Origin: Knoellia sp. Soil729
Lineage (GTDB): Bacteria > Actinomycetota > Actinomycetes > Actinomycetales > Dermatophilaceae
DNA: 64,000 nt
Assembly (NCBI RefSeq): GCF_001427985.1
Contig: NZ_LMSA01000002.1
Location: forward strand, 784,544 to 848,543
Direction: 5' to 3'
Under the pieces are notes generated by a model that saw only the letters and a program-made list of their open reading frames with translations, was not told the origin of the DNA and did no database searches. Within the stretch, counting starts at the first letter, position 1; each line of letters starts with the position of its first letter. This document shows positions 1-64,000 of the stretch, piece after piece. A program made the translations under genes and the position numbers.

Positions 1-1622
1 ACGGCGACCCCTCGACCGAGGGTGTTGGCGTCCGTCGTGTAGCGCCACCTGAGGTGCTGCTGCCCATCCGGGAGGCGGGCACGGACGGTGGCCCAGCGCC
101 GCTCCCCCGGGGTGCCGCTCACCGAGCCGTCCTCCTCACCGGTGCGCGTGTCACCTGGATGGCGGATCTCCAGGGGCACCAGTGACCAAGCGCTGCCGTC
201 CGTCGAGGACTCGAGACGCAGCACGTCGCTCGCCTCCGTCTCGGCGATGAGGTCGAAGCCGAGCCGGGCACCTTCGGACGGCACGGCGAGCGGGACGGAC
301 AGGATGGCGTTCGCGGCGTGCTGCGCCTCGGTCTCCCAGGCGACATGGCTGCCGCGCGGCGTGATCGGCAGGGCGCGCCCCAGGCCACCGGCCCACTCTC
401 GGCGGGCAGGGTTGTTGCTCCCCCACGAGCGCGAGGGGTGGACGCGGTTGGTGAGCAGGATCGCCACGGACCGCGACGTGAAGTCGATGACGATCGAGGT
501 GCCGGTGTAGCCGGTGTGCCCGGCGGTGCGCGGGCCGCTCAGGGCGTCCATGTACCAGATCTGGTTGAGCTCGAACCCGAGCCCGTGGTCGTCACCGGGG
601 AAGGCCTGGTTGAAGTTGGTGATGAGCAGAGCGACGCTCTTGCGGTCGAGGATGCGCGTCCCCCGATAGGTGCCGCCGTTGAGCAGCGCCTGCGCGAGGA
701 CCGCCATGTCGTCGACGGTCGAGAAGACTCCCGCGTGGCCGGCGACTCCGTCGAGCGACCAGGCGTTCTCGTCGTGGACCTCACCCCAGACCATGCCGCG
801 AGCTGGCACGGCCTGGTACTCGGTGGCTGCGGTGCGCTCCCTGACCGCTGGGTTGTAGCCGGTGTCCTTCATGCCCAGCGGACCCGTGAGTCGCGACGCA
901 ACGACCTCGTCGAGCGACTGGCCCCGCAGCCGTGCAACGAGGACACCCAGCGTGATGAGGTTGAGGTCGCTGTAGAGGTAGACCGTGCCGACGGGGTTCG
1001 TCAGCGGTTGGTTCATCACCGCAGCGATGCGTGAGGGCACGTCGGGGTACGCGCTGTAGAGCGGGAGCCAGGACGTGAACCCGCTCGTGTGGGTGAGCAG
1101 GTGCCGGATCGTCACCGACTCCTTGCCCGCCGCCGCGAACTCCGGCAGGTAGGTGGCGACCGCCGCCTCCAGCTCGACCCGCCCCTCCTCGATGAGCTGG
1201 ACGACGGCGATCGACGTGAAGAGCTTCGACACCGAGGCCATGTCGAAGATCGTGTCCCGGCGCATGGGGATCCACTCGGAGCGGGGCAGCTCCTGCATGG
1301 CGTTCGCGTAGCGCAGGGCGAAGCCGTCGGCCTGGGTGGCGACGACGACACCGTCATGCGCCATGAGCCCGACGTGGCCGGCATACATGGGGTGGCCCCC
1401 GGGCGGTGCCACCTGGTGGCTGCGCACCTGCTCCTTGGCGAGCTCGATGGGCCCCGGGTCGAGCCCCACCGAGGCGGGAGTGCCGTCCCGCAGCACCGTC
1501 GATGGCGGCGCGAAGCCGTTGAACGGCTTGTCGAAGTCGTCCGCACGCGCCACCCCGGGCGCGAAGAGCGCTGTCCCGACGGCAAGTCCGCCCCCGAGCA
1601 CCAGGCGCCGGGACAGGTTCAT
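1..1622 (-). CDS. Secreted serine hydrolase of the beta-lactamase/AmiE (YbbE) type, 3' end cut by window edge
   Basis: Beta-lactamase-fold serine hydrolase (PF00144 type); about 540 codons are visible and the frame stays open to base 1. The start ATG at 1622 overlaps the namZ stop in an ATGA junction. The protein begins with a Tat-like leader (SRRLVLGG, then a hydrophobic stretch ending VARA). The catalytic SxxK motif is SVSK in MASVSKLF, about 125 residues in, and YSD in VYLYSDLN is the probable Tyr motif. Downstream of nagZ and namZ it matches the gene order of the Bacillus murein-recycling cluster, where the third enzyme is an N-acetylmuramyl-L-alanine amidase. Family membership is seen; the amidase role is inferred from context. 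An esterase or D-Ala peptidase is the alternative. Confidence 0.8.
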   Translation of the reverse strand, partial: MNLSRRLVLGGGLAVGTALFAPGVARADDFDKPFNGFAPPSTVLRDGTPASVGLDPGPIELAKEQVRSHQVAPPGGHPMYAGHVGLMAHDGVVVATQADGFALRYANAMQELPRSEWIPMRRDTIFDMASVSKLFTSIAVVQLIEEGRVELEAAVATYLPEFAAAGKESVTIRHLLTHTSGFTSWLPLYSAYPDVPSRIAAVMNQPLTNPVGTVYLYSDLNLITLGVLVARLRGQSLDEVVASRLTGPLGMKDTGYNPAVRERTAATEYQAVPARGMVWGEVHDENAWSLDGVAGHAGVFSTVDDMAVLAQALLNGGTYRGTRILDRKSVALLITNFNQAFPGDDHGLGFELNQIWYMDALSGPRTAGHTGYTGTSIVIDFTSRSVAILLTNRVHPSRSWGSNNPARREWAGGLGRALPITPRGSHVAWETEAQHAANAILSVPLAVPSEGARLGFDLIAETEASDVLRLESSTDGSAWSLVPLEIRHPGDTRTGEEDGSVSGTPGERRWATVRARLPDGQQHLRWRYTTDANTLGRGVA

Positions 1623-2947
1623 CGGGCGGGACCTCCATAGATGAGGAACGGCTGTCGCGCCCTGTCGAAGGCCGCCAGCTCCTCCTGCCAGGCGCCGATG
1701 ACCGTGTCGGCGTCGGCACCCGCGGTGATCTGGTCGCGCAGTCGCGTGGAGCCCGTGAGCTTGTCGATCCAGTAGGGGCGGGCCTTGTCGTAGGAGTCGT
1801 AGCGCCACGCGAAGTCGGAGTACAGGGACTTGGCCGCCACGAGCATCTCGACGCCGACGCGGAGCGGGTCGATGGCCGACGGGTCGGTGATGTGCACCTG
1901 CACGCCACCGCAGACCTTGCCGACGTGCTTGCTGAACGTCGGCGTGAAGTAGGCCTCGCGGAAGCCGACACCGGCGACCCCACGGCCCTCGAGCGCCTCC
2001 GCCCAGCGGTGGTCGACGTACGGCGCACCGACGAGCTCGAACGGCCGGGTGGTCCCCCGCCCCTCCGAGAGGTTGGTGCCCTCGAACATGCCGGTGCCCG
2101 CATAGACGAGCGCCGTGTCGGGAGTCGGCATGTTGGGACTGGGCATGACCCACGGAAGCCCGGTGCCGGCATACGTGACATCACGTCGCCAGCCCTTGAC
2201 CTCGACGACGGTGATCTCCGAGACGTGGGCACCGTCGGTGTCGGTCGGGAGGATGATTGCGTCGAGGTAGCGGGCGAGCTCACCGACCGTCATACCGTGC
2301 GCCTGGACGATGGCCTCGGCACCGACCCCGGACGTGAACTCCTCCGTCATCATCGGGCCGAAGGCCTTGCCGCCGATGGGGTTCGGCCGGTCGAGGACGA
2401 CGAGTGACGCACCCGTCTCGACGCAGGCCTTCATCGCCGTGTACATCGTCCAGATGTAGGTGTAGAACCGCGCACCGACGTCCTGGATGTCGAAGACGAC
2501 GGTGTCCACCCCGGCCGCTCGAATCATCGAGGCGAACTTCGCGGTGGTGGCGCCGTAGGCGTCGTAGACGGTGATGCCGGTGCGCTCGTCGACGTAGGTG
2601 TCCTCCGCCTCACCCGCCTGGGCGGTGCCGCGGAAGCCGTGCTCGGGCCCGAAGACGCCCCGGATGTCGACCGTGCCGGCGTCGTGCATCTCGTCGACGA
2701 TCGAGTGCAGGTTGGTGAGGATGCCGGTCGGGTTGGTGACGATGCCGACCTTGCGCCCGGCGAGGACGGACCAGCCGGCGGCCGCCGCGACGTCCGCGCC
2801 CGGGGTCACCTTGCGCTTCGGGTCGTTCGACGCCTGCGGGTATGCCGTCGGGCTGGCGAACGCCGGCTGCGCCCCCAGGGTGAGGGCGGCGGCCCCGGCC
2901 AGGCCGGCACCTACGGTGAGGAGCTGTCGTCTGTTGGGTGCAGTCAT
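1619..2947 (-). CDS. namZ: NamZ-type exo-beta-N-acetylmuramidase (DUF1343), Tat-secreted
   Basis: 442-residue DUF1343 protein. NamZ of Bacillus removes N-acetylmuramic acid from the non-reducing end of murein fragments. The N-terminus has a twin-arginine leader (NRRQLL, hydrophobic core, AFA cleavage region). The family blocks are visible: GIVTNPTG near residue 70, FGPEHGFRG near 100, DIQDVGARFYTYIWTM near 150, VLDRPNPIGG near 185, and a GLPWVMPSPNMP block followed by EGRGTTRPFE near 295. It lies 95 bases downstream of nagZ with a strong hairpin between them, and overlaps the serine-hydrolase gene by 4 bases. NagZ and NamZ together would split MurNAc-GlcNAc chains into monosaccharides outside the membrane. 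Confidence 0.88.
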   Translation of the reverse strand: MTAPNRRQLLTVGAGLAGAAALTLGAQPAFASPTAYPQASNDPKRKVTPGADVAAAAGWSVLAGRKVGIVTNPTGILTNLHSIVDEMHDAGTVDIRGVFGPEHGFRGTAQAGEAEDTYVDERTGITVYDAYGATTAKFASMIRAAGVDTVVFDIQDVGARFYTYIWTMYTAMKACVETGASLVVLDRPNPIGGKAFGPMMTEEFTSGVGAEAIVQAHGMTVGELARYLDAIILPTDTDGAHVSEITVVEVKGWRRDVTYAGTGLPWVMPSPNMPTPDTALVYAGTGMFEGTNLSEGRGTTRPFELVGAPYVDHRWAEALEGRGVAGVGFREAYFTPTFSKHVGKVCGGVQVHITDPSAIDPLRVGVEMLVAAKSLYSDFAWRYDSYDKARPYWIDKLTGSTRLRDQITAGADADTVIGAWQEELAAFDRARQPFLIYGGPAR

Positions 2948-2974
2948 CTCGGGGTCTCCATTTCAACGAGCCTT

Positions 2975-3014
2975 GTGTGCCTGAGCGCGAGCTCTGGCTC
3001 GCGCTCAGGCACAC
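2975..3014 (-). other. Perfect 18-bp stem-loop between nagZ and namZ
   Basis: An 18-base arm (2975-2992, beginning GTGTGCCTGAG) is exactly complementary to 2997-3014 around a 4-base TCTG loop. It lies in the 95-base gap between nagZ and namZ in the same operon. No T-run follows on the minus strand, so it is not a typical intrinsic terminator. A partial terminator, RNA-processing or mRNA-stabilising hairpin that sets the nagZ:namZ ratio is more likely. Confidence 0.7.
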
Positions 3015-3042
3015 GAGACCGGGGTGTGGCGGGGGTGGCGGG

Positions 3043-4830
3043 TCAGTAGCTGAGGCCGTGGCCGAACGGGAAGAGCACGGAGCTCGGGTCGTCCTTGGTG
3101 GGGATGTCGACGGGGAGCTTGCCGGTGGGCGACACCGAGCCGGTGATGACCCGGGCGACGGACTCGATGGCGACGGGGCTGTAGGAGTACGTCGCGAGGT
3201 AGGTCGCCGTCCCGGGCAGGTAGGCGATGTCATAGGGGTCACGCGTGGCGACGACGATCACGGGCACTCCGGTGTCCTGCAACGCCTTCACGAGCTTCTG
3301 CTGACTGGCAGTGCCCCAGGCCTTCATCGTCGTGACGACCACCGCGTCCTTGCCCTGAGCGGCAGCGACCGCACCGGCGATGGCACTGGCGCTCGGTGAC
3401 GTCCCGGTCTGGCGGACCGTCGTCGTGGCGCCGGCCGCGGTGAGCCCGTCGGCGAGGGTCTGGGTCGTCGATACTCCATAGCCGGTGACGAGCACGTCCT
3501 TGCCCGGTGCGGACACCGGCAGGACACCGTCGTCGTTGGCCACCAGCGTGGTCGTCCGGTTGGAGACGGCCGCGGCTGTGGCGAGGTGGTCGGCGGTGCC
3601 GACGACCGAGTCGAGGGCAGCCGGGTCGACCATCGGGTTGGCGACGATGCCCCGCTCGACCTTGAGCTCGAGGACCCGGCGCACCTTGGCGTCGAGGTCG
3701 GAGCGGCTGATGCGCCCGGTCTTCACCGCGTCGACGACGGCGGCGTAGGCCGCGTCCATCTCGGGCGTCATGAGCAGCTGGTCCACCCCGGCCTCGAGGG
3801 CGCGGACCGCGACCTCCGCGTCGCCGTAGAGGTCGCGCACCCCCTGCATGTTGAGGGCGTCGGTGATGATGACGCCCTTGTAGCCCAGCTCGCCGCGCAG
3901 GAGGTCGGTGAGGATCGGCTTGCTCAGCGTCGCCGGGTTGCCCGAGTCGTCCAGGGCCGGGAAGGACAGGTGGGCCGTCATGATCATGTCGATGCCCTGC
4001 TCAATCGCTGCCTTGAAGGGCGGCGCGTCGATCTGCTCCCACTGGGCACGGGTGTGCGTGATGATCGGGAAGGCCACGTGGCTGTCGGTCGCGGTGTCAC
4101 CGTGACCCGGGAAGTGCTTGGCGCTGGCCGAGACCTTGCCGTCCTCCTGGTAGCCCTTGACCTGGGCGGCGACCATGTCGGCCGCGAGCTGCGGGTTGCT
4201 CGAGAAGGAGCGGGTGCCGATGACGGGGTTGAGCGGGTTGACGTTGACATCCGAGACGGGCGCGAAGTCGGTGTTGATGCCCATGGCCCGCAGCTCCTGG
4301 CCGGTGATGGCTGCAGCCGTGCGGGCGTCCGTGGTCGAGCGGCCGGCGCCCAGCGCCATCGAGCCGGGGAACTGGGTCGCCGGTGGCCCGATGCGGGTGA
4401 CGATGCCCTGCTCCTGGTCCACCGAGATGCCCAGCGGGACATGCACCTTGGAGTCCTGCGACAACGCCGCCTGCTGCAGACCGTTGGACAGGCCGGCGAT
4501 CTGTGGCGGGTTGTTCACCGAGTCGGTCCACGCGAAGTAGATGACCCCGCCGAGGTGGTACTTCTGCACCACCTCGGCGGGACTTGCGACGCCGTACAGG
4601 GGAAGGTTGCGGGCGTCGGGCGTAGTGGCATCGGACCCGTAGACGTTCTGGACGAAGAGCTGGCCGACCTTCTCCTCCAGCGTCATGCGCGCGAGGGTGG
4701 ACTGGACCCACCCCTTGGGGCCGGCAGGGACCGCGGCGTCTGCGGAGGTGACCGGGATGGCCCCGGCGGCGAGTGCCGCGGCGACCGCTGAGGCGATCGC
4801 GGTGCGACGAGTGATCGATGGACGAGACAT
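3043..4830 (-). CDS. nagZ: NagZ-type beta-N-acetylglucosaminidase (GH3), secreted
   Basis: 595-residue family-3 glycosidase that removes terminal GlcNAc from murein fragments. The leader has twin arginines (SITRRTAIAS) and ends in an Ala-rich cleavage region (TSADA), so export is predicted. The GH3 N-domain carries the NagZ signature KHFPGHGDTATDSH (Lys-His ... Asp-Ser-His) about residue 240. The nucleophile Asp is in ITDALNM about residue 330. A C-terminal GH3_C alpha/beta domain follows from about 430 to the end (FPFGHGLSY). This two-domain architecture resembles the exported NagZ of Bacillus rather than the short cytosolic NagZ of Gram-negatives. It is the first gene of the nagZ-namZ-hydrolase operon. 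A second, leaderless GH3 enzyme lies at 35772. Confidence 0.9.
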   Translation of the reverse strand: MSRPSITRRTAIASAVAAALAAGAIPVTSADAAVPAGPKGWVQSTLARMTLEEKVGQLFVQNVYGSDATTPDARNLPLYGVASPAEVVQKYHLGGVIYFAWTDSVNNPPQIAGLSNGLQQAALSQDSKVHVPLGISVDQEQGIVTRIGPPATQFPGSMALGAGRSTTDARTAAAITGQELRAMGINTDFAPVSDVNVNPLNPVIGTRSFSSNPQLAADMVAAQVKGYQEDGKVSASAKHFPGHGDTATDSHVAFPIITHTRAQWEQIDAPPFKAAIEQGIDMIMTAHLSFPALDDSGNPATLSKPILTDLLRGELGYKGVIITDALNMQGVRDLYGDAEVAVRALEAGVDQLLMTPEMDAAYAAVVDAVKTGRISRSDLDAKVRRVLELKVERGIVANPMVDPAALDSVVGTADHLATAAAVSNRTTTLVANDDGVLPVSAPGKDVLVTGYGVSTTQTLADGLTAAGATTTVRQTGTSPSASAIAGAVAAAQGKDAVVVTTMKAWGTASQQKLVKALQDTGVPVIVVATRDPYDIAYLPGTATYLATYSYSPVAIESVARVITGSVSPTGKLPVDIPTKDDPSSVLFPFGHGLSY

Positions 4831-5123
4831 GGGGGCTCCGATTCATCAGTGTCCACGACAGTGTGAACAATTAACGCACTATGCCTTCCTAGTGGAACTT
4901 AGCCACAGAGGGTGACGCGCGCAACACCTACCGGCTGGTCATTTCGGGCACGGGTGAGTTGCGGTTCCGCGCGTCGCCACACCTGCAGGTCCCCCACCGG
5001 CATGTCGTTCTCGCTCGCGCATGGCGCCAGGGCGGCATGCCCCGGCGAGATCGACATGCCCCGGCGCGAGGTGAACCCGACTGCGGGGACACGGCACCAA
5101 GCCCGCGCGGTGCCAAGCACACG
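4831..5123. promoter_or_regulatory. Upstream region of the murein operon with an imperfect inverted repeat
   Basis: About 290 bases with no convincing gene. The nagZ-proximal part (4855-4900) is the only A/T-rich piece and probably holds the promoter; on the minus strand it reads TAGTGCGTTAATTGTTCACA about 40 bases before the nagZ start. At 4999-5014 and 5045-5060 a 16-base inverted repeat (GGCATGTCGTTCTCGC against its complement, one mismatch) brackets 30 bases containing further GGCATG copies. I cannot assign a regulator. Short frames on both strands here lack family features. Confidence 0.4.
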
Positions 5124-5125
5124 CA

Positions 5126-5154
5126 AAGGGCCCCGGCACGAAGCCGGGGCCCTT
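5126..5154 (-). terminator. Hairpin terminator of tRNA-Ser(GGA)
   Basis: A 12-bp perfect stem, AAGGGCCCCGGC (5126-5137) with GCCGGGGCCCTT (5143-5154) and loop ACGAA, starts 5 bases past the encoded CCA of the minus-strand tRNA. No long T-run follows; the stem's own terminal TT is the only uridine tail. Confidence 0.8.
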
Positions 5155-5159
5155 CACGT

Positions 5160-5247
5160 TGGCGGAGGATAGGGGATTCGAACCCCTGAGGGTGTTAACC
5201 CAACGCGCTTTCCAAGCGCGCGCACTAGGCCACTATGCGAATCCTCC
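5160..5247 (-). tRNA. tRNA-Ser, anticodon GGA
   Basis: Reading the minus strand, the acceptor GGAGGAT pairs with ATCCTCC, followed by discriminator G and an encoded CCA (5160-5162). The anticodon stem-loop is GCGCGCTTGGAAAGCGCG, giving GGA, which decodes UCC and UCU. A long variable arm (TTGGGTTAACACCCTC region) and T-loop GGTTCGAATCC confirm a class II serine tRNA. A hairpin terminator lies directly downstream. Confidence 0.96.
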
Positions 5248-5370
5248 ACCGCGGAGATTACCCGAGCGTTCATGCGCCACGAAATCCGCTCGCCGCATCG
5301 CCGCCACCACTCGTCTCGCCGCTCGGCAGGACACTGGCCCAACCGGCCGCGAGCCACGACGATGGGCGAC

Positions 5371-7290
5371 ATGAGCACCGACGGCTACGCAGCGGCATAC
5401 GGGCAGTCCCTCGACGACCCCGACACCTTCTGGCGCGACGCTGCCGAGCAGATCGAGTGGATCACCGCCCCGATGACGGTCCTCGACAGCTCCAACGCGC
5501 CCCTGCACCGCTGGTTTCCCGGTGCGACGCTCAACACGTGCTTCAACGCGCTCGACCGGCACGTGCGCGACGGTCGCGGCGAGCAGCCCGCACTGATCCA
5601 CGACAGTCCCGTCACCGCGACCAAAGAGACCATCACGTATGCCGACCTGCTGGCTCGCGTGGCAACGTTCGCCGGTGCGTTGGCGAGCCTGGGCGTCGAG
5701 AAGGGCGACCGGGTCGTCATCTACATGCCGATGGTCCCCGAGGCCGTGGTCGCGATGCTGGCGTGCGCTCGGCTGGGCGCGATCCACTCGGTCGTCTTCG
5801 GTGGCTTCGCGCCGACCGAGCTCGCGGCCCGCATCGAGGACGCGCAGCCCAAGGTGGTCGTCGCCGCGAGCTGTGGGATCGAGCCCAGCCGTGTCGTCGA
5901 GTACAAGCCGATGCTCGACGCGGCCCTCGACCGCAGCAGCCACAAGCCGGAGTCGGTCATCGTGTTCCAGCGCGAGCAGGCTCGAGCCGCCGTCGGCGAG
6001 CGAGACACGGACTGGGAGGAGCTCGACTGGGCGGACGTCGTGGCGGACGCCGAGCCGGCCGACTGCGTCGAGGTCGAGGCCACCGACCCGCTCTACATCC
6101 TCTACACCTCAGGCACCACCGGGCGACCCAAGGGCATCGTGCGCGACAACGGCGGTCACGCCGTCGCTCTGCGGTGGTCGATGGACAACATCTATGGCAT
6201 CAACGCCGGTGACGTGTGGTTCACCGCGAGCGACGTCGGATGGGTCGTCGGCCACTCCTACATCGTCTACGCACCGCTGCTCACCGGCGCGACCACCGTT
6301 CTCTACGAGGGCAAGCCGGTCGGCACACCCGACGCCGGCGCGTTCTGGCGAGTCATCGTCGAGCACAAGGTGCGGGCCATGTTCACCGCCCCCACGGCAT
6401 ACCGCGCCATCAAGCGCGACGACCCCAGGGGCGAGCTGCTGGCGCAGCACGACCTCAGCTCGCTCGAGACCGTCTTCCTCGCCGGCGAGCGCCTGGACCC
6501 CGACACCTACGAGTGGGCCGCCTCGACACTCGGCGTGCCGGTCGTCGACAACTGGTGGCAGACCGAGACAGGGTGGCCCATCGCCGCGAATCCCCGTGGC
6601 CTGGAACCGATGCCGATCAAGGCGGGCTCCCCCACGGTCGCCATGCCGGGCTATGCCGTGTCCATCCTCGACGAGACGGGTGCACCGTTGCCGGCCGGCG
6701 AGGAGGGCGCGATCGCCATCCGGCTGCCGTTGCCCCCCGGGACGCTGGTGACGCTCTGGGGCGACGACCAGCGCTACATCGACGGCTACCTGTCGACCTA
6801 CCCGGGCTACTACGCGACGGGTGACGGTGGCTATGTCGACGAGGACGGCTACCTGTTCGTCATGGGCCGCACCGACGACGTGCTCAACGTGGCCGGACAC
6901 CGGCTCTCGACCGGTTCGATCGAGGCCGCGCTCGCTGGGCACCCCGATGTCGCCGAGTGCGCAGTCATCGGAGTTGCCGACGAGCTCAAGGGCCAGCTGC
7001 CGCGCGGGCTCGTCGTCCTCAAGGGCGGCATCGACGGCTCCGGGGCCGAGGGCGAGCGCATCCGCAAGGAGCTCGTGCAGCGGGTGCGCGACGAGGTCGG
7101 TGCCGTGGCCGCGCTACGGCAGGTCGACATCGTGGCCGGCCTGCCCAAGACGCGCTCCGGCAAGATCCTGCGCAAGACGATGCGCGAGATCGCCGACGGT
7201 CGCACCCCCACCATCCCCGGCACGATCGAGGACGCCTCCGTCCTCGACACCCTCACGCCGGTGCTGCGGCCGCAGGCAGCAACGAGCTGA
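5371..7290 (+). CDS. prpE: Propionyl-CoA synthetase-like acyl-CoA ligase (PrpE/AcsA family)
   Basis: About 639-residue AMP-forming ligase that activates a short carboxylate, probably propionate, with ATP and CoA. The N-terminal extension of the acetyl-CoA-synthetase family is present (SLDDPDTFWRDAA). The P-loop-like A3 motif is YTSGTTGRPKG about residue 250. The adenylate motif is TETGWP about 395, with YYATGDGG about 480. The hinge and CoA-domain motif GRTDDVLNVAGHRLSTG is about 505, and the acetylatable lysine lies in PKTRSGKILRK near the C-terminus. The GHRLSTGSIEAAL form and the SFYxx-free N-terminus favour PrpE over AcsA. ATG 5371 is chosen because family homology begins there; ATG 5362 is an alternative. 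It is a single gene after the divergent tRNA. Confidence 0.85.
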   Translation: MSTDGYAAAYGQSLDDPDTFWRDAAEQIEWITAPMTVLDSSNAPLHRWFPGATLNTCFNALDRHVRDGRGEQPALIHDSPVTATKETITYADLLARVATFAGALASLGVEKGDRVVIYMPMVPEAVVAMLACARLGAIHSVVFGGFAPTELAARIEDAQPKVVVAASCGIEPSRVVEYKPMLDAALDRSSHKPESVIVFQREQARAAVGERDTDWEELDWADVVADAEPADCVEVEATDPLYILYTSGTTGRPKGIVRDNGGHAVALRWSMDNIYGINAGDVWFTASDVGWVVGHSYIVYAPLLTGATTVLYEGKPVGTPDAGAFWRVIVEHKVRAMFTAPTAYRAIKRDDPRGELLAQHDLSSLETVFLAGERLDPDTYEWAASTLGVPVVDNWWQTETGWPIAANPRGLEPMPIKAGSPTVAMPGYAVSILDETGAPLPAGEEGAIAIRLPLPPGTLVTLWGDDQRYIDGYLSTYPGYYATGDGGYVDEDGYLFVMGRTDDVLNVAGHRLSTGSIEAALAGHPDVAECAVIGVADELKGQLPRGLVVLKGGIDGSGAEGERIRKELVQRVRDEVGAVAALRQVDIVAGLPKTRSGKILRKTMREIADGRTPTIPGTIEDASVLDTLTPVLRPQAATS

Positions 7291-7373
7291 CCCACGCAGG
7301 CCGGTCAGGATGGCCCGGGTCCGCCGACGAGACGGTGGCGCCCGGACGGCACCGTTGCCTCTAGCCTGTCCCG

Positions 7374-8297
7374 GTGCAAGGCGTCTTCACGGGGTTCGCG
7401 ACGATCGGCGTGGTCATTGCCGTCGGCGCCCTGCTCGCCCACCTGCGCATCCTCGACATGACGGCACAGCGGGTGCTGTCGCAGGTCTCGTTCTTCGTCG
7501 GGTCACCGGCGCTCATGGTGATGACGTTGGGCCGCGCCGACGTGCAGGACGTCCTGTCCGCCAACCTCGTCGCCACCACCGTGGCCGTCGTCGTGCCCCT
7601 TGCCGCGTATGCCGTGTGCGCCCGTTTCGTCTGGCACCGACGCCTGGGTGACGCGACCATCGGAGGCCTCTCCGCGGCATACGTCAATGCGGGAAACCTC
7701 GGAATCCCGGTGGCCAGCTATGTCCTCGGTGACGCGTCCTACGTCGCGCCGACCCTGCTGCTGCAGCTCATCGTCCTGCAGCCGATTGCACTGGCGCTGC
7801 TGGACACCGACGCGCTCGGTCGTTCGCCGTCGTTCGCCCAGCTCGTCACCCGGCCCTTTCGGAACCCCCTCACGGTCGGCTCGCTCCTGGGGGTGCTCCT
7901 GTCGGTCACGGGGTGGACGTTGCCGGAGTTCGTGGGCAACCCGCTCGAGCTCCTCGGCAACCTGGCGGTCCCCGCGATGCTCGTGGCCTACGGCATCGCG
8001 CTGCGGCTCGGACCCGGCCTGGGCACCGCCGGCTCGGTGAGCGAGCTGGCGACCACGTCCCTGCTCAAGCTCGTCGTGCAACCAGTGGTCGCGTATGCCG
8101 TGGCGCACTTCGCGCTCGGCGTCGACGGTCACGCCCTGCTCGCCGTCGTCGTCACGTCCTCGCTCCCGACGGCGCAGAACATCTTCGTCCACGCGACGCG
8201 CTACGACCGGGCGACGGTGCTGGCCCGGGACACGATCCTCATCACGACGATGGGGTCGGTCCCCGTGATCCTCGTGGTGGCCGCGCTGCTCGGCTGA
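7374..8297 (+). CDS. AEC-family transporter (auxin efflux carrier / malonate permease-like)
   Basis: 307-residue integral membrane protein, GTG start at 7374. About ten hydrophobic segments are visible in two five-helix halves, the layout of the AEC family. Family-typical stretches include FFVGSPALMVMTL near residue 45, AAYVNAGNLGIPVASY near 105 (the first crossover helix with its NxGNxG motif), and SSLPTAQNIFVHA near 265 (the second crossover region). Members carry organic acids or auxin-like compounds out of or into the cell; no substrate can be set from sequence. It is followed 18 bases later by the CDP-alcohol transferase gene and may be co-transcribed with it. Confidence 0.8.
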   Translation: MQGVFTGFATIGVVIAVGALLAHLRILDMTAQRVLSQVSFFVGSPALMVMTLGRADVQDVLSANLVATTVAVVVPLAAYAVCARFVWHRRLGDATIGGLSAAYVNAGNLGIPVASYVLGDASYVAPTLLLQLIVLQPIALALLDTDALGRSPSFAQLVTRPFRNPLTVGSLLGVLLSVTGWTLPEFVGNPLELLGNLAVPAMLVAYGIALRLGPGLGTAGSVSELATTSLLKLVVQPVVAYAVAHFALGVDGHALLAVVVTSSLPTAQNIFVHATRYDRATVLARDTILITTMGSVPVILVVAALLG

Positions 8298-8315
8298 GAG
8301 CCGTAGCCTGAGCCC

Positions 8316-8972
8316 ATGCGGGGACCCATGCTCGAGGACGAGACCGGGGCCGACGTCGGGATCGGGCTGGAGCGCCTGTGGACCGGCGCGACGGTCATCA
8401 CGGCCGTGCGCACGGTTGCCTCCGCCGCACTGGCCGCGTGGGGAGCGGTCGAGGGCAGCCTGACGATCCTCGTCGTGGCCCTCGCGACCTACTGGGTCGG
8501 TGACATCGCCGACGGCACCTTCGCCCGGATTCGCCACTGCGAGACCCGGATCGGGGCCGTCCTCGACATCTTCTCGGACCGCTTCAACGCCGGCGCGTTC
8601 TACCTCGGGCTCGCCTGGCTTCAGCCCGACCTCGCCCCGGCCGTCTTCGTCTACCTGGCGGAGTTCATGGTCGTCGACACCTTCCTGTCGATCGCGTTCC
8701 TCGCCTGGCCGATCCGCAGCCCCAACTACTTCCACGTCGTCGACCGGACGATCTGGTTGTGGAACTGGTCCAAGCCGGCCAAGGCCGTCAACAGCGCCCT
8801 CTTCGCGATCCTGCTGCTGGTCACCGGCTGGATGTGGGTGGGGCTGGCCATCGCGTGCGGGCTGCTCGTGCTCAAGTGCTGGTCCCTGGCACGCCTGCTG
8901 CGGATCGGCCTGCCGGTCCCGACGGCCCAGGCCGCGATCGCCCCCGCGCTGGGCCTTCCGCGTGTGGGCTGA
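8316..8972 (+). CDS. CDP-alcohol phosphatidyltransferase family membrane protein
   Basis: 218-residue polytopic protein. The complete family signature DxxDGxxARx8GxxxDxxxD is seen as DIADGTFARIRHC...GAVLDIFSD about residues 68-90. These Asp residues bind Mg2+ and the CDP-linked donor during phospholipid head-group exchange. Five or six hydrophobic segments surround it. Which phospholipid it makes (phosphatidylglycerol, inositol or other) cannot be decided. ATG 8316 is used; ATG 8328 is possible. The next gene starts inside its last codons, so the two are translationally coupled. Confidence 0.82.
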   Translation: MRGPMLEDETGADVGIGLERLWTGATVITAVRTVASAALAAWGAVEGSLTILVVALATYWVGDIADGTFARIRHCETRIGAVLDIFSDRFNAGAFYLGLAWLQPDLAPAVFVYLAEFMVVDTFLSIAFLAWPIRSPNYFHVVDRTIWLWNWSKPAKAVNSALFAILLLVTGWMWVGLAIACGLLVLKCWSLARLLRIGLPVPTAQAAIAPALGLPRVG

Positions 8973-9426
8973 AGCCCTCGCAGTCGCCGGCCTCGGCGTG
9001 GCCTCGGCACTCATCCCGCTCATCAACATCGAGGCCATCATCGTGCTCGCCGCGACGCAGGACAGAGCACCCGCCTGGCTCCTCATCCTCGGCGCCACCG
9101 TCGGGCAGATGCTGGGCAAGCTGCTCTGGTACTACGGCGGCCGCGAGCTCGAGCGCTTCCCGTTCGTCGCCCGCAGGATGCAGCGGCCCAGGGCGAGGGC
9201 CTCGATGGAGCGATGGCAAGGACGCAGCGCGGGGCGACCGTGGTTCACGGCGGGGCTGCTGTTCCTCTCGGCCTCGGTCGGTGTCCCTCCGTATGCCGTG
9301 CTGGCCGTGGTCGCCGGCGCCCTGCGGGTGCCACTGTGGACCTTCCTGCTCACCGGAGTGCTCGGCCGAGCGCTGCGGTTCTGGGCCATCATCGGAGGCA
9401 CCGCCGCGATCGTGTCCCGCTGGTGA
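8962..9426 (+). CDS. VTT-domain (YqaA/DedA-like) membrane protein
   Basis: 154-residue membrane protein starting at a GTG inside the end of the previous gene (11-base overlap). It shows the VTT (SNARE-associated/DedA) pattern of re-entrant helices: an N-terminal segment ending PLINIEAIIVLAA, then LGATVGQMLGKLLWYYGGREL about residue 48, and SASVGVPPYAVLAVVAGALR about 105. The family takes part in lipid flipping and membrane homeostasis. Coupling to a CDP-alcohol phosphatidyltransferase fits a lipid-related role, which is inference. It is shorter than classical DedA. Confidence 0.75.
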   Translation: MWAEALAVAGLGVASALIPLINIEAIIVLAATQDRAPAWLLILGATVGQMLGKLLWYYGGRELERFPFVARRMQRPRARASMERWQGRSAGRPWFTAGLLFLSASVGVPPYAVLAVVAGALRVPLWTFLLTGVLGRALRFWAIIGGTAAIVSRW

Positions 9427-9453
9427 CGGCAAACCACGGGTCATGATGGACCG

Positions 9454-9849
9454 ATGATCAGCCTCGAGCTCGCCCGCGCTCTTGCCCACGAGTCAGGGGT
9501 GCTGTGGCAGCCGACGGCGGGTGACCGCTTCGTCATCGACACCGAGCTGCTCACCAGCGAGGTCTTCTGGATCAGCGACCTCACGGTCGAACCGCAGCAC
9601 TTCGCCGACCAGACGGTGCTCGGCTTCAACGGCACGACCGAGTGGGCCCTGGACTCCGTCGGCCTCGACCAGGCGCTGTGGCTGCCCCGCGAGGACCAGC
9701 TGCGCAGCCTGCTCGGCGATCGGCTCGAGCTGCTGCGTCGCACGCCCGACGGCTGGGAGGTGACGTATGCCGGGGTCGACGGTACCCGGCATACGGTCAG
9801 TGATCCCGACGTCGAGTCCGCCTACGCGAGAGCCCTGCTCGCGCTCTGA
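9454..9849 (+). CDS. Conserved actinobacterial protein of unknown function
   Basis: 131-residue soluble acidic protein, ATG 9454, 27 bases after the VTT gene. I do not recognise a domain. It has no signal peptide and no cysteine. The pattern of alternating strand-like stretches (DRFVIDTELL, EVFWISDLTV, QTVLGFNG, WEVTYAGVDGTRHTV) suggests a small beta-rich fold. An exact 10-bp inverted repeat containing TATGCCGGG lies inside the gene (9765-9794). Confidence 0.65.
   Translation: MISLELARALAHESGVLWQPTAGDRFVIDTELLTSEVFWISDLTVEPQHFADQTVLGFNGTTEWALDSVGLDQALWLPREDQLRSLLGDRLELLRRTPDGWEVTYAGVDGTRHTVSDPDVESAYARALLAL
9765..9794. repeat. Inverted pair of the over-represented TATGCCG motif, in gene
   Basis: GTATGCCGGG (9765-9774) faces CCCGGCATAC (9785-9794), a perfect 10-bp inverted repeat with a 10-base spacer, inside the gene at 9454. 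It is one of several close inverted pairs of a heptamer that is greatly over-represented in this window. Confidence 0.7.
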
Positions 9850-9858
9850 GTCCTGCGC

Positions 9859-11487
9859 TCAACGCTTCCGCGTGCCGAACAGGGACCGGGTGATCTCACG
9901 GCCGATGACGGTGCCGGCCGACCGCAACGCCGACTTGAACGCGCTCGACTTCACGACCTGCTCGACCAGGCCCGGGTCCTCCTTGGGCGCCGCCGTCTTC
10001 TTGGCAGGCGTCGGAGCCGGGACGGCCGGGGGTGCGTCGGCGGCTGGTGCCGCCTGGACGCGCGCCGCGAGCTTCTCGTAGGCGGACTCGCGGTCGGCCA
10101 CCTCGGCATACTTCGCAGCGATCGGGGACGCGGCGATGGTCCGGTCGAGCAGCGCGTCGGGCGAGGGGGCCATGAGCGACTGCGGAGCGCGCATCCGGGT
10201 CCAGGCCACCGGTGTCGGCGCGCCCTTCTCGGAGAGGACGGTGACGACGGCCTCGCCCGTGCCGAGCGAGGTGAGGAGCTTCTCGAGGTCGTACTCGCTG
10301 TGCGGGTAGGTGCGTACGGCCGACTTGAGCGCCCTGGCGTCGTCGGGCGTGAAGGCGCGCAGCGCGTGCTGGACCCGGTTGCCGAGCTGGCCGAGGACTC
10401 CGGACGGCACGTCCTTGGGCGACTGGGTGACGAAGAAGACGCCGACGCCCTTGGAGCGGATGAGGCGCACGGTCTGCTCGATGGCCTCCTGGAACGCCTT
10501 GCTCGCATCGGCGAAGAGCAGGTGCGCCTCGTCGAAGAAGAAGACGAGCTTGGGCTTGTCGACGTCGCCGACCTCCGGCAGGTCGTGGAAGAGGTCGGCG
10601 AGCATCCACATGAGGAAGGTCGAGAAGAGCGCCGGCCGGTCCTGCACGCCGGGCAGCTCGAGGCACGTCACGAGGCCCTTGCCGTCGGGGGCGGTGCGCA
10701 GCAGGTCCTGGGTGTCGAACATCGGCTCGCCGAAGAAGGCCTCGGCACCCTGGTCCTCGAAGGCGATGAGCTCGCGCAGGATGACCCCGGCGGTGGCCGA
10801 CGACAGACCGCCCAGGGACTTGAGCTCGGGCTTGCCCTCGTCGCTCACGAGGTGGCTGATGACAGCCCGCAGGTCCTTGAGGTCGAGCAGTGCCAGGCCG
10901 TTCTTGTCGGCGTAGTGGAAGACGAGGCCGAGGCTCGACTCCTGTGTCTCGTTGAGACCGAGGACCTTGGAGAGCAGCGTGGGTCCGAAGTCGGTGATGG
11001 TCGCCCGGATCGGGACGCCCTTTCCCTGTCCACCGAGGGACAGGAACTCCGTCGGGTAGGCCGTGGCCTGCCAGTCCTGGCCCACGTCCTTGGCGCGGGA
11101 GGTGATCCTGTCGTTGGCCTCACCGGGGCTGGCCATGCCCGACAGGTCACCCTTGATGTCGGCGAGGAAGACCGGCACGCCCTGACCGGAGAGCTGCTCG
11201 GCCATGAGCTGGAGCGTCTTGGTCTTGCCCGTGCCGGTCGCACCCGCGACGAGTCCGTGACGGTTGAGCACCGCGAGCGGGATCTTCACCGGGGTGTCGG
11301 GGTGCGCCGTGTCGTCGATGACCGCCGCGCCGAACTCGAGGGCGGGCCCGTCGAAGGCATAGCCGGCGCGGATCTCGTCGAGGTGGGCGTTCCCTTCGGC
11401 GGGCGGGGCGGGCGCGGCGGGCGGGGCAACCCCCGTGGCGTCGGTGGCGTCGGTGGCGGGCTGCTCGGGCGTCGCGTTGTCGGTCAC
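9859..11487 (-). CDS. HerA/FtsK-like ATPase, DUF853 (YjgR) family
   Basis: 542-residue cytoplasmic ATPase of the helicase-HerA-like DUF853 group. The Walker A is GATGTGKTKT about residue 77. Walker B is KLVFFFDEAHLLF about 310, and FFVTQSPKDVP about 350 is the sensor/arginine-region block typical of YjgR. DUF853 signatures KGDLSGMA and SLGGLSSATAGVILREL are present. The C-terminal 80 residues are an Ala/Pro-rich linker ending in a small basic tail (IGREITRSLFGTRKR). GTG 11487 (VTDNATPEQ) is preferred to the upstream GTG because the extra residues are low complexity. The biological role of this family is poorly known; DNA translocation is inferred from HerA kinship. Confidence 0.85.
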   Translation of the reverse strand: MTDNATPEQPATDATDATGVAPPAAPAPPAEGNAHLDEIRAGYAFDGPALEFGAAVIDDTAHPDTPVKIPLAVLNRHGLVAGATGTGKTKTLQLMAEQLSGQGVPVFLADIKGDLSGMASPGEANDRITSRAKDVGQDWQATAYPTEFLSLGGQGKGVPIRATITDFGPTLLSKVLGLNETQESSLGLVFHYADKNGLALLDLKDLRAVISHLVSDEGKPELKSLGGLSSATAGVILRELIAFEDQGAEAFFGEPMFDTQDLLRTAPDGKGLVTCLELPGVQDRPALFSTFLMWMLADLFHDLPEVGDVDKPKLVFFFDEAHLLFADASKAFQEAIEQTVRLIRSKGVGVFFVTQSPKDVPSGVLGQLGNRVQHALRAFTPDDARALKSAVRTYPHSEYDLEKLLTSLGTGEAVVTVLSEKGAPTPVAWTRMRAPQSLMAPSPDALLDRTIAASPIAAKYAEVADRESAYEKLAARVQAAPAADAPPAVPAPTPAKKTAAPKEDPGLVEQVVKSSAFKSALRSAGTVIGREITRSLFGTRKR

Positions 11488-11567
11488 CTTCGGCACTCTA
11501 GTGCGAGCCGTTGGTGAGCAGCCGGCGGACATCGCGTCCTGATCCCGAGCCGGCCGACCCGGTCGGG

Positions 11568-12623
11568 TCAGGTCGTGCGCGTCACCTTGGACAGGCCTCG
11601 AGGTGCGTCCGGGTCCTCGTGCCGGGCGATGGCCATGGTGTGGGCGAGCCGCTGCATCGGGATGATCTCGATGAGCGGGCTGAGCTCCTCGGCGACGCGC
11701 GGCAGGACGATCGCCGGCACCTGACCGGCGGACTCGGCGTCCCCGACGACGGTGAGGTCGGCACCCCTGTCACGCAGGCGTTCGAGGACGGCGCCCATTG
11801 CGTGTCCGGCCACTCCGTGGGGGACCACGGCGAGCACCGGCCGATCCGAGTCGACCATGGCCAGCGGGCCGTGCAGGAGGTCGGCGCCGGAGAAGGCGTG
11901 CGCGGCGAGGTAGGAGGTCTCCATGAGCTTGAGGGCAGCCTCACGTGCGGTCGGGTAGGCGTAGCCACGGCCCGTGACGACGAGCTTGTCGACGAAGCGG
12001 TAGTGCCCGGCCACCTGCGTGACGCCGGCGACGTGGACGGCCTGCTCCGCTGCGTCCACGAGCGCGGGTCCGTCGAGCCGGTGACGTCCGCTCCACTCGT
12101 CGACGAGGAGCCACAGGGTGAGCAGCGTGGCCGTGTAGGTCTTGGTCGCCGCCACGGCCCGCTCGAGCCCGGCACGCACGTCCAGGTGCAGCTCGGCGGC
12201 GGCTGCCAGTGCCGACTGGGGGTTGTTGGTCACGGCAAGGGTGAGGGCCCCCGCACGACCGGCAGCCCGGGTCGACTCGAGCAGGTCGGGTGACCCGCCG
12301 GACTGGCTCACGGCGACCCACAGCACGTCGCGCAGGTCGGGATCGGCGCCGTAGGCAGTCGTCGTCGATGGTGAGGCAAGTCCACCCGGGAGGCCGAGGA
12401 CGATCTCGACGAGGTACTTGAAGTACAGCGCCGCGTGGTCGCTGGTCCCTCGCCCCGCCACCACCACGAAGCGGGGCTTCGCGTCGCGGATGCGCGTCGC
12501 CACACCACGCACGTCAGTGAGGCTCTCCGCGAGGATGCGGTCGAAGACTGCGGGCTGCTCGGCGATCTCCGCGGCCATGAGCCGGCCCGGAGTGTCTGCT
12601 GCGGTGGGCTGTCCGTCGGTCAT
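11568..12623 (-). CDS. Double-SIS-domain sugar isomerase, glucosamine-6-phosphate deaminase (NagB-II)-like
   Basis: 351-residue protein with two SIS domains. The first has GRGTSDHAALYFKYL about residue 55 and SQSGGSPDL about 100. The second has TGRGYAYPTAREAALKLMETS about 215. It ends in GLSKVTRT, the C-terminal tail that closes the sugar-phosphate site in GlmS and NagB-II proteins. It lacks the glutaminase half of GlmS, so it most likely deaminates or isomerises an amino-sugar phosphate such as glucosamine-6-phosphate. That would suit a genome with two GH3 hexosaminidases, but it is not in their operons. ATG 12623 follows a GGAGAA-type ribosome site on the minus strand. Confidence 0.82.
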   Translation of the reverse strand: MTDGQPTAADTPGRLMAAEIAEQPAVFDRILAESLTDVRGVATRIRDAKPRFVVVAGRGTSDHAALYFKYLVEIVLGLPGGLASPSTTTAYGADPDLRDVLWVAVSQSGGSPDLLESTRAAGRAGALTLAVTNNPQSALAAAAELHLDVRAGLERAVAATKTYTATLLTLWLLVDEWSGRHRLDGPALVDAAEQAVHVAGVTQVAGHYRFVDKLVVTGRGYAYPTAREAALKLMETSYLAAHAFSGADLLHGPLAMVDSDRPVLAVVPHGVAGHAMGAVLERLRDRGADLTVVGDAESAGQVPAIVLPRVAEELSPLIEIIPMQRLAHTMAIARHEDPDAPRGLSKVTRTT

Positions 12624-12833
12624 GAGTTCTCCTGCTCGGGCGTGGCGATGCGCGGGACCTGCACGAGACGATGTCGACCAAGGATGGCAGCACCTCCAGG
12701 CGCACCTCCCAGCGCACCGCACTCCGGAGCCGCCCACCACCGACCACCCCGCCGTCGGCCGGTCAGGTCACAGTGCGCTCACGACGCGAGAGGTGACGCG
12801 CAGACGCAAACTTCTCCCCATACAGTGGCGGGC

Positions 12834-13127
12834 GTGATCTTCAAGGCCGTCGGCGACACACGTCCGTACCCCGAGCACGGGTACAGCACGCGCCAGTGGT
12901 CCAACGTGCCACCACGCCTGGTCCGGCTCGACGACCTCGTCACGACCAAGCGCACCCTCGACCTGGGGATGCTCCTCTCCGAGGACTCGACGTTCTATGG
13001 CGACCTGTTCGCCCATGTCGTCGAGTTCGAGGGGACCCTCTATCTCGAGGACGGACTCCACCGCGCCCTGCGCGCGGCCCTGCACCAACGGCCGACGCTG
13101 CACGCGCGCGTCCTGGTTCTCGACTAG
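12834..13127 (+). CDS. Small conserved actinobacterial protein (often labelled VapB-like)
   Basis: 97-residue protein from GTG 12834. The sequence has the layout of a protein found as a single copy in many actinomycetes: PYPEHGYSTRQWSNVPPR near residue 15, LDDLVTTKRTLDLGMLL near 35, and FYGDLFAHVVEFEGTLYLEDGLHRA near 60. Automatic annotation often calls it an antitoxin, but no toxin gene is beside it and no DNA-binding fold is evident, so I leave it as function unknown. It precedes the LytR_C gene by 13 bases and is probably co-transcribed with it. Confidence 0.75.
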   Translation: MIFKAVGDTRPYPEHGYSTRQWSNVPPRLVRLDDLVTTKRTLDLGMLLSEDSTFYGDLFAHVVEFEGTLYLEDGLHRALRAALHQRPTLHARVLVLD

Positions 13128-13140
13128 GCGGGGAGCACCG

Positions 13141-13734
13141 ATGGCAGACCGCGAACTCACCTCCGAGCTGCGCCACCGGCAGCAGCAGCGCCGCACCACG
13201 ACGACGATCCTCGTGGTCCTCCTCGCGCTGTTCTTCGCGTTCTGGTACGCCTACTCCTACTACCGCGACTCGACCCGTGTGGCGGCGCCGAGCTCGACCG
13301 AAGTCACGTGCACGCCCTTCGACCCCAAGGCGCCCGCGCCCGGCAACACGACGGTCAACGTCTACAACGCCACGAGCAAGAACGGTCTCGCCGGGCGGAC
13401 GGCGGCCGACGTCGAGCGCCGTGGGTTCAAGGTGGGCACCGTGGCCAACGACCCCTTGAACCGCAAGGTCACCGGCCCGGCGGAGGTCAGGTTCGGGCCC
13501 AGGGGCAAGTCCCGTGCTCCGCTGGTGGTGCCGCTCGGCGGCAAGGGCACGAAGCAGGTCGCCGACAAGCGCAAGGACGCCACGGTGGACCTCGTGCTGG
13601 GCGAGACGTTCAGCAAGCTGGGGCCGGCGCCGACCCCCACCGGCACCCCGATGTGCCCCTCCCCCAGCACCGAGCCCACCGCATCGTCCTCCGGCGCACC
13701 GTCCTCCAGCGCGTCGTCATCGTCCGCGGGGTGA
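13141..13734 (+). CDS. LytR_C-domain envelope protein
   Basis: 197-residue single-pass membrane protein: a basic N-terminus, one hydrophobic helix about residues 20-40 (ILVVLLALFFAFWY), and a LytR_C domain about 60-145 (TTVNVYNATSKNGLAGRTAADVERRGFKVG). The C-terminus is a Pro/Ser/Thr-rich tail. LytR_C domains accompany LytR-CpsA-Psr glycopolymer ligases and occur alone in actinobacteria; the free form probably works at the cell wall. The stop is shared with the next gene (GTGA overlap). Confidence 0.82.
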   Translation: MADRELTSELRHRQQQRRTTTTILVVLLALFFAFWYAYSYYRDSTRVAAPSSTEVTCTPFDPKAPAPGNTTVNVYNATSKNGLAGRTAADVERRGFKVGTVANDPLNRKVTGPAEVRFGPRGKSRAPLVVPLGGKGTKQVADKRKDATVDLVLGETFSKLGPAPTPTGTPMCPSPSTEPTASSSGAPSSSASSSSAG

Positions 13735-14867
13735 CCGTGGCGGGGCCGGTGCGGGCCGCGGCCGCCTTCCTCGTCTCGCGAGTCCTGCTCGGGGCCACGG
13801 TCCTCGCCATGGCGGCCTTCGCCGGCCAGGGCGCCGTGGACCACCCCTGGGCCACGGGGAGCTGGTGGCTCGACCACTTCTCGGCGTGGGACAGCTACCA
13901 CTACGTGCGCATCGCCACGCTGGGCTACCTCCCACCCGGTCTCGACTGCTGCGACCAGGCCTACTTTCCCGGCTACCCCCTGCTCATGGCCGCGCTGGCC
14001 CCGCTGACCGGCGGCAACGTGACGGCGGCCGGCCTGCTCATCAGCCTCGTGGCCGGAGCCGCTGCAGCCGGGCTCCTCTGGCTGCTCGTGGCCCGGGATG
14101 CCCGTGGCGGCACCGCCGCGGCACGGCGCGCCGTCACCCTGCTGGCTCTCGCACCCAGCGGCTTCTTCTTCGTCGCGGTCTACACGGAGGCCCTCTTCCT
14201 CGCCCTCGCCCTCGGTGCCTGGGTGCTCGCCACCCGGCGCCACTGGTGGCTCGCCGGACTCGTCGCGGCGCTGGCCACCGGCGTGCGCGTCAACGGCCTC
14301 TTCCTGGCTGCAGCCCTGGTCGTGCTCTATGCCGTGCAGTGGCACTCCGACGGGCGCGCCCGGCCACGTCCCGACGTGCTGGCACTCGGCCTGCCCGCGG
14401 TGAGCGTCGCGGCGTTCGTGACCTACCTCCACTCCCGCACGGGATCCTGGGACGCGTGGCGAGAGGCGGAGCACCGGGGCTGGGACCGCGCGACCGCCTG
14501 GCCGTGGGAGGGCCTCGCCACCGCGTGGCGCTCCCTGCTGGACAGCCCGAACGTGTGGCTGGCAGCGAGCCGCGCAGCCGACATCGCCGCCGTCCTGTTC
14601 GGGGTGGCCGTGTGCGTTCTCCTTGCGAGACAACGTCGTTGGCCCGAGCTCACCTACCTCGGCCTCACGGTCGGCATCGTCGTGTGCTCCACGCTCTGGG
14701 TCTCGACGCCGCGCTACGCACTGACCTGGTTCCCCGCCTACCTGGCGATCGCCACGCTGCGGGACACACCGGCATACCGGCGCACGTATGCCGTGGGGCT
14801 GGCTCTGTCGGCTGCCCTCCTCCTCGCCGCGGCCTGGGCGACAGCAACCCGGCACTGGCTGGCCTGA
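13731..14867 (+). CDS. PIG-V-like polyprenyl-phosphate-mannose mannosyltransferase
   Basis: 378-residue polytopic protein starting at GTG 13731 in the GTGA overlap with the LytR_C gene. The N-terminal extracytoplasmic loop has the GT-C acidic motif WDSYHYVRIATLGY about residue 47, followed by CDQAYFPGYPLL about 78, both typical of PIG-V/mannosyltransferase proteins. About ten hydrophobic segments follow. It probably adds mannose from a polyprenyl-phosphate donor to a lipoglycan or glycolipid. The acceptor is unknown. Coupling to LytR_C supports an envelope role. Confidence 0.8.
   Translation: MTVAGPVRAAAAFLVSRVLLGATVLAMAAFAGQGAVDHPWATGSWWLDHFSAWDSYHYVRIATLGYLPPGLDCCDQAYFPGYPLLMAALAPLTGGNVTAAGLLISLVAGAAAAGLLWLLVARDARGGTAAARRAVTLLALAPSGFFFVAVYTEALFLALALGAWVLATRRHWWLAGLVAALATGVRVNGLFLAAALVVLYAVQWHSDGRARPRPDVLALGLPAVSVAAFVTYLHSRTGSWDAWREAEHRGWDRATAWPWEGLATAWRSLLDSPNVWLAASRAADIAAVLFGVAVCVLLARQRRWPELTYLGLTVGIVVCSTLWVSTPRYALTWFPAYLAIATLRDTPAYRRTYAVGLALSAALLLAAAWATATRHWLA
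14770..14793. repeat. Inverted pair of the TATGCCG motif, in gene
   Basis: CGGCATAC (14770-14777) and GTATGCCG (14786-14793) form a perfect 8-bp inverted repeat with an 8-base spacer near the 3' end of the mannosyltransferase gene. A further CGGCATAC copy sits just past its stop at 14885. Confidence 0.7.
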
Positions 14868-14942
14868 GACGGACACTGCCAGCCGGCATACAGGTGCATG
14901 GGTCACAATCTCTCGACACCGATCGACCTTCAGGAGAGTTTC

Positions 14943-15680
14943 GTGGCCCCGTCCGGGAGTGGCAGCAAGAAGGCACGCGCCGACAGGCGCACCGCGTCAG
15001 ACCGCGTTTCGCAGATGCGCAGGGAGCAGCAGAAGAAGGACCGGCGTCGCGTCCTCGCGATCTGGGGGGCGGCTGCTGTGGTCATCGCGATCATCGTCGG
15101 GGCGGTGACCTTCGCGGTCCTGCACAGCAACGCCAACAAGCCCGACCTGTCGGCGGTGAAGTCCTTCGAGTACGCCTCTGGAGCCCACACCCAGGCCCCC
15201 GTGAAGTACAAGGAGAACCCGCCCGTCGGTGGGGAGCACAACCCCGTGTGGCTCAACTGCGGCGTCTACGACACGCCGGTGCCAAACGAGAACGCCGTGC
15301 ACTCGCTCGAGCACGGCGCGGTCTGGATCACCTACAAGCCGGACCTGCCCAAGGCCGATGTCGACAAGCTCAAGGACCTCACGCCCGACACGTATGCCGT
15401 GCTCTCCCCCTACGAGGGCCTGCCGGCTCCCGTGGTCGTCTCGGCGTGGGGCAAGCAGCTGCTGCTGACCGGTGCCGACGACCCGCGTCTCGAGCCCTTC
15501 ATCAAGGAGTACCGCCAGGGTCCACAGACGCCGGAGCCGGGCGCGCTGTGCACCGGTGGCACCGACGGCACTGACGCGAACGCCACGCCGCAGGTCCCGA
15601 TGGATGGGACCGCCAGTCCCTCGGCCACGCCCTCCACCCCGGCGTCGCCCTCCGCAACACCTTCACCGTCGGCATCGTGA
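14943..15680 (+). CDS. DUF3105 membrane-anchored protein
   Basis: 245-residue protein. GTG 14943 is chosen because a good ribosome site (GGAGA, 6 bases upstream) precedes it; ATG 14898 would add 15 residues without homology. There is a Lys/Arg-rich cytoplasmic N-terminus and one helix about residues 37-60 (AAAVVIAIIVGAVTFAVL). The DUF3105 domain follows, about 75-195: PPVGGEHNPVWLNCGVYDTPV, then NENAVHSLEHGAVWITYKPD, with conserved Cys and His that suggest a metal or redox site. The tail is a Ser/Pro/Thr linker. It is followed by a DUF305 gene, a pairing common in actinomycetes. Function is unproven. Confidence 0.82.
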   Translation: MAPSGSGSKKARADRRTASDRVSQMRREQQKKDRRRVLAIWGAAAVVIAIIVGAVTFAVLHSNANKPDLSAVKSFEYASGAHTQAPVKYKENPPVGGEHNPVWLNCGVYDTPVPNENAVHSLEHGAVWITYKPDLPKADVDKLKDLTPDTYAVLSPYEGLPAPVVVSAWGKQLLLTGADDPRLEPFIKEYRQGPQTPEPGALCTGGTDGTDANATPQVPMDGTASPSATPSTPASPSATPSPSAS

Positions 15681-15698
15681 CCGAGGCATCGTGACCGA
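15671..15698. repeat. 14-bp tandem duplication at the DUF3105/DUF305 junction
   Basis: GGCATCGTGACCGA occurs twice without spacing (15671-15684 and 15685-15698). The first copy holds the stop of the DUF3105 gene; the second supplies the GTG start of the DUF305 gene. It looks like a recent slippage duplication that set the intergenic spacing. Confidence 0.85.
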
Positions 15699-16362
15699 CG
15701 TCTCGCCGCAGGAACCCACGGCCTCTCCCCGCTCGCGGGGGGAGGTCGTCGGGCTGGCGGTCCTGCTCGCCGTCGCGTCGGTCCTCGCCGGCCTCGTGCT
15801 CGGCTGGGCCCTCTTCGGTCGCGGTGGCTTCCCGCTGGACGGCTCGGCCGAGGCCGGGTTCGCGCGCGACATGCAGACCCACCACGGGCAGGCGGTCGAG
15901 ATGTCGCTGCTCATCGACGACCGGTCCTCCGACCCCGTCATCCGGATCCTGGCCAAGGACATCGCCACGAGCCAGCAGCACCAGGCGGGCCAGATGTTCG
16001 CCTGGCTGCGGGTGTGGGGCCTGTCGCCGACCGGCTCGCAGCCACCAATGGCGTGGATGGGCTCGGAGCACCACGGCAGGGGCACGGCCTCCTCAGCCAC
16101 TTCGGCCAGCGGCGACAAGGTCCCGATGCCGGGCATGGCGTCGCCGGCCGACCTGGCCCGCCTCAAGGCCGCGACCGGCGTCGAGGCCGAGAAGATCTAC
16201 CTCACGCTGATGATCGCCCACCACAAGGGCGGCGTGGAGATGGCCGACGCCGTCCTCGCGCGCTCGGACGAGGATGTCGTCGTCACGCTCGCGCGCTCGA
16301 TGAAGGTCTCGCAGACCGCCGAGATCACGGCGATGCAGCAGCTGCTGGCGGCCCGCTCCTGA
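15691..16362 (+). CDS. DUF305 (ferritin-like) membrane-anchored protein
   Basis: 223-residue protein from GTG 15691. One N-terminal membrane helix (about residues 18-40) is followed by a duplicated four-helix DUF305 domain. The His-rich motifs DMQTHHGQAVEM about residue 60 and MIAHHKGGVEMADAVL about 180 are the paired putative metal-binding sites. A Met/His-rich linker (MGSEHHGRG, KVPMPGM) lies between. DUF305 proteins are often linked to copper or other metal stress; a CueP-like lipoprotein gene lies just beyond the tRNA. The domain assignment is firm; a copper role is inference. Confidence 0.82.
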   Translation: MTDVSPQEPTASPRSRGEVVGLAVLLAVASVLAGLVLGWALFGRGGFPLDGSAEAGFARDMQTHHGQAVEMSLLIDDRSSDPVIRILAKDIATSQQHQAGQMFAWLRVWGLSPTGSQPPMAWMGSEHHGRGTASSATSASGDKVPMPGMASPADLARLKAATGVEAEKIYLTLMIAHHKGGVEMADAVLARSDEDVVVTLARSMKVSQTAEITAMQQLLAARS

Positions 16363-16456
16363 CCGCCGGACTCATGGGGCCTCGCCTCCCCCCACCCGCC
16401 CCAACTTTTGCTCCCCGTGCGGGAACGTTGACCTACCGGAGGCTAATGAGCCCTCC
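16363..16456 (+). repeat. 3'-end intergenic element, family 1, copy A
   Basis: Downstream of the DUF305 stop. TGCTCCCCGTGCGGGAA (16409-16425), preceded by CCCAACTTT, is shared almost exactly with copies at 25523-25539 and at 26689-26705 (minus). A small hairpin GGAGG/CCTCC (16438-16456) follows. In all three places the motif lies 12-46 bases after a stop codon in the orientation of that gene, so a terminator or 3'-UTR role is likely. Confidence 0.65.
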
Positions 16457-16557
16457 TGTCGCCAACCTTCCCTCCGTATGCCGTCCACCCCGTTGCGAGG
16501 CGTCCTCCAGTCGCGCTCAATTTCGCTCCTGCGTGCCCGTTGCGTATCCTGCTTCGC

Positions 16558-16647
16558 GGTGGTGTGTCCGAGCGGCCTAAGGAGCACGCCTCGAAAGCGT
16601 GTGTGGGTGCAAGCCCACCGTGGGTTCAAATCCCACCGCCACCGCCA
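16558..16647 (+). tRNA. tRNA-Ser, anticodon CGA
   Basis: Acceptor GGTGGTG pairs with CGCCACC (one G-U), then discriminator G and encoded CCA at 16645-16647. The anticodon stem-loop ACGCCTCGAAAGCGT gives CGA, decoding UCG. The long variable arm (GTGGGTGCAAGCCCAC) and T-arm GGGTTCAAATCCC are clear. It is the second serine tRNA in this window; the two do not share sequence beyond class features. Confidence 0.96.
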
Positions 16648-16650
16648 GAT

Positions 16651-16702
16651 GATGTCCCAGGACATCGGCAAGGCCCCGAACCCCAGGGTTCGGGGCTTCT
16701 TG
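16651..16702 (+). terminator. Terminator after tRNA-Ser(CGA)
   Basis: A short hairpin GATGTCC-CA-GGACATC (16651-16666) is followed by a stronger stem GCCCCGAAC (16673-16681) with GTTCGGGGC (16688-16696) and TTCTTGCTG after it. It lies between the tRNA and the convergent cueP-like gene and may serve both strands. Confidence 0.75.
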
Positions 16703-16712
16703 CTGTGTGCCG

Positions 16713-17318
16713 TCAGGTGAGCTGCATCGTGGTGGCGCAGGTCGGGTCGCTGGCGCCAGTGGACACCTTCGCCTCGGCAGCCTTGCCCTCGTATCGAATC
16801 CGCAGGGTCGCCGTGACGTTCCGAGGAAGCCAGAACCCCACGAACCCGTTGTCGAACAGGGTGCGCGGGCCGGTGGCGAGCATGGCTCCGGTGCCGGCCT
16901 CGACGAGGTCGACCTCCACCTTCTTGCCACCCAGCTCGCCCTTGCACCCGGTGAGGGCGTGGTTGAAGCAGTCATGCGTCTGGCTCACATAGGGGGCCAC
17001 GGACAGGTAGAACGTGTCGGCGGGCACAGGCAGGGAAACCTCGACGCCATCACCGCTCAAGAGCAGGGTGTCGGGCCGCACCGAGGCTCGCAGGTCAGCT
17101 GGACGGTCCTTCACCGGCATCCTGTCGAGCGTGTCGATGACCTGGATGGCGTTCTTGCCAGCGAGGCCGTGCCTGGCCAGGAGCGCCTGTCCGGCGGGCG
17201 ACACCGGACCTGAGACCTGCGCGGCGCTCGTCCGCCCCGGAGCGGCAGCTCCGGCCGCACATCCGGACAGCATGGCGGTGGCCAGACACAGGGCAAGGAC
17301 GAGGCGCGGGGTTGTCAT
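16713..17318 (-). CDS. CueP-family copper-binding lipoprotein
   Basis: 201-residue lipoprotein: signal peptide with lipobox LSGC about residue 20, then a CueP domain. Family blocks are clear: FYLSVAPYVSQTHDCFNHALTGC near residue 110, FDNGFVGFWLPR near 160, and the C-terminal DPTCATTMQL. Three cysteines (in HDC, TGC and DPTC) match the copper-binding Cys set of the periplasmic CueP of Salmonella. It should bind Cu(I) at the outer face of the membrane. ATG 17318 is chosen to give a proper signal peptide. A long gap lies upstream. The DUF305 protein and the CDF exporter nearby suggest a small metal-handling neighbourhood, although each has its own promoter region. Confidence 0.85.
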   Translation of the reverse strand: MTTPRLVLALCLATAMLSGCAAGAAAPGRTSAAQVSGPVSPAGQALLARHGLAGKNAIQVIDTLDRMPVKDRPADLRASVRPDTLLLSGDGVEVSLPVPADTFYLSVAPYVSQTHDCFNHALTGCKGELGGKKVEVDLVEAGTGAMLATGPRTLFDNGFVGFWLPRNVTATLRIRYEGKAAEAKVSTGASDPTCATTMQLT

Positions 17319-17661
17319 GCCTGCATCCTCGGTGACCCCAGGCGTCTGCAGCTGGGACCTTGGTCCCTCGTTCATCCCGGACAGGGAACAGCCCGCGTGC
17401 CTGTCGACCGAGGGGGCTCGGCGCGACGAGTGCAGGGGACGACCTGCACGGCTCGCGGGCTGCGGTGAGCTGCTGGGGATTGCGCCGGGATGACGCACCT
17501 CGAGCAGTCGAGATGCGCTAGCGCGCAGTCACCTCACGCGTCCAATGAGAAATCAATTCCTGGACCACCTCCCTTCAGTGTCCTTCGACGCTAGATCGGA
17601 ACCGGCGTCCGCGCAATGCCTTTTTTCCAGAGCGGCCCGACCCGGTCCGGAACACCTGGCG
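17319..17661. other. Intergenic region, 343 bases, upstream of the cueP-like gene
   Basis: No convincing gene on either strand. The stretch 17545-17562 (AATGAGAAATCAATTCC) and a run of six T at 17622-17627 are the only A/T-rich pieces. The promoter of the cueP-like gene should lie near 17330-17400. I could not find a clear copper-regulator palindrome by eye. Confidence 0.4.
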
Positions 17662-18567
17662 TCACCACGTGACGTCGTGACAGCCCGTGTGCGACTCGGG
17701 CTCGACCTGCAGGGTCGCGTGCTCGACGCCGAACTCGTCACGCATGACGGCACGCGCGCCGTCGAGCACCTCGTGCGGGTCTGCTCCCTCGACCGTCATG
17801 AGGTGGGCGGTCGCCACGTTCATGCCAGAGGTCAGCGTCCACACGTGCAGGTCGTGCACGTTGGACACCCCCTCGACCGCCGCGAGCGCAGTGGTCACCT
17901 CGTCCGGGCTCATGCCCACGGGTGCGTGTTGCCCCAGGACGGCGGCCACCTCACGCCCGAGCATCACCGCCCTCACCGCCACGAAGGCCGCGATCGCGAG
18001 CGCGATGACGGTGTCCCAGAAGGTTTCGCCGGTGGAGGCGACGAGCAGGCCGGCCACGATGACACCGACCGAGCCGAGGGTGTCGGCGACGACCTCGAGG
18101 TAGGCCCCCTTGACGTTGAGCGACTCTGACGCCCCACCCCGCAGCAGGACCAACGCGATGACGTTGACGACCAGACCGAGGGCACCGACGACGAGCATCG
18201 GCCCGGTCGAGACCTCCGCTGGTTCGCCGATGCGTCGCACGGCTTCCACGGCGATGTATGCCGCGACGCCCAGCATGAGGAGCACCGCCAGTCCCGACGC
18301 GAAGACCTCCGCACGGAACGACCCGTAGGTCCGGCGCCCCGTCGAGTCCGGCCGTGCGGCGATCCGGGTCGCGACGACCGCGGCCCCCAGTGCCACCACG
18401 TCCGCGGCCATGTGGCCGGCGTCCGACAGCAGGGCCAGCGAACCGGAGGTCAGTGCCGTGACGAGCTCGACGACGAAGAAGGCCGCCACCAGGCCGAAGG
18501 CCACCTGCAGGCGCCACCGATGCCTCGCACCGGCAGAGCCCTGACCGTGGTGATGCCCCGTTCCCAT
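17662..18567 (-). CDS. Cation diffusion facilitator (CzcD/ZitB-like metal exporter)
   Basis: 301-residue CDF transporter, ATG 18567. The N-terminal HHHGQG is a metal-binding loop. Six hydrophobic segments span about residues 20-210. The metal-site motifs are ALLSDAGHMAADVVALG about residue 45 (HxxxD form) and the DTLGSVGVIVAGLL block about 155. The C-terminal cytoplasmic ferredoxin-like domain follows from about 215 (VSNVHDLHVWTLTSG). Zn(II), Co(II) or Mn(II)/proton antiport is expected. It may be bicistronic with nothing: the next minus gene is 343 bases away. Confidence 0.88.
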   Translation of the reverse strand: MGTGHHHGQGSAGARHRWRLQVAFGLVAAFFVVELVTALTSGSLALLSDAGHMAADVVALGAAVVATRIAARPDSTGRRTYGSFRAEVFASGLAVLLMLGVAAYIAVEAVRRIGEPAEVSTGPMLVVGALGLVVNVIALVLLRGGASESLNVKGAYLEVVADTLGSVGVIVAGLLVASTGETFWDTVIALAIAAFVAVRAVMLGREVAAVLGQHAPVGMSPDEVTTALAAVEGVSNVHDLHVWTLTSGMNVATAHLMTVEGADPHEVLDGARAVMRDEFGVEHATLQVEPESHTGCHDVTW

Positions 18568-18738
18568 GGGGCCAACGCTAGCGAGCGCGGCCACCGACCC
18601 CCAGGCCGCCAACCCGTGGTGCGGCAGGACCGGATGTGGTCAAGTGAGGCATGACCGTCACGCCACGCTGCATCGCACGAGCACGTGCCAGCGCGCCCCG
18701 CGGCGGCAGCTCACGCCACGACTGCCTGAGGAGTGCGA

Positions 18739-20448
18739 ATGCGCATCACTGACACAAGCGACCAGTGGTGGAAGACCGCCGTCATCTACTGCCTCGACGT
18801 CGAGACCTTCTACGACTCCGACGGGGACGGGATCGGTGACCTCCAGGGTCTCGCCCAGCGCCTCGACTACGTCGCCGAGCTGGGGGCGACGTGCATCTGG
18901 CTCATGCCCTTCTACCCCAGCCCGCAGCGCGACGACGGCTACGACGTCAGCGACTTCTACGGCATCGACCCGCGGTTCGGCACGGCGGGCGACCTCGTCG
19001 AGGTGGTCCGAACGGCTCACGACCGTGGGATGCGCGTCATCGTGGACCTGCTCGTCAACCACACCTCGGACGCACACGCGTGGTTCAAGGACTCCCGCCG
19101 CAGCACCGCCTCGGCCAAGCGCGACTGGTACGTCTGGCGAGCCGACGCCCCGCCGGACACCAGCGCCCAGGTGGTCTTCCCCGACAAGGAGGACTCCATC
19201 TGGGCCCTGGACGAGCGCACCGGCCAGTGGTACCTCCACCACTTCTACTCGCACCAGCCGGACCTCAACGTCGCGAACCCCGCCGTGCGTGACGAGATCG
19301 CCCGGGTCGCCGGCTACTGGCTCGAGCTCGGCGTCGACGGTTTCCGCGTCGACGCGGTCCCGTTCTTCGTCGAGGACGTCGAGACCGTCAGGGAGAAGGC
19401 GTCAGGCACGCAGAAGAACGACGACGTCACCGAGTCGCTGAACCCGCACCAGCACCTCAAGGACCTCCGGGCCTTCGTCAACCGGCGCAACGGTGCGGCG
19501 ATGATGCTCGGCGAGGTCAACCTTCCCCACGCACAGCAGCGCCAGTACTTCGGCGGCCGGGCCGGCGACGAGCTGCACATGATGTTCGACTTCATCGGGA
19601 TGCAGAACCTCTACCTGTCCCTGGCCCGTCAGGACGCCCGTCCGCTCGCCAAGGCACTCCTCGGCCGACCCGCGATCCACCCCAGCTGCCAGTGGGCGAC
19701 CTTCGTGCGCAACCACGATGAACTGACGCTCGACAAGCTCACGGACAAGGAGCGTCAGGAGGTGTTCGCGGCCTTCGGACCCGAACCCGAGATGCAGATC
19801 TACGACCGGGGCCTCAAGCGACGGCTGCCACCGATGCTCGACGGGGACCCTCGACGGGTCCGCATGGCCTACAGCTTGCTCTTCTCGCTGCCCGGAACTC
19901 CTGCCCTGTTCTACGGCGAGGAGATCGGCATGGGCGAGGACCTCGCCGGCGAGGGCCGGCACGCGGTGCGGACCCCGATGCAGTGGTCCGACGGAGTGAA
20001 TGGTGGGTTCTCGACGGCGCCATCCCGCAAGCTCATCCGCCGGCTCACGCCCGACGGCTTCGGGCCCGAGCACGTCAACGTCGTCTCGCAACGGACCGAC
20101 CCGGACTCCCTGTGGAGCTTCATGCGCCACCTCGTCCAGACCTACCGGTCCTGCCCGGAGCTCGGGTGGGGCGACTTCAGCATCCTCGACCAGCCGAACC
20201 CCCAGGTCCTCGCCCACGAGTGCTCCACGGGCGAGGCAGCTGTCGTCGCCGTCCACAACTTCGGGCCCGAACCCCAGACGGTGACGCTCGATCTCTCGCA
20301 CCGGGTCGAGGAGGGCGACATCGAGCTCGCCGACCTCCTGAGCGGTGATGACGTGCGCACGGACAACGGGTCGCTCGACGTGGTCCTTGAGGGGTACGGC
20401 TACCGCTGGTTGAGGATCCACCCCGTCGGGGACCTGCGCATCCCGTGA
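18739..20448 (+). CDS. GH13 alpha-glucosidase / trehalose-synthase-like enzyme
   Basis: 569-residue alpha-amylase-family enzyme close to the TreS subfamily (GH13_16). The start WWKTAVIYCLDVETFYDSDG and the calcium-like loop DSDGDGIGDLQGL match TreS. Catalytic residues are seen: region I LLVNHTSD about residue 98, region II GVDGFRVDAVPF about 198 (nucleophile Asp), region III MLGEVNL about 253 (acid/base Glu), and region IV VRNHDEL about 325. It lacks the C-terminal maltokinase domain. The reaction is probably maltose-trehalose isomerisation or alpha-glucoside hydrolysis. ATG 18739 is preferred to 18733 by TreS alignment. It is a single gene, divergent from the CDF exporter. Confidence 0.85.
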   Translation: MRITDTSDQWWKTAVIYCLDVETFYDSDGDGIGDLQGLAQRLDYVAELGATCIWLMPFYPSPQRDDGYDVSDFYGIDPRFGTAGDLVEVVRTAHDRGMRVIVDLLVNHTSDAHAWFKDSRRSTASAKRDWYVWRADAPPDTSAQVVFPDKEDSIWALDERTGQWYLHHFYSHQPDLNVANPAVRDEIARVAGYWLELGVDGFRVDAVPFFVEDVETVREKASGTQKNDDVTESLNPHQHLKDLRAFVNRRNGAAMMLGEVNLPHAQQRQYFGGRAGDELHMMFDFIGMQNLYLSLARQDARPLAKALLGRPAIHPSCQWATFVRNHDELTLDKLTDKERQEVFAAFGPEPEMQIYDRGLKRRLPPMLDGDPRRVRMAYSLLFSLPGTPALFYGEEIGMGEDLAGEGRHAVRTPMQWSDGVNGGFSTAPSRKLIRRLTPDGFGPEHVNVVSQRTDPDSLWSFMRHLVQTYRSCPELGWGDFSILDQPNPQVLAHECSTGEAAVVAVHNFGPEPQTVTLDLSHRVEEGDIELADLLSGDDVRTDNGSLDVVLEGYGYRWLRIHPVGDLRIP

Positions 20449-20482
20449 GCCGCCGAGCCAACGAGGCGAGTGCGAGCCACCA

Positions 20483-20934
20483 TCAGGGCAGCACCTCGTC
20501 AGGCAGCCCCGCGAGGCGCGACTGCAGCCCGTCCAGCCCACGCCGGACCATCGCCCCGTAGCCGTCATCGTCCAGAGAGGCCACTGCCGCGCGGGCCAGA
20601 GCCAGCTCACGAGCCGCGTCCTCCCGGCGCCCCTGCCTCAGGTAGCCGTCCCCGAGGTTGAGGTGCAGGCTCGGCGCGAACCCGGCCGCTCCCGGGACCC
20701 CGATCGGCTCCAGATCTGCATCGCTCACGCGCTGGAAGGCCGCCCAAGCCGCCTCGTCCCACGCCACCTCCGAGTCGAGTGACTCCTGGACGTCGGCGAG
20801 GAAGTGCGCGATGACGCAGCGCTGGGCCGGCAGGTCGGTTAGCTCCCACAGGGCACTGAGGCGTGCCCCGCCACCGCGCGATCCGTCGCCTGCGCGTCCT
20901 CGACCGCCGCGAGCACCTCCGGCCACTCGACCAC
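20483..20934 (-). pseudogene. Frameshifted TPR-like protein gene
   Basis: Two overlapping frames together make one recognisable actinobacterial protein. The N-terminal part starts at GTG 20934 (VVEWPEVLAAVEDAQATDRAVAG) but soon hits a stop. The rest continues in the next frame from RLSALWELTDLPAQRCVIAHFLADVQ to the end (LHLNLGDGYLRQGRREDAARELALARAA, a TPR-like hairpin). The join falls in a run of four C (plus strand, about 20866-20870); one missing base restores the reading VAGARL. Either a real single-base deletion or a sequencing error explains it. The family helps no known pathway. It sits 4 bases after the DedA stop. Confidence 0.65.
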
Positions 20935-20938
20935 TGGG

Positions 20939-21592
20939 TCAGGCGCCCGCGTCCGCGGACGCATCACTCGCCACCTCCACGGCGGTGGACCGGGACGCGG
21001 ACCGGCGTCGCCACAGGTAGGTCGCCACGACCCCGAGCACCACCACGCCCAGCAGCACGGCGCCCGCGGTGCCGAACCACGACACCACCTGCTCGTAGGA
21101 CTTGCCGGCGGCGAATCCCGCCGAGACGCTGCCGACGGCCCAGGACCCGGCACCCAACAGGTCCCAAGCGACGAACTTGGCATACGGCATACCCGAGATC
21201 CCGGCGAGCGACGGCATGATCGAACGCACGAAAGGCGTCCACCGACCCACGAAGACTGCCGGCCCACCGCGCAGGCGCAACCGCGCCTCGGCCTTCGCGA
21301 GCCGTCTGCGGCGGGCAGGGTTGGTCACGCGCCGGTGCAGCCGGGGACCGACGCGACGCCCCACGGCATACCCCACGTTGTCCCCGACCACGGCCGCGAC
21401 GAGCACGACGATGAGCACCGAGATGATCGACGTGCGGCCCAGGGCTGCCGCGGCGCCGGCGAGCACCGCCACGGTCTCGCCGGGCATCACCATGCCGACG
21501 AGGAGGGCGCACTCGCCGAAGACGACCAGGCCCGCCACCGTGAGGATGATCCATGGGTCCTGGTCGAGCAGCGACGCCAGGAACTCGATCAC
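20939..21592 (-). CDS. DedA-family (VTT) membrane protein
   Basis: 217-residue membrane protein. DedA features include FGECALLVGMVMPGETVAVLAGAAAALG about residue 25 (with the conserved acidic residue), then VGDNVGYAVGRRVGPR about 70, and FVGRWTPFVRSIMPSLAGISGMPYAKF about 115, whose arginines are essential in studied members. Three further helices follow. The family acts in polyprenyl-phosphate or phospholipid recycling and proton-gradient-dependent physiology. It overlaps tadA by 4 bases (ATGA), so it is translated from the tadA message. Confidence 0.85.
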   Translation of the reverse strand: MIEFLASLLDQDPWIILTVAGLVVFGECALLVGMVMPGETVAVLAGAAAALGRTSIISVLIVVLVAAVVGDNVGYAVGRRVGPRLHRRVTNPARRRRLAKAEARLRLRGGPAVFVGRWTPFVRSIMPSLAGISGMPYAKFVAWDLLGAGSWAVGSVSAGFAAGKSYEQVVSWFGTAGAVLLGVVVLGVVATYLWRRRSASRSTAVEVASDASADAGA

Positions 21593-22101
21593 CGGCGGTC
21601 CCCGAAGAAGTCGAGGAGCAGCCGGGACGCCTCGTCCTCGAGGACTCCCCCGACGACCTCGATGCGATGCGTCGCGCGCCGGTCACGCACGACGTCCCAG
21701 ACCGAGCCGGTCGCCCCGAGCTTGGGGTCCCAGGCGCCAAGGACGATGCGCGAGACCCGGGCGAGCATCGCCGCCCCCGCGCACATCGGGCACGGTTCGA
21801 GGGTCACGACGAGGGTGCAGTCCTCGAGTCGCCAGGAGCCGGTATGCCGTGCTGCCGCCCGAAGTGCCACCACCTCGGCATGCGCCGTGGGGTCGGCGTC
21901 GACCTCGCGCAGGTTCCAGCCCTCGCCGATGACGGCGCCGCCGGGGTCGAGCACCACGGCGCCGACCGGCACGTCGCCCGCGCTCGCGGCACGGGAGGCG
22001 AGCTCGAGTGCGCGTCGCATCGGCCCGGCATACTCCGCACGCACGGGTGCGGGGAGCGGGACCGGGGGGAGGCCGGACACTGGTCCGGGGCGGGAGCTCA
22101 C
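21589..22101 (-). CDS. tadA: tRNA adenosine-34 deaminase
   Basis: 170-residue zinc deaminase that converts A34 to inosine in the tRNA-Arg(ACG) wobble position. Zinc ligands and catalytic Glu are seen in TAHAEVVAL about residue 73 and LEPCPMCAGAAML about 102. The C-terminal SVWDVVRDRRATHRIEV stretch with the final LLLDFFGDRR helix is typical. The first 25 residues (SRPGPVSGLPPVPLP) are a poorly conserved extension, so the true start could be the in-frame ATG near residue 28. It is divergent from upp with 16 bases between start codons. Confidence 0.9.
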   Translation of the reverse strand: MSSRPGPVSGLPPVPLPAPVRAEYAGPMRRALELASRAASAGDVPVGAVVLDPGGAVIGEGWNLREVDADPTAHAEVVALRAAARHTGSWRLEDCTLVVTLEPCPMCAGAAMLARVSRIVLGAWDPKLGATGSVWDVVRDRRATHRIEVVGGVLEDEASRLLLDFFGDRR

Positions 22102-22117
22102 ACGCTAAGTTTCACCC

Positions 22118-22756
22118 ATGCGCGTACACGTTGCCGACCATCCGCTCATCGCACACAAGCTGACCTACCTGCGGGACAAGCGGACCGACTCCCCGACCTT
22201 CCGTCGGTTGGCAGAGGAGCTCATGACGCTGCTCGCCTACGAGGCGACGCGTGAGGTGCGGGTCGAGCCGTTCGAGATCGAGACGCCGGTGGCCCCCACG
22301 ACGGGCATCAAGCTGTCCAACCCCAAGCCGCTCATCGTGCCCATCCTGCGCGCCGGTCTCGGCATGCTCGAGGGCATGGTGCGGCTCCTGCCCAGCGCCG
22401 AGGTCGGGTTCCTCGGCATGCAGCGCAACGAGGAGACGCTCGAGGCGATCACCTACGCGAACCGCCTCCCCGAGGACCTCTCCGGCCGCCAGGTCTATGT
22501 CCTCGACCCCATGCTGGCGACCGGTGGCTCGATGATCGACGCCATCCGCTTCCTGCTCGAGCGGGGCGCCGACGACATCACCGCGGTCACCCTGCTCGCG
22601 GCCCCCGAGGGCATCGCGGCGCTGGAGAAGTCACTCGCCGACGCGGGCGTGCCCGTCTCGCTCGTCACGGGGTCGATCGACGAGAAGCTCAACGAGCTGG
22701 GCTACATCGTGCCGGGGCTCGGTGACGCGGGAGACCGGCTCTACGGCGTCGTCTGA
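22118..22756 (+). CDS. upp: Uracil phosphoribosyltransferase
   Basis: 212-residue pyrimidine-salvage enzyme making UMP from uracil and PRPP; length is the family's usual size. The start [20 protein letters not shown] is typical. The PRPP-binding motif [18 protein letters not shown] lies about residue 127, with [29 protein letters not shown] forming the uracil-binding C-terminus. It is a single gene divergent from tadA; the very short 16-base divergence means the two promoters must overlap coding ends. Confidence 0.95.
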
Positions 22757-22884
22757 GAAGTCGGCACCGACACGCCGCCCAACCTCACGAGTCACACCAG
22801 TCACATCCGCCATCATGGGTGCTGCACTGTGCTTCCCCTTGCGCCTGCCCGCGTGAGCCCTTCCATCAGAGAGCGGACGTGTCC

Positions 22885-23055
22885 ATGCCCCCGGTCAAGA
22901 AGATCGTCATGTGGCTAGTCGTGATCTTCCTGCTCTACGCCATCTTCACCTCTCCCACTGAAGCGGCGAACATCTTCGGCAGTGCGTGGGACGTCATCGC
23001 CAACGGCGTCAAGAACATCGGTCGGTTCTTCGACTCCTTGATCTCCCGGAGCTGA
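22885..23055 (+). CDS. Small single-pass membrane protein
   Basis: 56-residue protein from ATG 22885: basic start (PPVKK), one helix (IVMWLVVIFLLYAIF), then a short amphipathic C-terminus (NGVKNIGRFFDSLIS). The ribosome site is weak (GAGCGGA). It ends 2 bases before the PH-domain gene, so the pair is probably one transcript. Similar mini-proteins with the same FGSAWDVIANGVKNI pattern are common in actinomycetes; function unknown. Confidence 0.7.
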   Translation: MPPVKKIVMWLVVIFLLYAIFTSPTEAANIFGSAWDVIANGVKNIGRFFDSLISRS

Positions 23056-23057
23056 CC

Positions 23058-23996
23058 TTGGCGGCCGGGCGCCTCGACCGCGAGCTGGAGCGCTACCTCG
23101 TGCCCGGCGAGCGCGTGGTCGCCGTCGTCCGTCAGCACTGGTTCTCGCAGCTGCGCCCGGGTGCCCTCTTCGTCGGGCTGCTCTTCCTCGCGACCTTCGT
23201 CGAGGCCGAGGCACCGCGCACCCGCTCGGGCGCCGCCCTGGCCAACTTCTTCTGGTATGCCGCGTTCGCCGGCGCTCTGTACCTCCTGTGGCGCTACCTC
23301 AACTGGCGCCACGACTGGTTCATCGCCACCGACAAGCGCTTCCTGCTCTTCTACGGGTTCATCCGCCGCAAGGTCGCGATGATGCCGCTCACCAAGGTCA
23401 CGGACATGACCTTCGACCGCTCGGTCATGGGCCGCATCATCGGCTACGGCGCCTTCCTGCTGGAGTCGGCCGGGCAGGACCAGGCCCTCTCCCACATCGA
23501 CTACGTCCCCAACGCCCAACGCCACTACCGCGCCATCTGCACGGTGCTCTTCGGCTCCGACGCCCCCCGTGACCCCGACGACGGCTGGACGGATGACGAC
23601 GGCTGGACCGATGGCGACGGCTGGACCGATGACGACGGGGACGACGGCGGATGGGACGCCGGCGGAGGGCGGCCCGCGCCGCGCGGCCGCCGTGACCCGG
23701 GCCCCTCGGCCGATGCCCTCGGCGACGGTTGGCAGGACCACCGGGAGGACCAGCAGGCTGTGCAGGACCACCTCTGGCCCGACGGCGACGGAACGCAGGC
23801 TGACGGCATACAGACTCCCGTTCGAGAACGCACGGACCTCGCCCCGACTCACGAGACGCTCTACCAGAGCTCGGACCTCATCCGGGCCACCCGCTTGGAG
23901 GACACCGGCGAGATTCCGGTCATAAGGTCAGGACCACCAAGGCGAAATGGCCGACCGGGGCAACCAGGCCGACCCCGACGAAGGGATTCGCGATGA
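23058..23996 (+). CDS. PH-domain (YdbS/bPH2-like) membrane protein with acidic Trp repeats
   Basis: 312-residue protein starting at TTG 23058, supported by GGAG 6 bases before it. Residues 10-30 (ELERYLVPGERVVAVVRQHW) lead to two membrane helices (about 35-50 and 60-75). A bacterial PH2 domain follows, about 80-150 (FIATDKRFLLFYGFIRRKVAMMPLTKVTDMTFDRS). The C-terminal half is disordered and begins with three near-identical six-residue units DDGWTD, encoded by an 18-base tandem repeat (23577-23632). Its end overlaps the permease start by 4 bases. Role unknown; bPH2 proteins act at membranes. Confidence 0.78.
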   Translation: MAAGRLDRELERYLVPGERVVAVVRQHWFSQLRPGALFVGLLFLATFVEAEAPRTRSGAALANFFWYAAFAGALYLLWRYLNWRHDWFIATDKRFLLFYGFIRRKVAMMPLTKVTDMTFDRSVMGRIIGYGAFLLESAGQDQALSHIDYVPNAQRHYRAICTVLFGSDAPRDPDDGWTDDDGWTDGDGWTDDDGDDGGWDAGGGRPAPRGRRDPGPSADALGDGWQDHREDQQAVQDHLWPDGDGTQADGIQTPVRERTDLAPTHETLYQSSDLIRATRLEDTGEIPVIRSGPPRRNGRPGQPGRPRRRDSR

Positions 23997-25510
23997 GCGT
24001 GTGGAGGACGAAGACGATCGAGCAGTCGATCGCCGAGGGTGACGAACCCGAGTACCAGCTCAAGAAACGCCTCAGCGCCCTCGACCTGACCGTCTTCGGT
24101 GTCGGTGTAGTCATCGGTGCCGGCATCTTCACCGTCGCCGGGCGCGCGGCCCACACGCTGGCCGGTCCGGCCATCCTCATCTCGTTCATCGTCGCCGCCA
24201 CCTGCTGCGGGTTGGCGGCGCTCTGCTATGCCGAGTTCGCCTCTGCCATACCGGTATCGGGCTCGGCCTACACCTTCTCCTACGCCACGCTCGGCGAGCT
24301 CGTCGCCTGGATCATCGGCTGGGACCTCCTGCTCGAGCTCATGCTCGGCGCCGCCGTGGTCGCGCAGGGCTGGTCCGCCTACCTCGGCGTGCTGCTGGAC
24401 CGGCTCGGGTTCACCATCCCCGAGGCAGTCGCCTACGGGTCGCACTTCGACCTCCCCGCCTTCGTGCTGGTCGCGGTGCTCACGCTCCTGGTGTCCATCG
24501 GCATCCAGGAGTCGATGCGGGTCAACCTGGTGCTCGTGGCGCTGAAGATCTTCATCGTCCTGTTCGTCATCTTCGCGGGCATCGGGTTCATCAAGACCGC
24601 GAACTACACCCCGTTCATCCCTGACGCGGTGCCGACCGAGGGCCCCTCGTCCACCCTGCAGGCCCCGCTCATCCAGACGATCTTCGGGCTCTCACCGTCG
24701 GCGTTCGGCATCGGCGGCATCCTCGCGGGCGCGTCGCTGGTCTTCTTCGCCTACATCGGCTTCGACGTCGTCGCCACCACGGCCGAGGAGGCGCGCAACC
24801 CCGCCAAGGACCTGCCCCGGGGCATCCTCGGCTCGCTGGTCATCTGCACGATCCTCTACTGCGCCGTCGCCATCGTCATGACCGGCATGGTGCGCTACGA
24901 CAAGCTCTCGTCCGAGGCCTCGCTCGCCCAGGTCTTCGAGGACGTGGGGAAGCCGGCCTACGCGACCCTCATCGCCGCTGGTGCCGTGGCAGGCCTCACC
25001 ACCGTCGTCATGACACTGCTCATCGGAAGCTCCCGCGTCGTCTTCGCGATGTCGCGCGACTGGCTGCTGCCCGCCGGCCTGGGCAAGACCAACCCCCGCA
25101 CCGGCACCCCGGTCAGGATCACCGTCGGCATCGGCCTCATCGTCGCCCTGGTCGCCGCGCTCACGCCGGTCGGCAAGCTCGAGTACATGATCAACATCGG
25201 CACGCTCACGGCGTTCCTGCTCGTCTCGCTCGCCGTGCCGATCCTGCGCCGGCGCCGTCCCGACTTCCACCGCCCGTTCCGGGTGCCGTTCTCGCCGTGG
25301 CTGCCCTGGCTCTCGGCCGCGATCTGCACCTACCTCATGCTCACCCTGCCTCTGGAGACGTGGATCCGCTTCGCCATCTGGATGGCGCTCGGCTTCGCGA
25401 TCTACTTCTTCTACGGCTACAAGCGCTCCCGGCTGGCCGTCGGCGCGCACGACGACGTGGCCACCGGCTCGGGCACGCCGCCGACCACGAGCAAACCCAC
25501 CTCCCCCTGA
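23993..25510 (+). CDS. APC-superfamily amino-acid permease (CAT/YfnA-like)
   Basis: 505-residue permease with about 12-14 helices. The first helix holds the APC substrate motif GVVIGAGIFTVAG about residue 38. The N-terminus (SIAEGDEPEYQLKKRLSALDLTVFG) and the helix VFFAYIGFDVVATTAEEARNPAKDLPRGI about 255 are hallmarks of the cationic-amino-acid-transporter branch. Substrates in this group include basic and branched amino acids; none can be fixed here. The ATG overlaps the PH-domain gene stop (ATGA). A conserved 3' element follows its stop. Confidence 0.87.
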   Translation: MSVWRTKTIEQSIAEGDEPEYQLKKRLSALDLTVFGVGVVIGAGIFTVAGRAAHTLAGPAILISFIVAATCCGLAALCYAEFASAIPVSGSAYTFSYATLGELVAWIIGWDLLLELMLGAAVVAQGWSAYLGVLLDRLGFTIPEAVAYGSHFDLPAFVLVAVLTLLVSIGIQESMRVNLVLVALKIFIVLFVIFAGIGFIKTANYTPFIPDAVPTEGPSSTLQAPLIQTIFGLSPSAFGIGGILAGASLVFFAYIGFDVVATTAEEARNPAKDLPRGILGSLVICTILYCAVAIVMTGMVRYDKLSSEASLAQVFEDVGKPAYATLIAAGAVAGLTTVVMTLLIGSSRVVFAMSRDWLLPAGLGKTNPRTGTPVRITVGIGLIVALVAALTPVGKLEYMINIGTLTAFLLVSLAVPILRRRRPDFHRPFRVPFSPWLPWLSAAICTYLMLTLPLETWIRFAIWMALGFAIYFFYGYKRSRLAVGAHDDVATGSGTPPTTSKPTSP

Positions 25511-25580
25511 CGCCCCACCTTGTGCTCCCCATGCGGGAAGCTCGAGGGTCCGGCGGGCTTCTTTCCCTCCGGACCCTCAC
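25511..25580 (+). terminator. 3'-end element, family 1, copy B, with strong hairpin
   Basis: TGCTCCCCATGCGGGAA (25523-25539) lies 12 bases after the permease stop, followed by a perfect 10-bp stem GAGGGTCCGG (25544-25553) with CCGGACCCTC (25569-25578). It separates two convergent genes and can act for both. The first part matches copies A (16409) and C (26689-26705). Confidence 0.72.
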
Positions 25581-25619
25581 CTTTGCCTCCGGTCACCGCG
25601 ACACCCCTGCCGTATGCCG

Positions 25620-26540
25620 TCACGCCGCGGCGATCGCTGAGCGCACCTTGGCCACCGCTGCCCCGCCACGCTCCAGATCGGCCCAGGTGAGCCGCACCAC
25701 GACGTAGCCGAGTCGGCGCAAGGCGTCCTCGCGCTTCTTCTCCGCCCACAGCACCGCAGGATCGCCGGAGTCGTACTTCATCCGCCCGTCGAACTCGACG
25801 ATGACGTTCGTGCCACGGACCAGGAAGTCGACCCTGCCCACGAGGTGGCCGGAGCGGTCACGGATCTCCACCTGGGGGTCGAGGACCAGCCCGGCGACAC
25901 CCAGCACCACGGCGCAGCGAGACTCCCCGACGGACTCACGGCGCCCGTCGACGAAGCCCACCATCGCGAGCGCTCGGCTCCCGTGCCGCCACTGGGCCAC
26001 GACCTCGGCCGCAGCCCTGAGCTCCTCCATGGTCACCGTGCCCTCGCGCAGCGCCTGGTCGGCACTCACGACGCCCTGGACGATCCCGTGGTCGACGGCG
26101 TGCTGCACCAGCGCGTCCCCCAGTGGCACGGCGGGTCCGAGCCCGGTGTCGACCGCCGGTTGACCTCTCCACCGGCGAACCCGGTAGGACGACAGCCCGA
26201 TCGACCGGTCGATGGTGCGCAGCACCTGGACCTTGCCCAGGTCCGTGCCCCACACCGTCCCGCCATGGGCAAGTACCGCCGTGACGCTCGTGAGCGTCGC
26301 ATCGTCCCAGAGAAGCGCCGTGCCTGTGGCCAAGGTCTTGTGCCAGGACTCGGGTGAGTCGGCGTCGACGAGCGACTGCACGGCATACAGGCCCCTGGCG
26401 GGATGGAGAAGCGACGCATCCTTCACCGCGTCCACCAGACCACACGGAGTCAGCCCGGCACGCAGGGCCTGACGCGTCGTGAACAGGCCGTGCTGCGAGG
26501 CGGCGAGGTCGATCAGGGCCGGTTCGAGAGGTGTCGTCAT
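25620..26540 (-). CDS. AbiEi-like N-terminal / DUF559 C-terminal protein
   Basis: 306-residue protein, ATG 26540. The N-terminus (AASQHGLFTTRQALRAGL) is the winged-helix type seen in AbiEi-like antitoxins. The C-terminus is a DUF559 PD-(D/E)XK-like fold: VDFLVRGTNVIVEFDGRMKY about residue 235 (Asp, Glu) then EKKREDALRRLGYVVVRLTWADL about 265. Very many actinomycete genomes carry multiple solo copies. No AbiEii-like toxin lies beside it, so an active toxin-antitoxin pair is not supported. Nuclease activity is inferred from the fold only. Confidence 0.78.
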   Translation of the reverse strand: MTTPLEPALIDLAASQHGLFTTRQALRAGLTPCGLVDAVKDASLLHPARGLYAVQSLVDADSPESWHKTLATGTALLWDDATLTSVTAVLAHGGTVWGTDLGKVQVLRTIDRSIGLSSYRVRRWRGQPAVDTGLGPAVPLGDALVQHAVDHGIVQGVVSADQALREGTVTMEELRAAAEVVAQWRHGSRALAMVGFVDGRRESVGESRCAVVLGVAGLVLDPQVEIRDRSGHLVGRVDFLVRGTNVIVEFDGRMKYDSGDPAVLWAEKKREDALRRLGYVVVRLTWADLERGGAAVAKVRSAIAAA

Positions 26541-26644
26541 GCGTGCAGGATCGACGCCAGTTCTGGAGCCGCGCCAGAGTGACCTTGGGGTTCTGTGGAC
26601 AACTCCGGCGGCAGGCCAGCCCTGTGGACAGCGGCGACCGGAGG

Positions 26645-26705
26645 GAACCTGGGGGACCGGAGGGTAATCAACCATCCGGTCGCCCAAGTTCCCGCATGGG
26701 GAGCA
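26645..26705 (-). terminator. 3'-end element, family 1, copy C
   Basis: On the minus strand, TGCTCCCCATGCGGGAA (26705-26689) lies 20 bases after the pntB stop, preceded by CCCAACTTT. It is followed by a hairpin whose arms are TCCGGTC/GACCGGA around a TTGATTA-containing loop (26655-26681). Same motif, same placement as copies A and B. Confidence 0.7.
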
Positions 26706-26725
26706 AAAGTTGGGACTCGGGCGGG

Positions 26726-28105
26726 TCAGAGGGCGGAGAGGATGTCGCTGACCCGCTCCTTGGCGTCCCCGAAGAGCATCTGCGAGTTGTCGCGGAAGAA
26801 CAGCGGGTTCTGCACGCCCGCATAGCCCGTCGCCATCGACCTCTTGAAGACGATCACGTCCTTGGCGTTCCAGACCTCCAGCACCGGCATTCCGGCGATG
26901 GGCGACGTCGGGTCCTCGGCCGCAGCCGGGTTGACGGTGTCATTGGCGCCGATGACCAGGACGACGTCCGTGGACGCGAAGTCGTCGTTGACCTCGTCCA
27001 TTTCGAGCACGATGTCGTAGGGCACCTTGGCCTCGGCCAGCAGCACGTTCATGTGCCCGGGCAGTCGACCTGCGACGGGGTGGATGCCGAAGCGCACGTC
27101 GACGCCCCTGTCTCGCAGCTGTTTGGTGAGCTCGGCAACGGGATACTGGGCCTGCGCGACGGCCATGCCGTAGCCGGGGGTGATCACGACCGACGACGCC
27201 TCGCGCAACAGGTCGGCCACACCCTCGGCGGTGATCTCGCGGTGCTCGCCGTAGTCCTTGTCCTCGCCGATCACGACCTCCTGGCCGAACCCGCCAGCAA
27301 TGACCGACACGAACGAGCGGTTCATCGCCTTGCACATGATGTAGCTGAGGATCGCACCCGAGGCACCCACGAGCGCACCGGTGACGATGAGCAGGTCGTT
27401 GCCGAGCATGAAGCCGGCAGCGGCCGCGGCCCAGCCGGAGTACGAGTTGAGCATCGACACCACGACCGGCATGTCGCCGCCGCCGATGGAGGCGACGAGG
27501 TGCCAGCCGAAGACCAGCGCGATCACCGTCATGAGGAGCAGCGGCACGATCGAGTGCGACTGGATGAACCAGCCGAGCAGCAGCGCCGAGACCACCAGGG
27601 CCGCGAGGTTGAGCCAGTGCCGTGCGGGCAGCATCAGCGGCGTCGACTTCATCCGGGCCGACAGCTTGAGGAACGCCACGATCGAGCCGGTCAGGGTCAC
27701 CGCACCGATGAACACCCCGAGGAAGACCTCGACGCTGTGGATCGTGTCGGACGAGTCGCCCACCGTGAGGTGGCTGTTGATGCCGACGAGCACCGCCGCG
27801 AGCCCGACGAAGCTGTGCAGCATCGCGACCAGCTCGGGCATCTGGGTCATCTCGACCTTGCGCGCCCGCCACAGCCCGATGGCCGCGCCGATCGCCATGG
27901 CCACCGCGATGAGCAGCAGCGTCGAGAGGGCGTGCGAGGACCGCGACAGGACGAGCCAGACGGTCGCGCCCAGGGCGATCACCATTCCGGTGACGCCGAA
28001 GGCGTTGCCCTCCTTGGCGCTCTCGTGCTTCGAGAGCCCAGCCAGGGACAGGACGAAAAGAACTGCAGAGACGATGTATGCCGCTGCCACCACGTTCGTT
28101 GTCAT
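26726..28105 (-). CDS. pntB: NAD(P) transhydrogenase beta subunit
   Basis: 459-residue membrane subunit. It couples proton entry to hydride transfer from NADH to NADP+. About eight helices fill residues 1-265. The NADP(H)-binding dIII domain follows, about 285-459: [18 protein letters not shown] (GxGxxVxxA form), [31 protein letters not shown] and [14 protein letters not shown]. These are all diagnostic of PntB. It starts 7 bases after pntA and forms an operon with it. The product would supply NADPH, and it complements the NADH/NADPH balance of pathways such as 6-phosphogluconate oxidation. Confidence 0.94.
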
Positions 28106-28112
28106 CGTCGCC

Positions 28113-29663
28113 TCAGTCCTTCCGGAACATCTCGAGCATGCGGCCGGTCACAGCGAAGCCTCCGAAGATGTTGATGCTGGCGACGAGGATCGCGAGGAAC
28201 GCGATGGTCTTGACGACGAGGTCGTCGGAGTCGATCTGCAGCAGGCCGCCGACGACGATGATGCCGCTGATGGCGTTGGTCTCTGCCATGAGCGGCGTGT
28301 GCAGGGCGTGGGAGACGTTGGAGATGACGTAGAAGCCGACGATCACCGCGAGCGCGAACACCGTGAAGTGGCCGAGGAAGACCGCCGGGGACGCTGACGC
28401 GACGAGGGCGAAGACGAGCGCGCCGATGGCCATCCAGAGGTACTTCAGGCGGGGGTCGCGCGGCTTCTTCGGCTCCTTGGCCTGTGCCGTGGCGAGCGCT
28501 GCACTGGCCCCTGCGGCGCCACCAGGGGCCACAGCGGCAGACACCTGCACCGGGGGCGGCGGCCACATCACCTCCCCGTCGTGGACGACGGTCATGCCGC
28601 GCTGCACCTGGTCCTCGAGGTCGAGGGTGAACGTGCCGTCCTTCTCGGGGGTGACGAGCTTGAGCAGGTTGACGAGGTTGGTGCCGAAGAGCTGCGACGC
28701 CTGGGTGGGCAGCCGTCCCGGCAGGTCGGTGTAGCCCAGGATCGTCACCCCACCGGCGGTGACGACCTTCTGGTCGGGGACGGACCCGGCGACGTTGCCA
28801 CCGTTGGCTGCGGCCATGTCGACGATGACCGAGCCCGGCTTCATCGACGCGACCATCTCCTCGTCGAGCAGCCTCGGGGCCGGCCTGCCGGGGATGAGGG
28901 CGGTGGTGATGACGATGTCGACGTCCTTGGCCTGCGCGGCATACAGCTCGACGGCCTTGGCGTTGAAGTCCTCCCCCGTCTCCTTGGCGTAGCCGTCGGC
29001 GGAGGGGCCGGTGTCCTCGACCTCGATCCGCAGGAACTGCGCGCCCATCGACTCGACCTGCTCGGCGACCTCGCTGCGCGCGTCGAAGGCCCGCACCACG
29101 GCGCCGAGCGAGCCCGCTGTGCCGATCGCAGAGAGCCCCGCCACGCCGGCGCCGATGACGAGCACCTTGGCCGGGGGCACCTTGCCCGCCGCCGTCACCT
29201 GCCCGGTGAAGAACGAGCCGAACTCGTGGGCCGCCTCGATGACGGCGCGGTAGCCGCCGATGTTGGCCATCGACGACAGCACGTCGAGGGACTGGGCCCG
29301 TGAGATGCGGGGCACCGCATCCATCGCGAGCGCCGTCACCCCACGCTCGGCGAGGGCCGACACCAGCTCCGGCTTGAGCGCGGGTGACAGCAGGCTGACG
29401 AGAGTCTGGCCCGGACGCAGCCGGTCCAGCTCCTCGGGCGAGGGCGCGTTGATCTTGAGGATGACATCGGTGTTCCACACCTCGCCCCCCACGACGTCGG
29501 CCCCGGCCGCGGCATAGGCCCCGTCCTCGAAGGTCGCGCGATGACCGGCGCCGGACTGGACGAACACGGCATACCCGAGTCCGATGAGCTGCTCGACAGT
29601 CTTGGGCGTGGCGGCCACGCGGGTCTCGCCGGCCAATGACTCCTGTGGCACACCGATGCGCAC
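28113..29663 (-). CDS. pntA: NAD(P) transhydrogenase alpha subunit (fused alpha1-alpha2)
   Basis: 516-residue subunit in the E. coli-type single-chain form. GTG 29663 is chosen because AGGAGGTCCTCC sits directly before it. The dI NAD-binding domain covers about 1-380: [19 protein letters not shown] start, [24 protein letters not shown] about 127, and [17 protein letters not shown] (Rossmann) about 168. An Ala/Pro linker follows, then three or four membrane helices (about 425-510; [21 protein letters not shown]). The mobile loop and NAD site appear intact. It is co-transcribed with pntB. Confidence 0.93.
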
Positions 29664-29813
29664 GGAGGACCTCCTCGTGGGGGACAGACGTTCGCCCGTG
29701 AACCTACTAGGGCGACCCCCTCTGCCGTGGAGGATGTGACTGCGACAACGGCCGCGTCGCGTTGCCCGCTCGCCCATCGGCACGGAAGTGGCGGCCTTGA
29801 CTACGGTCAGGGG

Positions 29814-30248
29814 ATGAATGAGGCGAAGCTGTGGATCGTCGGGGCGGCCGCGCTCGTGCTCGTCGTGTCGGCCCTGGTCTGGGTGCTGCGCCAGCGTGGA
29901 GACACCGAGGATCCAGCGCCGCTCACTGGTTACCGCCCACCGGAGGTTCTGGACGCCCAGGTGTCGCGAGGCAGCGGTGTGACGTTCGGAAGCGACTCCG
30001 CGCAGGACGCGGCCGTCGTCGACCAGACCATCCCCCTGAGCCGCCTCGGTGGCGCCGGATGGCGAGATGGCACCGACGTGCCCACCGAACCGACGACCGA
30101 TGGGTATGCCGGCCCGTCACCGACCTGGGCCGAGGACGAGTCGGCAGACCGTCCGAACACGGACGAACCGCACGTCGAGGTCGACCAGACCATCCCCCGG
30201 TCCGCCCTGCGCGATGAGGTGGACCGGGAGCGCGGTGGTCACTGGTGA
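29814..30248 (+). CDS. Single-pass membrane protein with VDQTIP repeats
   Basis: 144-residue protein from ATG 29814: one N-terminal helix ([20 protein letters not shown]) then a hydrophilic acidic tail. The tail contains a repeated short motif, [10 protein letters not shown] about residue 70 and [10 protein letters not shown] about 126. I do not recognise a family. The repeated motif may be a docking or binding element. It converges with the acidic protein gene at 30272. Confidence 0.6.
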
Positions 30249-30271
30249 GGCCGCGGAGCCGCCTCGGCGGA

Positions 30272-32335
30272 TCAGCTCTCTGAGGGGTTGAAGCCCGCGC
30301 GGCGGGCCGACTCCTCGTCGTAGAACCACACGTCGGGCTCGGCCGAGTCGTAGCCCTGCGAACCGGGGACACGGAACGTGTTGGTGTCGCGGTAGGCCTG
30401 GATCGGGTGGTCGGCCGGCTGCCCACGGTCCTCGAGGGGTGCCGCCGAGCCCACACCGTAGCCACCGTCGCGGATCTCGTCGACCCCGGAGATGCGCCGG
30501 CTCCAGCCACCGCCGACGGAGTCGCCTGACGGCTGCTCGTCACCCGCCATGCCGGCCCCCGGCTGCTCGTCGGCGCCGGACTGCTCGCCGGAGTCGGAGT
30601 CGGAGTCGACCGGATTGATCCGGTCGGTCCCATCGGGCCAGTGGGTGGCGTCACCGCGGTCGCCGTGGGTCTCGTCGTCGGTGCCGTCCGCGCGACCGGC
30701 GTCAGTGCCTTCCGCGCCACCGGCGTCGTCGCCCGCTGCAGCGTAACCTTCCGTGCCGGAGCCGGTTGCCGTCTCCCGGTCCTCCCACGTCTCCTCGGTG
30801 GTCGGCTCCTCACGACGGTCAGAGTCGGACGTCAACTCGTCGACGTCCTCGCCGCCCCGCTCCTCACTTCGGAACGCCTCGTGGGCACCGGTGCCGGTGG
30901 AGCCGTCACGGGCCGACGTGGAGTCCTCCTGAGCCAGGTCGTCGCGCGAGCCCTCGTAGGCCGACGCGCGTCCCTCGTCGTCGGACGTGTCGTGAGCCGA
31001 GGACTCGCCCATCCCCGCTGACTCAGCGGGAAGCGGCTCCGTCGAGGCGTAGTCCTCGACGTCGGTGATCATGACGGCCTCGCCGTCGGACGCCCCTCTG
31101 TCAGAGGCCAGGTCATGGGTGCCGCGGTCGTCCGCGTCTGCTCGCCCGGCGTCCGTTCGCTCGTCATCTGTCGTGGCGCCGGCCGTCGTCCGCTCGTCGC
31201 TGACGAAGCGATCGTCCTCGGAGGCGGCGTCCTGCCGACCGAGGTCGTCGCGCGACCCCTCGTCGGTCGCTCTCCGGGCCTCGTCGTCGGACCGGTCGAG
31301 GGAGTCCGACTTTTCCGCCCGGCCAGACTCGGCGGGCAGCGGCTCCGTCGAGGCGTAGTCCTCGACGTCGGTGATCATGACGGCCTCGCCGTCCGAGGCT
31401 GCGCCCCGGGTGCCGCGCTCGTCGCTGTTGAGGGTCGCGTCGTTGGCGGAGGCGTCGTCATCCGACCTCACGTCGTCCCGCGTCGTGTCGTCCTGGGTCA
31501 TGTCGTCACGCATCCCTTCGTCGTCCGAGCTGGCGCGCCCGGTGTCGTTGGTGCTCTCATTCCTGTCGTAGTCCCACTCGGTGGAGCCGCCGGACTCGCT
31601 CCGCGATGCAGAGCGCTCGACGTCAACCTCATGGGCGTGGTCGCTGAAGTCGGCGCCGGATGCCAGGCGCGAGGCCGCCTCCTCGTCGGTCACGTTGCCG
31701 CGTGTTGCGGCATACGCGCTTCCGACAGCCGCAGCTCCGGCAGCGGTGGCCGCAGCTCCGCTCCCCCCCGAACCCTCCTCATCGTCGCGCGCGCGGTCAC
31801 GGTTCGAGTCGCGGGCCAGCTCCGGGTCGGTCTGTGTCCCGGGAGCGCTCTCGATGCGAGAAGCGTTGTCCGACAGGGCAGCCGGGACGGGCCTGTGTGT
31901 CCGCGTCTCGTCGAGGGGACGCACGTCGTCGTCGAGGTCCTCCGGCAGAGGGCGGGGGTCGTCCTTGGCGACCTCAACGTCCGGGTCAAGCTCGTCGGCG
32001 CGGCGCAGCTCGGCCTCGTGGGCCCGGCGCGAGCGCTCCAGCTCATCCCGGTGCTGACGAGCCTCCTCCTCGGCGCGCTGAGCCTCGCGAGCGCTGAGCT
32101 CGGCCTGACGGGCGCGTTCCTCGGCCTCCTGCCGTGCGGTCGACGCACGCTCGTCCGCCTGCTGGGCGAAGTTCTCCTGACCGCGAAGCACGCCTCCACG
32201 CTGCTCGGCCTCGGCCCGGATGGTGGCGGCCTCAGCGCGCTGCTCGTCGAGCTTGCGCTGCTTGTTCCTCGAGAAGAGCCACCACAGCAGGAAGAGCACG
32301 GCGAGGATGACGAGGACTCCGATGACGTACTTCAT
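30272..32335 (-). CDS. Membrane-anchored, acidic disordered protein with sunset-type C-terminus
   Basis: 687-residue protein. One N-terminal helix (MKYVIGVLVILAVLFLLWWLF) is followed by a charged coiled coil about residues 27-115 (QEAEERARQAELSAREAQRAEEEA-like heptads). Then comes about 480 residues rich in Asp, Glu, Ser and Thr with almost no hydrophobic core. An 80-100-residue unit is duplicated inside it: the stretch ASDGEAVMITDVEDYASTEP appears twice, about 99 residues apart. The last 50 residues (AYRDTNTFRVPGSQGYDSAEPDVWFYDEESARRAGF) match the sunset domain of ArfC-like channel-accessory proteins. Envelope localisation is likely. The disordered belt may be a spacer across the wall. Function unproven. 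Confidence 0.72.
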   Translation of the reverse strand: MKYVIGVLVILAVLFLLWWLFSRNKQRKLDEQRAEAATIRAEAEQRGGVLRGQENFAQQADERASTARQEAEERARQAELSAREAQRAEEEARQHRDELERSRRAHEAELRRADELDPDVEVAKDDPRPLPEDLDDDVRPLDETRTHRPVPAALSDNASRIESAPGTQTDPELARDSNRDRARDDEEGSGGSGAAATAAGAAAVGSAYAATRGNVTDEEAASRLASGADFSDHAHEVDVERSASRSESGGSTEWDYDRNESTNDTGRASSDDEGMRDDMTQDDTTRDDVRSDDDASANDATLNSDERGTRGAASDGEAVMITDVEDYASTEPLPAESGRAEKSDSLDRSDDEARRATDEGSRDDLGRQDAASEDDRFVSDERTTAGATTDDERTDAGRADADDRGTHDLASDRGASDGEAVMITDVEDYASTEPLPAESAGMGESSAHDTSDDEGRASAYEGSRDDLAQEDSTSARDGSTGTGAHEAFRSEERGGEDVDELTSDSDRREEPTTEETWEDRETATGSGTEGYAAAGDDAGGAEGTDAGRADGTDDETHGDRGDATHWPDGTDRINPVDSDSDSGEQSGADEQPGAGMAGDEQPSGDSVGGGWSRRISGVDEIRDGGYGVGSAAPLEDRGQPADHPIQAYRDTNTFRVPGSQGYDSAEPDVWFYDEESARRAGFNPSES

Positions 32336-32453
32336 TGCGTGCGCTCCTGAGGATCGACATCGGGTGCTGCAGGCACCCTCGTGACCCCAAACTACCGTTC
32401 GACCTGCGCAATGTGGGCGGAGTTGCGGCGTTGCTTGAGGCCGCCGTCGGGCG

Positions 32454-34094
32454 TCAGTCCGAGCTGCTCAGACCCAGCTCGTTCACGGTGATCTCGCGCA
32501 TCTCGACCTTGCGCACCTTGCCCGTCACGGTCATGGGGAAGTCCTCGACGATGCGCACGTAGCGGGGCACCTTGTAGTGGGCGAGCTTGCCCGTGGCGAA
32601 CGCTCGCACGGTCTCGGCAGTGAGGGGCTCGGCGCCCTCGCGCATGCGGATCCACGCCGCGAGCTCCTCGCCGTACTTCGGGTCCGGCACACCGATCACC
32701 TGGGCGTCGAGAATGTCCGGATGGGTGTAGAGGAACTCCTCGATCTCACGGGGGTAGATGTTCTCGCCGCCGCGGATCACCATGTCCTTGATCCGCCCGG
32801 TGATCTGCAGGAAGCCCTCGTCGTCCATGACGGCGAGGTCACCCGTGCGCATCCACCCGTCGACCAGTGCCTCGGCGGTCTTGTCGTCCTGACCCCAGTA
32901 GCCCAGCATCACCGAGTAGCCCTTGGTCCAGAACTCACCGGCCTCGCCGTGAGGCAGCGTCTCGAGTGTCACCGGGTCGACGACCTTGACCTCGAGGTGC
33001 GGAGTCACCTGACCGACGGTGCCGACCTTGCGGTCGAACGGGTCGTCGGTGCGCGTCTGTGTCGAGACCGGCGACGTCTCGGTCATGCCGTAGGCGATCG
33101 TCATCTCGTCGATGCCGGATGCGATGAGCTTCTTCATCACCTCTGCGGGACAGGGCGAACCGGCCATGATCCCGGTGCGGACGGAGCTGAGGTCGTAGTC
33201 GCCGAAGTCGGGCAGCGCCCACTCGGCGATGAACATCGTGGGGACGCCGTAGAGGCTCGTGCACCTCTCGTCGGCGGTCGCAGCGAGGGTCAGCCGCGGG
33301 TCGAACCCCGGTGCAGGGATGACCATGCACGCACCGTGGCTGGTCGCCGCGAGGTTGCCCATGACCATGCCGAAGCAGTGGTAGAACGGCACCGGGATGC
33401 AGATCCGGTCCTCCTGCGTGTAGCGGCACATCTCGCCCACGAGGTAGCCGTTGTTGAGGATGTTGCGGTGGCTGAGCGTGGCGCCCTTGGGGAATCCCGT
33501 TGTCCCCGAGGTGTACTGGATGTTGATCGGGTCCTCCGGAGCCAGCTCCGCCCCGACGAGCGCCAGCCGTTCCTCGCTCACGCCGCCAGCGAGGGCGACG
33601 AGGTCGTCCCAGCTGTGCTGCCCGATGACCCAGACGTCCTCCAGGTCGGGGCACTCGTGCCGGACCTCCTCGATCATCGAGACGTAGTTCGACGCCTTGA
33701 ACGATGCTGCGGTGAACAGGCCGCGAATGCCCGCCTGCCCGAGGACGTAGCGCAGCTCGTGGGAGCGGTATGCCGGGTTGATGTTGACGAGGATGACGCC
33801 CACCTTGGCCGTCGCGAACTGCACCACCGTCCACTGGGCACAGTTGGGCGCCCAGATGCCGACGCGGTCACCCTTGTCGTAGCCCGCAGCCAGCAGCGCT
33901 CTGGCGAGCCGGTCCACCTCCGCACCGAACGCGGCATACGACCACCGAAGTCCCTGGGCACAGTCGACCAGCGCCTCGCGGTCGCCGTGCACGGCAATCG
34001 TCGCGTCGAGGTTGGCGCCGATCGTCTGCTCGAGCAGCGGTGGCTCGTGGGGGCCGGCCGAGTGCGACAGGGTCTCGTGCAGCGTGCTGGTCAT
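32454..34094 (-). CDS. Medium/long-chain acyl-CoA synthetase (AMP-binding)
   Basis: 546-residue AMP-forming acyl-CoA ligase. Motifs in order: YTSGTTGFPKGATLSHRN about residue 189 (P-loop), YGMTETSPVS about 345, GWMRTGDLAVMDDEGFLQITGRIKDMVIRGGENIYPREIEEFL about 425-465 (hinge and CoA domain), and VTGKVRKVEMR with the acylatable Lys at the C-terminus. The pattern is that of FadD/AcsA-like fatty acyl-CoA synthetases. ATG 34094 is chosen from family alignment; upstream frame sequence is unrelated. Substrate probably a medium- or long-chain fatty acid. It is divergent from the stress-protein gene. Confidence 0.88.
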   Translation of the reverse strand: MTSTLHETLSHSAGPHEPPLLEQTIGANLDATIAVHGDREALVDCAQGLRWSYAAFGAEVDRLARALLAAGYDKGDRVGIWAPNCAQWTVVQFATAKVGVILVNINPAYRSHELRYVLGQAGIRGLFTAASFKASNYVSMIEEVRHECPDLEDVWVIGQHSWDDLVALAGGVSEERLALVGAELAPEDPINIQYTSGTTGFPKGATLSHRNILNNGYLVGEMCRYTQEDRICIPVPFYHCFGMVMGNLAATSHGACMVIPAPGFDPRLTLAATADERCTSLYGVPTMFIAEWALPDFGDYDLSSVRTGIMAGSPCPAEVMKKLIASGIDEMTIAYGMTETSPVSTQTRTDDPFDRKVGTVGQVTPHLEVKVVDPVTLETLPHGEAGEFWTKGYSVMLGYWGQDDKTAEALVDGWMRTGDLAVMDDEGFLQITGRIKDMVIRGGENIYPREIEEFLYTHPDILDAQVIGVPDPKYGEELAAWIRMREGAEPLTAETVRAFATGKLAHYKVPRYVRIVEDFPMTVTGKVRKVEMREITVNELGLSSSD

Positions 34095-34170
34095 GAGTGG
34101 TGGCGATCCTTCTTCCCGGTGACGGTCCGAACGTACCCCGCGATCGTGCCTCGTGGGTATGGTCGCTGCC

Positions 34171-35085
34171 ATGGATGAACGCGAAGGTGACGCCATCCCC
34201 GACGGTGCTGTGGTCGTCGGGATCGGGAACAGCGACCGCGACGCCGAGTGCCTCGCCTGGGCCGGCCACTCCGCCCAGCGCTCGGGCAGCCCACTGCACA
34301 TCCTGCACGCCCACGACCTCAGCGCCGAGCTCGCCGCCATCGACCCCGTCGCGGGCAACGCCATCTCCCTCGGTCCGGACGGCGACCTCGGCAACACCCG
34401 GCTGCTCGACGACACCGTCGCCGCCGCGCGTGAGCGCTGGCCCGATGTCCGGGTGACCGGCAGCCAGCCGTTCGTGCGCCCCGAACAGGCTCTCATCGAC
34501 GCCTCGCGCAGCGCGCGGCTCGTCGTGGTCGGCGCGGCGCGAGAGAGCGTCCTGCAGCGCTTCGGTCTCGGTCGTCCGGCGCTGTCCGCTGCCATGCACG
34601 CGAAGTGCCCGGTCGTCATCGTTCCCCAGGGCTCGCGCGCCGACGCCGAGGGTCCGGTCGTCGTGGGGATCGACGGCTCGACGCACAGCCAGGCCGCCGC
34701 CGAACGCGCCTTCTGGATCGCAGACCTGCGCCGCGTCCCACTCATCGCCATCACCACGTGGAACGTCGAGGTGGTCGACGGCGTGGTCGTCACGACGCCA
34801 GGCACGGATGCGTGGAACGCCGTCGAGGCGAAGTACCGCGCAGTCGCCGACAAGGTGGTCGAGCCGCTGAGGACGCGCTACCCCGAGGTCGACTGCACGG
34901 TCGAGGTCCTGCGCTCCTCGCCTGCCAAGGCCATCGTGGAGCGCTCGGCGGATGCTGGGCTGATCGTCATGGGCACACGTGGCCGCGGCGGCTTCAGGGG
35001 CATGTTGCTGGGCTCGGTGAGCCAGCAGGTCCTCGAGACGGCGACCTGTCCCATGATGGTCGTCCACGCACCGTCGGTGAGCTGA
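34171..35085 (+). CDS. Tandem-domain universal stress protein
   Basis: 304-residue cytoplasmic protein with two Usp folds, about residues 10-145 and 155-300. Only the second keeps the ATP-binding motif G-x2-G-x9-G-S, seen as GTRGRGGFRGMLLGS about residue 270. The first domain has GAARESVLQRFGLG in place, so it is probably degenerate. ATG 34171 (MDEREGD) is preferred to ATG 34153. Such tandem USPs respond to hypoxia, nutrient or redox stress in actinomycetes. The following gene starts 7 bases later. Confidence 0.87.
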   Translation: MDEREGDAIPDGAVVVGIGNSDRDAECLAWAGHSAQRSGSPLHILHAHDLSAELAAIDPVAGNAISLGPDGDLGNTRLLDDTVAAARERWPDVRVTGSQPFVRPEQALIDASRSARLVVVGAARESVLQRFGLGRPALSAAMHAKCPVVIVPQGSRADAEGPVVVGIDGSTHSQAAAERAFWIADLRRVPLIAITTWNVEVVDGVVVTTPGTDAWNAVEAKYRAVADKVVEPLRTRYPEVDCTVEVLRSSPAKAIVERSADAGLIVMGTRGRGGFRGMLLGSVSQQVLETATCPMMVVHAPSVS

Positions 35086-35092
35086 TCCCGGC

Positions 35093-35722
35093 GTGCCCCA
35101 CCGCAGCGATCGCGACCGCTTCCTCGGGCGCATCGCCGGCGTCGGCTCGACGTCCGGGACCCGGGTCGTGGTCGGGGCCTGGTCGTCCTCCCCACTGGGC
35201 ACCTTCGCCGACGCCATGGTCGAGACCCGCTCCGGTCACCGGGTGCTGCTCGCCCCGCGCGACGCGGTGGTCGACTATGTCAGCGCCACCTACACCTTCG
35301 ACGAGGTGCGTGTGGAACCGTTGTCCTGCACGGCTGGTGAGCGCGGCTGGACGTTGCGGTCCGACTCGCTCTCGCTCGACCTGACGGTCGGATCCCGTAT
35401 GCCGTTGGGCTGGTTGCTGCACTCCCTTCCCCGTCCGCTGAGCGCCAGCCCCTCGTGGGCGCGCGTCGTGGACCCTGTCGCCCGCGTCGTGCTCCCCGGG
35501 GTGCGCACCGTCGGGACCGCACGCGAGGGCCGGCGTGAGTTCTATGGTGCCTCCGACCTGCACCGGGTGACGGCGGTCCGGGGTCGCTTCGACGGGCAGG
35601 AGCTCGGAGACCTCGCTGCGATCGACCCGCCCGCTTGCTTCGGCTTCTCGTCGACCCCGAGGACCCCGTCGGTGACCGAGGTCGTGACCACGGTGGTCCG
35701 GTCCGCAGCGTTGCCCCGCTGA
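35093..35722 (+). CDS. Conserved hypothetical protein
   Basis: 209-residue soluble protein from GTG 35093, directly after the USP gene and probably co-transcribed with it. I recognise no catalytic motif. The middle is beta-rich (TRVVVGAWSSSPLGTFADAMVETRSGHRVLLAP, RVVDPVARVVLPGVRTVG). Related proteins in actinomycetes are labelled hypothetical. It has a single Cys pair (SCTAG, PACFG). Confidence 0.7.
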   Translation: MPHRSDRDRFLGRIAGVGSTSGTRVVVGAWSSSPLGTFADAMVETRSGHRVLLAPRDAVVDYVSATYTFDEVRVEPLSCTAGERGWTLRSDSLSLDLTVGSRMPLGWLLHSLPRPLSASPSWARVVDPVARVVLPGVRTVGTAREGRREFYGASDLHRVTAVRGRFDGQELGDLAAIDPPACFGFSSTPRTPSVTEVVTTVVRSAALPR

Positions 35723-35771
35723 GGTCCGTGACCACTTCACCTGCGGCCGGCGCCCTGTTAACTTCACGGAG

Positions 35772-37280
35772 ATGACCCGCATGACCACACGCTCGGACCG
35801 CTCGTCCCACCGTTCCCCCGACCTGCGTGCCCTGGCGCTCTCGCTGATCCAGCCGGGTTTCGTCGGGCTGACGCCACCGGACTGGCTGCTGCGCGAGCTC
35901 GACCTCGGGCTGGGAGGGGTCGCCCTGTTCGCCCGCAACATCGACACCCTCGACCAGGTGGCGGAGCTGACGGCCGGCATCCACGCTGCGAACCCACGCA
36001 CGCTCGTCGCCATGGACGAGGAGGCCGGTGACGTCACCCGCATGGAGCACTCGACCGGTTCGTCGTGGCCGGGCAACCTTGCCCTGGGGATGCTGGACGA
36101 CGTGGTGCTCACCGAGGCGGTGGCGCGCGAGATCGGGGTGATGCTCGACGGGGTGGGTGTCGACCTCGACTACGCGCCCGTGGCGGACGTCAACAACAAC
36201 CCGGACAACCCCGTCATCGGCGTTCGCAGCTTCGGGTCCGATCCGGCCGTCGTGGCCCGGCACACCGGAGCGTGGGTGCGAGGGCTGCAGTCCGCCGGGG
36301 TCCTGGCGTGCACCAAGCACTTCCCCGGACACGGCGACACCTCGGTGGACAGCCACCTGGGCCTGCCGGAGGTGGACTTCATCTCGCCGGAGGACGCTGT
36401 GCTGCACCCGTTCCGGGCGGCGATCGACGCCGGGACGGCGTCCGTGATGACGGCGCACATCGTCGTCCGAGGACTCGACGACCGACCCTCCACGCTGTCG
36501 CGCAAGGTCCTCGTGGACCTCCTGCGGGGCTCGCTCGGGTTCCGCGGCCTCGTCGTCTCCGACGGCATGGAGATGGGCGGCATCACACGTGCGATGAGCA
36601 TCCCCGAGGGATGCGTCCTCGCCGTGGGTGCCGGGGTCGACCTGCTCTGCATCGGTGGAGACCTCGCCGACGAGGATGCGGTTCTCGACGTCGCCGACGC
36701 GCTCGTCCAGGCCGTTCACGACGGCCGGCTCGAGGAGTCGCGCCTCGCCGAGGCGTCCGCGCAGGTCGGGGGCGCCGCGGACGAGCGCACTCGGCTGCGC
36801 AGGTCAGCCGCCTCCGCTGTCGCCCCCGAGGGTCACAACCCTGCGGGTGTCGAGGCAGCGCGGCGAGCAGTCGTCGTCAACGGCCCGATCCACAGGGCCG
36901 CCTCCACGCAGGCACCCACGGTCGTCGAGCTCGCCGCACCGAGCAACATCGCCGTCGGTGACGACACCCAGAGCGGCATTGCGGCAGCAGTGGCCCGCCG
37001 CTGGCCCGGGACGGGCACCACCAGGGTGATCACGGAACGCGAGCTGCTCGGCGCCCTGCCACCGGTCGGCAGTGAGGGGCCCGTGTGGGTCTGCGTGCGC
37101 GACCCGCACCGCCACGACTGGATGGTGCCGGCGCTGGCCGCGCTGCTCTCCGCCCGGCCCGACGCAGTCGTGATCGAGACGGGCTGGCCCGGGTGGACGG
37201 CACCCGAGGGCACGACGCACGTCGTCACGTTCGGCGCGGCCCGGGTCACGGCGGAGCACGTCGTCGACCTCCTCGCCTGA
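35772..37280 (+). CDS. Cytosolic GH3 beta-N-acetylhexosaminidase (NagZ-like)
   Basis: 502-residue GH3 enzyme without a signal peptide. The NagZ signature is complete: KHFPGHGDTSVDSHLGLP about residue 183, with DEEAGDVTR about 82 and the nucleophile in VSDGMEMGGI about 262. The C-terminal 170 residues form a GH3_C-like alpha/beta domain. It should cleave terminal GlcNAc from imported murein or chitin fragments inside the cell, complementing the exported enzyme at 3043. A GntR/sugar-transport partner is not next to it. It is followed by a conserved intergenic element. Confidence 0.85.
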   Translation: MTRMTTRSDRSSHRSPDLRALALSLIQPGFVGLTPPDWLLRELDLGLGGVALFARNIDTLDQVAELTAGIHAANPRTLVAMDEEAGDVTRMEHSTGSSWPGNLALGMLDDVVLTEAVAREIGVMLDGVGVDLDYAPVADVNNNPDNPVIGVRSFGSDPAVVARHTGAWVRGLQSAGVLACTKHFPGHGDTSVDSHLGLPEVDFISPEDAVLHPFRAAIDAGTASVMTAHIVVRGLDDRPSTLSRKVLVDLLRGSLGFRGLVVSDGMEMGGITRAMSIPEGCVLAVGAGVDLLCIGGDLADEDAVLDVADALVQAVHDGRLEESRLAEASAQVGGAADERTRLRRSAASAVAPEGHNPAGVEAARRAVVVNGPIHRAASTQAPTVVELAAPSNIAVGDDTQSGIAAAVARRWPGTGTTRVITERELLGALPPVGSEGPVWVCVRDPHRHDWMVPALAALLSARPDAVVIETGWPGWTAPEGTTHVVTFGAARVTAEHVVDLLA

Positions 37281-37424
37281 GCACGACTTCGCCGGACAAG
37301 TTCTCACCTCGCGGCACGGCGGACGTCAGGCGAGGTGAGAGGAACCCACTTCAGGCGGGAAAGGTGAGGTGCGGGGGGCGAAACAGGTGAGCGGACGGCA
37401 TACGCCGTCTGACAGCATGCGTGC
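37281..37424. repeat. Intergenic element, family 2, copy D
   Basis: TCTCACCTCGC (37302-37312) and GCGAGGTGAGA (37330-37340) form an 11-bp perfect stem. They are followed by ACCCACTTCAGGCGGGAAA (37344-37362), which recurs exactly at 42485-42503 after the same stem. A further hairpin GACGGC-ATAC-GCCGTC (37394-37409), carrying a CGGCATA motif, precedes the aminotransferase start. Confidence 0.7.
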
Positions 37425-38654
37425 ATGCGCCCGATCGTCCAGAGCAAGAAGCTGCAGCACGTCCGCTACGACGTGAGGGGACCGATCCTCGTCGAGGCTC
37501 AGCGGCTCGAGGCCGAGGGGCACAAGATCCTCAAGCTCAACATCGGCAACACGGCGCCGTTCGGGTTCGAGGCTCCCGAGGCCATCGTCGCCGACATGAT
37601 CCACAACCTGCCGGACGCACAGGGCTACAGCGACTCGCGCGGTATCTACAGCGCGCGGACCGCAGTGGCGCAGTACTACCAGTCGCGAGGCCTCACCGAC
37701 ACGGTCGTCGACGACGTCTACATCGGCAACGGTGTCTCCGAGCTCATCTCGATGGTGCTGCAGGCGTTCGTCGACGACGGCAACGAGATTCTCATCCCGG
37801 CTCCGGACTATCCCTTGTGGACGGGCGCGGTGTCGTTGTCCGGCGGCACGCCCGTGCACTACCGATGCGACGAGGAGAACGGGTGGAACCCGGACCTCGA
37901 CGACATCGAGTCCAAGATCACGCCGAACACGCACGCCCTCGTCGTCATCAACCCCAACAACCCGACGGGCGCGGTCTACTCCGAGGAGACGGTGCGGGGG
38001 CTCGTCGACATCGCGCGGCGGCACGACCTCGTCCTCATGGCCGACGAGATCTACGAGAAGATCCTCTACCCGACCGAGGCGGTCACGCCGCTCCACCACC
38101 ACGTCGCGACCTTCGCCGCCGACGACGTCCTCTGCCTCACGTTCAGCGGCCTGTCGAAGGCGTACCGGGTCTGTGGCTATCGCGCCGGCTGGGTCATGGT
38201 GTCGGGTCCGAAGCACCTGGCTGAGGACTTTCTCGAGGGCCTGACGTTGCTCGCCAACATGCGCATGTGCGCCAATGTGCCTGCGCAGCACGCGATCCAG
38301 ACGGCTCTCGGTGGCTACCAGTCGATCACCGAGCTCATCGTCCCGGGCGGTCGGTTCTTCGAGCAGATCAAGCTCGCCAACCGCCTCCTCAACGAGATCC
38401 CGGGCGTCTCGTGCGTCGAGCCTCAGGGTGCGCTCTACTGCTTTCCGCGCCTGGACCCGGAGATGTACCCCATCGAGGACGACGAGAAGTTCGTCATCGA
38501 CCTGCTGCGTGCCAAGAAGATCCTCGTCACGCACGGCACCGGCTTCAACTGGTTCGAGCCGGACCACTTCCGGTTGGTCACGTTGCCGGACACCGAGGTC
38601 CTCACGGAGGCGATCGGCCGCATCGCCGAGTACCTCGAGACGATCCGCCGCTGA
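37425..38654 (+). CDS. PLP-dependent aminotransferase (AlaA/AspC-like, fold type I)
   Basis: 409-residue class I aminotransferase. Seen: LKLNIGNTAPFGFEAPEAI near residue 40, NGVSELISMVLQAF about 107 (cofactor phosphate site), INPNNPTGAVYS about 185, MADEIYEKILYP about 210 (Asp and Tyr to PLP), and SGLSKAYRVCGYRAGW about 243 with the PLP lysine. The pattern is that of AlaA/YfdZ alanine transaminases. It probably makes alanine from pyruvate and glutamate. ATG 37425 follows a hairpin; the fluoride-channel genes start 2 bases after its stop. Confidence 0.88.
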   Translation: MRPIVQSKKLQHVRYDVRGPILVEAQRLEAEGHKILKLNIGNTAPFGFEAPEAIVADMIHNLPDAQGYSDSRGIYSARTAVAQYYQSRGLTDTVVDDVYIGNGVSELISMVLQAFVDDGNEILIPAPDYPLWTGAVSLSGGTPVHYRCDEENGWNPDLDDIESKITPNTHALVVINPNNPTGAVYSEETVRGLVDIARRHDLVLMADEIYEKILYPTEAVTPLHHHVATFAADDVLCLTFSGLSKAYRVCGYRAGWVMVSGPKHLAEDFLEGLTLLANMRMCANVPAQHAIQTALGGYQSITELIVPGGRFFEQIKLANRLLNEIPGVSCVEPQGALYCFPRLDPEMYPIEDDEKFVIDLLRAKKILVTHGTGFNWFEPDHFRLVTLPDTEVLTEAIGRIAEYLETIRR

Positions 38655-38656
38655 CC

Positions 38657-39049
38657 GTGGCGCTTCGGTCGAGTGACCTGGCCCTTGTCGCCCTGGGCGG
38701 CGCCCTCGGGGCGATGAGCCGGTATGCCGTGGGCACCGCGGTTCCGCACCCGGGTGGCACGTGGCCGTGGGCGACCTTCTCGGTCAACGTCACTGCCTCG
38801 CTGGCGATCGGGGTGCTGGCCGGCTGGGCCTACTGGCGACACACCGCGCACTGGGTCCGACCCCTCCTCATGACCGGCTTCCTCGGCGGGTTCAGCACCT
38901 ACTCCACGTTCGCCGTCGACACGGTCTCCCTGGCCGCCGCCGGGAGCGGTGGTCTCGCCGCGGCATACGTGATCGTCACGTTGTTGGTCTGCGTCATTGC
39001 GGTGGGACTGGGCACCGTTGTGGCACAGGCGGTCTGGCGGGACGCATGA
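38657..39049 (+). CDS. crcB: Fluoride channel subunit, Fluc/CrcB family (first of a pair)
   Basis: 130-residue four-helix membrane protein from GTG 38657. The CrcB motif GGALGAMSRY lies about residue 13, WATFSVNVTASLAIGVL about 42 (with the conserved Asn) and GFLGGFSTYSTFAVD about 77, which holds the TxST track. It acts with the next gene as a heterodimer, the usual case where two unequal fluc genes overlap. It is coupled to the aminotransferase gene by a 2-base gap; no fluoride riboswitch is visible in between. Confidence 0.9.
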   Translation: MALRSSDLALVALGGALGAMSRYAVGTAVPHPGGTWPWATFSVNVTASLAIGVLAGWAYWRHTAHWVRPLLMTGFLGGFSTYSTFAVDTVSLAAAGSGGLAAAYVIVTLLVCVIAVGLGTVVAQAVWRDA

Positions 39050-39396
39050 CGACCTTGCTCCTCGTCGCCGTCGGTGCCGCGGTCGGTGCTCCTGTGCGGT
39101 ATGCCGTGACGCAGCTGCTACGTGAGCGTGGCGCGACCACGCACCTGGGGACGCTGGTCGTCAACGTGCTGGGCTCCTTCGTCCTGGGGCTGCTGGTGGC
39201 AGCAGCAGTGGGCGGCAACGCCCTGGCCCTGGTGGGGACGGGGTTCTGCGGTGCCCTCACGACGATGTCGACGCTGGCCCTCGAGCTGTGGGACGGGATC
39301 TTCGAGCTGCGGATCCGTCATGCGGTGGCCCAGCTCGTGCTGCACCTCGTGCTGGGGCTCGGCGCGGCGTGGCTCGGCTGGGCGATCGCCAGCTGA
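39046..39396 (+). CDS. crcB: Fluoride channel subunit, Fluc/CrcB family (second of a pair)
   Basis: 116-residue four-helix protein. ATG 39046 overlaps the stop of the first subunit (ATGA). Motifs: GAAVGAPVRYAV about residue 10, TLVVNVLGSFVLGLL about 36, and GTGFCGALTTMSTLALE about 64 (the TTxST fluoride track). Together with the partner it exports fluoride. Divergence between the copies at the track (FSTYSTF against LTTMSTL) supports specialised halves. Confidence 0.9.
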   Translation: MTTLLLVAVGAAVGAPVRYAVTQLLRERGATTHLGTLVVNVLGSFVLGLLVAAAVGGNALALVGTGFCGALTTMSTLALELWDGIFELRIRHAVAQLVLHLVLGLGAAWLGWAIAS

Positions 39397-39407
39397 CCAC
39401 GAGCGGC

Positions 39408-39758
39408 TCACAGGACGGTGAGCTGGAGTGCGCCGTAGCCGGCGCCCACCCCGACCACTGCCGAGAGCAGGCCGAGAACCCACGGCGCGACGGTGGTGTG
39501 GGGTGAGCGGGCGACCAGCCAAGCGAGGGCGCCGGACACGACGACGCAGGTGAGCGGACCGATCGCCGTGTGCAACGCCAGGTCCCCGTAGCCCAGGTCG
39601 TCCACGGGTGTGCCGAAGACCTCCGAGGTCATCCTCACCATCGCGCCGAGGATCGTGAAGGCGGCCAGGACCAGCGCGCCCAGAGCGAGCCCGCCCACCA
39701 CGCCGAAGCCCAGTCCCCACTGCAGCGCGCGCGTCGCTCGGTCGCCCCTGTTGGCCAT
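39408..39758 (-). CDS. Four-helix membrane protein, unknown function
   Basis: 116-residue hydrophobic protein with four predicted helices (about residues 14-38, 58-78, 80-90 and 92-113). It has a basic N-terminus (MANRGDRATRAL) and an acidic extracellular loop after the first helix (TSEVFGTPVDDLGYGD). Resembles the DUF6069-like actinobacterial group. It converges with the fluoride channel genes, 11 bases apart. Confidence 0.62.
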   Translation of the reverse strand: MANRGDRATRALQWGLGFGVVGGLALGALVLAAFTILGAMVRMTSEVFGTPVDDLGYGDLALHTAIGPLTCVVVSGALAWLVARSPHTTVAPWVLGLLSAVVGVGAGYGALQLTVL

Positions 39759-39832
39759 GGCCCAGCATGGACCGCTGGCGGGCGAGAGGGCGGGGAAACG
39801 GCGACAGACGCGGACATCGTGGCTCGACGGGG

Positions 39833-40207
39833 TCAGCCGGGGCGCGGGACCTGCTCGGCGAGGGCGGCGGGCGCCTGGATGCAGTAGCTGTCGGTGAGCA
39901 GCTCGGCCAGCTCGTCCCAGTCGGTGTCGTCATCGAGCAGGACCCCGACGACGTTGCTACCCCACTCGGCCCTGAAGTAGGGCTCGCCCATGTGCTGGAA
40001 GGCCATCACCTCGTCGGCGTCGGTCCGGAACGTGACCCGGAAGCGCTGGTCCTCCCCGCCGAAGACGTGCGCGACGGTCGCCGACCGCACCTTCCACGCC
40101 ATCCCGACCCAGGCGTCGTGCTCTCGCACCTCGGGGAACGCCGCGAGCATCGCGCCAATGCGGTGGATCCACTCGGCCGGCACACTCGGCCGCTTGGCAG
40201 AAGCCAT
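39833..40207 (-). CDS. MmcQ/YjbR-type (DUF419) protein
   Basis: 124-residue protein with the CyaY-like YjbR fold. Visible pattern: a His/Trp-rich core (EVREHDAWVGMAWKVRSATVAHVFGGE), then FRVTFRTDADEV and the DDDTDWDELAELLTDSYCIQAPAAL C-terminus typical of MmcQ/YjbR proteins. Some relatives bind DNA; no role is known here. Single gene. Confidence 0.7.
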   Translation of the reverse strand: MASAKRPSVPAEWIHRIGAMLAAFPEVREHDAWVGMAWKVRSATVAHVFGGEDQRFRVTFRTDADEVMAFQHMGEPYFRAEWGSNVVGVLLDDDTDWDELAELLTDSYCIQAPAALAEQVPRPG

Positions 40208-40240
40208 GGTCGCGAGCCTAGGGCTCCGGCCCGACAGCGG

Positions 40241-41941
40241 TCACGCGAGCCAGTGGGTCAGCCACGTGGCGACCAGGGTGACTGCGCCGACAGCGAAGAC
40301 GAACGCGCTCCACGACAGGCGGTCCTGCGTCCCGGACCCCTCCAGGGGGCGCGGCATGGACTCGACCGCTCGCTCAATCGCTGCCGCCAGACCGCGGCCG
40401 TCACCACCCGGTGGGGACACCTCGAGGACACTCTCGTCGTCGAAGATCACCATGGCCGTGTCGTCGTCGACGCGCACCTCGCGCACGGCGCTCATCGGGC
40501 TCTGTGTCGCGCGGAAGACCGACGTCATCGTGAACTCGCTGGCCGTGACACGGACGCGGTGGACAGCCTGGTCGAGGCCCCAGTGCAGAGCCGATCCCGC
40601 AGCGAACACGATGCCGGCGCCGGACAGCCCGACCTCGTCGTCCCAGAGCAGCCAGGTGCCGAAGCAGATGGCGGCAAGGGTGGCGCCGAGGCCCGCAGCC
40701 CTGAGCCAGGGGGGTGCCTCGACCACCACCGGGAGCGGCACCGGGATGGTGCCCATCGGGACGGGCTCCGACCAGTCGCGCGGGTCCTCCGGGTCACGCT
40801 CGAAGGTGTCCATGTCGACCTCGGCGTCGGCCGGTAACGCAGCGAGTGGACCCAGCGGCAGGCGCATTCCGCCAGGTCCCACGAGAGCCGCCCAACCACC
40901 GTCGCGGACGTCACCGACGAGGAAGCCCTCTGTCGGTGCAGCCACGCGTCGCGCCTGCGGGGTGTCCGTGCGCAGGACCTCGTCGACGGGGAACTCCGCC
41001 AGCCCGCGGGTCGAGTCCGTCGCGAGGAGCCCGAGGAAGTCGAGACCGTCGGTGAAGACCCGCACCGGAACCCCCGTCGTGTGGTGGGACTCCTCGAGGA
41101 GGCGCCGGCGCACCCTCACCGCGGTGAGCCTCTCGGCGAGCAGGCCGGCGACGAGCAACGCGCCCAGGCTGACCGTGACCCACCACGTCCGATCGGGCGG
41201 CTCCGCCACCGGGTGCGTCCACGAGGAGTCCCGCGGGTCGATCCGCAGCGCGACGGTGTCGCCGACGTCGGGGACCTCGATGAACAGCACGTCGGCCTCG
41301 GCCGGGAACCCCTCGGGGCGCCCGTCGATGCGCACCCTCTGGTTGCCGTCCTCGTCCTCCTCCGACAGCACCGTGGCCTCGACCACCTGGGCACGAGAGG
41401 CATGCACGTCGTCGAGCGCGACCGCGCGCTCGTAGGCATAGAAGGCCCCACCTGCCACGAGCACCAGGCCCACTGCGCCCGCGGCCATGAGTCGATGCGG
41501 TCCGTCGAGGTGGAGTGGGCGACGGGGGGCCGACGGCCACGGCGGCAGCGAGACGCTTGCGGAACGTGCAATCGCGCGTTGGCGAGACAGACGCGCACGC
41601 AGGTGCACGGCATACGCGGCAAAGAGGACGGCCACGACGCTCCAGGCGACGTTCGCCTGCCACACCGAGTCCCAGAGCAGGTCCGCGACCGCGAAGACCA
41701 CGGCACAGGCCACGGCGACGAAGGGGCGCCACCACAGCAGCACCACGGACGCGAAGCACGCGACGATCGACACCGAGAACGTCAGGTCCGGACCGCACAC
41801 GGTGAGGTCGGCCGTCGTGCACGGCTCGGTGTCACCCAGGACGGACGTCGCGAAGGCCGCCACCCAGGCGGCCACCAGAACCCAACGCAGCCGCCCCGGC
41901 GGGGTCGCCGCGACCCAGTCGCGCACCCGCTCGTCAGTCAT
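40241..41941 (-). CDS. Large multi-pass membrane protein, unknown function
   Basis: 566-residue protein (from ATG 41941; GTG 41953 possible). There are four helices in the first 110 residues (WVLVAAWVAAFATSVL, LTFSVSIVACFASVVLLWW and two more), one near 150, and two around 230 and 395. A final pair is at the C-terminus (SAFVFAVGAVTLVATWL). The middle has beta-rich extracellular or cytoplasmic segments (DGRPEGFPAEADVLFIEVPDVGDTVALRIDPRD, then PARRRVAA-like basic stretches). DUF3592-like features (VLFIEVPDVGDTVALRIDP) are present. No known function. Confidence 0.65.
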   Translation of the reverse strand: MTDERVRDWVAATPPGRLRWVLVAAWVAAFATSVLGDTEPCTTADLTVCGPDLTFSVSIVACFASVVLLWWRPFVAVACAVVFAVADLLWDSVWQANVAWSVVAVLFAAYAVHLRARLSRQRAIARSASVSLPPWPSAPRRPLHLDGPHRLMAAGAVGLVLVAGGAFYAYERAVALDDVHASRAQVVEATVLSEEDEDGNQRVRIDGRPEGFPAEADVLFIEVPDVGDTVALRIDPRDSSWTHPVAEPPDRTWWVTVSLGALLVAGLLAERLTAVRVRRRLLEESHHTTGVPVRVFTDGLDFLGLLATDSTRGLAEFPVDEVLRTDTPQARRVAAPTEGFLVGDVRDGGWAALVGPGGMRLPLGPLAALPADAEVDMDTFERDPEDPRDWSEPVPMGTIPVPLPVVVEAPPWLRAAGLGATLAAICFGTWLLWDDEVGLSGAGIVFAAGSALHWGLDQAVHRVRVTASEFTMTSVFRATQSPMSAVREVRVDDDTAMVIFDDESVLEVSPPGGDGRGLAAAIERAVESMPRPLEGSGTQDRLSWSAFVFAVGAVTLVATWLTHWLA

Positions 41942-42063
41942 TCCACTGGTCACCGGCGCAACCTACAGTTCCGCGGTCGTCACCGCGGCCCGAAACGACG
42001 GTATGCCGGTCGCTCCCGCCTCCGTTCCGGGAGGCCGGCCGTCTCGGGCCTATGCTTCGCGGC

Positions 42064-42414
42064 ATGCCCCCACGCCGACGAACCGGACCGATGCCGGACG
42101 TCTTCGAGACGTTCGCCCACCGGGTGGACGAGGTCGAGGCGTCGGGCCCGCCGATCGAGGCCAGCCGGGTCGCCAAGGGTGCCGGTCTCTCGCTCGGACT
42201 GATGGTCCTGGCCGCGCTCGGCTTCGTCCTCGGCTTCTGGACGGGCTCGCAGAACGAACCCGACCTCGCCTACAACCACCTCGTGTGGGAGGGGATCATC
42301 AAGATCGGCTTCGCGGTGCTGTGCGGGCTGCTCGCAGCCGCGGTCGTGCTGGCCCTGGCTGCGCTCGCCATCGGAGTGCCCTGGGTGCAACGCCAGCGTG
42401 GACGCCGCCGCTGA
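42064..42414 (+). CDS. Two-helix membrane protein, unknown function
   Basis: 116-residue protein from ATG 42064: a basic start (PPRRRTG), a short cytoplasmic part (FETFAHRVDEVEASGPPIEASRVAKG), then two helices (GLSLGLMVLAALGFVLGFW and IIKIGFAVLCGLLAAAVVLALAALAIG) and a basic tail. Unrecognised. It is followed by a family-2 element and the convergent acyl-CoA dehydrogenase genes. Confidence 0.6.
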   Translation: MPPRRRTGPMPDVFETFAHRVDEVEASGPPIEASRVAKGAGLSLGLMVLAALGFVLGFWTGSQNEPDLAYNHLVWEGIIKIGFAVLCGLLAAAVVLALAALAIGVPWVQRQRGRRR

Positions 42415-42522
42415 CCCCTCGCCACCACGTGGCGCGGGAACCTCTCACCTCGCCTGACCGCGGCGGCGACGCGAGGTGAGAGAAACCCACTTCAGGCGGG
42501 AAAGGTGGGGGAGGTGGGGCGG
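42415..42522 (-). repeat. Intergenic element, family 2, copy E
   Basis: TCTCACCTCGC (42443-42453) and GCGAGGTGAGA (42471-42481) form the same 11-bp stem as copy D. ACCCACTTCAGGCGGGAAA (42485-42503) again follows directly. Here it separates two convergent genes, so terminator use is plausible. On the minus strand the tail reads CCCCACCTTTCCCGCC, echoing the family-1 start CCCAACTTTTGC. Confidence 0.7.
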
Positions 42523-43779
42523 CTACTTGAGCTCGCTCGAGCTCATCCCCAGCAGGCGCCGGGCGATGACGAGCAGCTGGATCTGCTGGGTGCCCTCGAA
42601 GATGTCGAGGATCTTGGAGTCGCGCGCCCACTTCTCGAGCAGCTCCCGCTCGCTGTAGCCGGTCGCGCCCGCGAGCTCGACGCACGCCAGCGCGACGTTG
42701 ACGCAGGTGCGCCCCGCCTTGGCCTTGGCCATCGAGGCCTCCATCGAGTTCGGCCTGCCGTTGTCGGCCATCCACGCGGCGCGCAGCGTCAGCAGGTGGG
42801 CCGACTCGTAGTCGGCCTCCATCTGCAGCAGCCGTGCCGCTGCCGCCGACTGTGCGTATGCCGGCCTGTCCCAGTCGACCGTGACGCCCGCGCCGGCGAG
42901 CAGCTCGGTCGCCGTGTCGAGGCATGCGCGGGTCAGGCCGAGCGCCATCGCGGCGACGAGCGGGCGTGTGTTGTCGAAGGTCTGCATGGCTCCGCCGAAG
43001 CCACCGGCCGTGGTGATCTCGGGGTCGCCGAGGAGGTCCTGCGCCGGCACCCGGCAGTCGTCCAGGTGGAAGGCCGCCGTGTCGGACGCGCGGATGCCGA
43101 GCTTGTGCTCGAGCCGGACGAGCCTGAGCCCGGGGTTGTCACGGCGCACGACGAAGGACTTGATGGCCTGCTTGCCGAGCGACCTGTCGAGTGTGGCCCA
43201 CACGACGACCAGCTCGGCCCGCTCGCCGGAGGTGACGAAGATCTTCTCCCCGTTGAGGACGTACTCGTCGCCGTCCCGGACGGCGGTGGTGCGGATGGCG
43301 CCGGAGTCGGAGCCGGTGTCGGGCTCGGTGATCGCCATGGCGGCCCACTTGCCGCGGTAGCGCGCCTTCTGCTCCTCGTTGGCGACGGCCGCGATCGCTG
43401 CGTTGCCCAGCCCCTGACGCGGGATCGAGAGGGTCAGGCCCACGTCGCCCCGGCAGGTCTCGAGGATCGACAGGACCGAGGACATGTTGGAGCCGTTGCG
43501 GACCTCCGCGCCGGCGGCGTGCCTGCGCCCGGAGCCGACGGCCGCGACCCCACCCTCGTGCTCATCCTTGGCGCGGGTCGAGCTCGAGGCACCCGCTCCC
43601 TGCCCGGCACCCGCCGAGCCCATGCCGTCGATGAGCGCCGACAGGAGGTCGAGCTCCTGCGGGTACTCATGCTCGGCCAGGTCGTACTTGCGCGAGATCG
43701 GCCGGAAGACCTCCTCGGCCATGCCGCGCGCCTGCTCGACGAGCGGTCGGAACTTCCTGGGAACCTCGAGATCGATCAT
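42523..43779 (-). CDS. Acyl-CoA dehydrogenase
   Basis: 418-residue flavoenzyme. Seen: MAITEPDTGSDSGAIRTTA about residue 160 (FAD/substrate motif), FVTSGERAELVVVWATLD about 190, VPAQDLLGDPE about 245, QSAAAARLLQMEADYESAHLL about 310, and the catalytic-Glu region ATGYSEREL-like about 380 before FEGTQQIQLLVIARRLLG. It is a close relative of the adjacent second dehydrogenase and forms an operon with it (24-base gap). The substrate could be a branched or long chain. ATG 43779 is preceded by AAGGACAAGGACC. Confidence 0.87.
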   Translation of the reverse strand: MIDLEVPRKFRPLVEQARGMAEEVFRPISRKYDLAEHEYPQELDLLSALIDGMGSAGAGQGAGASSSTRAKDEHEGGVAAVGSGRRHAAGAEVRNGSNMSSVLSILETCRGDVGLTLSIPRQGLGNAAIAAVANEEQKARYRGKWAAMAITEPDTGSDSGAIRTTAVRDGDEYVLNGEKIFVTSGERAELVVVWATLDRSLGKQAIKSFVVRRDNPGLRLVRLEHKLGIRASDTAAFHLDDCRVPAQDLLGDPEITTAGGFGGAMQTFDNTRPLVAAMALGLTRACLDTATELLAGAGVTVDWDRPAYAQSAAAARLLQMEADYESAHLLTLRAAWMADNGRPNSMEASMAKAKAGRTCVNVALACVELAGATGYSERELLEKWARDSKILDIFEGTQQIQLLVIARRLLGMSSSELK

Positions 43780-43803
43780 GGTCCTTGTCCTTCGGTATGC
43801 CGG

Positions 43804-45129
43804 TCAGACGAGCAGGGTGCCCTCGAGGACACCCGCTCCACGCAGGTCGCGGTACCACCGCTCGTTGTCGAACTCCTTGACGAAGCCGTGCCCGCCGAGC
43901 ATCTGCACGGCGTGCGAGCCGATCTGCACGGCATGGGTGGCCGTGAGGGCCCTCACCTCGCCGACGACCTGGGCGGCGTCGGTGGCGGCGTCGAGGCGGG
44001 AGGCGGCCTTGAGCGTGGCGAGTCGGAGCCCGTCGAGCTCGACGGCGATGTCGGCGATCATGAACGCCACGGCCTGGCGCTGCCCGATGGGCTCGCCGAA
44101 GGCCTTGCGCTCCCGGGCGTATGCCGTCACCTGGTCCAGCACCGCCCTGGCCGTGCCACAGGCGGCCGCCGCCCAGGCGACGCGGCCTCGGCGCACGGCA
44201 TCGCGGTGGTCGTCGGTGGTTCCCAGCACGTTCGTCGTCGGGACCGTCACGTCGGTGAGGACGACTCGGCCGGTGTGTGCGGCGCGCACCCCCATCGCGG
44301 GGTCGTCCTCGATGGTGACCCCCTCTGTGGCAGCCTCGACCACGACGAGCCGGGCCTCACCGTCGACCATGGCGGACACGACGAAGATCTCGGCGCGGTC
44401 GGCGTTGGCCACGAGGGCCTTGGTGCCGTTGAGGACGAGCGAGTCGCCCTGTGCCACCGCCGTGGTCACGAGGTCGAAGGGGTCGAACAGCGGCTGCGGC
44501 TCCTGTAGTGCGAGGGCCGCCGCGGTCACCGGCTCGTCACCGGTGAAGTGCGGGAGGTAGGTCGCCTGCTGGTCCGAGTCGCCATAGAGCGCGAGGGCGG
44601 TGGCGACGGCGGCCGTGGCCATCTGCGAGACGGCGATGCCCATGTCTCCCCGGGCCAGCTGCTCGAGGACGAGGACACCGGCAACGGCGGAGCGCTCCTC
44701 GGCGATGCCGCCGAGCTCTACGGGAACCCCGACGAGCGCGAGACCCATTTGCTGCATGGCGTCACGGACCTCGTCGGGCACGGCCCGCTCCGCGTCGGCA
44801 CGCGACCCCGCAGGCCGGATCACCTCGTCGGCCAGGTCGCTCGCAGCCTGCTGGAGCATCTGCTGGTCCTCGGTGGGCGTGAGGTCGAACCGGCCGCTGC
44901 GTCGAGTCGTGGCAGGACGGGTCGCGGCGCCGGAGCCCGCAGACTTCGTGAAGGCCCGGCCGACGGCCACCTGGGCCTTGAACCCGCCGTGGGCGCCACG
45001 GTTGAGGATCCTCTCGGCCCGTCCCCGGACCTTGGGGTCGGCCATGACAGGAAGTCCGCCGACCTTGGAGATGAGGCGCAGGCCGAGGCGCTGGCTGCGC
45101 TCGGCGAGGGAGGGCGACGTGATCGCCAT
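43804..45129 (-). CDS. Acyl-CoA dehydrogenase (second paralog of the pair)
   Basis: 441-residue member. The first 80 residues (TSPSLAERSQRLGLRLISKVGGLPVMADPKVRGRAERIL) are an extension before the dehydrogenase fold. In the core, ALQEPQPLFDPFDLVTTAVAQGDSLVLNGTKALVANADRAEIFVVSAM about 230-275 corresponds to the FAD motif; the usual T/S-E-P-x-x-G-S is altered to LQEPQPLFD. MLGGHGFVKEFDNERWYRDLRG closes the C-terminus. The altered flavin motif suggests this is the non-catalytic partner of a heteromeric dehydrogenase, as in some actinobacterial FadE pairs. ATG 45129 is chosen by family alignment. Upstream the gap 45166-45271 carries GGTAC-rich imperfect dyads that could bind a TetR-type regulator. 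Confidence 0.82.
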   Translation of the reverse strand: MAITSPSLAERSQRLGLRLISKVGGLPVMADPKVRGRAERILNRGAHGGFKAQVAVGRAFTKSAGSGAATRPATTRRSGRFDLTPTEDQQMLQQAASDLADEVIRPAGSRADAERAVPDEVRDAMQQMGLALVGVPVELGGIAEERSAVAGVLVLEQLARGDMGIAVSQMATAAVATALALYGDSDQQATYLPHFTGDEPVTAAALALQEPQPLFDPFDLVTTAVAQGDSLVLNGTKALVANADRAEIFVVSAMVDGEARLVVVEAATEGVTIEDDPAMGVRAAHTGRVVLTDVTVPTTNVLGTTDDHRDAVRRGRVAWAAAACGTARAVLDQVTAYARERKAFGEPIGQRQAVAFMIADIAVELDGLRLATLKAASRLDAATDAAQVVGEVRALTATHAVQIGSHAVQMLGGHGFVKEFDNERWYRDLRGAGVLEGTLLV

Positions 45130-45271
45130 GGTGGGCTTCCCTTCGGAACGGTGCATGGAACTCACACTGGGTGGGGCGAGAAACTACCCGGTACTGCTGG
45201 TGCCTGATACCGAGGGTACCGCACACTTGTCGGCCGGTAACCAGGTGGGGTCCATGGTCGCGGCGAGGCCC

Positions 45272-45928
45272 CTAGCCCCGGCCCACCGCGATCTCGGTCC
45301 CCAGCTCCCAGCCGGGGACGAGCGGCAGCGCGTCGCCACTCCAGAACCGTCCCGGGTCGTACCAGTTCATCGGCGCGTCGGGCGTGAGCAGCCCCATCTC
45401 CTCGTAGGTCAGCGCCACGACCTCTGCGCAGTAGGCCACCTCGGGCCGCACCGCCCTCAGGTCGAGGTCGCGCCGCGACAGGTGCGCGTCGCGACCCGAC
45501 AGCCACCGCCAGGCCAGCCGTCCCGTGGACGGGAACGAGACGCCGTCGAGCCGGGCGACGCACCGGAGGACCGCGTCCTCCTGCTCTTCCCCCACCTTCG
45601 GGCTGAGCTGTCGCAGCCAGGCTCGCTGGTTGTAGGTCTCCTGCCAGCGCCCCACCGCCGTGCGCAGGTCGTGCAGCTGCACGCCACGATGGAAGTCCCC
45701 GGTCCACAGGTCCTGCAAGGACTTCCCGAGCTCGGCATGCCAGAGCAGCGGCGGCAGGTCCTCGAGCACGACGGCCATCCCGACGTGGTTGACCGGTGCG
45801 TTCGTCGCCGTCTGGATGGCGCGGTCCGCGACCGAGCGCCCCCGGAAGATCCACACGTCGCCCGTGCGGGTCAGCTCGACGGCGTCGTCGAGCGAGAGGC
45901 CGGCGGACGTCTCGTCAGCGGAGGGCAT
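45272..45928 (-). CDS. Permuted papain-like (YiiX/LRAT-type) hydrolase
   Basis: 218-residue protein from ATG 45928. The permuted papain order is seen: VNHVGMAVVLE about residue 45 provides the His, and VAYCAEVVALTYEEMGLL about 170 provides the Cys in the typical C-A/S-E context. Starts LTRTGDVWIFRGRSVADRAIQTATN are characteristic of the YiiX/YebB set that includes lipid and N-acyl-amide hydrolases. No signal peptide. It is divergent from a small membrane-protein gene, with a perfect inverted repeat of the TATGCCG motif in between. Confidence 0.72.
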   Translation of the reverse strand: MPSADETSAGLSLDDAVELTRTGDVWIFRGRSVADRAIQTATNAPVNHVGMAVVLEDLPPLLWHAELGKSLQDLWTGDFHRGVQLHDLRTAVGRWQETYNQRAWLRQLSPKVGEEQEDAVLRCVARLDGVSFPSTGRLAWRWLSGRDAHLSRRDLDLRAVRPEVAYCAEVVALTYEEMGLLTPDAPMNWYDPGRFWSGDALPLVPGWELGTEIAVGRG

Positions 45929-45935
45929 GCCGAGA

Positions 45936-45961
45936 GCGTATGCCGGGTGCGCGGCATACGC
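45936..45961. repeat. Perfect inverted pair of the TATGCCG motif in a divergent promoter gap
   Basis: GCGTATGCCG (45936-45945) and CGGCATACGC (45952-45961), spacer GGTGCG, sit between the start codons of two divergent genes (45928 minus, 45969 plus). The gap is only 40 bases, so this repeat occupies most of it. Confidence 0.75.
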
Positions 45962-45968
45962 TGCCGTC

Positions 45969-46130
45969 ATGCAGTCGAACTGGTGGAAGGTTCTCGGGCT
46001 GGCCGGCGTCGCCTCGGTCGTCGCCACCGGCGCCGTCATCGCGCGCAACGAGCGGCAGCGGCGTGCCTACACGCCGGAGGAGATACGCGAGCGCCTCCAC
46101 GCCCGGCACGCCCGCGCGCAACGCCCCTGA
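45969..46130 (+). CDS. Small membrane protein
   Basis: 53-residue protein from ATG 45969: a short N-terminal helix (WWKVLGLAGVASVVATGAVIA) and a basic C-terminal tail (RNERQRRAYTPEEIRERLHARHARAQ). This type of tail is found after membrane helices in many actinomycete mini-proteins. Function unknown. Conserved composition and a ribosome site in the 40-base gap are the only supports. Confidence 0.6.
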   Translation: MQSNWWKVLGLAGVASVVATGAVIARNERQRRAYTPEEIRERLHARHARAQRP

Positions 46131-46149
46131 GAGGCCCAGCGTTCGCGCG

Positions 46150-47019
46150 TCAGATCCAGAGGCTGGTGCAGCGGATGTAGCCACCGCCCTTGGCGAGCTC
46201 GTCGACGTGCGGGGTGATGACGGCGAGGCCAGCGCTCTCGACGTCCGCCCGCAGCTGGGGGGCGCTGTCACTCATGACGACGGTCGTCCCGGTCGACACG
46301 AGGTTGCACGCGAAGGACTGACGCGCCTCGGACTCGGCGATCTCGATGGTGTCGACCGAGTCCAGCTCCGCGAGCCGCTCCCGCGACTGCGGCGTGAACG
46401 CCTCGGGGCAGTAGGCGATGAGTCCCTTGCCCAGTGAGTCCGGTTCGCGCAGAACCGAAAGCGTGAGGTCGATGTCGTACCAGTAGCTGTCGGGCCACCC
46501 GCTCGCCGCGTTGATGTGCGGGGTGCCGTCGTCGTTGAGCAGCGGCAACGTCTGGAGCTGGATGCGCTCGAGGCCGAAGTGCTGCGCGGCATACTCCAGG
46601 GCTGACTCGTCCGAGCGGTATCCGGCACCGCAGAACACGAGGTCACCACAGACCAAGGCGTCGCCCTGGCCGCTGAAGCGCCACGGCAGCGGCAGGTGGT
46701 CGATCTGGTAGCCGAGCTCGGCGAGCCGGTCGCGCGCCCAGGCCTCCTCGGACTGGCGCGACGGCGGCAGGGTCGCCATGAGCGCGCGACCACCACGCAC
46801 GAGGGCCCAGTTGGCGGTGTAGACACCGTCCTGGCTCGTGGGTGGCGCGTCGACCGTGACGATCTCGGCTCCGGCCGCACGCAGCGCCTCGCGGATGCCC
46901 GCGTGCTCTGCCTCGGCCTTGGCCGTGTCGACGGTGGCACCGTCCTCGTAGTAGGGGTTGAGCTTGTGGTCGTTGCCGAAGTAGTGGGCGGACGACATGA
47001 GCAGCGTCGAGTTCAACAC
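46150..47019 (-). CDS. Amidinotransferase/DDAH-fold protein with altered active site
   Basis: 289-residue protein of the guanidino-modifying superfamily. GTG 47019 is chosen because GGGAG lies 7 bases upstream and the first strand (STLLMSSAHYF) is included; ATG 46998 is possible. The order of blocks (SSAHYFGNDHKLNPYY start, PWRFSGQGDALV about 115, SYWYDIDLTLSVL about 185, final GGGYIRCTSLWI) matches dimethylargininase-like proteins. The nucleophilic Cys of the GGG-x-R-C motif is present. The usual acidic motif E-G-x-G-D reads SGQGD and the usual catalytic His (H-L-D) reads DID, so activity may be lost or altered. It lies 72 bases after larB on the same strand and may be the last gene of that operon. 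Confidence 0.7.
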   Translation of the reverse strand: MLNSTLLMSSAHYFGNDHKLNPYYEDGATVDTAKAEAEHAGIREALRAAGAEIVTVDAPPTSQDGVYTANWALVRGGRALMATLPPSRQSEEAWARDRLAELGYQIDHLPLPWRFSGQGDALVCGDLVFCGAGYRSDESALEYAAQHFGLERIQLQTLPLLNDDGTPHINAASGWPDSYWYDIDLTLSVLREPDSLGKGLIAYCPEAFTPQSRERLAELDSVDTIEIAESEARQSFACNLVSTGTTVVMSDSAPQLRADVESAGLAVITPHVDELAKGGGYIRCTSLWI

Positions 47020-47091
47020 CGTCAGACTCCCGTGCGGTCGAGGGCGCGCCTCACGGAAACGGAGACTCGGGGGCACGTTACCGCTTGGGAG

Positions 47092-47778
47092 TCACTCGTC
47101 CCACGGTGCGGCGATCTGGGCAGCCATGTGGCCGGCGCCGTAGCCGTTGTCGATGTTGACGACCGCCACCCCCGGCGCGCAGCTGTTGAGCATGGTGAGG
47201 AGCGGGGCCAAGCCCTCGAACGCGGCGCCGTAGCCCACGGAGGTCGGGACAGCGATGACGGGGGCGGCCACCAGTCCGGCGACGACGCCCGGGAGGGCCC
47301 CGTCCATCCCCGCGACCACGACGATGGCGCGCGCCTCCCTCAGCTGGTCGAGCCGGGACAGGATCCGGTGCAGCCCGGCCACGCCCACGTCGACGACGAG
47401 CTCCGCCGACCGTCCGAGGTGTTGCGCGACGAGCAGGGCCTCGCGGGCGACGGGCAGGTCCGATGTGCCGGCGGCCACGACGAGGACCTGGCCGCCGGTG
47501 GGCTCGGGCGGATGGGGTGGCCACGCGACCAGCCGGGCGGTCTCGTCGTGAGAGGCCCCGGGCAGCGCCGCGAGGATCGCGTCGACGTGGCCCTGTGCGG
47601 CCCGGGTGAAGAGCGTACGCGCACCCCGCTCCCCCACGGCGGCGGCGATGACCGCGACCTGCTCGGGGGTCTTGCCCTCGCAGTAGACCGCCTCCGGATA
47701 GCCCCGCCGCTGCTCCCGGTCGAGGTCGAGCTCGGCGATGTCACGCAGCGCCTCGCTCGGCTCCCAGTCGTCAGCCAC
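47092..47778 (-). CDS. larB: LarB, pyridinium-3,5-biscarboxylate mononucleotide synthase (nickel-pincer cofactor)
   Basis: 228-residue LarB, the first step of nickel-pincer-nucleotide (NPN) assembly. It carboxylates the nicotinate ring of NaAD and releases AMP. The start is GTG 47778, overlapping the larE stop by 8 bases; the upstream GTG would add residues inside larE. The C-terminal AIR-carboxylase-like domain is clear: VVAAGTSDLPVAREA about residue 100, MDGALPGVVAGLVAAPVIAVPTSVGYGAAFEGLAPLLTMLNSCAPGVAVVNIDNGYGA about 150-215. The Cys in LNSCA, about residue 200, is the one that forms a covalent adduct in studied LarB. It shares a message with larE and the importer. Confidence 0.9.
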   Translation of the reverse strand: MADDWEPSEALRDIAELDLDREQRRGYPEAVYCEGKTPEQVAVIAAAVGERGARTLFTRAAQGHVDAILAALPGASHDETARLVAWPPHPPEPTGGQVLVVAAGTSDLPVAREALLVAQHLGRSAELVVDVGVAGLHRILSRLDQLREARAIVVVAGMDGALPGVVAGLVAAPVIAVPTSVGYGAAFEGLAPLLTMLNSCAPGVAVVNIDNGYGAGHMAAQIAAPWDE

Positions 47779-48628
47779 GGGTCGTGGAGACGAGCGGCAG
47801 GGTGAAGGCTCCGGACTGGATGCCAGCCAGGTCAACAGTCACGAAACGGAACCCGGCAGAGCGCACCGCGGCGTTGACCTCGTCGCGCAGCCCCGGCTCG
47901 GTCGCTCGGGCGATGTCGTCGGGGAGCAGCTCGACCCGGGCGACCTCGCCGTGGTGGCGCACGCGGCAGTCGGCGAACCCCATTGCCCTCAGGGCCGCCT
48001 CGGCAGCCTCGACCTGGACGAGCTTCTCGGGAGACACGGTCTCGAAGTGCGGGATCCGCGAGGCGAGGCAGGGGGCGGCCGGCTTGTCGGCACACGGCAG
48101 CTCGAGGACACGGGCGATCCGTCGCACCGCCGCCTTGTCGAGCGCTGCGTCGGCGAGCGGTCGCAGCACCTCGTGGTCGGTCGCCGCGCGCGACCCCGGC
48201 CGATCGGGCCGGCGCGCGTCGTCGGCGTTCTCGCCGTAGGCCACCACGTCGATGCGGTGCGCCGCGACGACGGTGTCGTCGATGCGCGTGAAGAGCTCGT
48301 CCTTGCAGTGGAAGCAGCGGTCCGGTCCGTTGCGCTGGTATGCCGGGTTGTCACCTTCGTGGGTCCGCACCTCGACGACCGGGACACCGATGAAGGCGGC
48401 GACGTCGTGGGCCCCCGTGCGCTCATCGGCCGCCAGGCTCGGCGAGACACCGAGGATCGCGACGACGCGGTCGGCACCGACGGCTCGGGCTGCCAGCGCG
48501 AGAAGGGTGGCGGAGTCGACGCCACCGGAGTAGGCGACGCCGATCCGTCCGTGCGGTCCACACGAGTGGAAGGCACGAAGGACGTGGTCCACCCCGGACT
48601 GGTCCGGGCCGAACGTCACGTCCTTCAT
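47771..48628 (-). CDS. larE: LarE, sulfur transferase of nickel-pincer cofactor synthesis
   Basis: 285-residue PP-loop protein that converts the two carboxylates of the LarB product to thioacids. The ATP pyrophosphatase loop SGGVDSATLLAL lies about residue 34. Three cysteines, in RCFHCKDELF (about 105 and 108) and APCLASRIP (about 187), match the type that can bind a [4Fe-4S] cluster; the Lactobacillus type has only the last, sacrificial one. ATG 48628 is chosen (GAAGGTGGAA before it); GTG 48637 is possible. It is 49 bases downstream of the importer gene and 8 bases overlapped with larB. No larC, needed for nickel insertion, is in this window. Confidence 0.92.
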   Translation of the reverse strand: MKDVTFGPDQSGVDHVLRAFHSCGPHGRIGVAYSGGVDSATLLALAARAVGADRVVAILGVSPSLAADERTGAHDVAAFIGVPVVEVRTHEGDNPAYQRNGPDRCFHCKDELFTRIDDTVVAAHRIDVVAYGENADDARRPDRPGSRAATDHEVLRPLADAALDKAAVRRIARVLELPCADKPAAPCLASRIPHFETVSPEKLVQVEAAEAALRAMGFADCRVRHHGEVARVELLPDDIARATEPGLRDEVNAAVRSAGFRFVTVDLAGIQSGAFTLPLVSTTRG

Positions 48629-48677
48629 GCCTTCCACCTTCTCATTGATCTGCGGGGCTCAGGTCCCCTCCGGCGGG

Positions 48678-50147
48678 TCAGTCGATGACGTGACCGTCGG
48701 GGGCGATGAGGTGGCCCTGCTGCTGCTTGCGGTGCTCGGTCTCGTTGCGGATCTCACGGAAGCGATCGTCGGTGAGCGGGTACTTCCAGAAGATGAGCAT
48801 CGCGATGACCGCGGCGACGGCCGGGATGAGGCCCATCGTCGCCCGGATCGCCGTGATCGCGCTCTCGGGCTGGACCGGGTTGGCCACCGCAGCCGTCGCG
48901 GACAGGTAGCCACCCCAGGCGAGCGCCGCGGCGCCGAGTGCGCCACCGATGGACTGGGTGACCTTGCGGGTGAAGGAGAACAACGCGTAGGTCGTGCCCT
49001 CGGTACGCTTGCCGGACTTCCATTCGCCGTACTCGACCGTGTCGGCCTCGAGGCCGAACATGAGCGTGTTGATGAGGGCGGCGCCGATGCCCTTGATGCC
49101 CAGGAAGAGCAGCGCAGGGACGATCGCACCCACAGGGGTGAAGAACAGTGCAACGCCGCCGACGATGGTGAAGACGCCGCAGTACTGGAAGAGGGCGGTC
49201 TTGCCGAAACGGTCGACCATCTTCGGGATGAACGGCGCCGCGACGATCGACATGCCGGCGTTGACGAGGGTGATGTGGACCATGTACTTGACGTCGCCCA
49301 GGACGTACTGCGCGTAGTAGACCGAGGCACCACCAACGGCGAACAGCCCGATGAGGTAGAAGAAGCTCGACGCACACAGGTAGGCCAGCGGCTTGTTGCC
49401 CTTGAGCGTGTCCCAGGTGTCGCGCAGGCTGACGCGGGGCTGACTGCGCACGACCTTCTCGCGGCAGAAGTACCACGTGATCAGGTAGGAGAGGGTGCCG
49501 ATGACCATGAAGAGGAGCGTCGTCTGGGTGAAGATGCTCTGCACCTTCTCCTGGTAGTCAGCGGAGCTGAGCGTCTTCTTCTCTCCCTTCAGGCTGGAGA
49601 TCTGCGGGGAGATGATGAACGCCAGGACGAGGCCACCGGCGGCGCCACCGAAGAAGCGCGACGCGACGAGCTTGGCCCGCTCGTTGACCGACTGCGTCAT
49701 CGCCGAGGCGAGGGACCCATACGGGATGTTGACGAGCGAGTAGACGAGGCCGAGGCCGGCATACGTCACGTAGGCGTAGAGGAGCTTCGCGCCGTGGTCA
49801 AGAGAGGCCGGGACGTGGAAGGTCAGGAAGCTGAGGAAGAGCAGCGGCACCGCGCCGAACAGGATGAACGGCCGGAACTTGCCCATCCGAGTCATGGTCC
49901 GGTCGACGAGCCGTCCGGCGAACATGTCGGCAAAGGCGTCCCACAGGCGCACGACGAAGAACATCGTCGCGACCGAAGCGGCGGAGAGGCCGGCGACGTC
50001 GGTGTAGTAGTAGAGCAGGAAGGCTGTGCCGAGGCTGAACGCGAGGTTGTTGGCAAAGTCGCCGAACCCGTAACCGATGATCGAGCGCTTGGGCAAGCGC
50101 TCGTTCACGAACTGCTGAGCGATCTCCTCCTTCGACAGGATGGACAT
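48678..50147 (-). CDS. Glucuronide:cation symporter (GPH family, UidB/GusB-like)
   Basis: 489-residue 12-helix transporter. GPH-family signatures: GYGFGDFANNLAFSLGTAFLLYYYTDVAG about residue 25, RLWDAFADMFAGRLVDRT about 67, NIPYGSLASAM about 140, and GLEADTVEYGEWKSGKRTEGTTYALFSFTRK about 365, which closely parallels E. coli GusB. The cytosolic C-terminus is short and basic. A strong ribosome site (AAAGGAG, 6 bases upstream) precedes ATG 50147. Being first in an operon with larE and larB, and regulated by the same 15-base site as uxaC/larA and lacI/uidA, it most likely imports beta-glucuronides or free uronate. Confidence 0.88.
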   Translation of the reverse strand: MSILSKEEIAQQFVNERLPKRSIIGYGFGDFANNLAFSLGTAFLLYYYTDVAGLSAASVATMFFVVRLWDAFADMFAGRLVDRTMTRMGKFRPFILFGAVPLLFLSFLTFHVPASLDHGAKLLYAYVTYAGLGLVYSLVNIPYGSLASAMTQSVNERAKLVASRFFGGAAGGLVLAFIISPQISSLKGEKKTLSSADYQEKVQSIFTQTTLLFMVIGTLSYLITWYFCREKVVRSQPRVSLRDTWDTLKGNKPLAYLCASSFFYLIGLFAVGGASVYYAQYVLGDVKYMVHITLVNAGMSIVAAPFIPKMVDRFGKTALFQYCGVFTIVGGVALFFTPVGAIVPALLFLGIKGIGAALINTLMFGLEADTVEYGEWKSGKRTEGTTYALFSFTRKVTQSIGGALGAAALAWGGYLSATAAVANPVQPESAITAIRATMGLIPAVAAVIAMLIFWKYPLTDDRFREIRNETEHRKQQQGHLIAPDGHVID

Positions 50148-50272
50148 CCGAATCTCCTTTGACTCATGCGTTGTTGGCTTCTCCGAGCGGATGCTGGGGC
50201 CACGTTGCTGGACCGCGTTTTCGTTGTGCGTCTTCCTTCAACGTAGGGGCGGCTCCGGGTGCCTGGCGATGG

Positions 50273-50290
50273 GTTGTCACTAGTTGCCGT
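50273..50290. promoter_or_regulatory. Shared operator-like site R3 upstream of the importer-larE-larB operon
   Basis: TTGTCACTAGTTGCC (50274-50288), a two-half direct repeat with 10-base period, lies 127 bases before the importer start in a 162-base gap. The same 15-base pattern TTGYCACNAGTTGCC occurs at 57103-57117 and, on the minus strand, at 59451-59465. Confidence 0.7.
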
Positions 50291-50309
50291 GGCCTTGGGA
50301 GCGCCCTCC

Positions 50310-51317
50310 TCAGATGACTTCAGCAACCCGCTCCGGGTAGCTCTGGCCGTAGATGTCCTTGACGATGCGCAGAGACTTCTCGGCCTCAGCAGGGTTGAGC
50401 CAGAAGGGTTCTGGCACATCCAGCTGCGCATAGAAGTCCTTGATGAGGAGCTCGTGGGACACGCCCCAGTAGGCGCGGCCCGCCGAGGCCACGGCGCGCT
50501 CGGGAACGACCTCGACCGTGCCGTCCTCGTGGGTCACCGTGAGGTCGCCACGCAGGCTCAGCGTGGCTTTCTGCGTGAGGACGTCGAGCGTCACCGGGGC
50601 ATTGGTGACGTGGGCCAAGGTCGCATAGAAGACGCTCCTGACCCCACCCTCGTGGTCGGCGACGAACTCCGCCGTGTCCTCGACCTCGATGACGTCCCCG
50701 AGGGCTCGTGTCGACGCGTGCCCCACGACACTCGTCACGTCACCGACGAGCCACTGGAGCAGGTCGACGGTATGGATGGCCTGGTTCATGAGGAGCCCAC
50801 CGCCACCCCCGGCCCACGTCCCACGCCAGGGTCGGTCGCGGTAGTAGTCGCCGGTGCGGTGCCAGACGACCGTGGCCGAGGCACCCAGCACCGGACCGAG
50901 CGTCCCGGAGGTGAGCAGGCGGTGCATCTCCTGCGCCGTGGCGTTGTAGCGGTTCTGGTAGCAGACGCCGATCTTCGCGCTGCTGCGCTCGGCGGCCTCC
51001 ACGAGACGTCGGCCCTCGTCGAGGGTGTGCGCCAACGGCTTCTCGACGATGGCGTTCACGCCTGCGTCGAGACAGTCCACGGCGACCGACGCGTGTTGGT
51101 CGTGCGGGGTGCAGATGTGCACGACGTCGGGTGCGGCCTCGGCGATCATGGTCAGGTGGTCGGCGAAGCCAGGGACACCGTGGGCCGCCTCAGCGGCCGC
51201 GAGACGACCCGGGTCGGTGTCGCACACCGCCACCAGCTCGACGTCGTCCATCGTGGCCAGCGCCTCGAAGTGGATGATCGAGACGTCACCTCAACCGATG
51301 ACCGCTGCCCGAGTCAT
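50310..51317 (-). pseudogene. Gfo/Idh/MocA-family oxidoreductase with in-frame UGA at codon 9
   Basis: The gene begins at ATG 51317 (ATGA overlap with the TIM-barrel gene). It would encode M-T-R-A-A-V-I-G-[stop]-G-D-V-S-I-I-H-F-E: the TGA (51293-51291) replaces the residue, usually Cys, between the glycines of the GxGxxS Rossmann motif. The rest is intact (313 codons from ATG 51251): ADVVHICTPHDQHA about residue 90, then EKPLAHT with the catalytic Lys about 115, and the C-terminal domain to YPERVAEVI. Without the first turn it cannot bind NAD, so the present copy is predicted inactive unless the base is a sequencing error or is read through. It ends the uxaC operon. Confidence 0.8.
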
Positions 51318-52171
51318 ACGAGGGTGACGTCGTTCTTGGCGGCGAGCCCGGCGAAGGCCCGGGCTGCACGACCGAAGGCCACGGGCCCGGAGAAGCCGCC
51401 CAGCTCGTGGGCACTGGCGAGGTGCGGCTCCAGGGAGGCGTAGCCGGCATACCCGTCGGCCTTGAGGGCCGCGATGGTGGCGTCGAGCTCACCGTCACCC
51501 TCGCCGGAGGGCACGACCTCGCCGGTGGCGGCGATGGCGTCCTTGACCTGGAAGTACTCGAGCCAGGGGCGCAGCATGGCGTAGCCGTCGGTGTGCGGTT
51601 TCACCCCGACCTGGACGAAGTTGGCGTTGTCCCACGCGATCCGCAGGGCCGGCGAGTCGACCGACTGCATGATGTCGAGCACCCGCTCGGGGATGTCGCC
51701 GTAGATGCCCTTCTCGTTCTCGTGCAGCAGCACCACCCCCTCGGCTGCGGCGAGCTCGGCCAGCGCCGAGAGGCGCTCGATGACGGCGTCGCGGATCTCG
51801 TCCTGGCTCTGACCCTCGCCGCGGTAGAAGGAGAAGATCCGGATGTAGGTCGTGTCGAGCCCCTTGGCCACGGAGATGATCTGCCGCAACCGCTCGACCT
51901 CGTGCTCGACAGGCAGGCTCACGTCGACCTTGCCGATGGGGCTGGCGACGGCCGAGACCTTGAGGCCTTGGGCGTCGAGGACGTCCTTGAGCTCGCCGAC
52001 CTGCTCGGGCGTGAGCTCCGAGACGTTGGTGCCCCAGGCGCTGCGCACCTCGATGTGGCTGGCGCCGAGGGCGAGCAGCACGGCGGCCTGCACCGCAGGA
52101 TCGGGGTCGACCTCGTCGCCGAAGCCCGACAGCTGCCACGTGGTGGTGGGTCCCGCCACGTCGGCGCTCAC
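51314..52171 (-). CDS. Xylose-isomerase-like TIM-barrel protein (sugar phosphate isomerase/epimerase family)
   Basis: 285-residue AP-endonuclease-2/xylose-isomerase-like barrel. GTG 52171 sits in a GTGA overlap with the preceding oxidoreductase. Metal-ligand stretches: ASHIEVRSAWG about residue 40, HENEKGIYGDIPE about 150, DNANFVQVGVKPHTDGY about 180, and FQVKDAIAATGEVVPSGEGDGELD about 215, ending GYASLEPHLAS about 250. The Glu-Asp-His-Glu metal set is visible. It pairs with an oxidoreductase on each side. Such pairs are found in oxidative glycoside cleavage and inositol pathways. The substrate is not assigned. Confidence 0.78.
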   Translation of the reverse strand: MSADVAGPTTTWQLSGFGDEVDPDPAVQAAVLLALGASHIEVRSAWGTNVSELTPEQVGELKDVLDAQGLKVSAVASPIGKVDVSLPVEHEVERLRQIISVAKGLDTTYIRIFSFYRGEGQSQDEIRDAVIERLSALAELAAAEGVVLLHENEKGIYGDIPERVLDIMQSVDSPALRIAWDNANFVQVGVKPHTDGYAMLRPWLEYFQVKDAIAATGEVVPSGEGDGELDATIAALKADGYAGYASLEPHLASAHELGGFSGPVAFGRAARAFAGLAAKNDVTLV

Positions 52172-53334
52172 AGCTCCACGCTCCACTTGCCCTCGTCCTT
52201 GATGCGTCTGTCCAGCTCGGCCAGGTAGTCCGCCTCGTCGAAGTCGAGGGGAACCTCGGTGCCCTTCCAGCTCGAGAGGTGGATGGCGTTCGCAAGGCGC
52301 ACCCCCTGTATGCCGTCCGACCCGGGTGCGAGGAGGGGCGTGCCGTCGAGGATGTTGGCCGCGAAGTTCTCGAGGACACCGGAGTGCTGCTCGCCCCAGG
52401 CCGACTCGAACTCGATGACCTCGGTCACGGCCAGCTCGGCCATGTCGAGCTCACCCATGAAGAGCTTGCGCACGTCCTCGACATCCATGCCCTCGCTCAG
52501 CTCGCGCTCGGGCTTGGTGAGGCGGGTGATCGTGGCCGTCTTGCTGTTCTCGACGACGATCTTGCCCTGCTCGCCGAGGATCTCGAAGCGGTCGGTGCCG
52601 ACGAGGTCGTGGGTCGCGGTGACGAAGACACCCGTGGCGCCGTCGCCGTAGTCGAGGACCGCGGTCACCTCGTCCTCCACCGCGATGTCGCGCCGGAAGC
52701 CGTAGGCCACCTTGGAGTAGACCGACTTGGGGACGCCACAGATCCACTGCAGCAGGTCCAGCTGGTGCGGTGCCTGGTTGACGAGAACCCCTCCACCCTC
52801 GCCACCCCAGGTGGCGCGCCACTCGCTGGAGTCGTAGTAGCCCTGCGGGCGCCACCAGTTCGTGATGATCCAGTTGGTGCGCCGGATGCCGCCGATCTCG
52901 CCGTTGTCGACGATCTCCTTGAGCCGCTGGTAGAGCGGGTTGTTGCGCTGGTTGAACATGATCGCGAAGGTCAGCTCGGGCTTGGTCGCCGCGAACTCGT
53001 TGAGGGCCCTGACCTGCTTGGTGTAGACCCCGGCCGGCTTCTCCACGAGGACGTGGAGGTTGCGCTCGAGGGCCTCGATGCCCATCTGCGGGTGGAGGAA
53101 GTGCGGCACGCAGGTGACCACGGCATCGACCTCACCGCTGTCCATCATCGCCAGGTAGTCGTCGAAGAACGGCACGTCCGGGTACGCCTCGGCGGCGAGG
53201 GCCTTCTTGTCGGGGTTGGGGTCGCTGATGGCCCCGATCACCATGTTGGGCACCATGCCCTTGCTGATGAACGTGGCATAGGCGCCACCCTGCTGGCCCA
53301 GGCCGATGATGCCGAGGCGAACCTGCTTGCTCAT
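52168..53334 (-). CDS. Gfo/Idh/MocA-family oxidoreductase
   Basis: 388-residue NAD-dependent sugar dehydrogenase family member with an intact Rossmann motif LGIIGLGQQGGAY at the start. VVTCVPHFLHPQM about residue 72 and EKPAGVYTKQVRALNEF about 97 hold the catalytic Lys. WRATWGGEGGGVLVNQAPHQLDLLQW about 180 carries the conserved His/Asp. This region resembles glycoside 3-dehydrogenases. ATG 53334 is preceded by GGAGAG 7 bases upstream. It overlaps the TIM-barrel gene by 4 bases (GTGA). Probably oxidises a hexose, hexuronate or glycoside hydroxyl. Confidence 0.83.
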   Translation of the reverse strand: MSKQVRLGIIGLGQQGGAYATFISKGMVPNMVIGAISDPNPDKKALAAEAYPDVPFFDDYLAMMDSGEVDAVVTCVPHFLHPQMGIEALERNLHVLVEKPAGVYTKQVRALNEFAATKPELTFAIMFNQRNNPLYQRLKEIVDNGEIGGIRRTNWIITNWWRPQGYYDSSEWRATWGGEGGGVLVNQAPHQLDLLQWICGVPKSVYSKVAYGFRRDIAVEDEVTAVLDYGDGATGVFVTATHDLVGTDRFEILGEQGKIVVENSKTATITRLTKPERELSEGMDVEDVRKLFMGELDMAELAVTEVIEFESAWGEQHSGVLENFAANILDGTPLLAPGSDGIQGVRLANAIHLSSWKGTEVPLDFDEADYLAELDRRIKDEGKWSVEL

Positions 53335-53391
53335 GTCGTGACTCTCCGTCGAGGGGATGTGGCGGTGGATGTGGGGCGGTCAGAGGTGTGG

Positions 53392-54249
53392 TCAGAAGAG
53401 GTCCGCGTGGCCCAGGGCCACGAGGTTGTCGTGCGAGGTCTGGAGTGCCTCCCAGACGGTGCGGCCATAGAGCTCGTCCTGCTCCACGAGGAGGTACCGC
53501 GCGCCGGCGCCGAGTGCGGCCGGGACGATCGAGGCGAAGTCGAGGTTGCCCTCACCCACCTCGGCGAACTGGACGACGTTCTTGAACTCCGTCATGAAGC
53601 CGGGGAAGTCACCCGCATCCAAGAGCCCGAAGGCGGAGTCGGCCAGCATCCCGACGCGGTAGTCCTTGAGGTGGACCATCGCCGTGCGGCCGGCATACTT
53701 CTCGATCGTCCGGACCGGGTCGAAGCCGCCGCGCTGGACCCAGTGCACGTCGATCTCAAGACCCATGGCGGGCGAGTTCTCGGCGATGGTGTCGAGGAGG
53801 AGGGTGCCGTCGACCTTGGCAAACTCGATGTGGTGGTTGTGGTAGTAGAGGCCAAGACCGTTCTCCTGCAATCGTTCTGCATACTCGTTGGCTTGCTTTG
53901 CGAAGTCGACGACAGCCTCGGCCGACTTCATGGCGGGCAGCGGCAGCATGCCGATGCGCAGGAGCGAGGTGCCGAGACGCTTGGCGTCGTCGACGACCTT
54001 GGCGAAGTGGTCCTTGAGCGAGTCGCCCGGCATGCCCTTGGGCGTCTCCATCGCCACGGACAGCGCAGCGATGTCCATGCCGAGCTCGTCACGCGCCCGT
54101 TCCAGCTCGGCGACGTTCTCGGGCGTCATCGCGATCTGCGAGATCTCGACGGCGTGATAGCCGATCTCGCTCACCTTGCGGAGCGTCTCGAACGCCCCCA
54201 CCTCGGCGACGCTCTCCTTGAGCATCATGGCTTGGACACCAATGGTCAC
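53392..54249 (-). CDS. Xylose-isomerase-like TIM-barrel protein, first copy
   Basis: 285-residue member of the sugar phosphate isomerase/epimerase family. GTG 54249 lies in a GTGA overlap with the UxuB-like gene. Metal-site segments: GYHAVEISQIAM about residue 30, GLGLYYHNHHIEFAK about 128, MGLEIDVHWVQRGGFDP about 165, MVHLKDYRVG about 190, and EVGEGNLDF about 230. It resembles IolE/IolI-like enzymes and TIM-barrel partners of oxidative deglycosylation. It is only 25-30 % like the second barrel at 51314 by eye. Its message continues into the intact oxidoreductase 57 bases later. Confidence 0.8.
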   Translation of the reverse strand: MTIGVQAMMLKESVAEVGAFETLRKVSEIGYHAVEISQIAMTPENVAELERARDELGMDIAALSVAMETPKGMPGDSLKDHFAKVVDDAKRLGTSLLRIGMLPLPAMKSAEAVVDFAKQANEYAERLQENGLGLYYHNHHIEFAKVDGTLLLDTIAENSPAMGLEIDVHWVQRGGFDPVRTIEKYAGRTAMVHLKDYRVGMLADSAFGLLDAGDFPGFMTEFKNVVQFAEVGEGNLDFASIVPAALGAGARYLLVEQDELYGRTVWEALQTSHDNLVALGHADLF

Positions 54250-55661
54250 TGGACTTCCTTCCCTTGCGCTTCGAGTGATTCGACCTGTTGCACGATGGTT
54301 GCGGCGAGGCCCTTGTCGCCAAGCCCGAGCCACTCGAGAACTCGATCGACGCCGTTGTCGACCGAGCCGTCCACGAGCCCCCTCAGCAGGTCCGACTGCG
54401 TGTCCGTCACCGGTGCGCCGGCACCTCGCAAGTGCGCCACCCACGCGGAGACGAGGCGGAGTGCACCGGGGCTGGCCGGTCCCTGCTCCAGCTCGGCCGA
54501 GATGACCGGCGTTGCGCGGATCGGGATCTTCTGCGACCCGTCGGCGGCGATCTGGGCCAGTAGATGACGGATGTTGGCGTTGGAGTAGCGCTCCAGCAGG
54601 GCCTCGCGGTAGGCCGTGACCTCCGCCTCCGGGAGGGGCAGGTGTCGCCCCGCGGCGTCCCACCACTCCTGCACCCACTGGCGGACCTGCGGGTCGGCGA
54701 TCGCGTCGGCGACGGTCTCGTGGCCGAGGATCGATGCACCGTAGGCCATGAGGGAGTGCGAGCCGTTGAGCATCCACAGCTTGCGCTGCTCGAAGGGTGC
54801 CACCTCGTCGACGAAGCGGGCACCCACGGCGTCCCACGCGGGACGACCTCCGGGGAAGTCGCCGGCCAGGACCCACTCTGTGAACGGCTCCGTGGGAACG
54901 ACCTCGGGGTCGTCGACTCCGGCGAGCGATCGGACGTCCGCGCAGTCGGTGTCGGTGGTGCGCGGGGTGATGCGGTCCACCATCGTCGTGACGAACGAGA
55001 CGTGTTCGTCGATCCAGAGCTGCAGCGTCTGGTCCACCTCGGCCACGAGGTCGGCGACGACGTGCGACACCATCGCCCCGTTGTGGGGGACGTTGTCGTT
55101 GGGGACGATCGCGATCGCTCCGGCCCCGGCGGCGCGGCGGGCAAGGAGCCCTGCGACGAGCCGGCCGGGGGTCGTGGTCACGACACCCTGCCGTGGATCG
55201 GCTTTCAGGGCCGCGACGTCGGCGCGCACGGCTTCGTCCCGCAGGTCGAGGCCTCCGTCGGCGTCGCGCCGGTAGCCGGCCTCGGTCACGGTGAGGGTGA
55301 CCACGGCGACCTCGGGCCGCGAGAAGTAGTCGCGCAGGGCGTCCAGGTCGGCGCCGGGGTGGACCGCGGAGAGGCTGGAGACGACCTCCGGCTGGGGTGC
55401 CTGCGGGCCTCGCACGAGGAGTGTGTAGAGCCCGTCCTGCTCGGCGAGGGACTCGGCCGCCGCCGGCGAGCGTCCCGTGAACGCCGCGATGCCCCACTCG
55501 GCAGCGTCGGGAGCGTGCTCGGTGTACCAGGCCGCGTGCGCCCGGAAGAAGTTGCCGAGGCCGAGGTGGATGATCCGCACCGGCGCAGCGGGGCGGCCGT
55601 GGGCAGTCCGCGAGAGGCGCGGGAGGTCGGCGCCGCTGGCAGTCAGCTCTGCGCCGCTCAC
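54246..55661 (-). CDS. uxuB: Fructuronate reductase / mannonate dehydrogenase-like enzyme
   Basis: 471-residue member of the mannitol dehydrogenase long-chain family. GTG 55661 overlaps the uxaC stop (GTGA). The NAD fold begins VRIIHLGLGNFFRAH about residue 25. The second-half catalytic motif is KLWMLNGSHSLMAYGA about 285 (the Lys-Asn-His set). IVPNDNVPHNGAMV about 175 is the PNDN-type block typical of UxuB/UxaB. The order and overlap with uxaC strongly suggest reduction of D-fructuronate to D-mannonate. Tagaturonate reductase or mannitol dehydrogenase are less likely in this context. Confidence 0.86.
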   Translation of the reverse strand: MSGAELTASGADLPRLSRTAHGRPAAPVRIIHLGLGNFFRAHAAWYTEHAPDAAEWGIAAFTGRSPAAAESLAEQDGLYTLLVRGPQAPQPEVVSSLSAVHPGADLDALRDYFSRPEVAVVTLTVTEAGYRRDADGGLDLRDEAVRADVAALKADPRQGVVTTTPGRLVAGLLARRAAGAGAIAIVPNDNVPHNGAMVSHVVADLVAEVDQTLQLWIDEHVSFVTTMVDRITPRTTDTDCADVRSLAGVDDPEVVPTEPFTEWVLAGDFPGGRPAWDAVGARFVDEVAPFEQRKLWMLNGSHSLMAYGASILGHETVADAIADPQVRQWVQEWWDAAGRHLPLPEAEVTAYREALLERYSNANIRHLLAQIAADGSQKIPIRATPVISAELEQGPASPGALRLVSAWVAHLRGAGAPVTDTQSDLLRGLVDGSVDNGVDRVLEWLGLGDKGLAATIVQQVESLEAQGKEVQ

Positions 55662-57070
55662 AGCTTGAACGCCTTGCTCGGGATGCTCGTCACGAGATCG
55701 ACGGCGGTCTCGTGCGCCTCCTCCTCGGTCAGCCGGTGCTCGGTGACGAGCTGGGCGAGGTATGCCGCGTCGAGACGACGCGACATGTCGTGCCGTGCCG
55801 GGATCGACAGGAACGCACGGGTGTCGTCGATGAAGCCCGAGGTGCGGTAGAAGCCGGCCGTCTCGGTGACGGCACCGCGATAGCGGCGCACCGCCTCGGG
55901 TGCGTCGAGGAACCACCAGGGCGCACCGGCATACACGCTGGGATAGAAGCCGGCGAGCGGCGCGATCTCGCGAGAGAAGACGGTCTCGTCGAGCGTGAAG
56001 AGCACCAGCTGGAAACCGTCGGTCGTGCCGAACCGGCCCAGAAGGTGATGCAGGCCGCGCGTGAACTCGACGCCGATGGGGATGTCGTGACCGGTGTCGG
56101 GACCGAAGCGGTCGAACGTCGGCGTGTGGTGGTTGCGCAGGGAGCCGGGGTGCAGCGTCATGACGAGGCCGTCCTCGGTCGCCATGCGCGCCATCTCGAC
56201 GAGCATGTGGCGACGGAAGGCGGTGGCCTCGGCCTCGCTCGCGTCACCGGTCAGAGCTGCCCTGTAGATGCGGTCCGCCTCGTTGCGCTCGAGCGTGAGA
56301 GTCACGACGTCGGCGTGGCTGTGGTCGGTCGAGACGCCGCCGTTGGCCTTGAAGAAGCGGCGACGGTCCTCGAGCGCGGCGAGGTAGCCGGCATACGTGG
56401 AGGTGTCGATGTCGGCAGCCACACCAAGCGACTTGGCGAGCTCGGAGAAGTCGGGGCGAGCGGCCTCGAGGTAGCGGTCGGGGCGGAACGTGGGCGCGAC
56501 GCGGGTCGCGACCGTCGGGTCGGCGGCCAGGGTGCGGTGGTGCTCGAGCGAGTCGACCGGATCGTCGGTCGTGGCGAGGACGGAGATGCCGAAGCGCTCT
56601 GTCAGGGCACGCGGCCGGAACTGCGGCGTGGTCAGGGCTGCGGCAATCTGGTCGTAGATGAGGTCGGCGGTCTCGGCGGACGGCTGCTGCTCGATGCCGA
56701 AGACCTCGGCGAGCACGCTCTCCATCCAGAACTTGCTGGCGGTGCCCCGGAACGCGGGCCAGTTCTGGCAGAAGAGCCGCCAGGCCGGGCGCGAGCCCGC
56801 CTCGTCGATCTGCGTGCCCCCGACGCCGAGGTCGGCCAGCGGCACACCTTGGGCATGGAGCAGCCGGAAGATGTAGTGGTCGGGCGAGAGGAGCAGGGAC
56901 GTGGGGTCGGAGAACGGCGTGTCCTGGGCGAGCCACTCCGCCGGCACGTGGCCGTGCGGCGAGATGATCGGCAGCCCTGCGGTCGCGGCATACAGGCGGC
57001 GGGCGACGTCGCGGGTGCCGGGGTCTGCGGGCAGGAGCCGATCGGGCTGCAGTGAGGTCATGTCCAGCAT
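55658..57070 (-). CDS. uxaC: Uronate (glucuronate) isomerase
   Basis: 470-residue amidohydrolase-fold isomerase, same length as E. coli UxaC, converting D-glucuronate to D-fructuronate. The N-terminal metal motif is PIISPHGHVPAEWLA about residue 30 (HxH). WRLFCQNWPAF about 90, FGISVLATTDDPVDSLEHH about 160 and SIPARHDMSRRLDAAYLAQLV about 430 fit the family. ATG 57070 (MLDMTSLQ) is chosen; ATG 57061 is an alternative. It is the first gene of a six-gene operon (uxaC-uxuB-TIM-oxidoreductase-TIM-oxidoreductase) and diverges from larA with 90 bases between. Confidence 0.92.
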   Translation of the reverse strand: MLDMTSLQPDRLLPADPGTRDVARRLYAATAGLPIISPHGHVPAEWLAQDTPFSDPTSLLLSPDHYIFRLLHAQGVPLADLGVGGTQIDEAGSRPAWRLFCQNWPAFRGTASKFWMESVLAEVFGIEQQPSAETADLIYDQIAAALTTPQFRPRALTERFGISVLATTDDPVDSLEHHRTLAADPTVATRVAPTFRPDRYLEAARPDFSELAKSLGVAADIDTSTYAGYLAALEDRRRFFKANGGVSTDHSHADVVTLTLERNEADRIYRAALTGDASEAEATAFRRHMLVEMARMATEDGLVMTLHPGSLRNHHTPTFDRFGPDTGHDIPIGVEFTRGLHHLLGRFGTTDGFQLVLFTLDETVFSREIAPLAGFYPSVYAGAPWWFLDAPEAVRRYRGAVTETAGFYRTSGFIDDTRAFLSIPARHDMSRRLDAAYLAQLVTEHRLTEEEAHETAVDLVTSIPSKAFKL

Positions 57071-57100
57071 CGTGGCCCTGCGCGCGGTGGCCCGTCCACG

Positions 57101-57132
57101 GGTTGCCACCAGTTGCCCGGCACCCTTGCCAC
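57101..57132. promoter_or_regulatory. Shared operator-like site R1 between uxaC and larA
   Basis: TTGCCACCAGTTGCC (57103-57117), plus a third half-site CTTGCCAC (57125-57132), lies 33 bases from the uxaC start and 44 from the larA start. Its two halves are 10 bases apart, as in R2 and R3, so one protein could control both divergent genes. Confidence 0.72.
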
Positions 57133-57160
57133 AGGTTCGCGACGCAGCGAGAGTGAGGTC

Positions 57161-58453
57161 ATGACATCGACCCTTGAGGAGTCCCCCGCCCAGGCCGCAA
57201 CCCGCGCGGCGAGAATCGGCGACGAACACGGCGTCCTCACCACCGAGCAGGTGACGGCCTTCATCGCCGCACAGCTCGCGCAGGTCGACGTCGACGGCAG
57301 GAGCGTGTGCATCGTCGTCCCCGACGGCACCCGCACCTGCCCCCTGCCGATGCTCATGGGCGCCGTGCACACCGCGCTCGACGGCCGCGCCAGCCGGATG
57401 ACCGCCCTCATCGCACTCGGCACCCACCAGCCGATGAGCGAGGAGGCCCTCGCCAAGCACCTGGGCTACGAGGTCGGGGTCATCGAGGAGACCTATCCCG
57501 GCCTGACGGTCCTCAACCACGAGTGGTGGAAGCCGGAGTCGTTCGCCGACCTCGGCACGATCCCGGCCTCACGCCTGGCCGAGCTGTCCGAGGGCCGGCT
57601 CACCATGGACGTGCCGGTCCACCTCAACAAGGCCGTCGTCGAGCACGACATCGCCCTCGTCGTCGGCCCCGTCCTGCCCCACGAGGTCGTCGGGATGTCC
57701 GGCGGCAACAAGTACTTCTTCCCGGGCGTGGCCGGTCAGGACATCATCGACGTCTCCCACTGGATCGGCGCCCTCATCACCTCCGCCGAGATCATCGGGA
57801 CCACCGCGGTGACACCGGTGCGTGCGCTCATCAACGAGGGCGCGGCGCTCGTGCCCGCCGAGAAGCTCGCCCTGTGTGTCGTCGGTGAGGCCGGCAGCCT
57901 GGACCTTCACTCGGTCTCGTTCGGCGACCCGGTCGCCTCGTGGGCGAGCGCGTCGGAGGTCAGTGCGGCGACGCACGTGCACCACCTCGATGCGCCCGTG
58001 TCGCGGGTCATCTCGGTCATCCCCGAGATGTACGAGGACATCTGGACGGGCGCCAAGGGGTTCTACAAGCTCGAGCCGGTGGTCGCCGACGGTGGCGAGG
58101 TCATCCTCTATGCGCCGCACATCACCGAGATCTCCACGAGCCACCCCGAGATCCTCGAGATCGGCTACCACTGCCGCGACTACTTCGTGAAGCAGTGGGA
58201 CCGCTTCAAGCACATCCACTGGGGCACGCTTGCCCACTCGACCCACCTGCGTGGCGCCGGGACCTTTGACGCCGAGACCGGTGAGGAGCGGCTGCGGGTC
58301 AAGGTCACCCTCGCCACCCGGATCCCCGAGGAGCAGTGCCGTCAGGCGAACCTGGGCTACGTGGACCTGGACTCGATCGACCTCGCGGCCGAGGCCGAGG
58401 CTGGCACGTTCGTGGTGCCCAACGCCGGCGAGGTGCTCTTCCGGCTCGGCTGA
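57161..58453 (+). CDS. LarA-family nickel-pincer hydroxy-acid epimerase, predicted D-mannonate/D-gluconate 2-epimerase
   Basis: 430-residue LarA-family protein (DUF2088 N-domain plus C-domain). All active-site features are present: PDGTRT (Asp55, Arg58), the proton-shuttling His in ALGTHQPMS (His89) and PHEVVG (His174), the NPN-linked Lys in SGGNKYFFPG (Lys184), and the nickel-ligand His in DVSHW (His200). Spacing His174-Lys184-His200 equals that of Lactobacillus LarA. ATG 57161 follows GAGTGAGG. The family epimerises C2 of alpha-hydroxy acids, and a D-gluconate 2-epimerase is known among relatives. Placed between uxaC/uxuB (making D-mannonate) and gnd/gluconokinase (using D-gluconate), D-mannonate to D-gluconate is the best fit. 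Lactate racemase is the default label and less likely. Confidence 0.85.
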   Translation: MTSTLEESPAQAATRAARIGDEHGVLTTEQVTAFIAAQLAQVDVDGRSVCIVVPDGTRTCPLPMLMGAVHTALDGRASRMTALIALGTHQPMSEEALAKHLGYEVGVIEETYPGLTVLNHEWWKPESFADLGTIPASRLAELSEGRLTMDVPVHLNKAVVEHDIALVVGPVLPHEVVGMSGGNKYFFPGVAGQDIIDVSHWIGALITSAEIIGTTAVTPVRALINEGAALVPAEKLALCVVGEAGSLDLHSVSFGDPVASWASASEVSAATHVHHLDAPVSRVISVIPEMYEDIWTGAKGFYKLEPVVADGGEVILYAPHITEISTSHPEILEIGYHCRDYFVKQWDRFKHIHWGTLAHSTHLRGAGTFDAETGEERLRVKVTLATRIPEEQCRQANLGYVDLDSIDLAAEAEAGTFVVPNAGEVLFRLG

Positions 58454-59430
58454 GCCGTCGAGCGACGGACGACGAGCTTGACGGGCATGACGAGCGGCTC
58501 GCGGGAGGTGGCCTGCGCACCCTGGGCCATGGCGACGAGGTTGCGCACCGCCGTCTCGCCCTGCTGGCGCAAGGGCGACGCCACGGTCGTGAGCTCGGGC
58601 TCGACCACCTCGGCGAGCAGGATGTTGTCGAACCCGATGACGCTCACGTCCTCGGGGACCGAGACCCCCATCCGGTGCAGCCCCTTGATGACGCCGATCG
58701 CGAGCACGTCGTTGTAGGCGATCACCGCCGTCGTCGACTGCGACATGATCTCGCGAACCCGCGCGAAGCCGGCGTCGATCGTCGGCTTCTGCGTCGGCCC
58801 CACCCGGCGGATCTTCATCTCGAGCTCGAAGCCCGCCTCTCGCAGCGCCTGCCAGCGGACGCCGTCGGTCCAGCTCGCCTCGGGCCCGCTGACATAGGTC
58901 ACCGACGTGTGGCCGAGCTCGCCCAGGTGCTCGAGTGCCCGGCGGGCACCTCGCGCGTTGTCGACGAGCAGGCACGGCACCTCGGGGAGGCGCCGGTTGA
59001 GGACGACCACGGGCTTCTGCTTCGCCAAGGTGCGGATCGTGCTGTCCGACATCCGCGAGCTCGCAAGCACGACACCCTCGACGGTCGACAGCTCGTGCTC
59101 GATCCAGGCACGCTCGACGTCGGCATCCTCACGGGTGTGCGAGAGCCGCATCGTGTAGCCGAGGTCAGCCGCCGCCTCGTGGGCGCCGCGGATGATCTCC
59201 GCATAGAACGGGTTCGTGATGTCGGTGACCACCAGGGCCAGGGTTCGGGTGCGCGAGGTCGTGAGCCCGGGCAGCACCGAGGTCCGGTAGCCCAGCTCAC
59301 GGGCCGCCTCGAAGATTCGCGCCGCCGTCTCTGCGTTGACCCGGCCGGGTCGGGCGAATGCCCTCGAGACTGTCGACGCGGCGACACCCGCGGCTTTCGC
59401 CACGTCGTAGATCGTCGGCCGCTGTGCCAC
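58357..59430 (-). CDS. LacI-family transcription regulator
   Basis: 357-residue repressor from GTG 59430. The helix-turn-helix PTIYDVAKAAGVAASTVSRAF lies in the first 30 residues. The ligand-binding periplasmic-protein-like domain runs about 60-335 (ALVVTDITNPFYAEIIRGA, VVLASSRMSD, VLNRRLPEVPCLLVDN, VTYVSGPEASWTDGVRWQAL, and AYNDVLAIGVIKGLHRMGVSVPEDVSVIGFDNILLAE). The last 25-30 residues run antisense into the end of larA (97-base tail-to-tail overlap). Divergence from uidA, and the shared 15-base site directly before its own start, make it the likely regulator of the island. The inducer is probably a uronate or a pathway intermediate. Confidence 0.88.
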   Translation of the reverse strand: MAQRPTIYDVAKAAGVAASTVSRAFARPGRVNAETAARIFEAARELGYRTSVLPGLTTSRTRTLALVVTDITNPFYAEIIRGAHEAAADLGYTMRLSHTREDADVERAWIEHELSTVEGVVLASSRMSDSTIRTLAKQKPVVVLNRRLPEVPCLLVDNARGARRALEHLGELGHTSVTYVSGPEASWTDGVRWQALREAGFELEMKIRRVGPTQKPTIDAGFARVREIMSQSTTAVIAYNDVLAIGVIKGLHRMGVSVPEDVSVIGFDNILLAEVVEPELTTVASPLRQQGETAVRNLVAMAQGAQATSREPLVMPVKLVVRRSTAQPSRKSTSPALGTTNVPASASAARSIESRST

Positions 59431-59443
59431 GTGCCCAACCTAG

Positions 59444-62781
<3,338 letters not shown>

Positions 62782-62782
62782 C

Positions 62783-64000
62783 ATGACCATCCCCAGCCCC
62801 TATCCGCCGGCCGAGGTCGTCATCGGCCTCGACGTCGGCACGACCGGCACGAAGGCCGTCGCGTTCGGGCTGGGGTCGAGCTGGCGCCACACAGTCGTGC
62901 GGGAGTACCCGCTCCTCGCACCCCGCCCCGGGTGGCAGGTGCAGGACCCTGCAACCGTCGTCGCCGCCGTGATGGGTGCGCTGGCCGAGGTCGTCACGGC
63001 AGCCAAGGGCGCCCGGGTCTCGGGCATCTCGGTGAGCACGGCCATGCACGGCCTCATCGGCCTTGATGAGTCCCTGCGACCCCTCACCCCGCTCATCACC
63101 TGGGCCGACTCCCGTGCGGTGGCGGAGGCCGCCGAGCTGCGCGCCTCCGACGAGGCCGAGTCGCTGCACACCGCCTCCGGCACACCGATCCACCCCATGA
63201 GCCCGCTGACCAAGCTCATCTGGTTCAGCCGCCACGAGCCGCAGCTCGCAGCCAAGGTCCGCGCATGGGTCGGCCTCAAGGACTACATCCTCCAGGCCCT
63301 CACCGGCACCTCGGCCACCGAGCTGTCCACGGCCTCGGCCACCGGCCTCCTGGACGCCTCCACACGCTCGTGGAACCCGCGGGCGATCGAGCTGGCCGGC
63401 ATACGGGAGGACCAGCTCCCACCGATCCTGCCCACGACCGCCGTGCTCGGACTCACCAAGTCCGTGGCGTCGCGCCTCGGACTCGCGACGGCGACCCCTG
63501 TCATCGTCGGCGCAGGCGACGGACCGCTCGGCAACCTCGGGACCGGTGCCCTCGACCCGGGTGTCGTCGGGCTTTCGGTGGGAACCAGCGGTGCCGCCCG
63601 GATGGTCGTGCCCGGCCCCCGCACGGACCCCTCGGGCCGACTCTTCTGCTACGCCCTCACCGACTCCGAGTGGGTCGTGGGTGGCGCCATCAGCAACGGC
63701 GGCATCTCGATCCGGTGGGCCCGCGACATCCTCGGTGACGGCGGTGGTGACGACGCTGCCCTCCTCGAGCTGGCTGCCACCGTGCCTGCGGGCAGCGACG
63801 GTCTCGTGATGCTGCCCTACCTGCTCGCCGAGCGTGCTCCCCTGTGGGACCCCTCGCTCACCGGTGCCATCATCGGAGTCCAGCACTCGCACACCCGAGG
63901 CCACTTCGTGCGGGCCGTCGTCGAGGGCGTCGCCCTGCAGCTGTGGACGATCGTCGACGGACTCGACGCCGTGAGTCCGGTGACCTCGGTACGCGCGACC
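62783..64000 (+). CDS. gntK: Gluconokinase (FGGY family), 3' end cut by window edge
   Basis: 406 residues visible of an FGGY kinase, usual size about 500. The FGGY-N ATP/substrate motif VIGLDVGTTGTKAVAF starts at residue 13. STAMHGLIGLDESLRPLTPLITWADSRAV about 75-103 is the stretch that distinguishes B. subtilis-type gluconokinases from xylulo- and glycerokinases. KDYILQALTGTSATELSTASATGLLD about 160 and VVGLSVGTSGAARMVV about 250 (the ATPase GTS motif) follow. ATG 62783 is separated from gnd by one base. It would phosphorylate the D-gluconate made by the LarA-type epimerase and pass it to Gnd. Xylulokinase cannot be excluded until the C-terminus is seen. Confidence 0.86.
   Translation, partial: MTIPSPYPPAEVVIGLDVGTTGTKAVAFGLGSSWRHTVVREYPLLAPRPGWQVQDPATVVAAVMGALAEVVTAAKGARVSGISVSTAMHGLIGLDESLRPLTPLITWADSRAVAEAAELRASDEAESLHTASGTPIHPMSPLTKLIWFSRHEPQLAAKVRAWVGLKDYILQALTGTSATELSTASATGLLDASTRSWNPRAIELAGIREDQLPPILPTTAVLGLTKSVASRLGLATATPVIVGAGDGPLGNLGTGALDPGVVGLSVGTSGAARMVVPGPRTDPSGRLFCYALTDSEWVVGGAISNGGISIRWARDILGDGGGDDAALLELAATVPAGSDGLVMLPYLLAERAPLWDPSLTGAIIGVQHSHTRGHFVRAVVEGVALQLWTIVDGLDAVSPVTSVRAT

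Follow-up and report, generated by a model that had tools for sequence, protein, structure and literature searches.

A gene island of Knoellia sp. Soil729 raises the question of where mannonate formed from glucuronides would go next. Genes for a GusB-like importer, UidA, UxaC and a UxuB-like reductase lie in one island together with larA, larB, larE, gnd and gntK, and larC follows just past the end of the window, by which we mean the whole stretch of 64,000 nt analysed (assembly GCF_001427985.1, contig NZ_LMSA01000002.1, positions 784,544-848,543 of the forward strand). Judging from the sequence, we consider it likely that the island encodes a beta-glucuronide pathway in which LarA, a predicted mannonate/gluconate 2-epimerase, passes mannonate as gluconate to the pentose-phosphate pathway.

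All genes named in the initial annotation were recovered by NCBIfam profile searches at or near the positions listed there (Table 1). Family matches were graded by the curated NCBIfam cut-offs. For the GusB-like, UxuB-like, GntK and LarA proteins the relevant family ranked first or close to first but scored under its cut-off, which for the last three counts against the proposed route. The importer scored 514 bits against the glucuronide transporter model PRK09848, slightly under its cut-off of 528. The reductase reached 245 bits with PRK15037 (cut-off 603), the D-arabinitol dehydrogenase model being near at 241 bits, and was therefore designated only as UxuB-like. It is 36% identical to E. coli UxuB and keeps the K-x4-N-x2-H motif. 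As larC is complete and directly follows gntK, larA, larB, larC and larE are all located within the island. A Gfo/Idh/MocA oxidoreductase of the kind encoded at 50310..51251 was found again next to LarA in other loci.

Table 1. Features of the island and candidate operators, in window positions.
Feature	Position	Strand	Evidence
larB, nickel-pincer cofactor synthesis	47092..47835	-	NF033503, 282 bits (cut-off 175)
larE, sacrificial sulfur transferase	47771..48637	-	TIGR00268, 264 bits (cut-off 150)
GusB-like glucuronide:cation symporter, GPH family	48678..50147	-	gph subfamily model, 407 bits (cut-off 231)
Candidate operator ahead of gusB-larE-larB	50273..50288	-	2 mismatches
Gfo/Idh/MocA oxidoreductase, no role given	50310..51251	-	Pfam
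Xylose-isomerase-like TIM-barrel protein, no role given	51314..52186	-	PF01261
Second Gfo/Idh/MocA oxidoreductase, no role given	52168..53334	-	Pfam
Second xylose-isomerase-like TIM-barrel protein, no role given	53392..54249	-	PF01261; start codon inferred
UxuB-like reductase, predicted D-fructuronate to D-mannonate	54246..55661	-	Mannitol dehydrogenase family domains; start codon inferred
uxaC, glucuronate isomerase	55658..57070	-	PRK02925, 556 bits (cut-off 387)
Candidate operator, uxaC/larA divergent promoter region	57102..57117	-	
larA homologue, predicted D-mannonate/D-gluconate 2-epimerase	57161..58453	+	4nar top structure; catalytic residues and E-V-A-H
LacI-family regulator	58357..59430	-	Many LacI-family models, none over equivalog cut-off
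Candidate operator, lacI/uidA divergent promoter region	59451..59466	+	
uidA, beta-glucuronidase	59543..61327	+	PRK10150, 879 bits (cut-off 544); ATG start read
gnd, NADP-dependent decarboxylating 6-phosphogluconate dehydrogenase	61324..62781	+	TIGR00873, 645 bits (cut-off 427)
gntK, FGGY gluconokinase-like	62783..64000, runs past the window to 64315	+	TIGR01314; 3gbt
larC, complete	64315-65544 (window-equivalent)		LarC1, 204 bits (cut-off 90)

In the proposed route, UidA would release glucuronate from the glucuronide, UxaC would isomerise it to fructuronate, and the UxuB-like reductase would form mannonate at the expense of NAD(P)H. LarA, predicted to be nickel-pincer-dependent, would convert mannonate to gluconate, which GntK would phosphorylate with ATP to 6-phosphogluconate. 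Gnd, the sole long-type match of this family in the genome, would finally yield ribulose-5-phosphate and CO2 and return NADPH, making the route redox-neutral down to ribulose-5-phosphate if the cofactors of the UxuB-like enzyme and Gnd match. The substrate of LarA, the order of the steps and the flux in vivo are what we infer here.

The initial annotation was aware of no earlier description of such a uronate route, a claim that does not hold, since its outline is already known. For Thermotoga, PMC6978723, PMC7583248 and PMC3750489 credit Rodionova et al. (2012) with the proposal that mannonate is converted via gluconate to 6-phosphogluconate; the epimerisation of mannonate to gluconate was measured with T. 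maritima GntE2 by Desguin et al. (2020). As described in these papers, the T. maritima gnd-uxaRED-gntEK locus likewise combines a uronate isomerase branch with a LarA homologue acting from mannonate to gluconate, a gluconate kinase and a 6-phosphogluconate dehydrogenase. There, however, the route is fed by galacturonate and pectin via UxaE and regulated by the GntR-family UxaR, whereas the Knoellia island would be fed by beta-glucuronides via UidA and the GusB-like importer and encodes a LacI-family regulator. It also differs from Thermotoga in carrying larB, larC and larE, and no UxaE was noticed in it.

The active site of the window LarA is complete, as had been noted from the sequence, with D55, H89, H174 and K299 as catalytic residues and R58, K184 and H200 as NPN residues. 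According to PMC11770544, D-gluconate 2-epimerases are marked by E, V, A and H where LarA has F175, F176, W358 and T359. The window protein carries E175, V176, A358 and H359, which are invariant (40/40), the last two positions having been mapped via 4nar without direct alignment to LarA; PMC7583248 pairs LarA W358 with GntE2 N348, which corresponds to G355 of the window LarA. Both by sequence and by fold the top structure was 4nar, Thermotoga GntE2, to which the protein is 32-35% identical. With the known GntE enzymes (GntE1, GntE2 and LarAH15) it thus has in common the catalytic and NPN residues, the E-V/S-A-H pocket signature and the best fold match; it differs from them in that its substrate is predicted and in that it falls below every NCBIfam LarA equivalog cut-off. 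Assignment to the NPN_18 hexonate group was rejected at a score of 168 bits against NF052594 (cut-off 500). As regards LarAH group 19, the group of C. glutamicum GntE1, a protein of C. faecale is 53% identical to the window LarA; C. glutamicum was not named among the matches listed in two protein searches, and the control C. glutamicum genome gave no Lar_N match.

Could the kinase act before LarA? An FGGY kinase working on D-mannonate, with LarA epimerising 6-phosphomannonate to 6-phosphogluconate, appears unlikely. A precedent exists in Lactobacillus suebicus, where a mannonate kinase and a 6-phosphomannonate 2-epimerase also join the isomerase pathway to 6-phosphogluconate, the kinase preceding the epimerase; PMC6978723 describes this route without gene assignments. 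The island kinase scored 390 bits with TIGR01314, its top match among the related families yet under the cut-off of about 648-649, and was for that reason filed only as gluconokinase-like. Among solved structures, however, it is closest to 3gbt, a gluconate kinase (302 bits, the next scoring 198), and two enzymes related to LarA that share its pocket signature use unphosphorylated mannonate; both points speak against this order.

The co-occurrence of the genes was evaluated in a sample of 396 genomes, 65 of which contained a match to LarA. The match was strong in 43 genomes and weak in 21 (about 27-32% identity); the remaining one, a fragment (G029), was kept out of both classes and counted as LarA-negative. 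Five weak UxuA matches (G127, G167, G203, G258 and G362), none from a LarA genome, were dropped. The check proposed with the initial annotation gave UxaC in 41 of the 43 strong-LarA genomes, the two exceptions (G097 and G122) belonging to the same genus, and UxuA in none of the 43. Both known mannonate dehydratases, UxuA and ManD, were missing from 19 of the 41 genomes with LarA and UxaC. These span nine genera and seven families by hand count, and Fisher tests ignore kinship, 12 of the 19 falling in one family. ManD was present in the other 22, the Knoellia genome included; this and the two strong-LarA genomes without UxaC count against the joining role. The list of genomes without KDPG aldolase includes G030 and G016, which are 88% and 92% complete.

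The cassette of LarA with the uronate isomerase branch, gluconokinase and gnd was found in the window and in relatives. Three observations count against the link. Neither Gnd nor GntK was nearby in 19 of 34 UxaC-bearing LarA loci, many of them from Actinoplanes relatives; in 32 of 80 LarA loci the flank that was fetched contained none of UxaC, UxuB, Gnd and GntK, some of these loci being on short contigs; and the LarA-negative locus L160 has Gnd beside UxaC. Some glucuronide islands (L162 and L165) carry ManD in the place of LarA. The 20 control UxaC loci were chosen by hand down a ranked list. Elsewhere the same cassette contains LarA proteins of another subfamily, named "putative hexonate epimerase" by NCBI, with about 26% identity between the two subfamilies and scores of 571-584 against NF052594. 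The weak LarA class lies less than 5 kb from UxaC, by coordinates, in 8 of 20 UxaC-positive genomes and on the same contig about 50 kb away in six others; loci were fetched for 7 of the 20, mostly adjacent ones. UxuA was present in 7 of the 21 weak-LarA genomes. As sequence comparison, the gene content of the strong-LarA genomes and the second subfamily in the same cassette support the predicted joining step.

That LarA works on a different substrate from uronate metabolism, for instance an aldarate, we regard as quite unlikely. For C. glutamicum GntE1 the KM for D-mannonate is 120 mM, and the authors of that study doubted that mannonate is the native substrate and suggested D-glucarate/D-mannarate, which counts against the mannonate reading; moreover, some larA genes have no UxaC nearby or in the genome. 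Nevertheless, linkage to Gnd and GntK, the alternation with mannonate dehydratases and an E-V-A-H signature common to enzymes assayed on mannonate argue for mannonate.

The Knoellia genome itself contains a second uronate cluster. UxuA, KDG kinase and KDPG aldolase had been reported as missing from the window; for UxuA this extends to the whole genome (PF03786 search, genome 99.99% complete), whereas a KdgK-like kinase and KDPG aldolase are encoded on another contig (C3), together with ManD (704 bits, cut-off 550; found by an enolase-family search), a second UxaC, a UxuB-like reductase and a UxaA/GarD-like dehydratase. The PF03786 search alone is thus misleading, and a genome devoid of mannonate dehydratase was ruled out; the canonical pathway has its dehydratase as ManD instead of UxuA. 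That pathway (UxaC-UxuB-UxuA or ManD-KdgK-KdgA) has the same UxaC and UxuB-like start as the island, where the dehydratase branch is replaced by LarA, GntK and Gnd. The ManD-type cluster offers a putative second exit for mannonate, and the claim that the Entner-Doudoroff branch is bypassed is unsupported for this Knoellia genome. It fits better the 19 genomes without either dehydratase.

Glucuronate carbon in this genome might flow mainly through UxaC2-UxuB2-ManD-KdgK-KDPG aldolase, a cluster complete by homology, with LarA as a minor branch or as a reversible valve sending gluconate to ManD; we hold this to be very improbable. A 16-base candidate operator is common to the three promoter regions of the island, but was not found at the C3 cluster with up to two mismatches allowed. 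The motif was derived by eye from two of the window sites, so that counting it within the window is circular, and independent evidence comes from the third site and the relatives only. Regulation by the LacI-family protein of the island may be assumed. In the UxaC tree (80 rows, 79 different, several genomes entered twice), the C3 UxaC falls together with a UxaC from a cluster linked to UxuA, the label "deh" standing for origin outside LarA genomes and not for an observed dehydratase. In genomes without any dehydratase, the gluconate direction alone is open.

Least credible, and in our view highly improbable, is that LarA acts one step earlier, from D-fructuronate (5-dehydro-D-mannonate) to 5-dehydro-D-gluconate, which the UxuB-like enzyme would reduce to D-gluconate: these ketoacids do differ only in their configuration at C2, and fructuronate reductase is matched only moderately by the island enzyme, but GntE2 acts on mannonate and the open-licence literature, in the parts consulted, reports no LarA homologue active on keto-uronates.

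The link drawn in the initial annotation is supported by the active-site signature, by GntE2 as the closest structure, by the way LarA and mannonate dehydratases alternate in a conserved cassette and by the shared candidate operator, so that the window LarA is most likely a D-mannonate/D-gluconate 2-epimerase joining UxaC-UxuB to GntK-Gnd. The island is best read as a variant of the known route that is fed by beta-glucuronides and probably regulated separately. On balance, we also favour the view that in several families of actinobacteria uronate catabolism forms a swappable cassette, in which a UxaC-UxuB front end is followed by either a mannonate dehydratase or a nickel-pincer epimerase with gluconokinase and Gnd, two LarA subfamilies fill one slot, and the nickel route is the sole mannonate exit in some genomes. 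In that case the unassigned NPN_18 group would gain its substrate. If the proposed route is correct, it would explain how genomes seemingly unable to use glucuronate, having neither UxuA nor ManD, could do so. Glucuronate would enter as ribulose-5-phosphate with no net reducing power spent, which would be relevant to growth on plant and host glucuronides and to the engineering of uronate feedstocks, and a mainstream carbon route would run through nickel-pincer enzymes in aerobic-type actinobacteria and not in Thermotoga alone.

The gene set named in the initial annotation was found complete in the window genome (3.6 Mb, 99.99% complete), where the window occupies G000:C2:784544-848543. UxaC, UidA, Gnd, LarB, LarE and LarC exceeded the curated cut-offs in profile matches, whereas for the gusB-like, uxuB-like, gntK and larA products the respective family was the best or near-best match with a score under its cut-off. 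From 47092 onward, the minus strand carries, in order, larB, larE, gusB-like, Gfo/Idh, TIM barrel, Gfo/Idh, TIM barrel, uxuB-like and uxaC; then come larA (plus), lacI (minus) and uidA, gnd and gntK (plus), and larC follows gntK directly beyond the window end. The only long-type 6-phosphogluconate dehydrogenase found in the genome is encoded by island gnd, the other match being short (90 bits). The simplest and most likely reading is a chain from glucuronide to ribulose-5-phosphate through LarA, with the LarA step and the step order predicted. The Gfo/Idh/MocA and TIM-barrel set resembles in kind the C3-oxidising glycoside-cleaving systems named in the literature, and because of this likeness a non-hydrolytic glycoside branch within the island is possible. 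A relative of the TIM-barrel protein TIM1 was present at 20 of 80 LarA loci.

Features located in the window and elsewhere in the window genome (G000)
Feature	Location	Remarks
Second uronate cluster (L122/L124)	G000:C3, about 367.9-380.6 kb	KDPG aldolase, ManD, UxuB-like, UxaA/GarD-like dehydratase, KdgK-like, ABC transporter, UxaC
Galactonate dehydratase, KDPG-type aldolase and PfkB kinase, together (L123)	G000:C6, about 92.9-95.6 kb	dehydratase 560 bits
Gfo/Idh/MocA oxidoreductases (2) and xylose-isomerase-like TIM-barrel proteins (2)	window 50310-54249	inside the glucuronide island
Dimethylargininase-like gene	window 46150-47076	adjoins larB; 131 bits, cut-off 300
tRNA-Ser calls (3)	window 2389-2486, 5160-5247, 16558-16647	anticodon gga in two

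Among 396 genomes of the order, 43 showed a strong LarA match; UxaC was present in 41 of these (exceptions G097 and G122), and UxuA, searched across the sample, in none of the 43. ManD scored above its cut-off in 126 of the 396 genomes. Both dehydratases were lacking in 19 of the 41 genomes with LarA and UxaC (ManD in the other 22) versus 11 of 110 UxaC-positive genomes without an assigned LarA class (UxuA or ManD in 99; Fisher p = 2.9e-6, uncorrected for kinship). KDPG aldolase was not found in 10 of 29 scanned LarA genomes, all ten being UxaC-positive and devoid of UxuA and ManD. Judged by profile searches, the KDG exit looks closed in these ten, and LarA, GntK and Gnd would offer another. 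In G213, a genome on a single contig, uxaC, uxuB, larA, gntK, gnd, larB, larC and larE lie within 20 kb.

UxaC was encoded at 34 of the 80 LarA loci from named genomes, accompanied in the fetched flanks by a UxuB relative (28), Gnd and/or GntK (15; both in 5) and a larB/C/E gene (14). UxuA, ManD, KDPG aldolase and KdgK were absent from the fetched flanks of all 80. Twenty control UxaC loci, picked by hand from LarA-negative genomes, carried a dehydratase in 13 cases, Gnd in one, and GntK or larB/C/E in none; Gnd/GntK were thus commoner near UxaC at LarA loci (15/34 versus 1/20, Fisher p = 0.002). Two controls (L162, L165) are glucuronide islands with UxaC, UxuB, UidA, GusB and LacI, in which ManD replaces the LarA-GntK-Gnd of the window. 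However, 32 of the 80 LarA loci lacked UxaC, UxuB, Gnd and GntK nearby, and control L160 has a UxaC-adjacent Gnd in a genome without LarA. Gnd and GntK were both missing at 19 of the 34 UxaC-bearing loci. In G122, of the same genus and without UxaC, larA, larB, larC and larE lie together (L066/L133) beside acyl-CoA dehydrogenases and a permease. Two Mycobacterium sp. loci (L009, L010) and L140 (G097) combine larC-larB-larE, a UxuB relative and larA with UxaC not nearby; no UxaC was found anywhere in the G097 genome.

A second LarA type occupies the same slot. Six weak-class proteins exceed the cut-off of 500 bits for the NPN_18 "putative hexonate epimerase" model (NF052594), with scores of 571-584; PMC7583248 puts a hexonate forward as group 18 substrate as a hypothesis only. 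Loci L125, L126 and L130 show the order larB-larE-lacI-gnd, then larA-uxaC-uxuB-gntK, and L127, L128 and L129 cluster larA, uxaC, uxuB, larB and larE (plus gntK in L128 and uxuA in L129); in G200, larA lies apart. UxuB identity between L130 and the window is 58%, as against 26-27% for the LarA proteins. By coordinates, 8 of the 20 UxaC-positive genomes of the weak class have LarA no more than 5 kb from UxaC. In G031, G047, G105, G119, G175 and G200 (weak LarA) the LarA-UxaC spacing on the same contig is strikingly constant (about 48-54 kb, 6/6). The NPN_18-type LarA of L128 (9050-12120) is in two open pieces, either a broken gene or an assembly error; the genome scan likewise shows two matches for G266. 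In the UxaC tree, the LarA-rich part holds the island UxaC together with the NPN_18 cassette copies, and the LarA label changes 7 times versus 23.8 when shuffled.

In that tree, the second UxaC of the window genome groups with the UxuA-linked copy of G017 (support 100/100). The claim that the Entner-Doudoroff branch is bypassed is not supported for this genome: the C3 cluster encodes ManD (704 bits, cut-off 550) and KDPG aldolase, so that mannonate would have a second exit, along with a KdgK-like kinase (143 bits, under the cut-off of 400), UxaC (505, cut-off 387) and a UxuB-like protein (358). The C6 set is De Ley-Doudoroff-like.

A motif, GGCAACTSGTGGCAAY, was derived from the uxaC/larA and lacI/uidA gaps of the window, with a third site ahead of gusB (2 mismatches). 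It recurs exactly or near-exactly at matching gaps in L003, L004, L005, L006 and L008, and in L144 (G213) it lies between uxaC and larA, next to lacI, and at two places some 150-200 bases upstream of where gnd is inferred to start. With up to 2 mismatches allowed, L144 has 5 sites, L003 2 and L005 3 (shuffled copies 0.005-0.015 hits); none was found in the C3 stretches L122 and L124 or in L066. As the motif is direct-repeat-like, a form unusual for LacI regulators, naming the island LacI-family protein as acting at this candidate operator is a guess.

The initial annotation knew of no described uronate pathway of this form, but the outline is that of Rodionova 2012, as cited in PMC6978723, PMC7583248 and PMC3750489, which give the T. 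maritima operon as gnd-uxaRED-gntEK. As far as open-licence literature shows, what is new is a form that is fed by beta-glucuronides and has a candidate LacI-type regulator of its own, the exchange of LarA with ManD/UxuA and the placement of NPN_18 in the same cassette.
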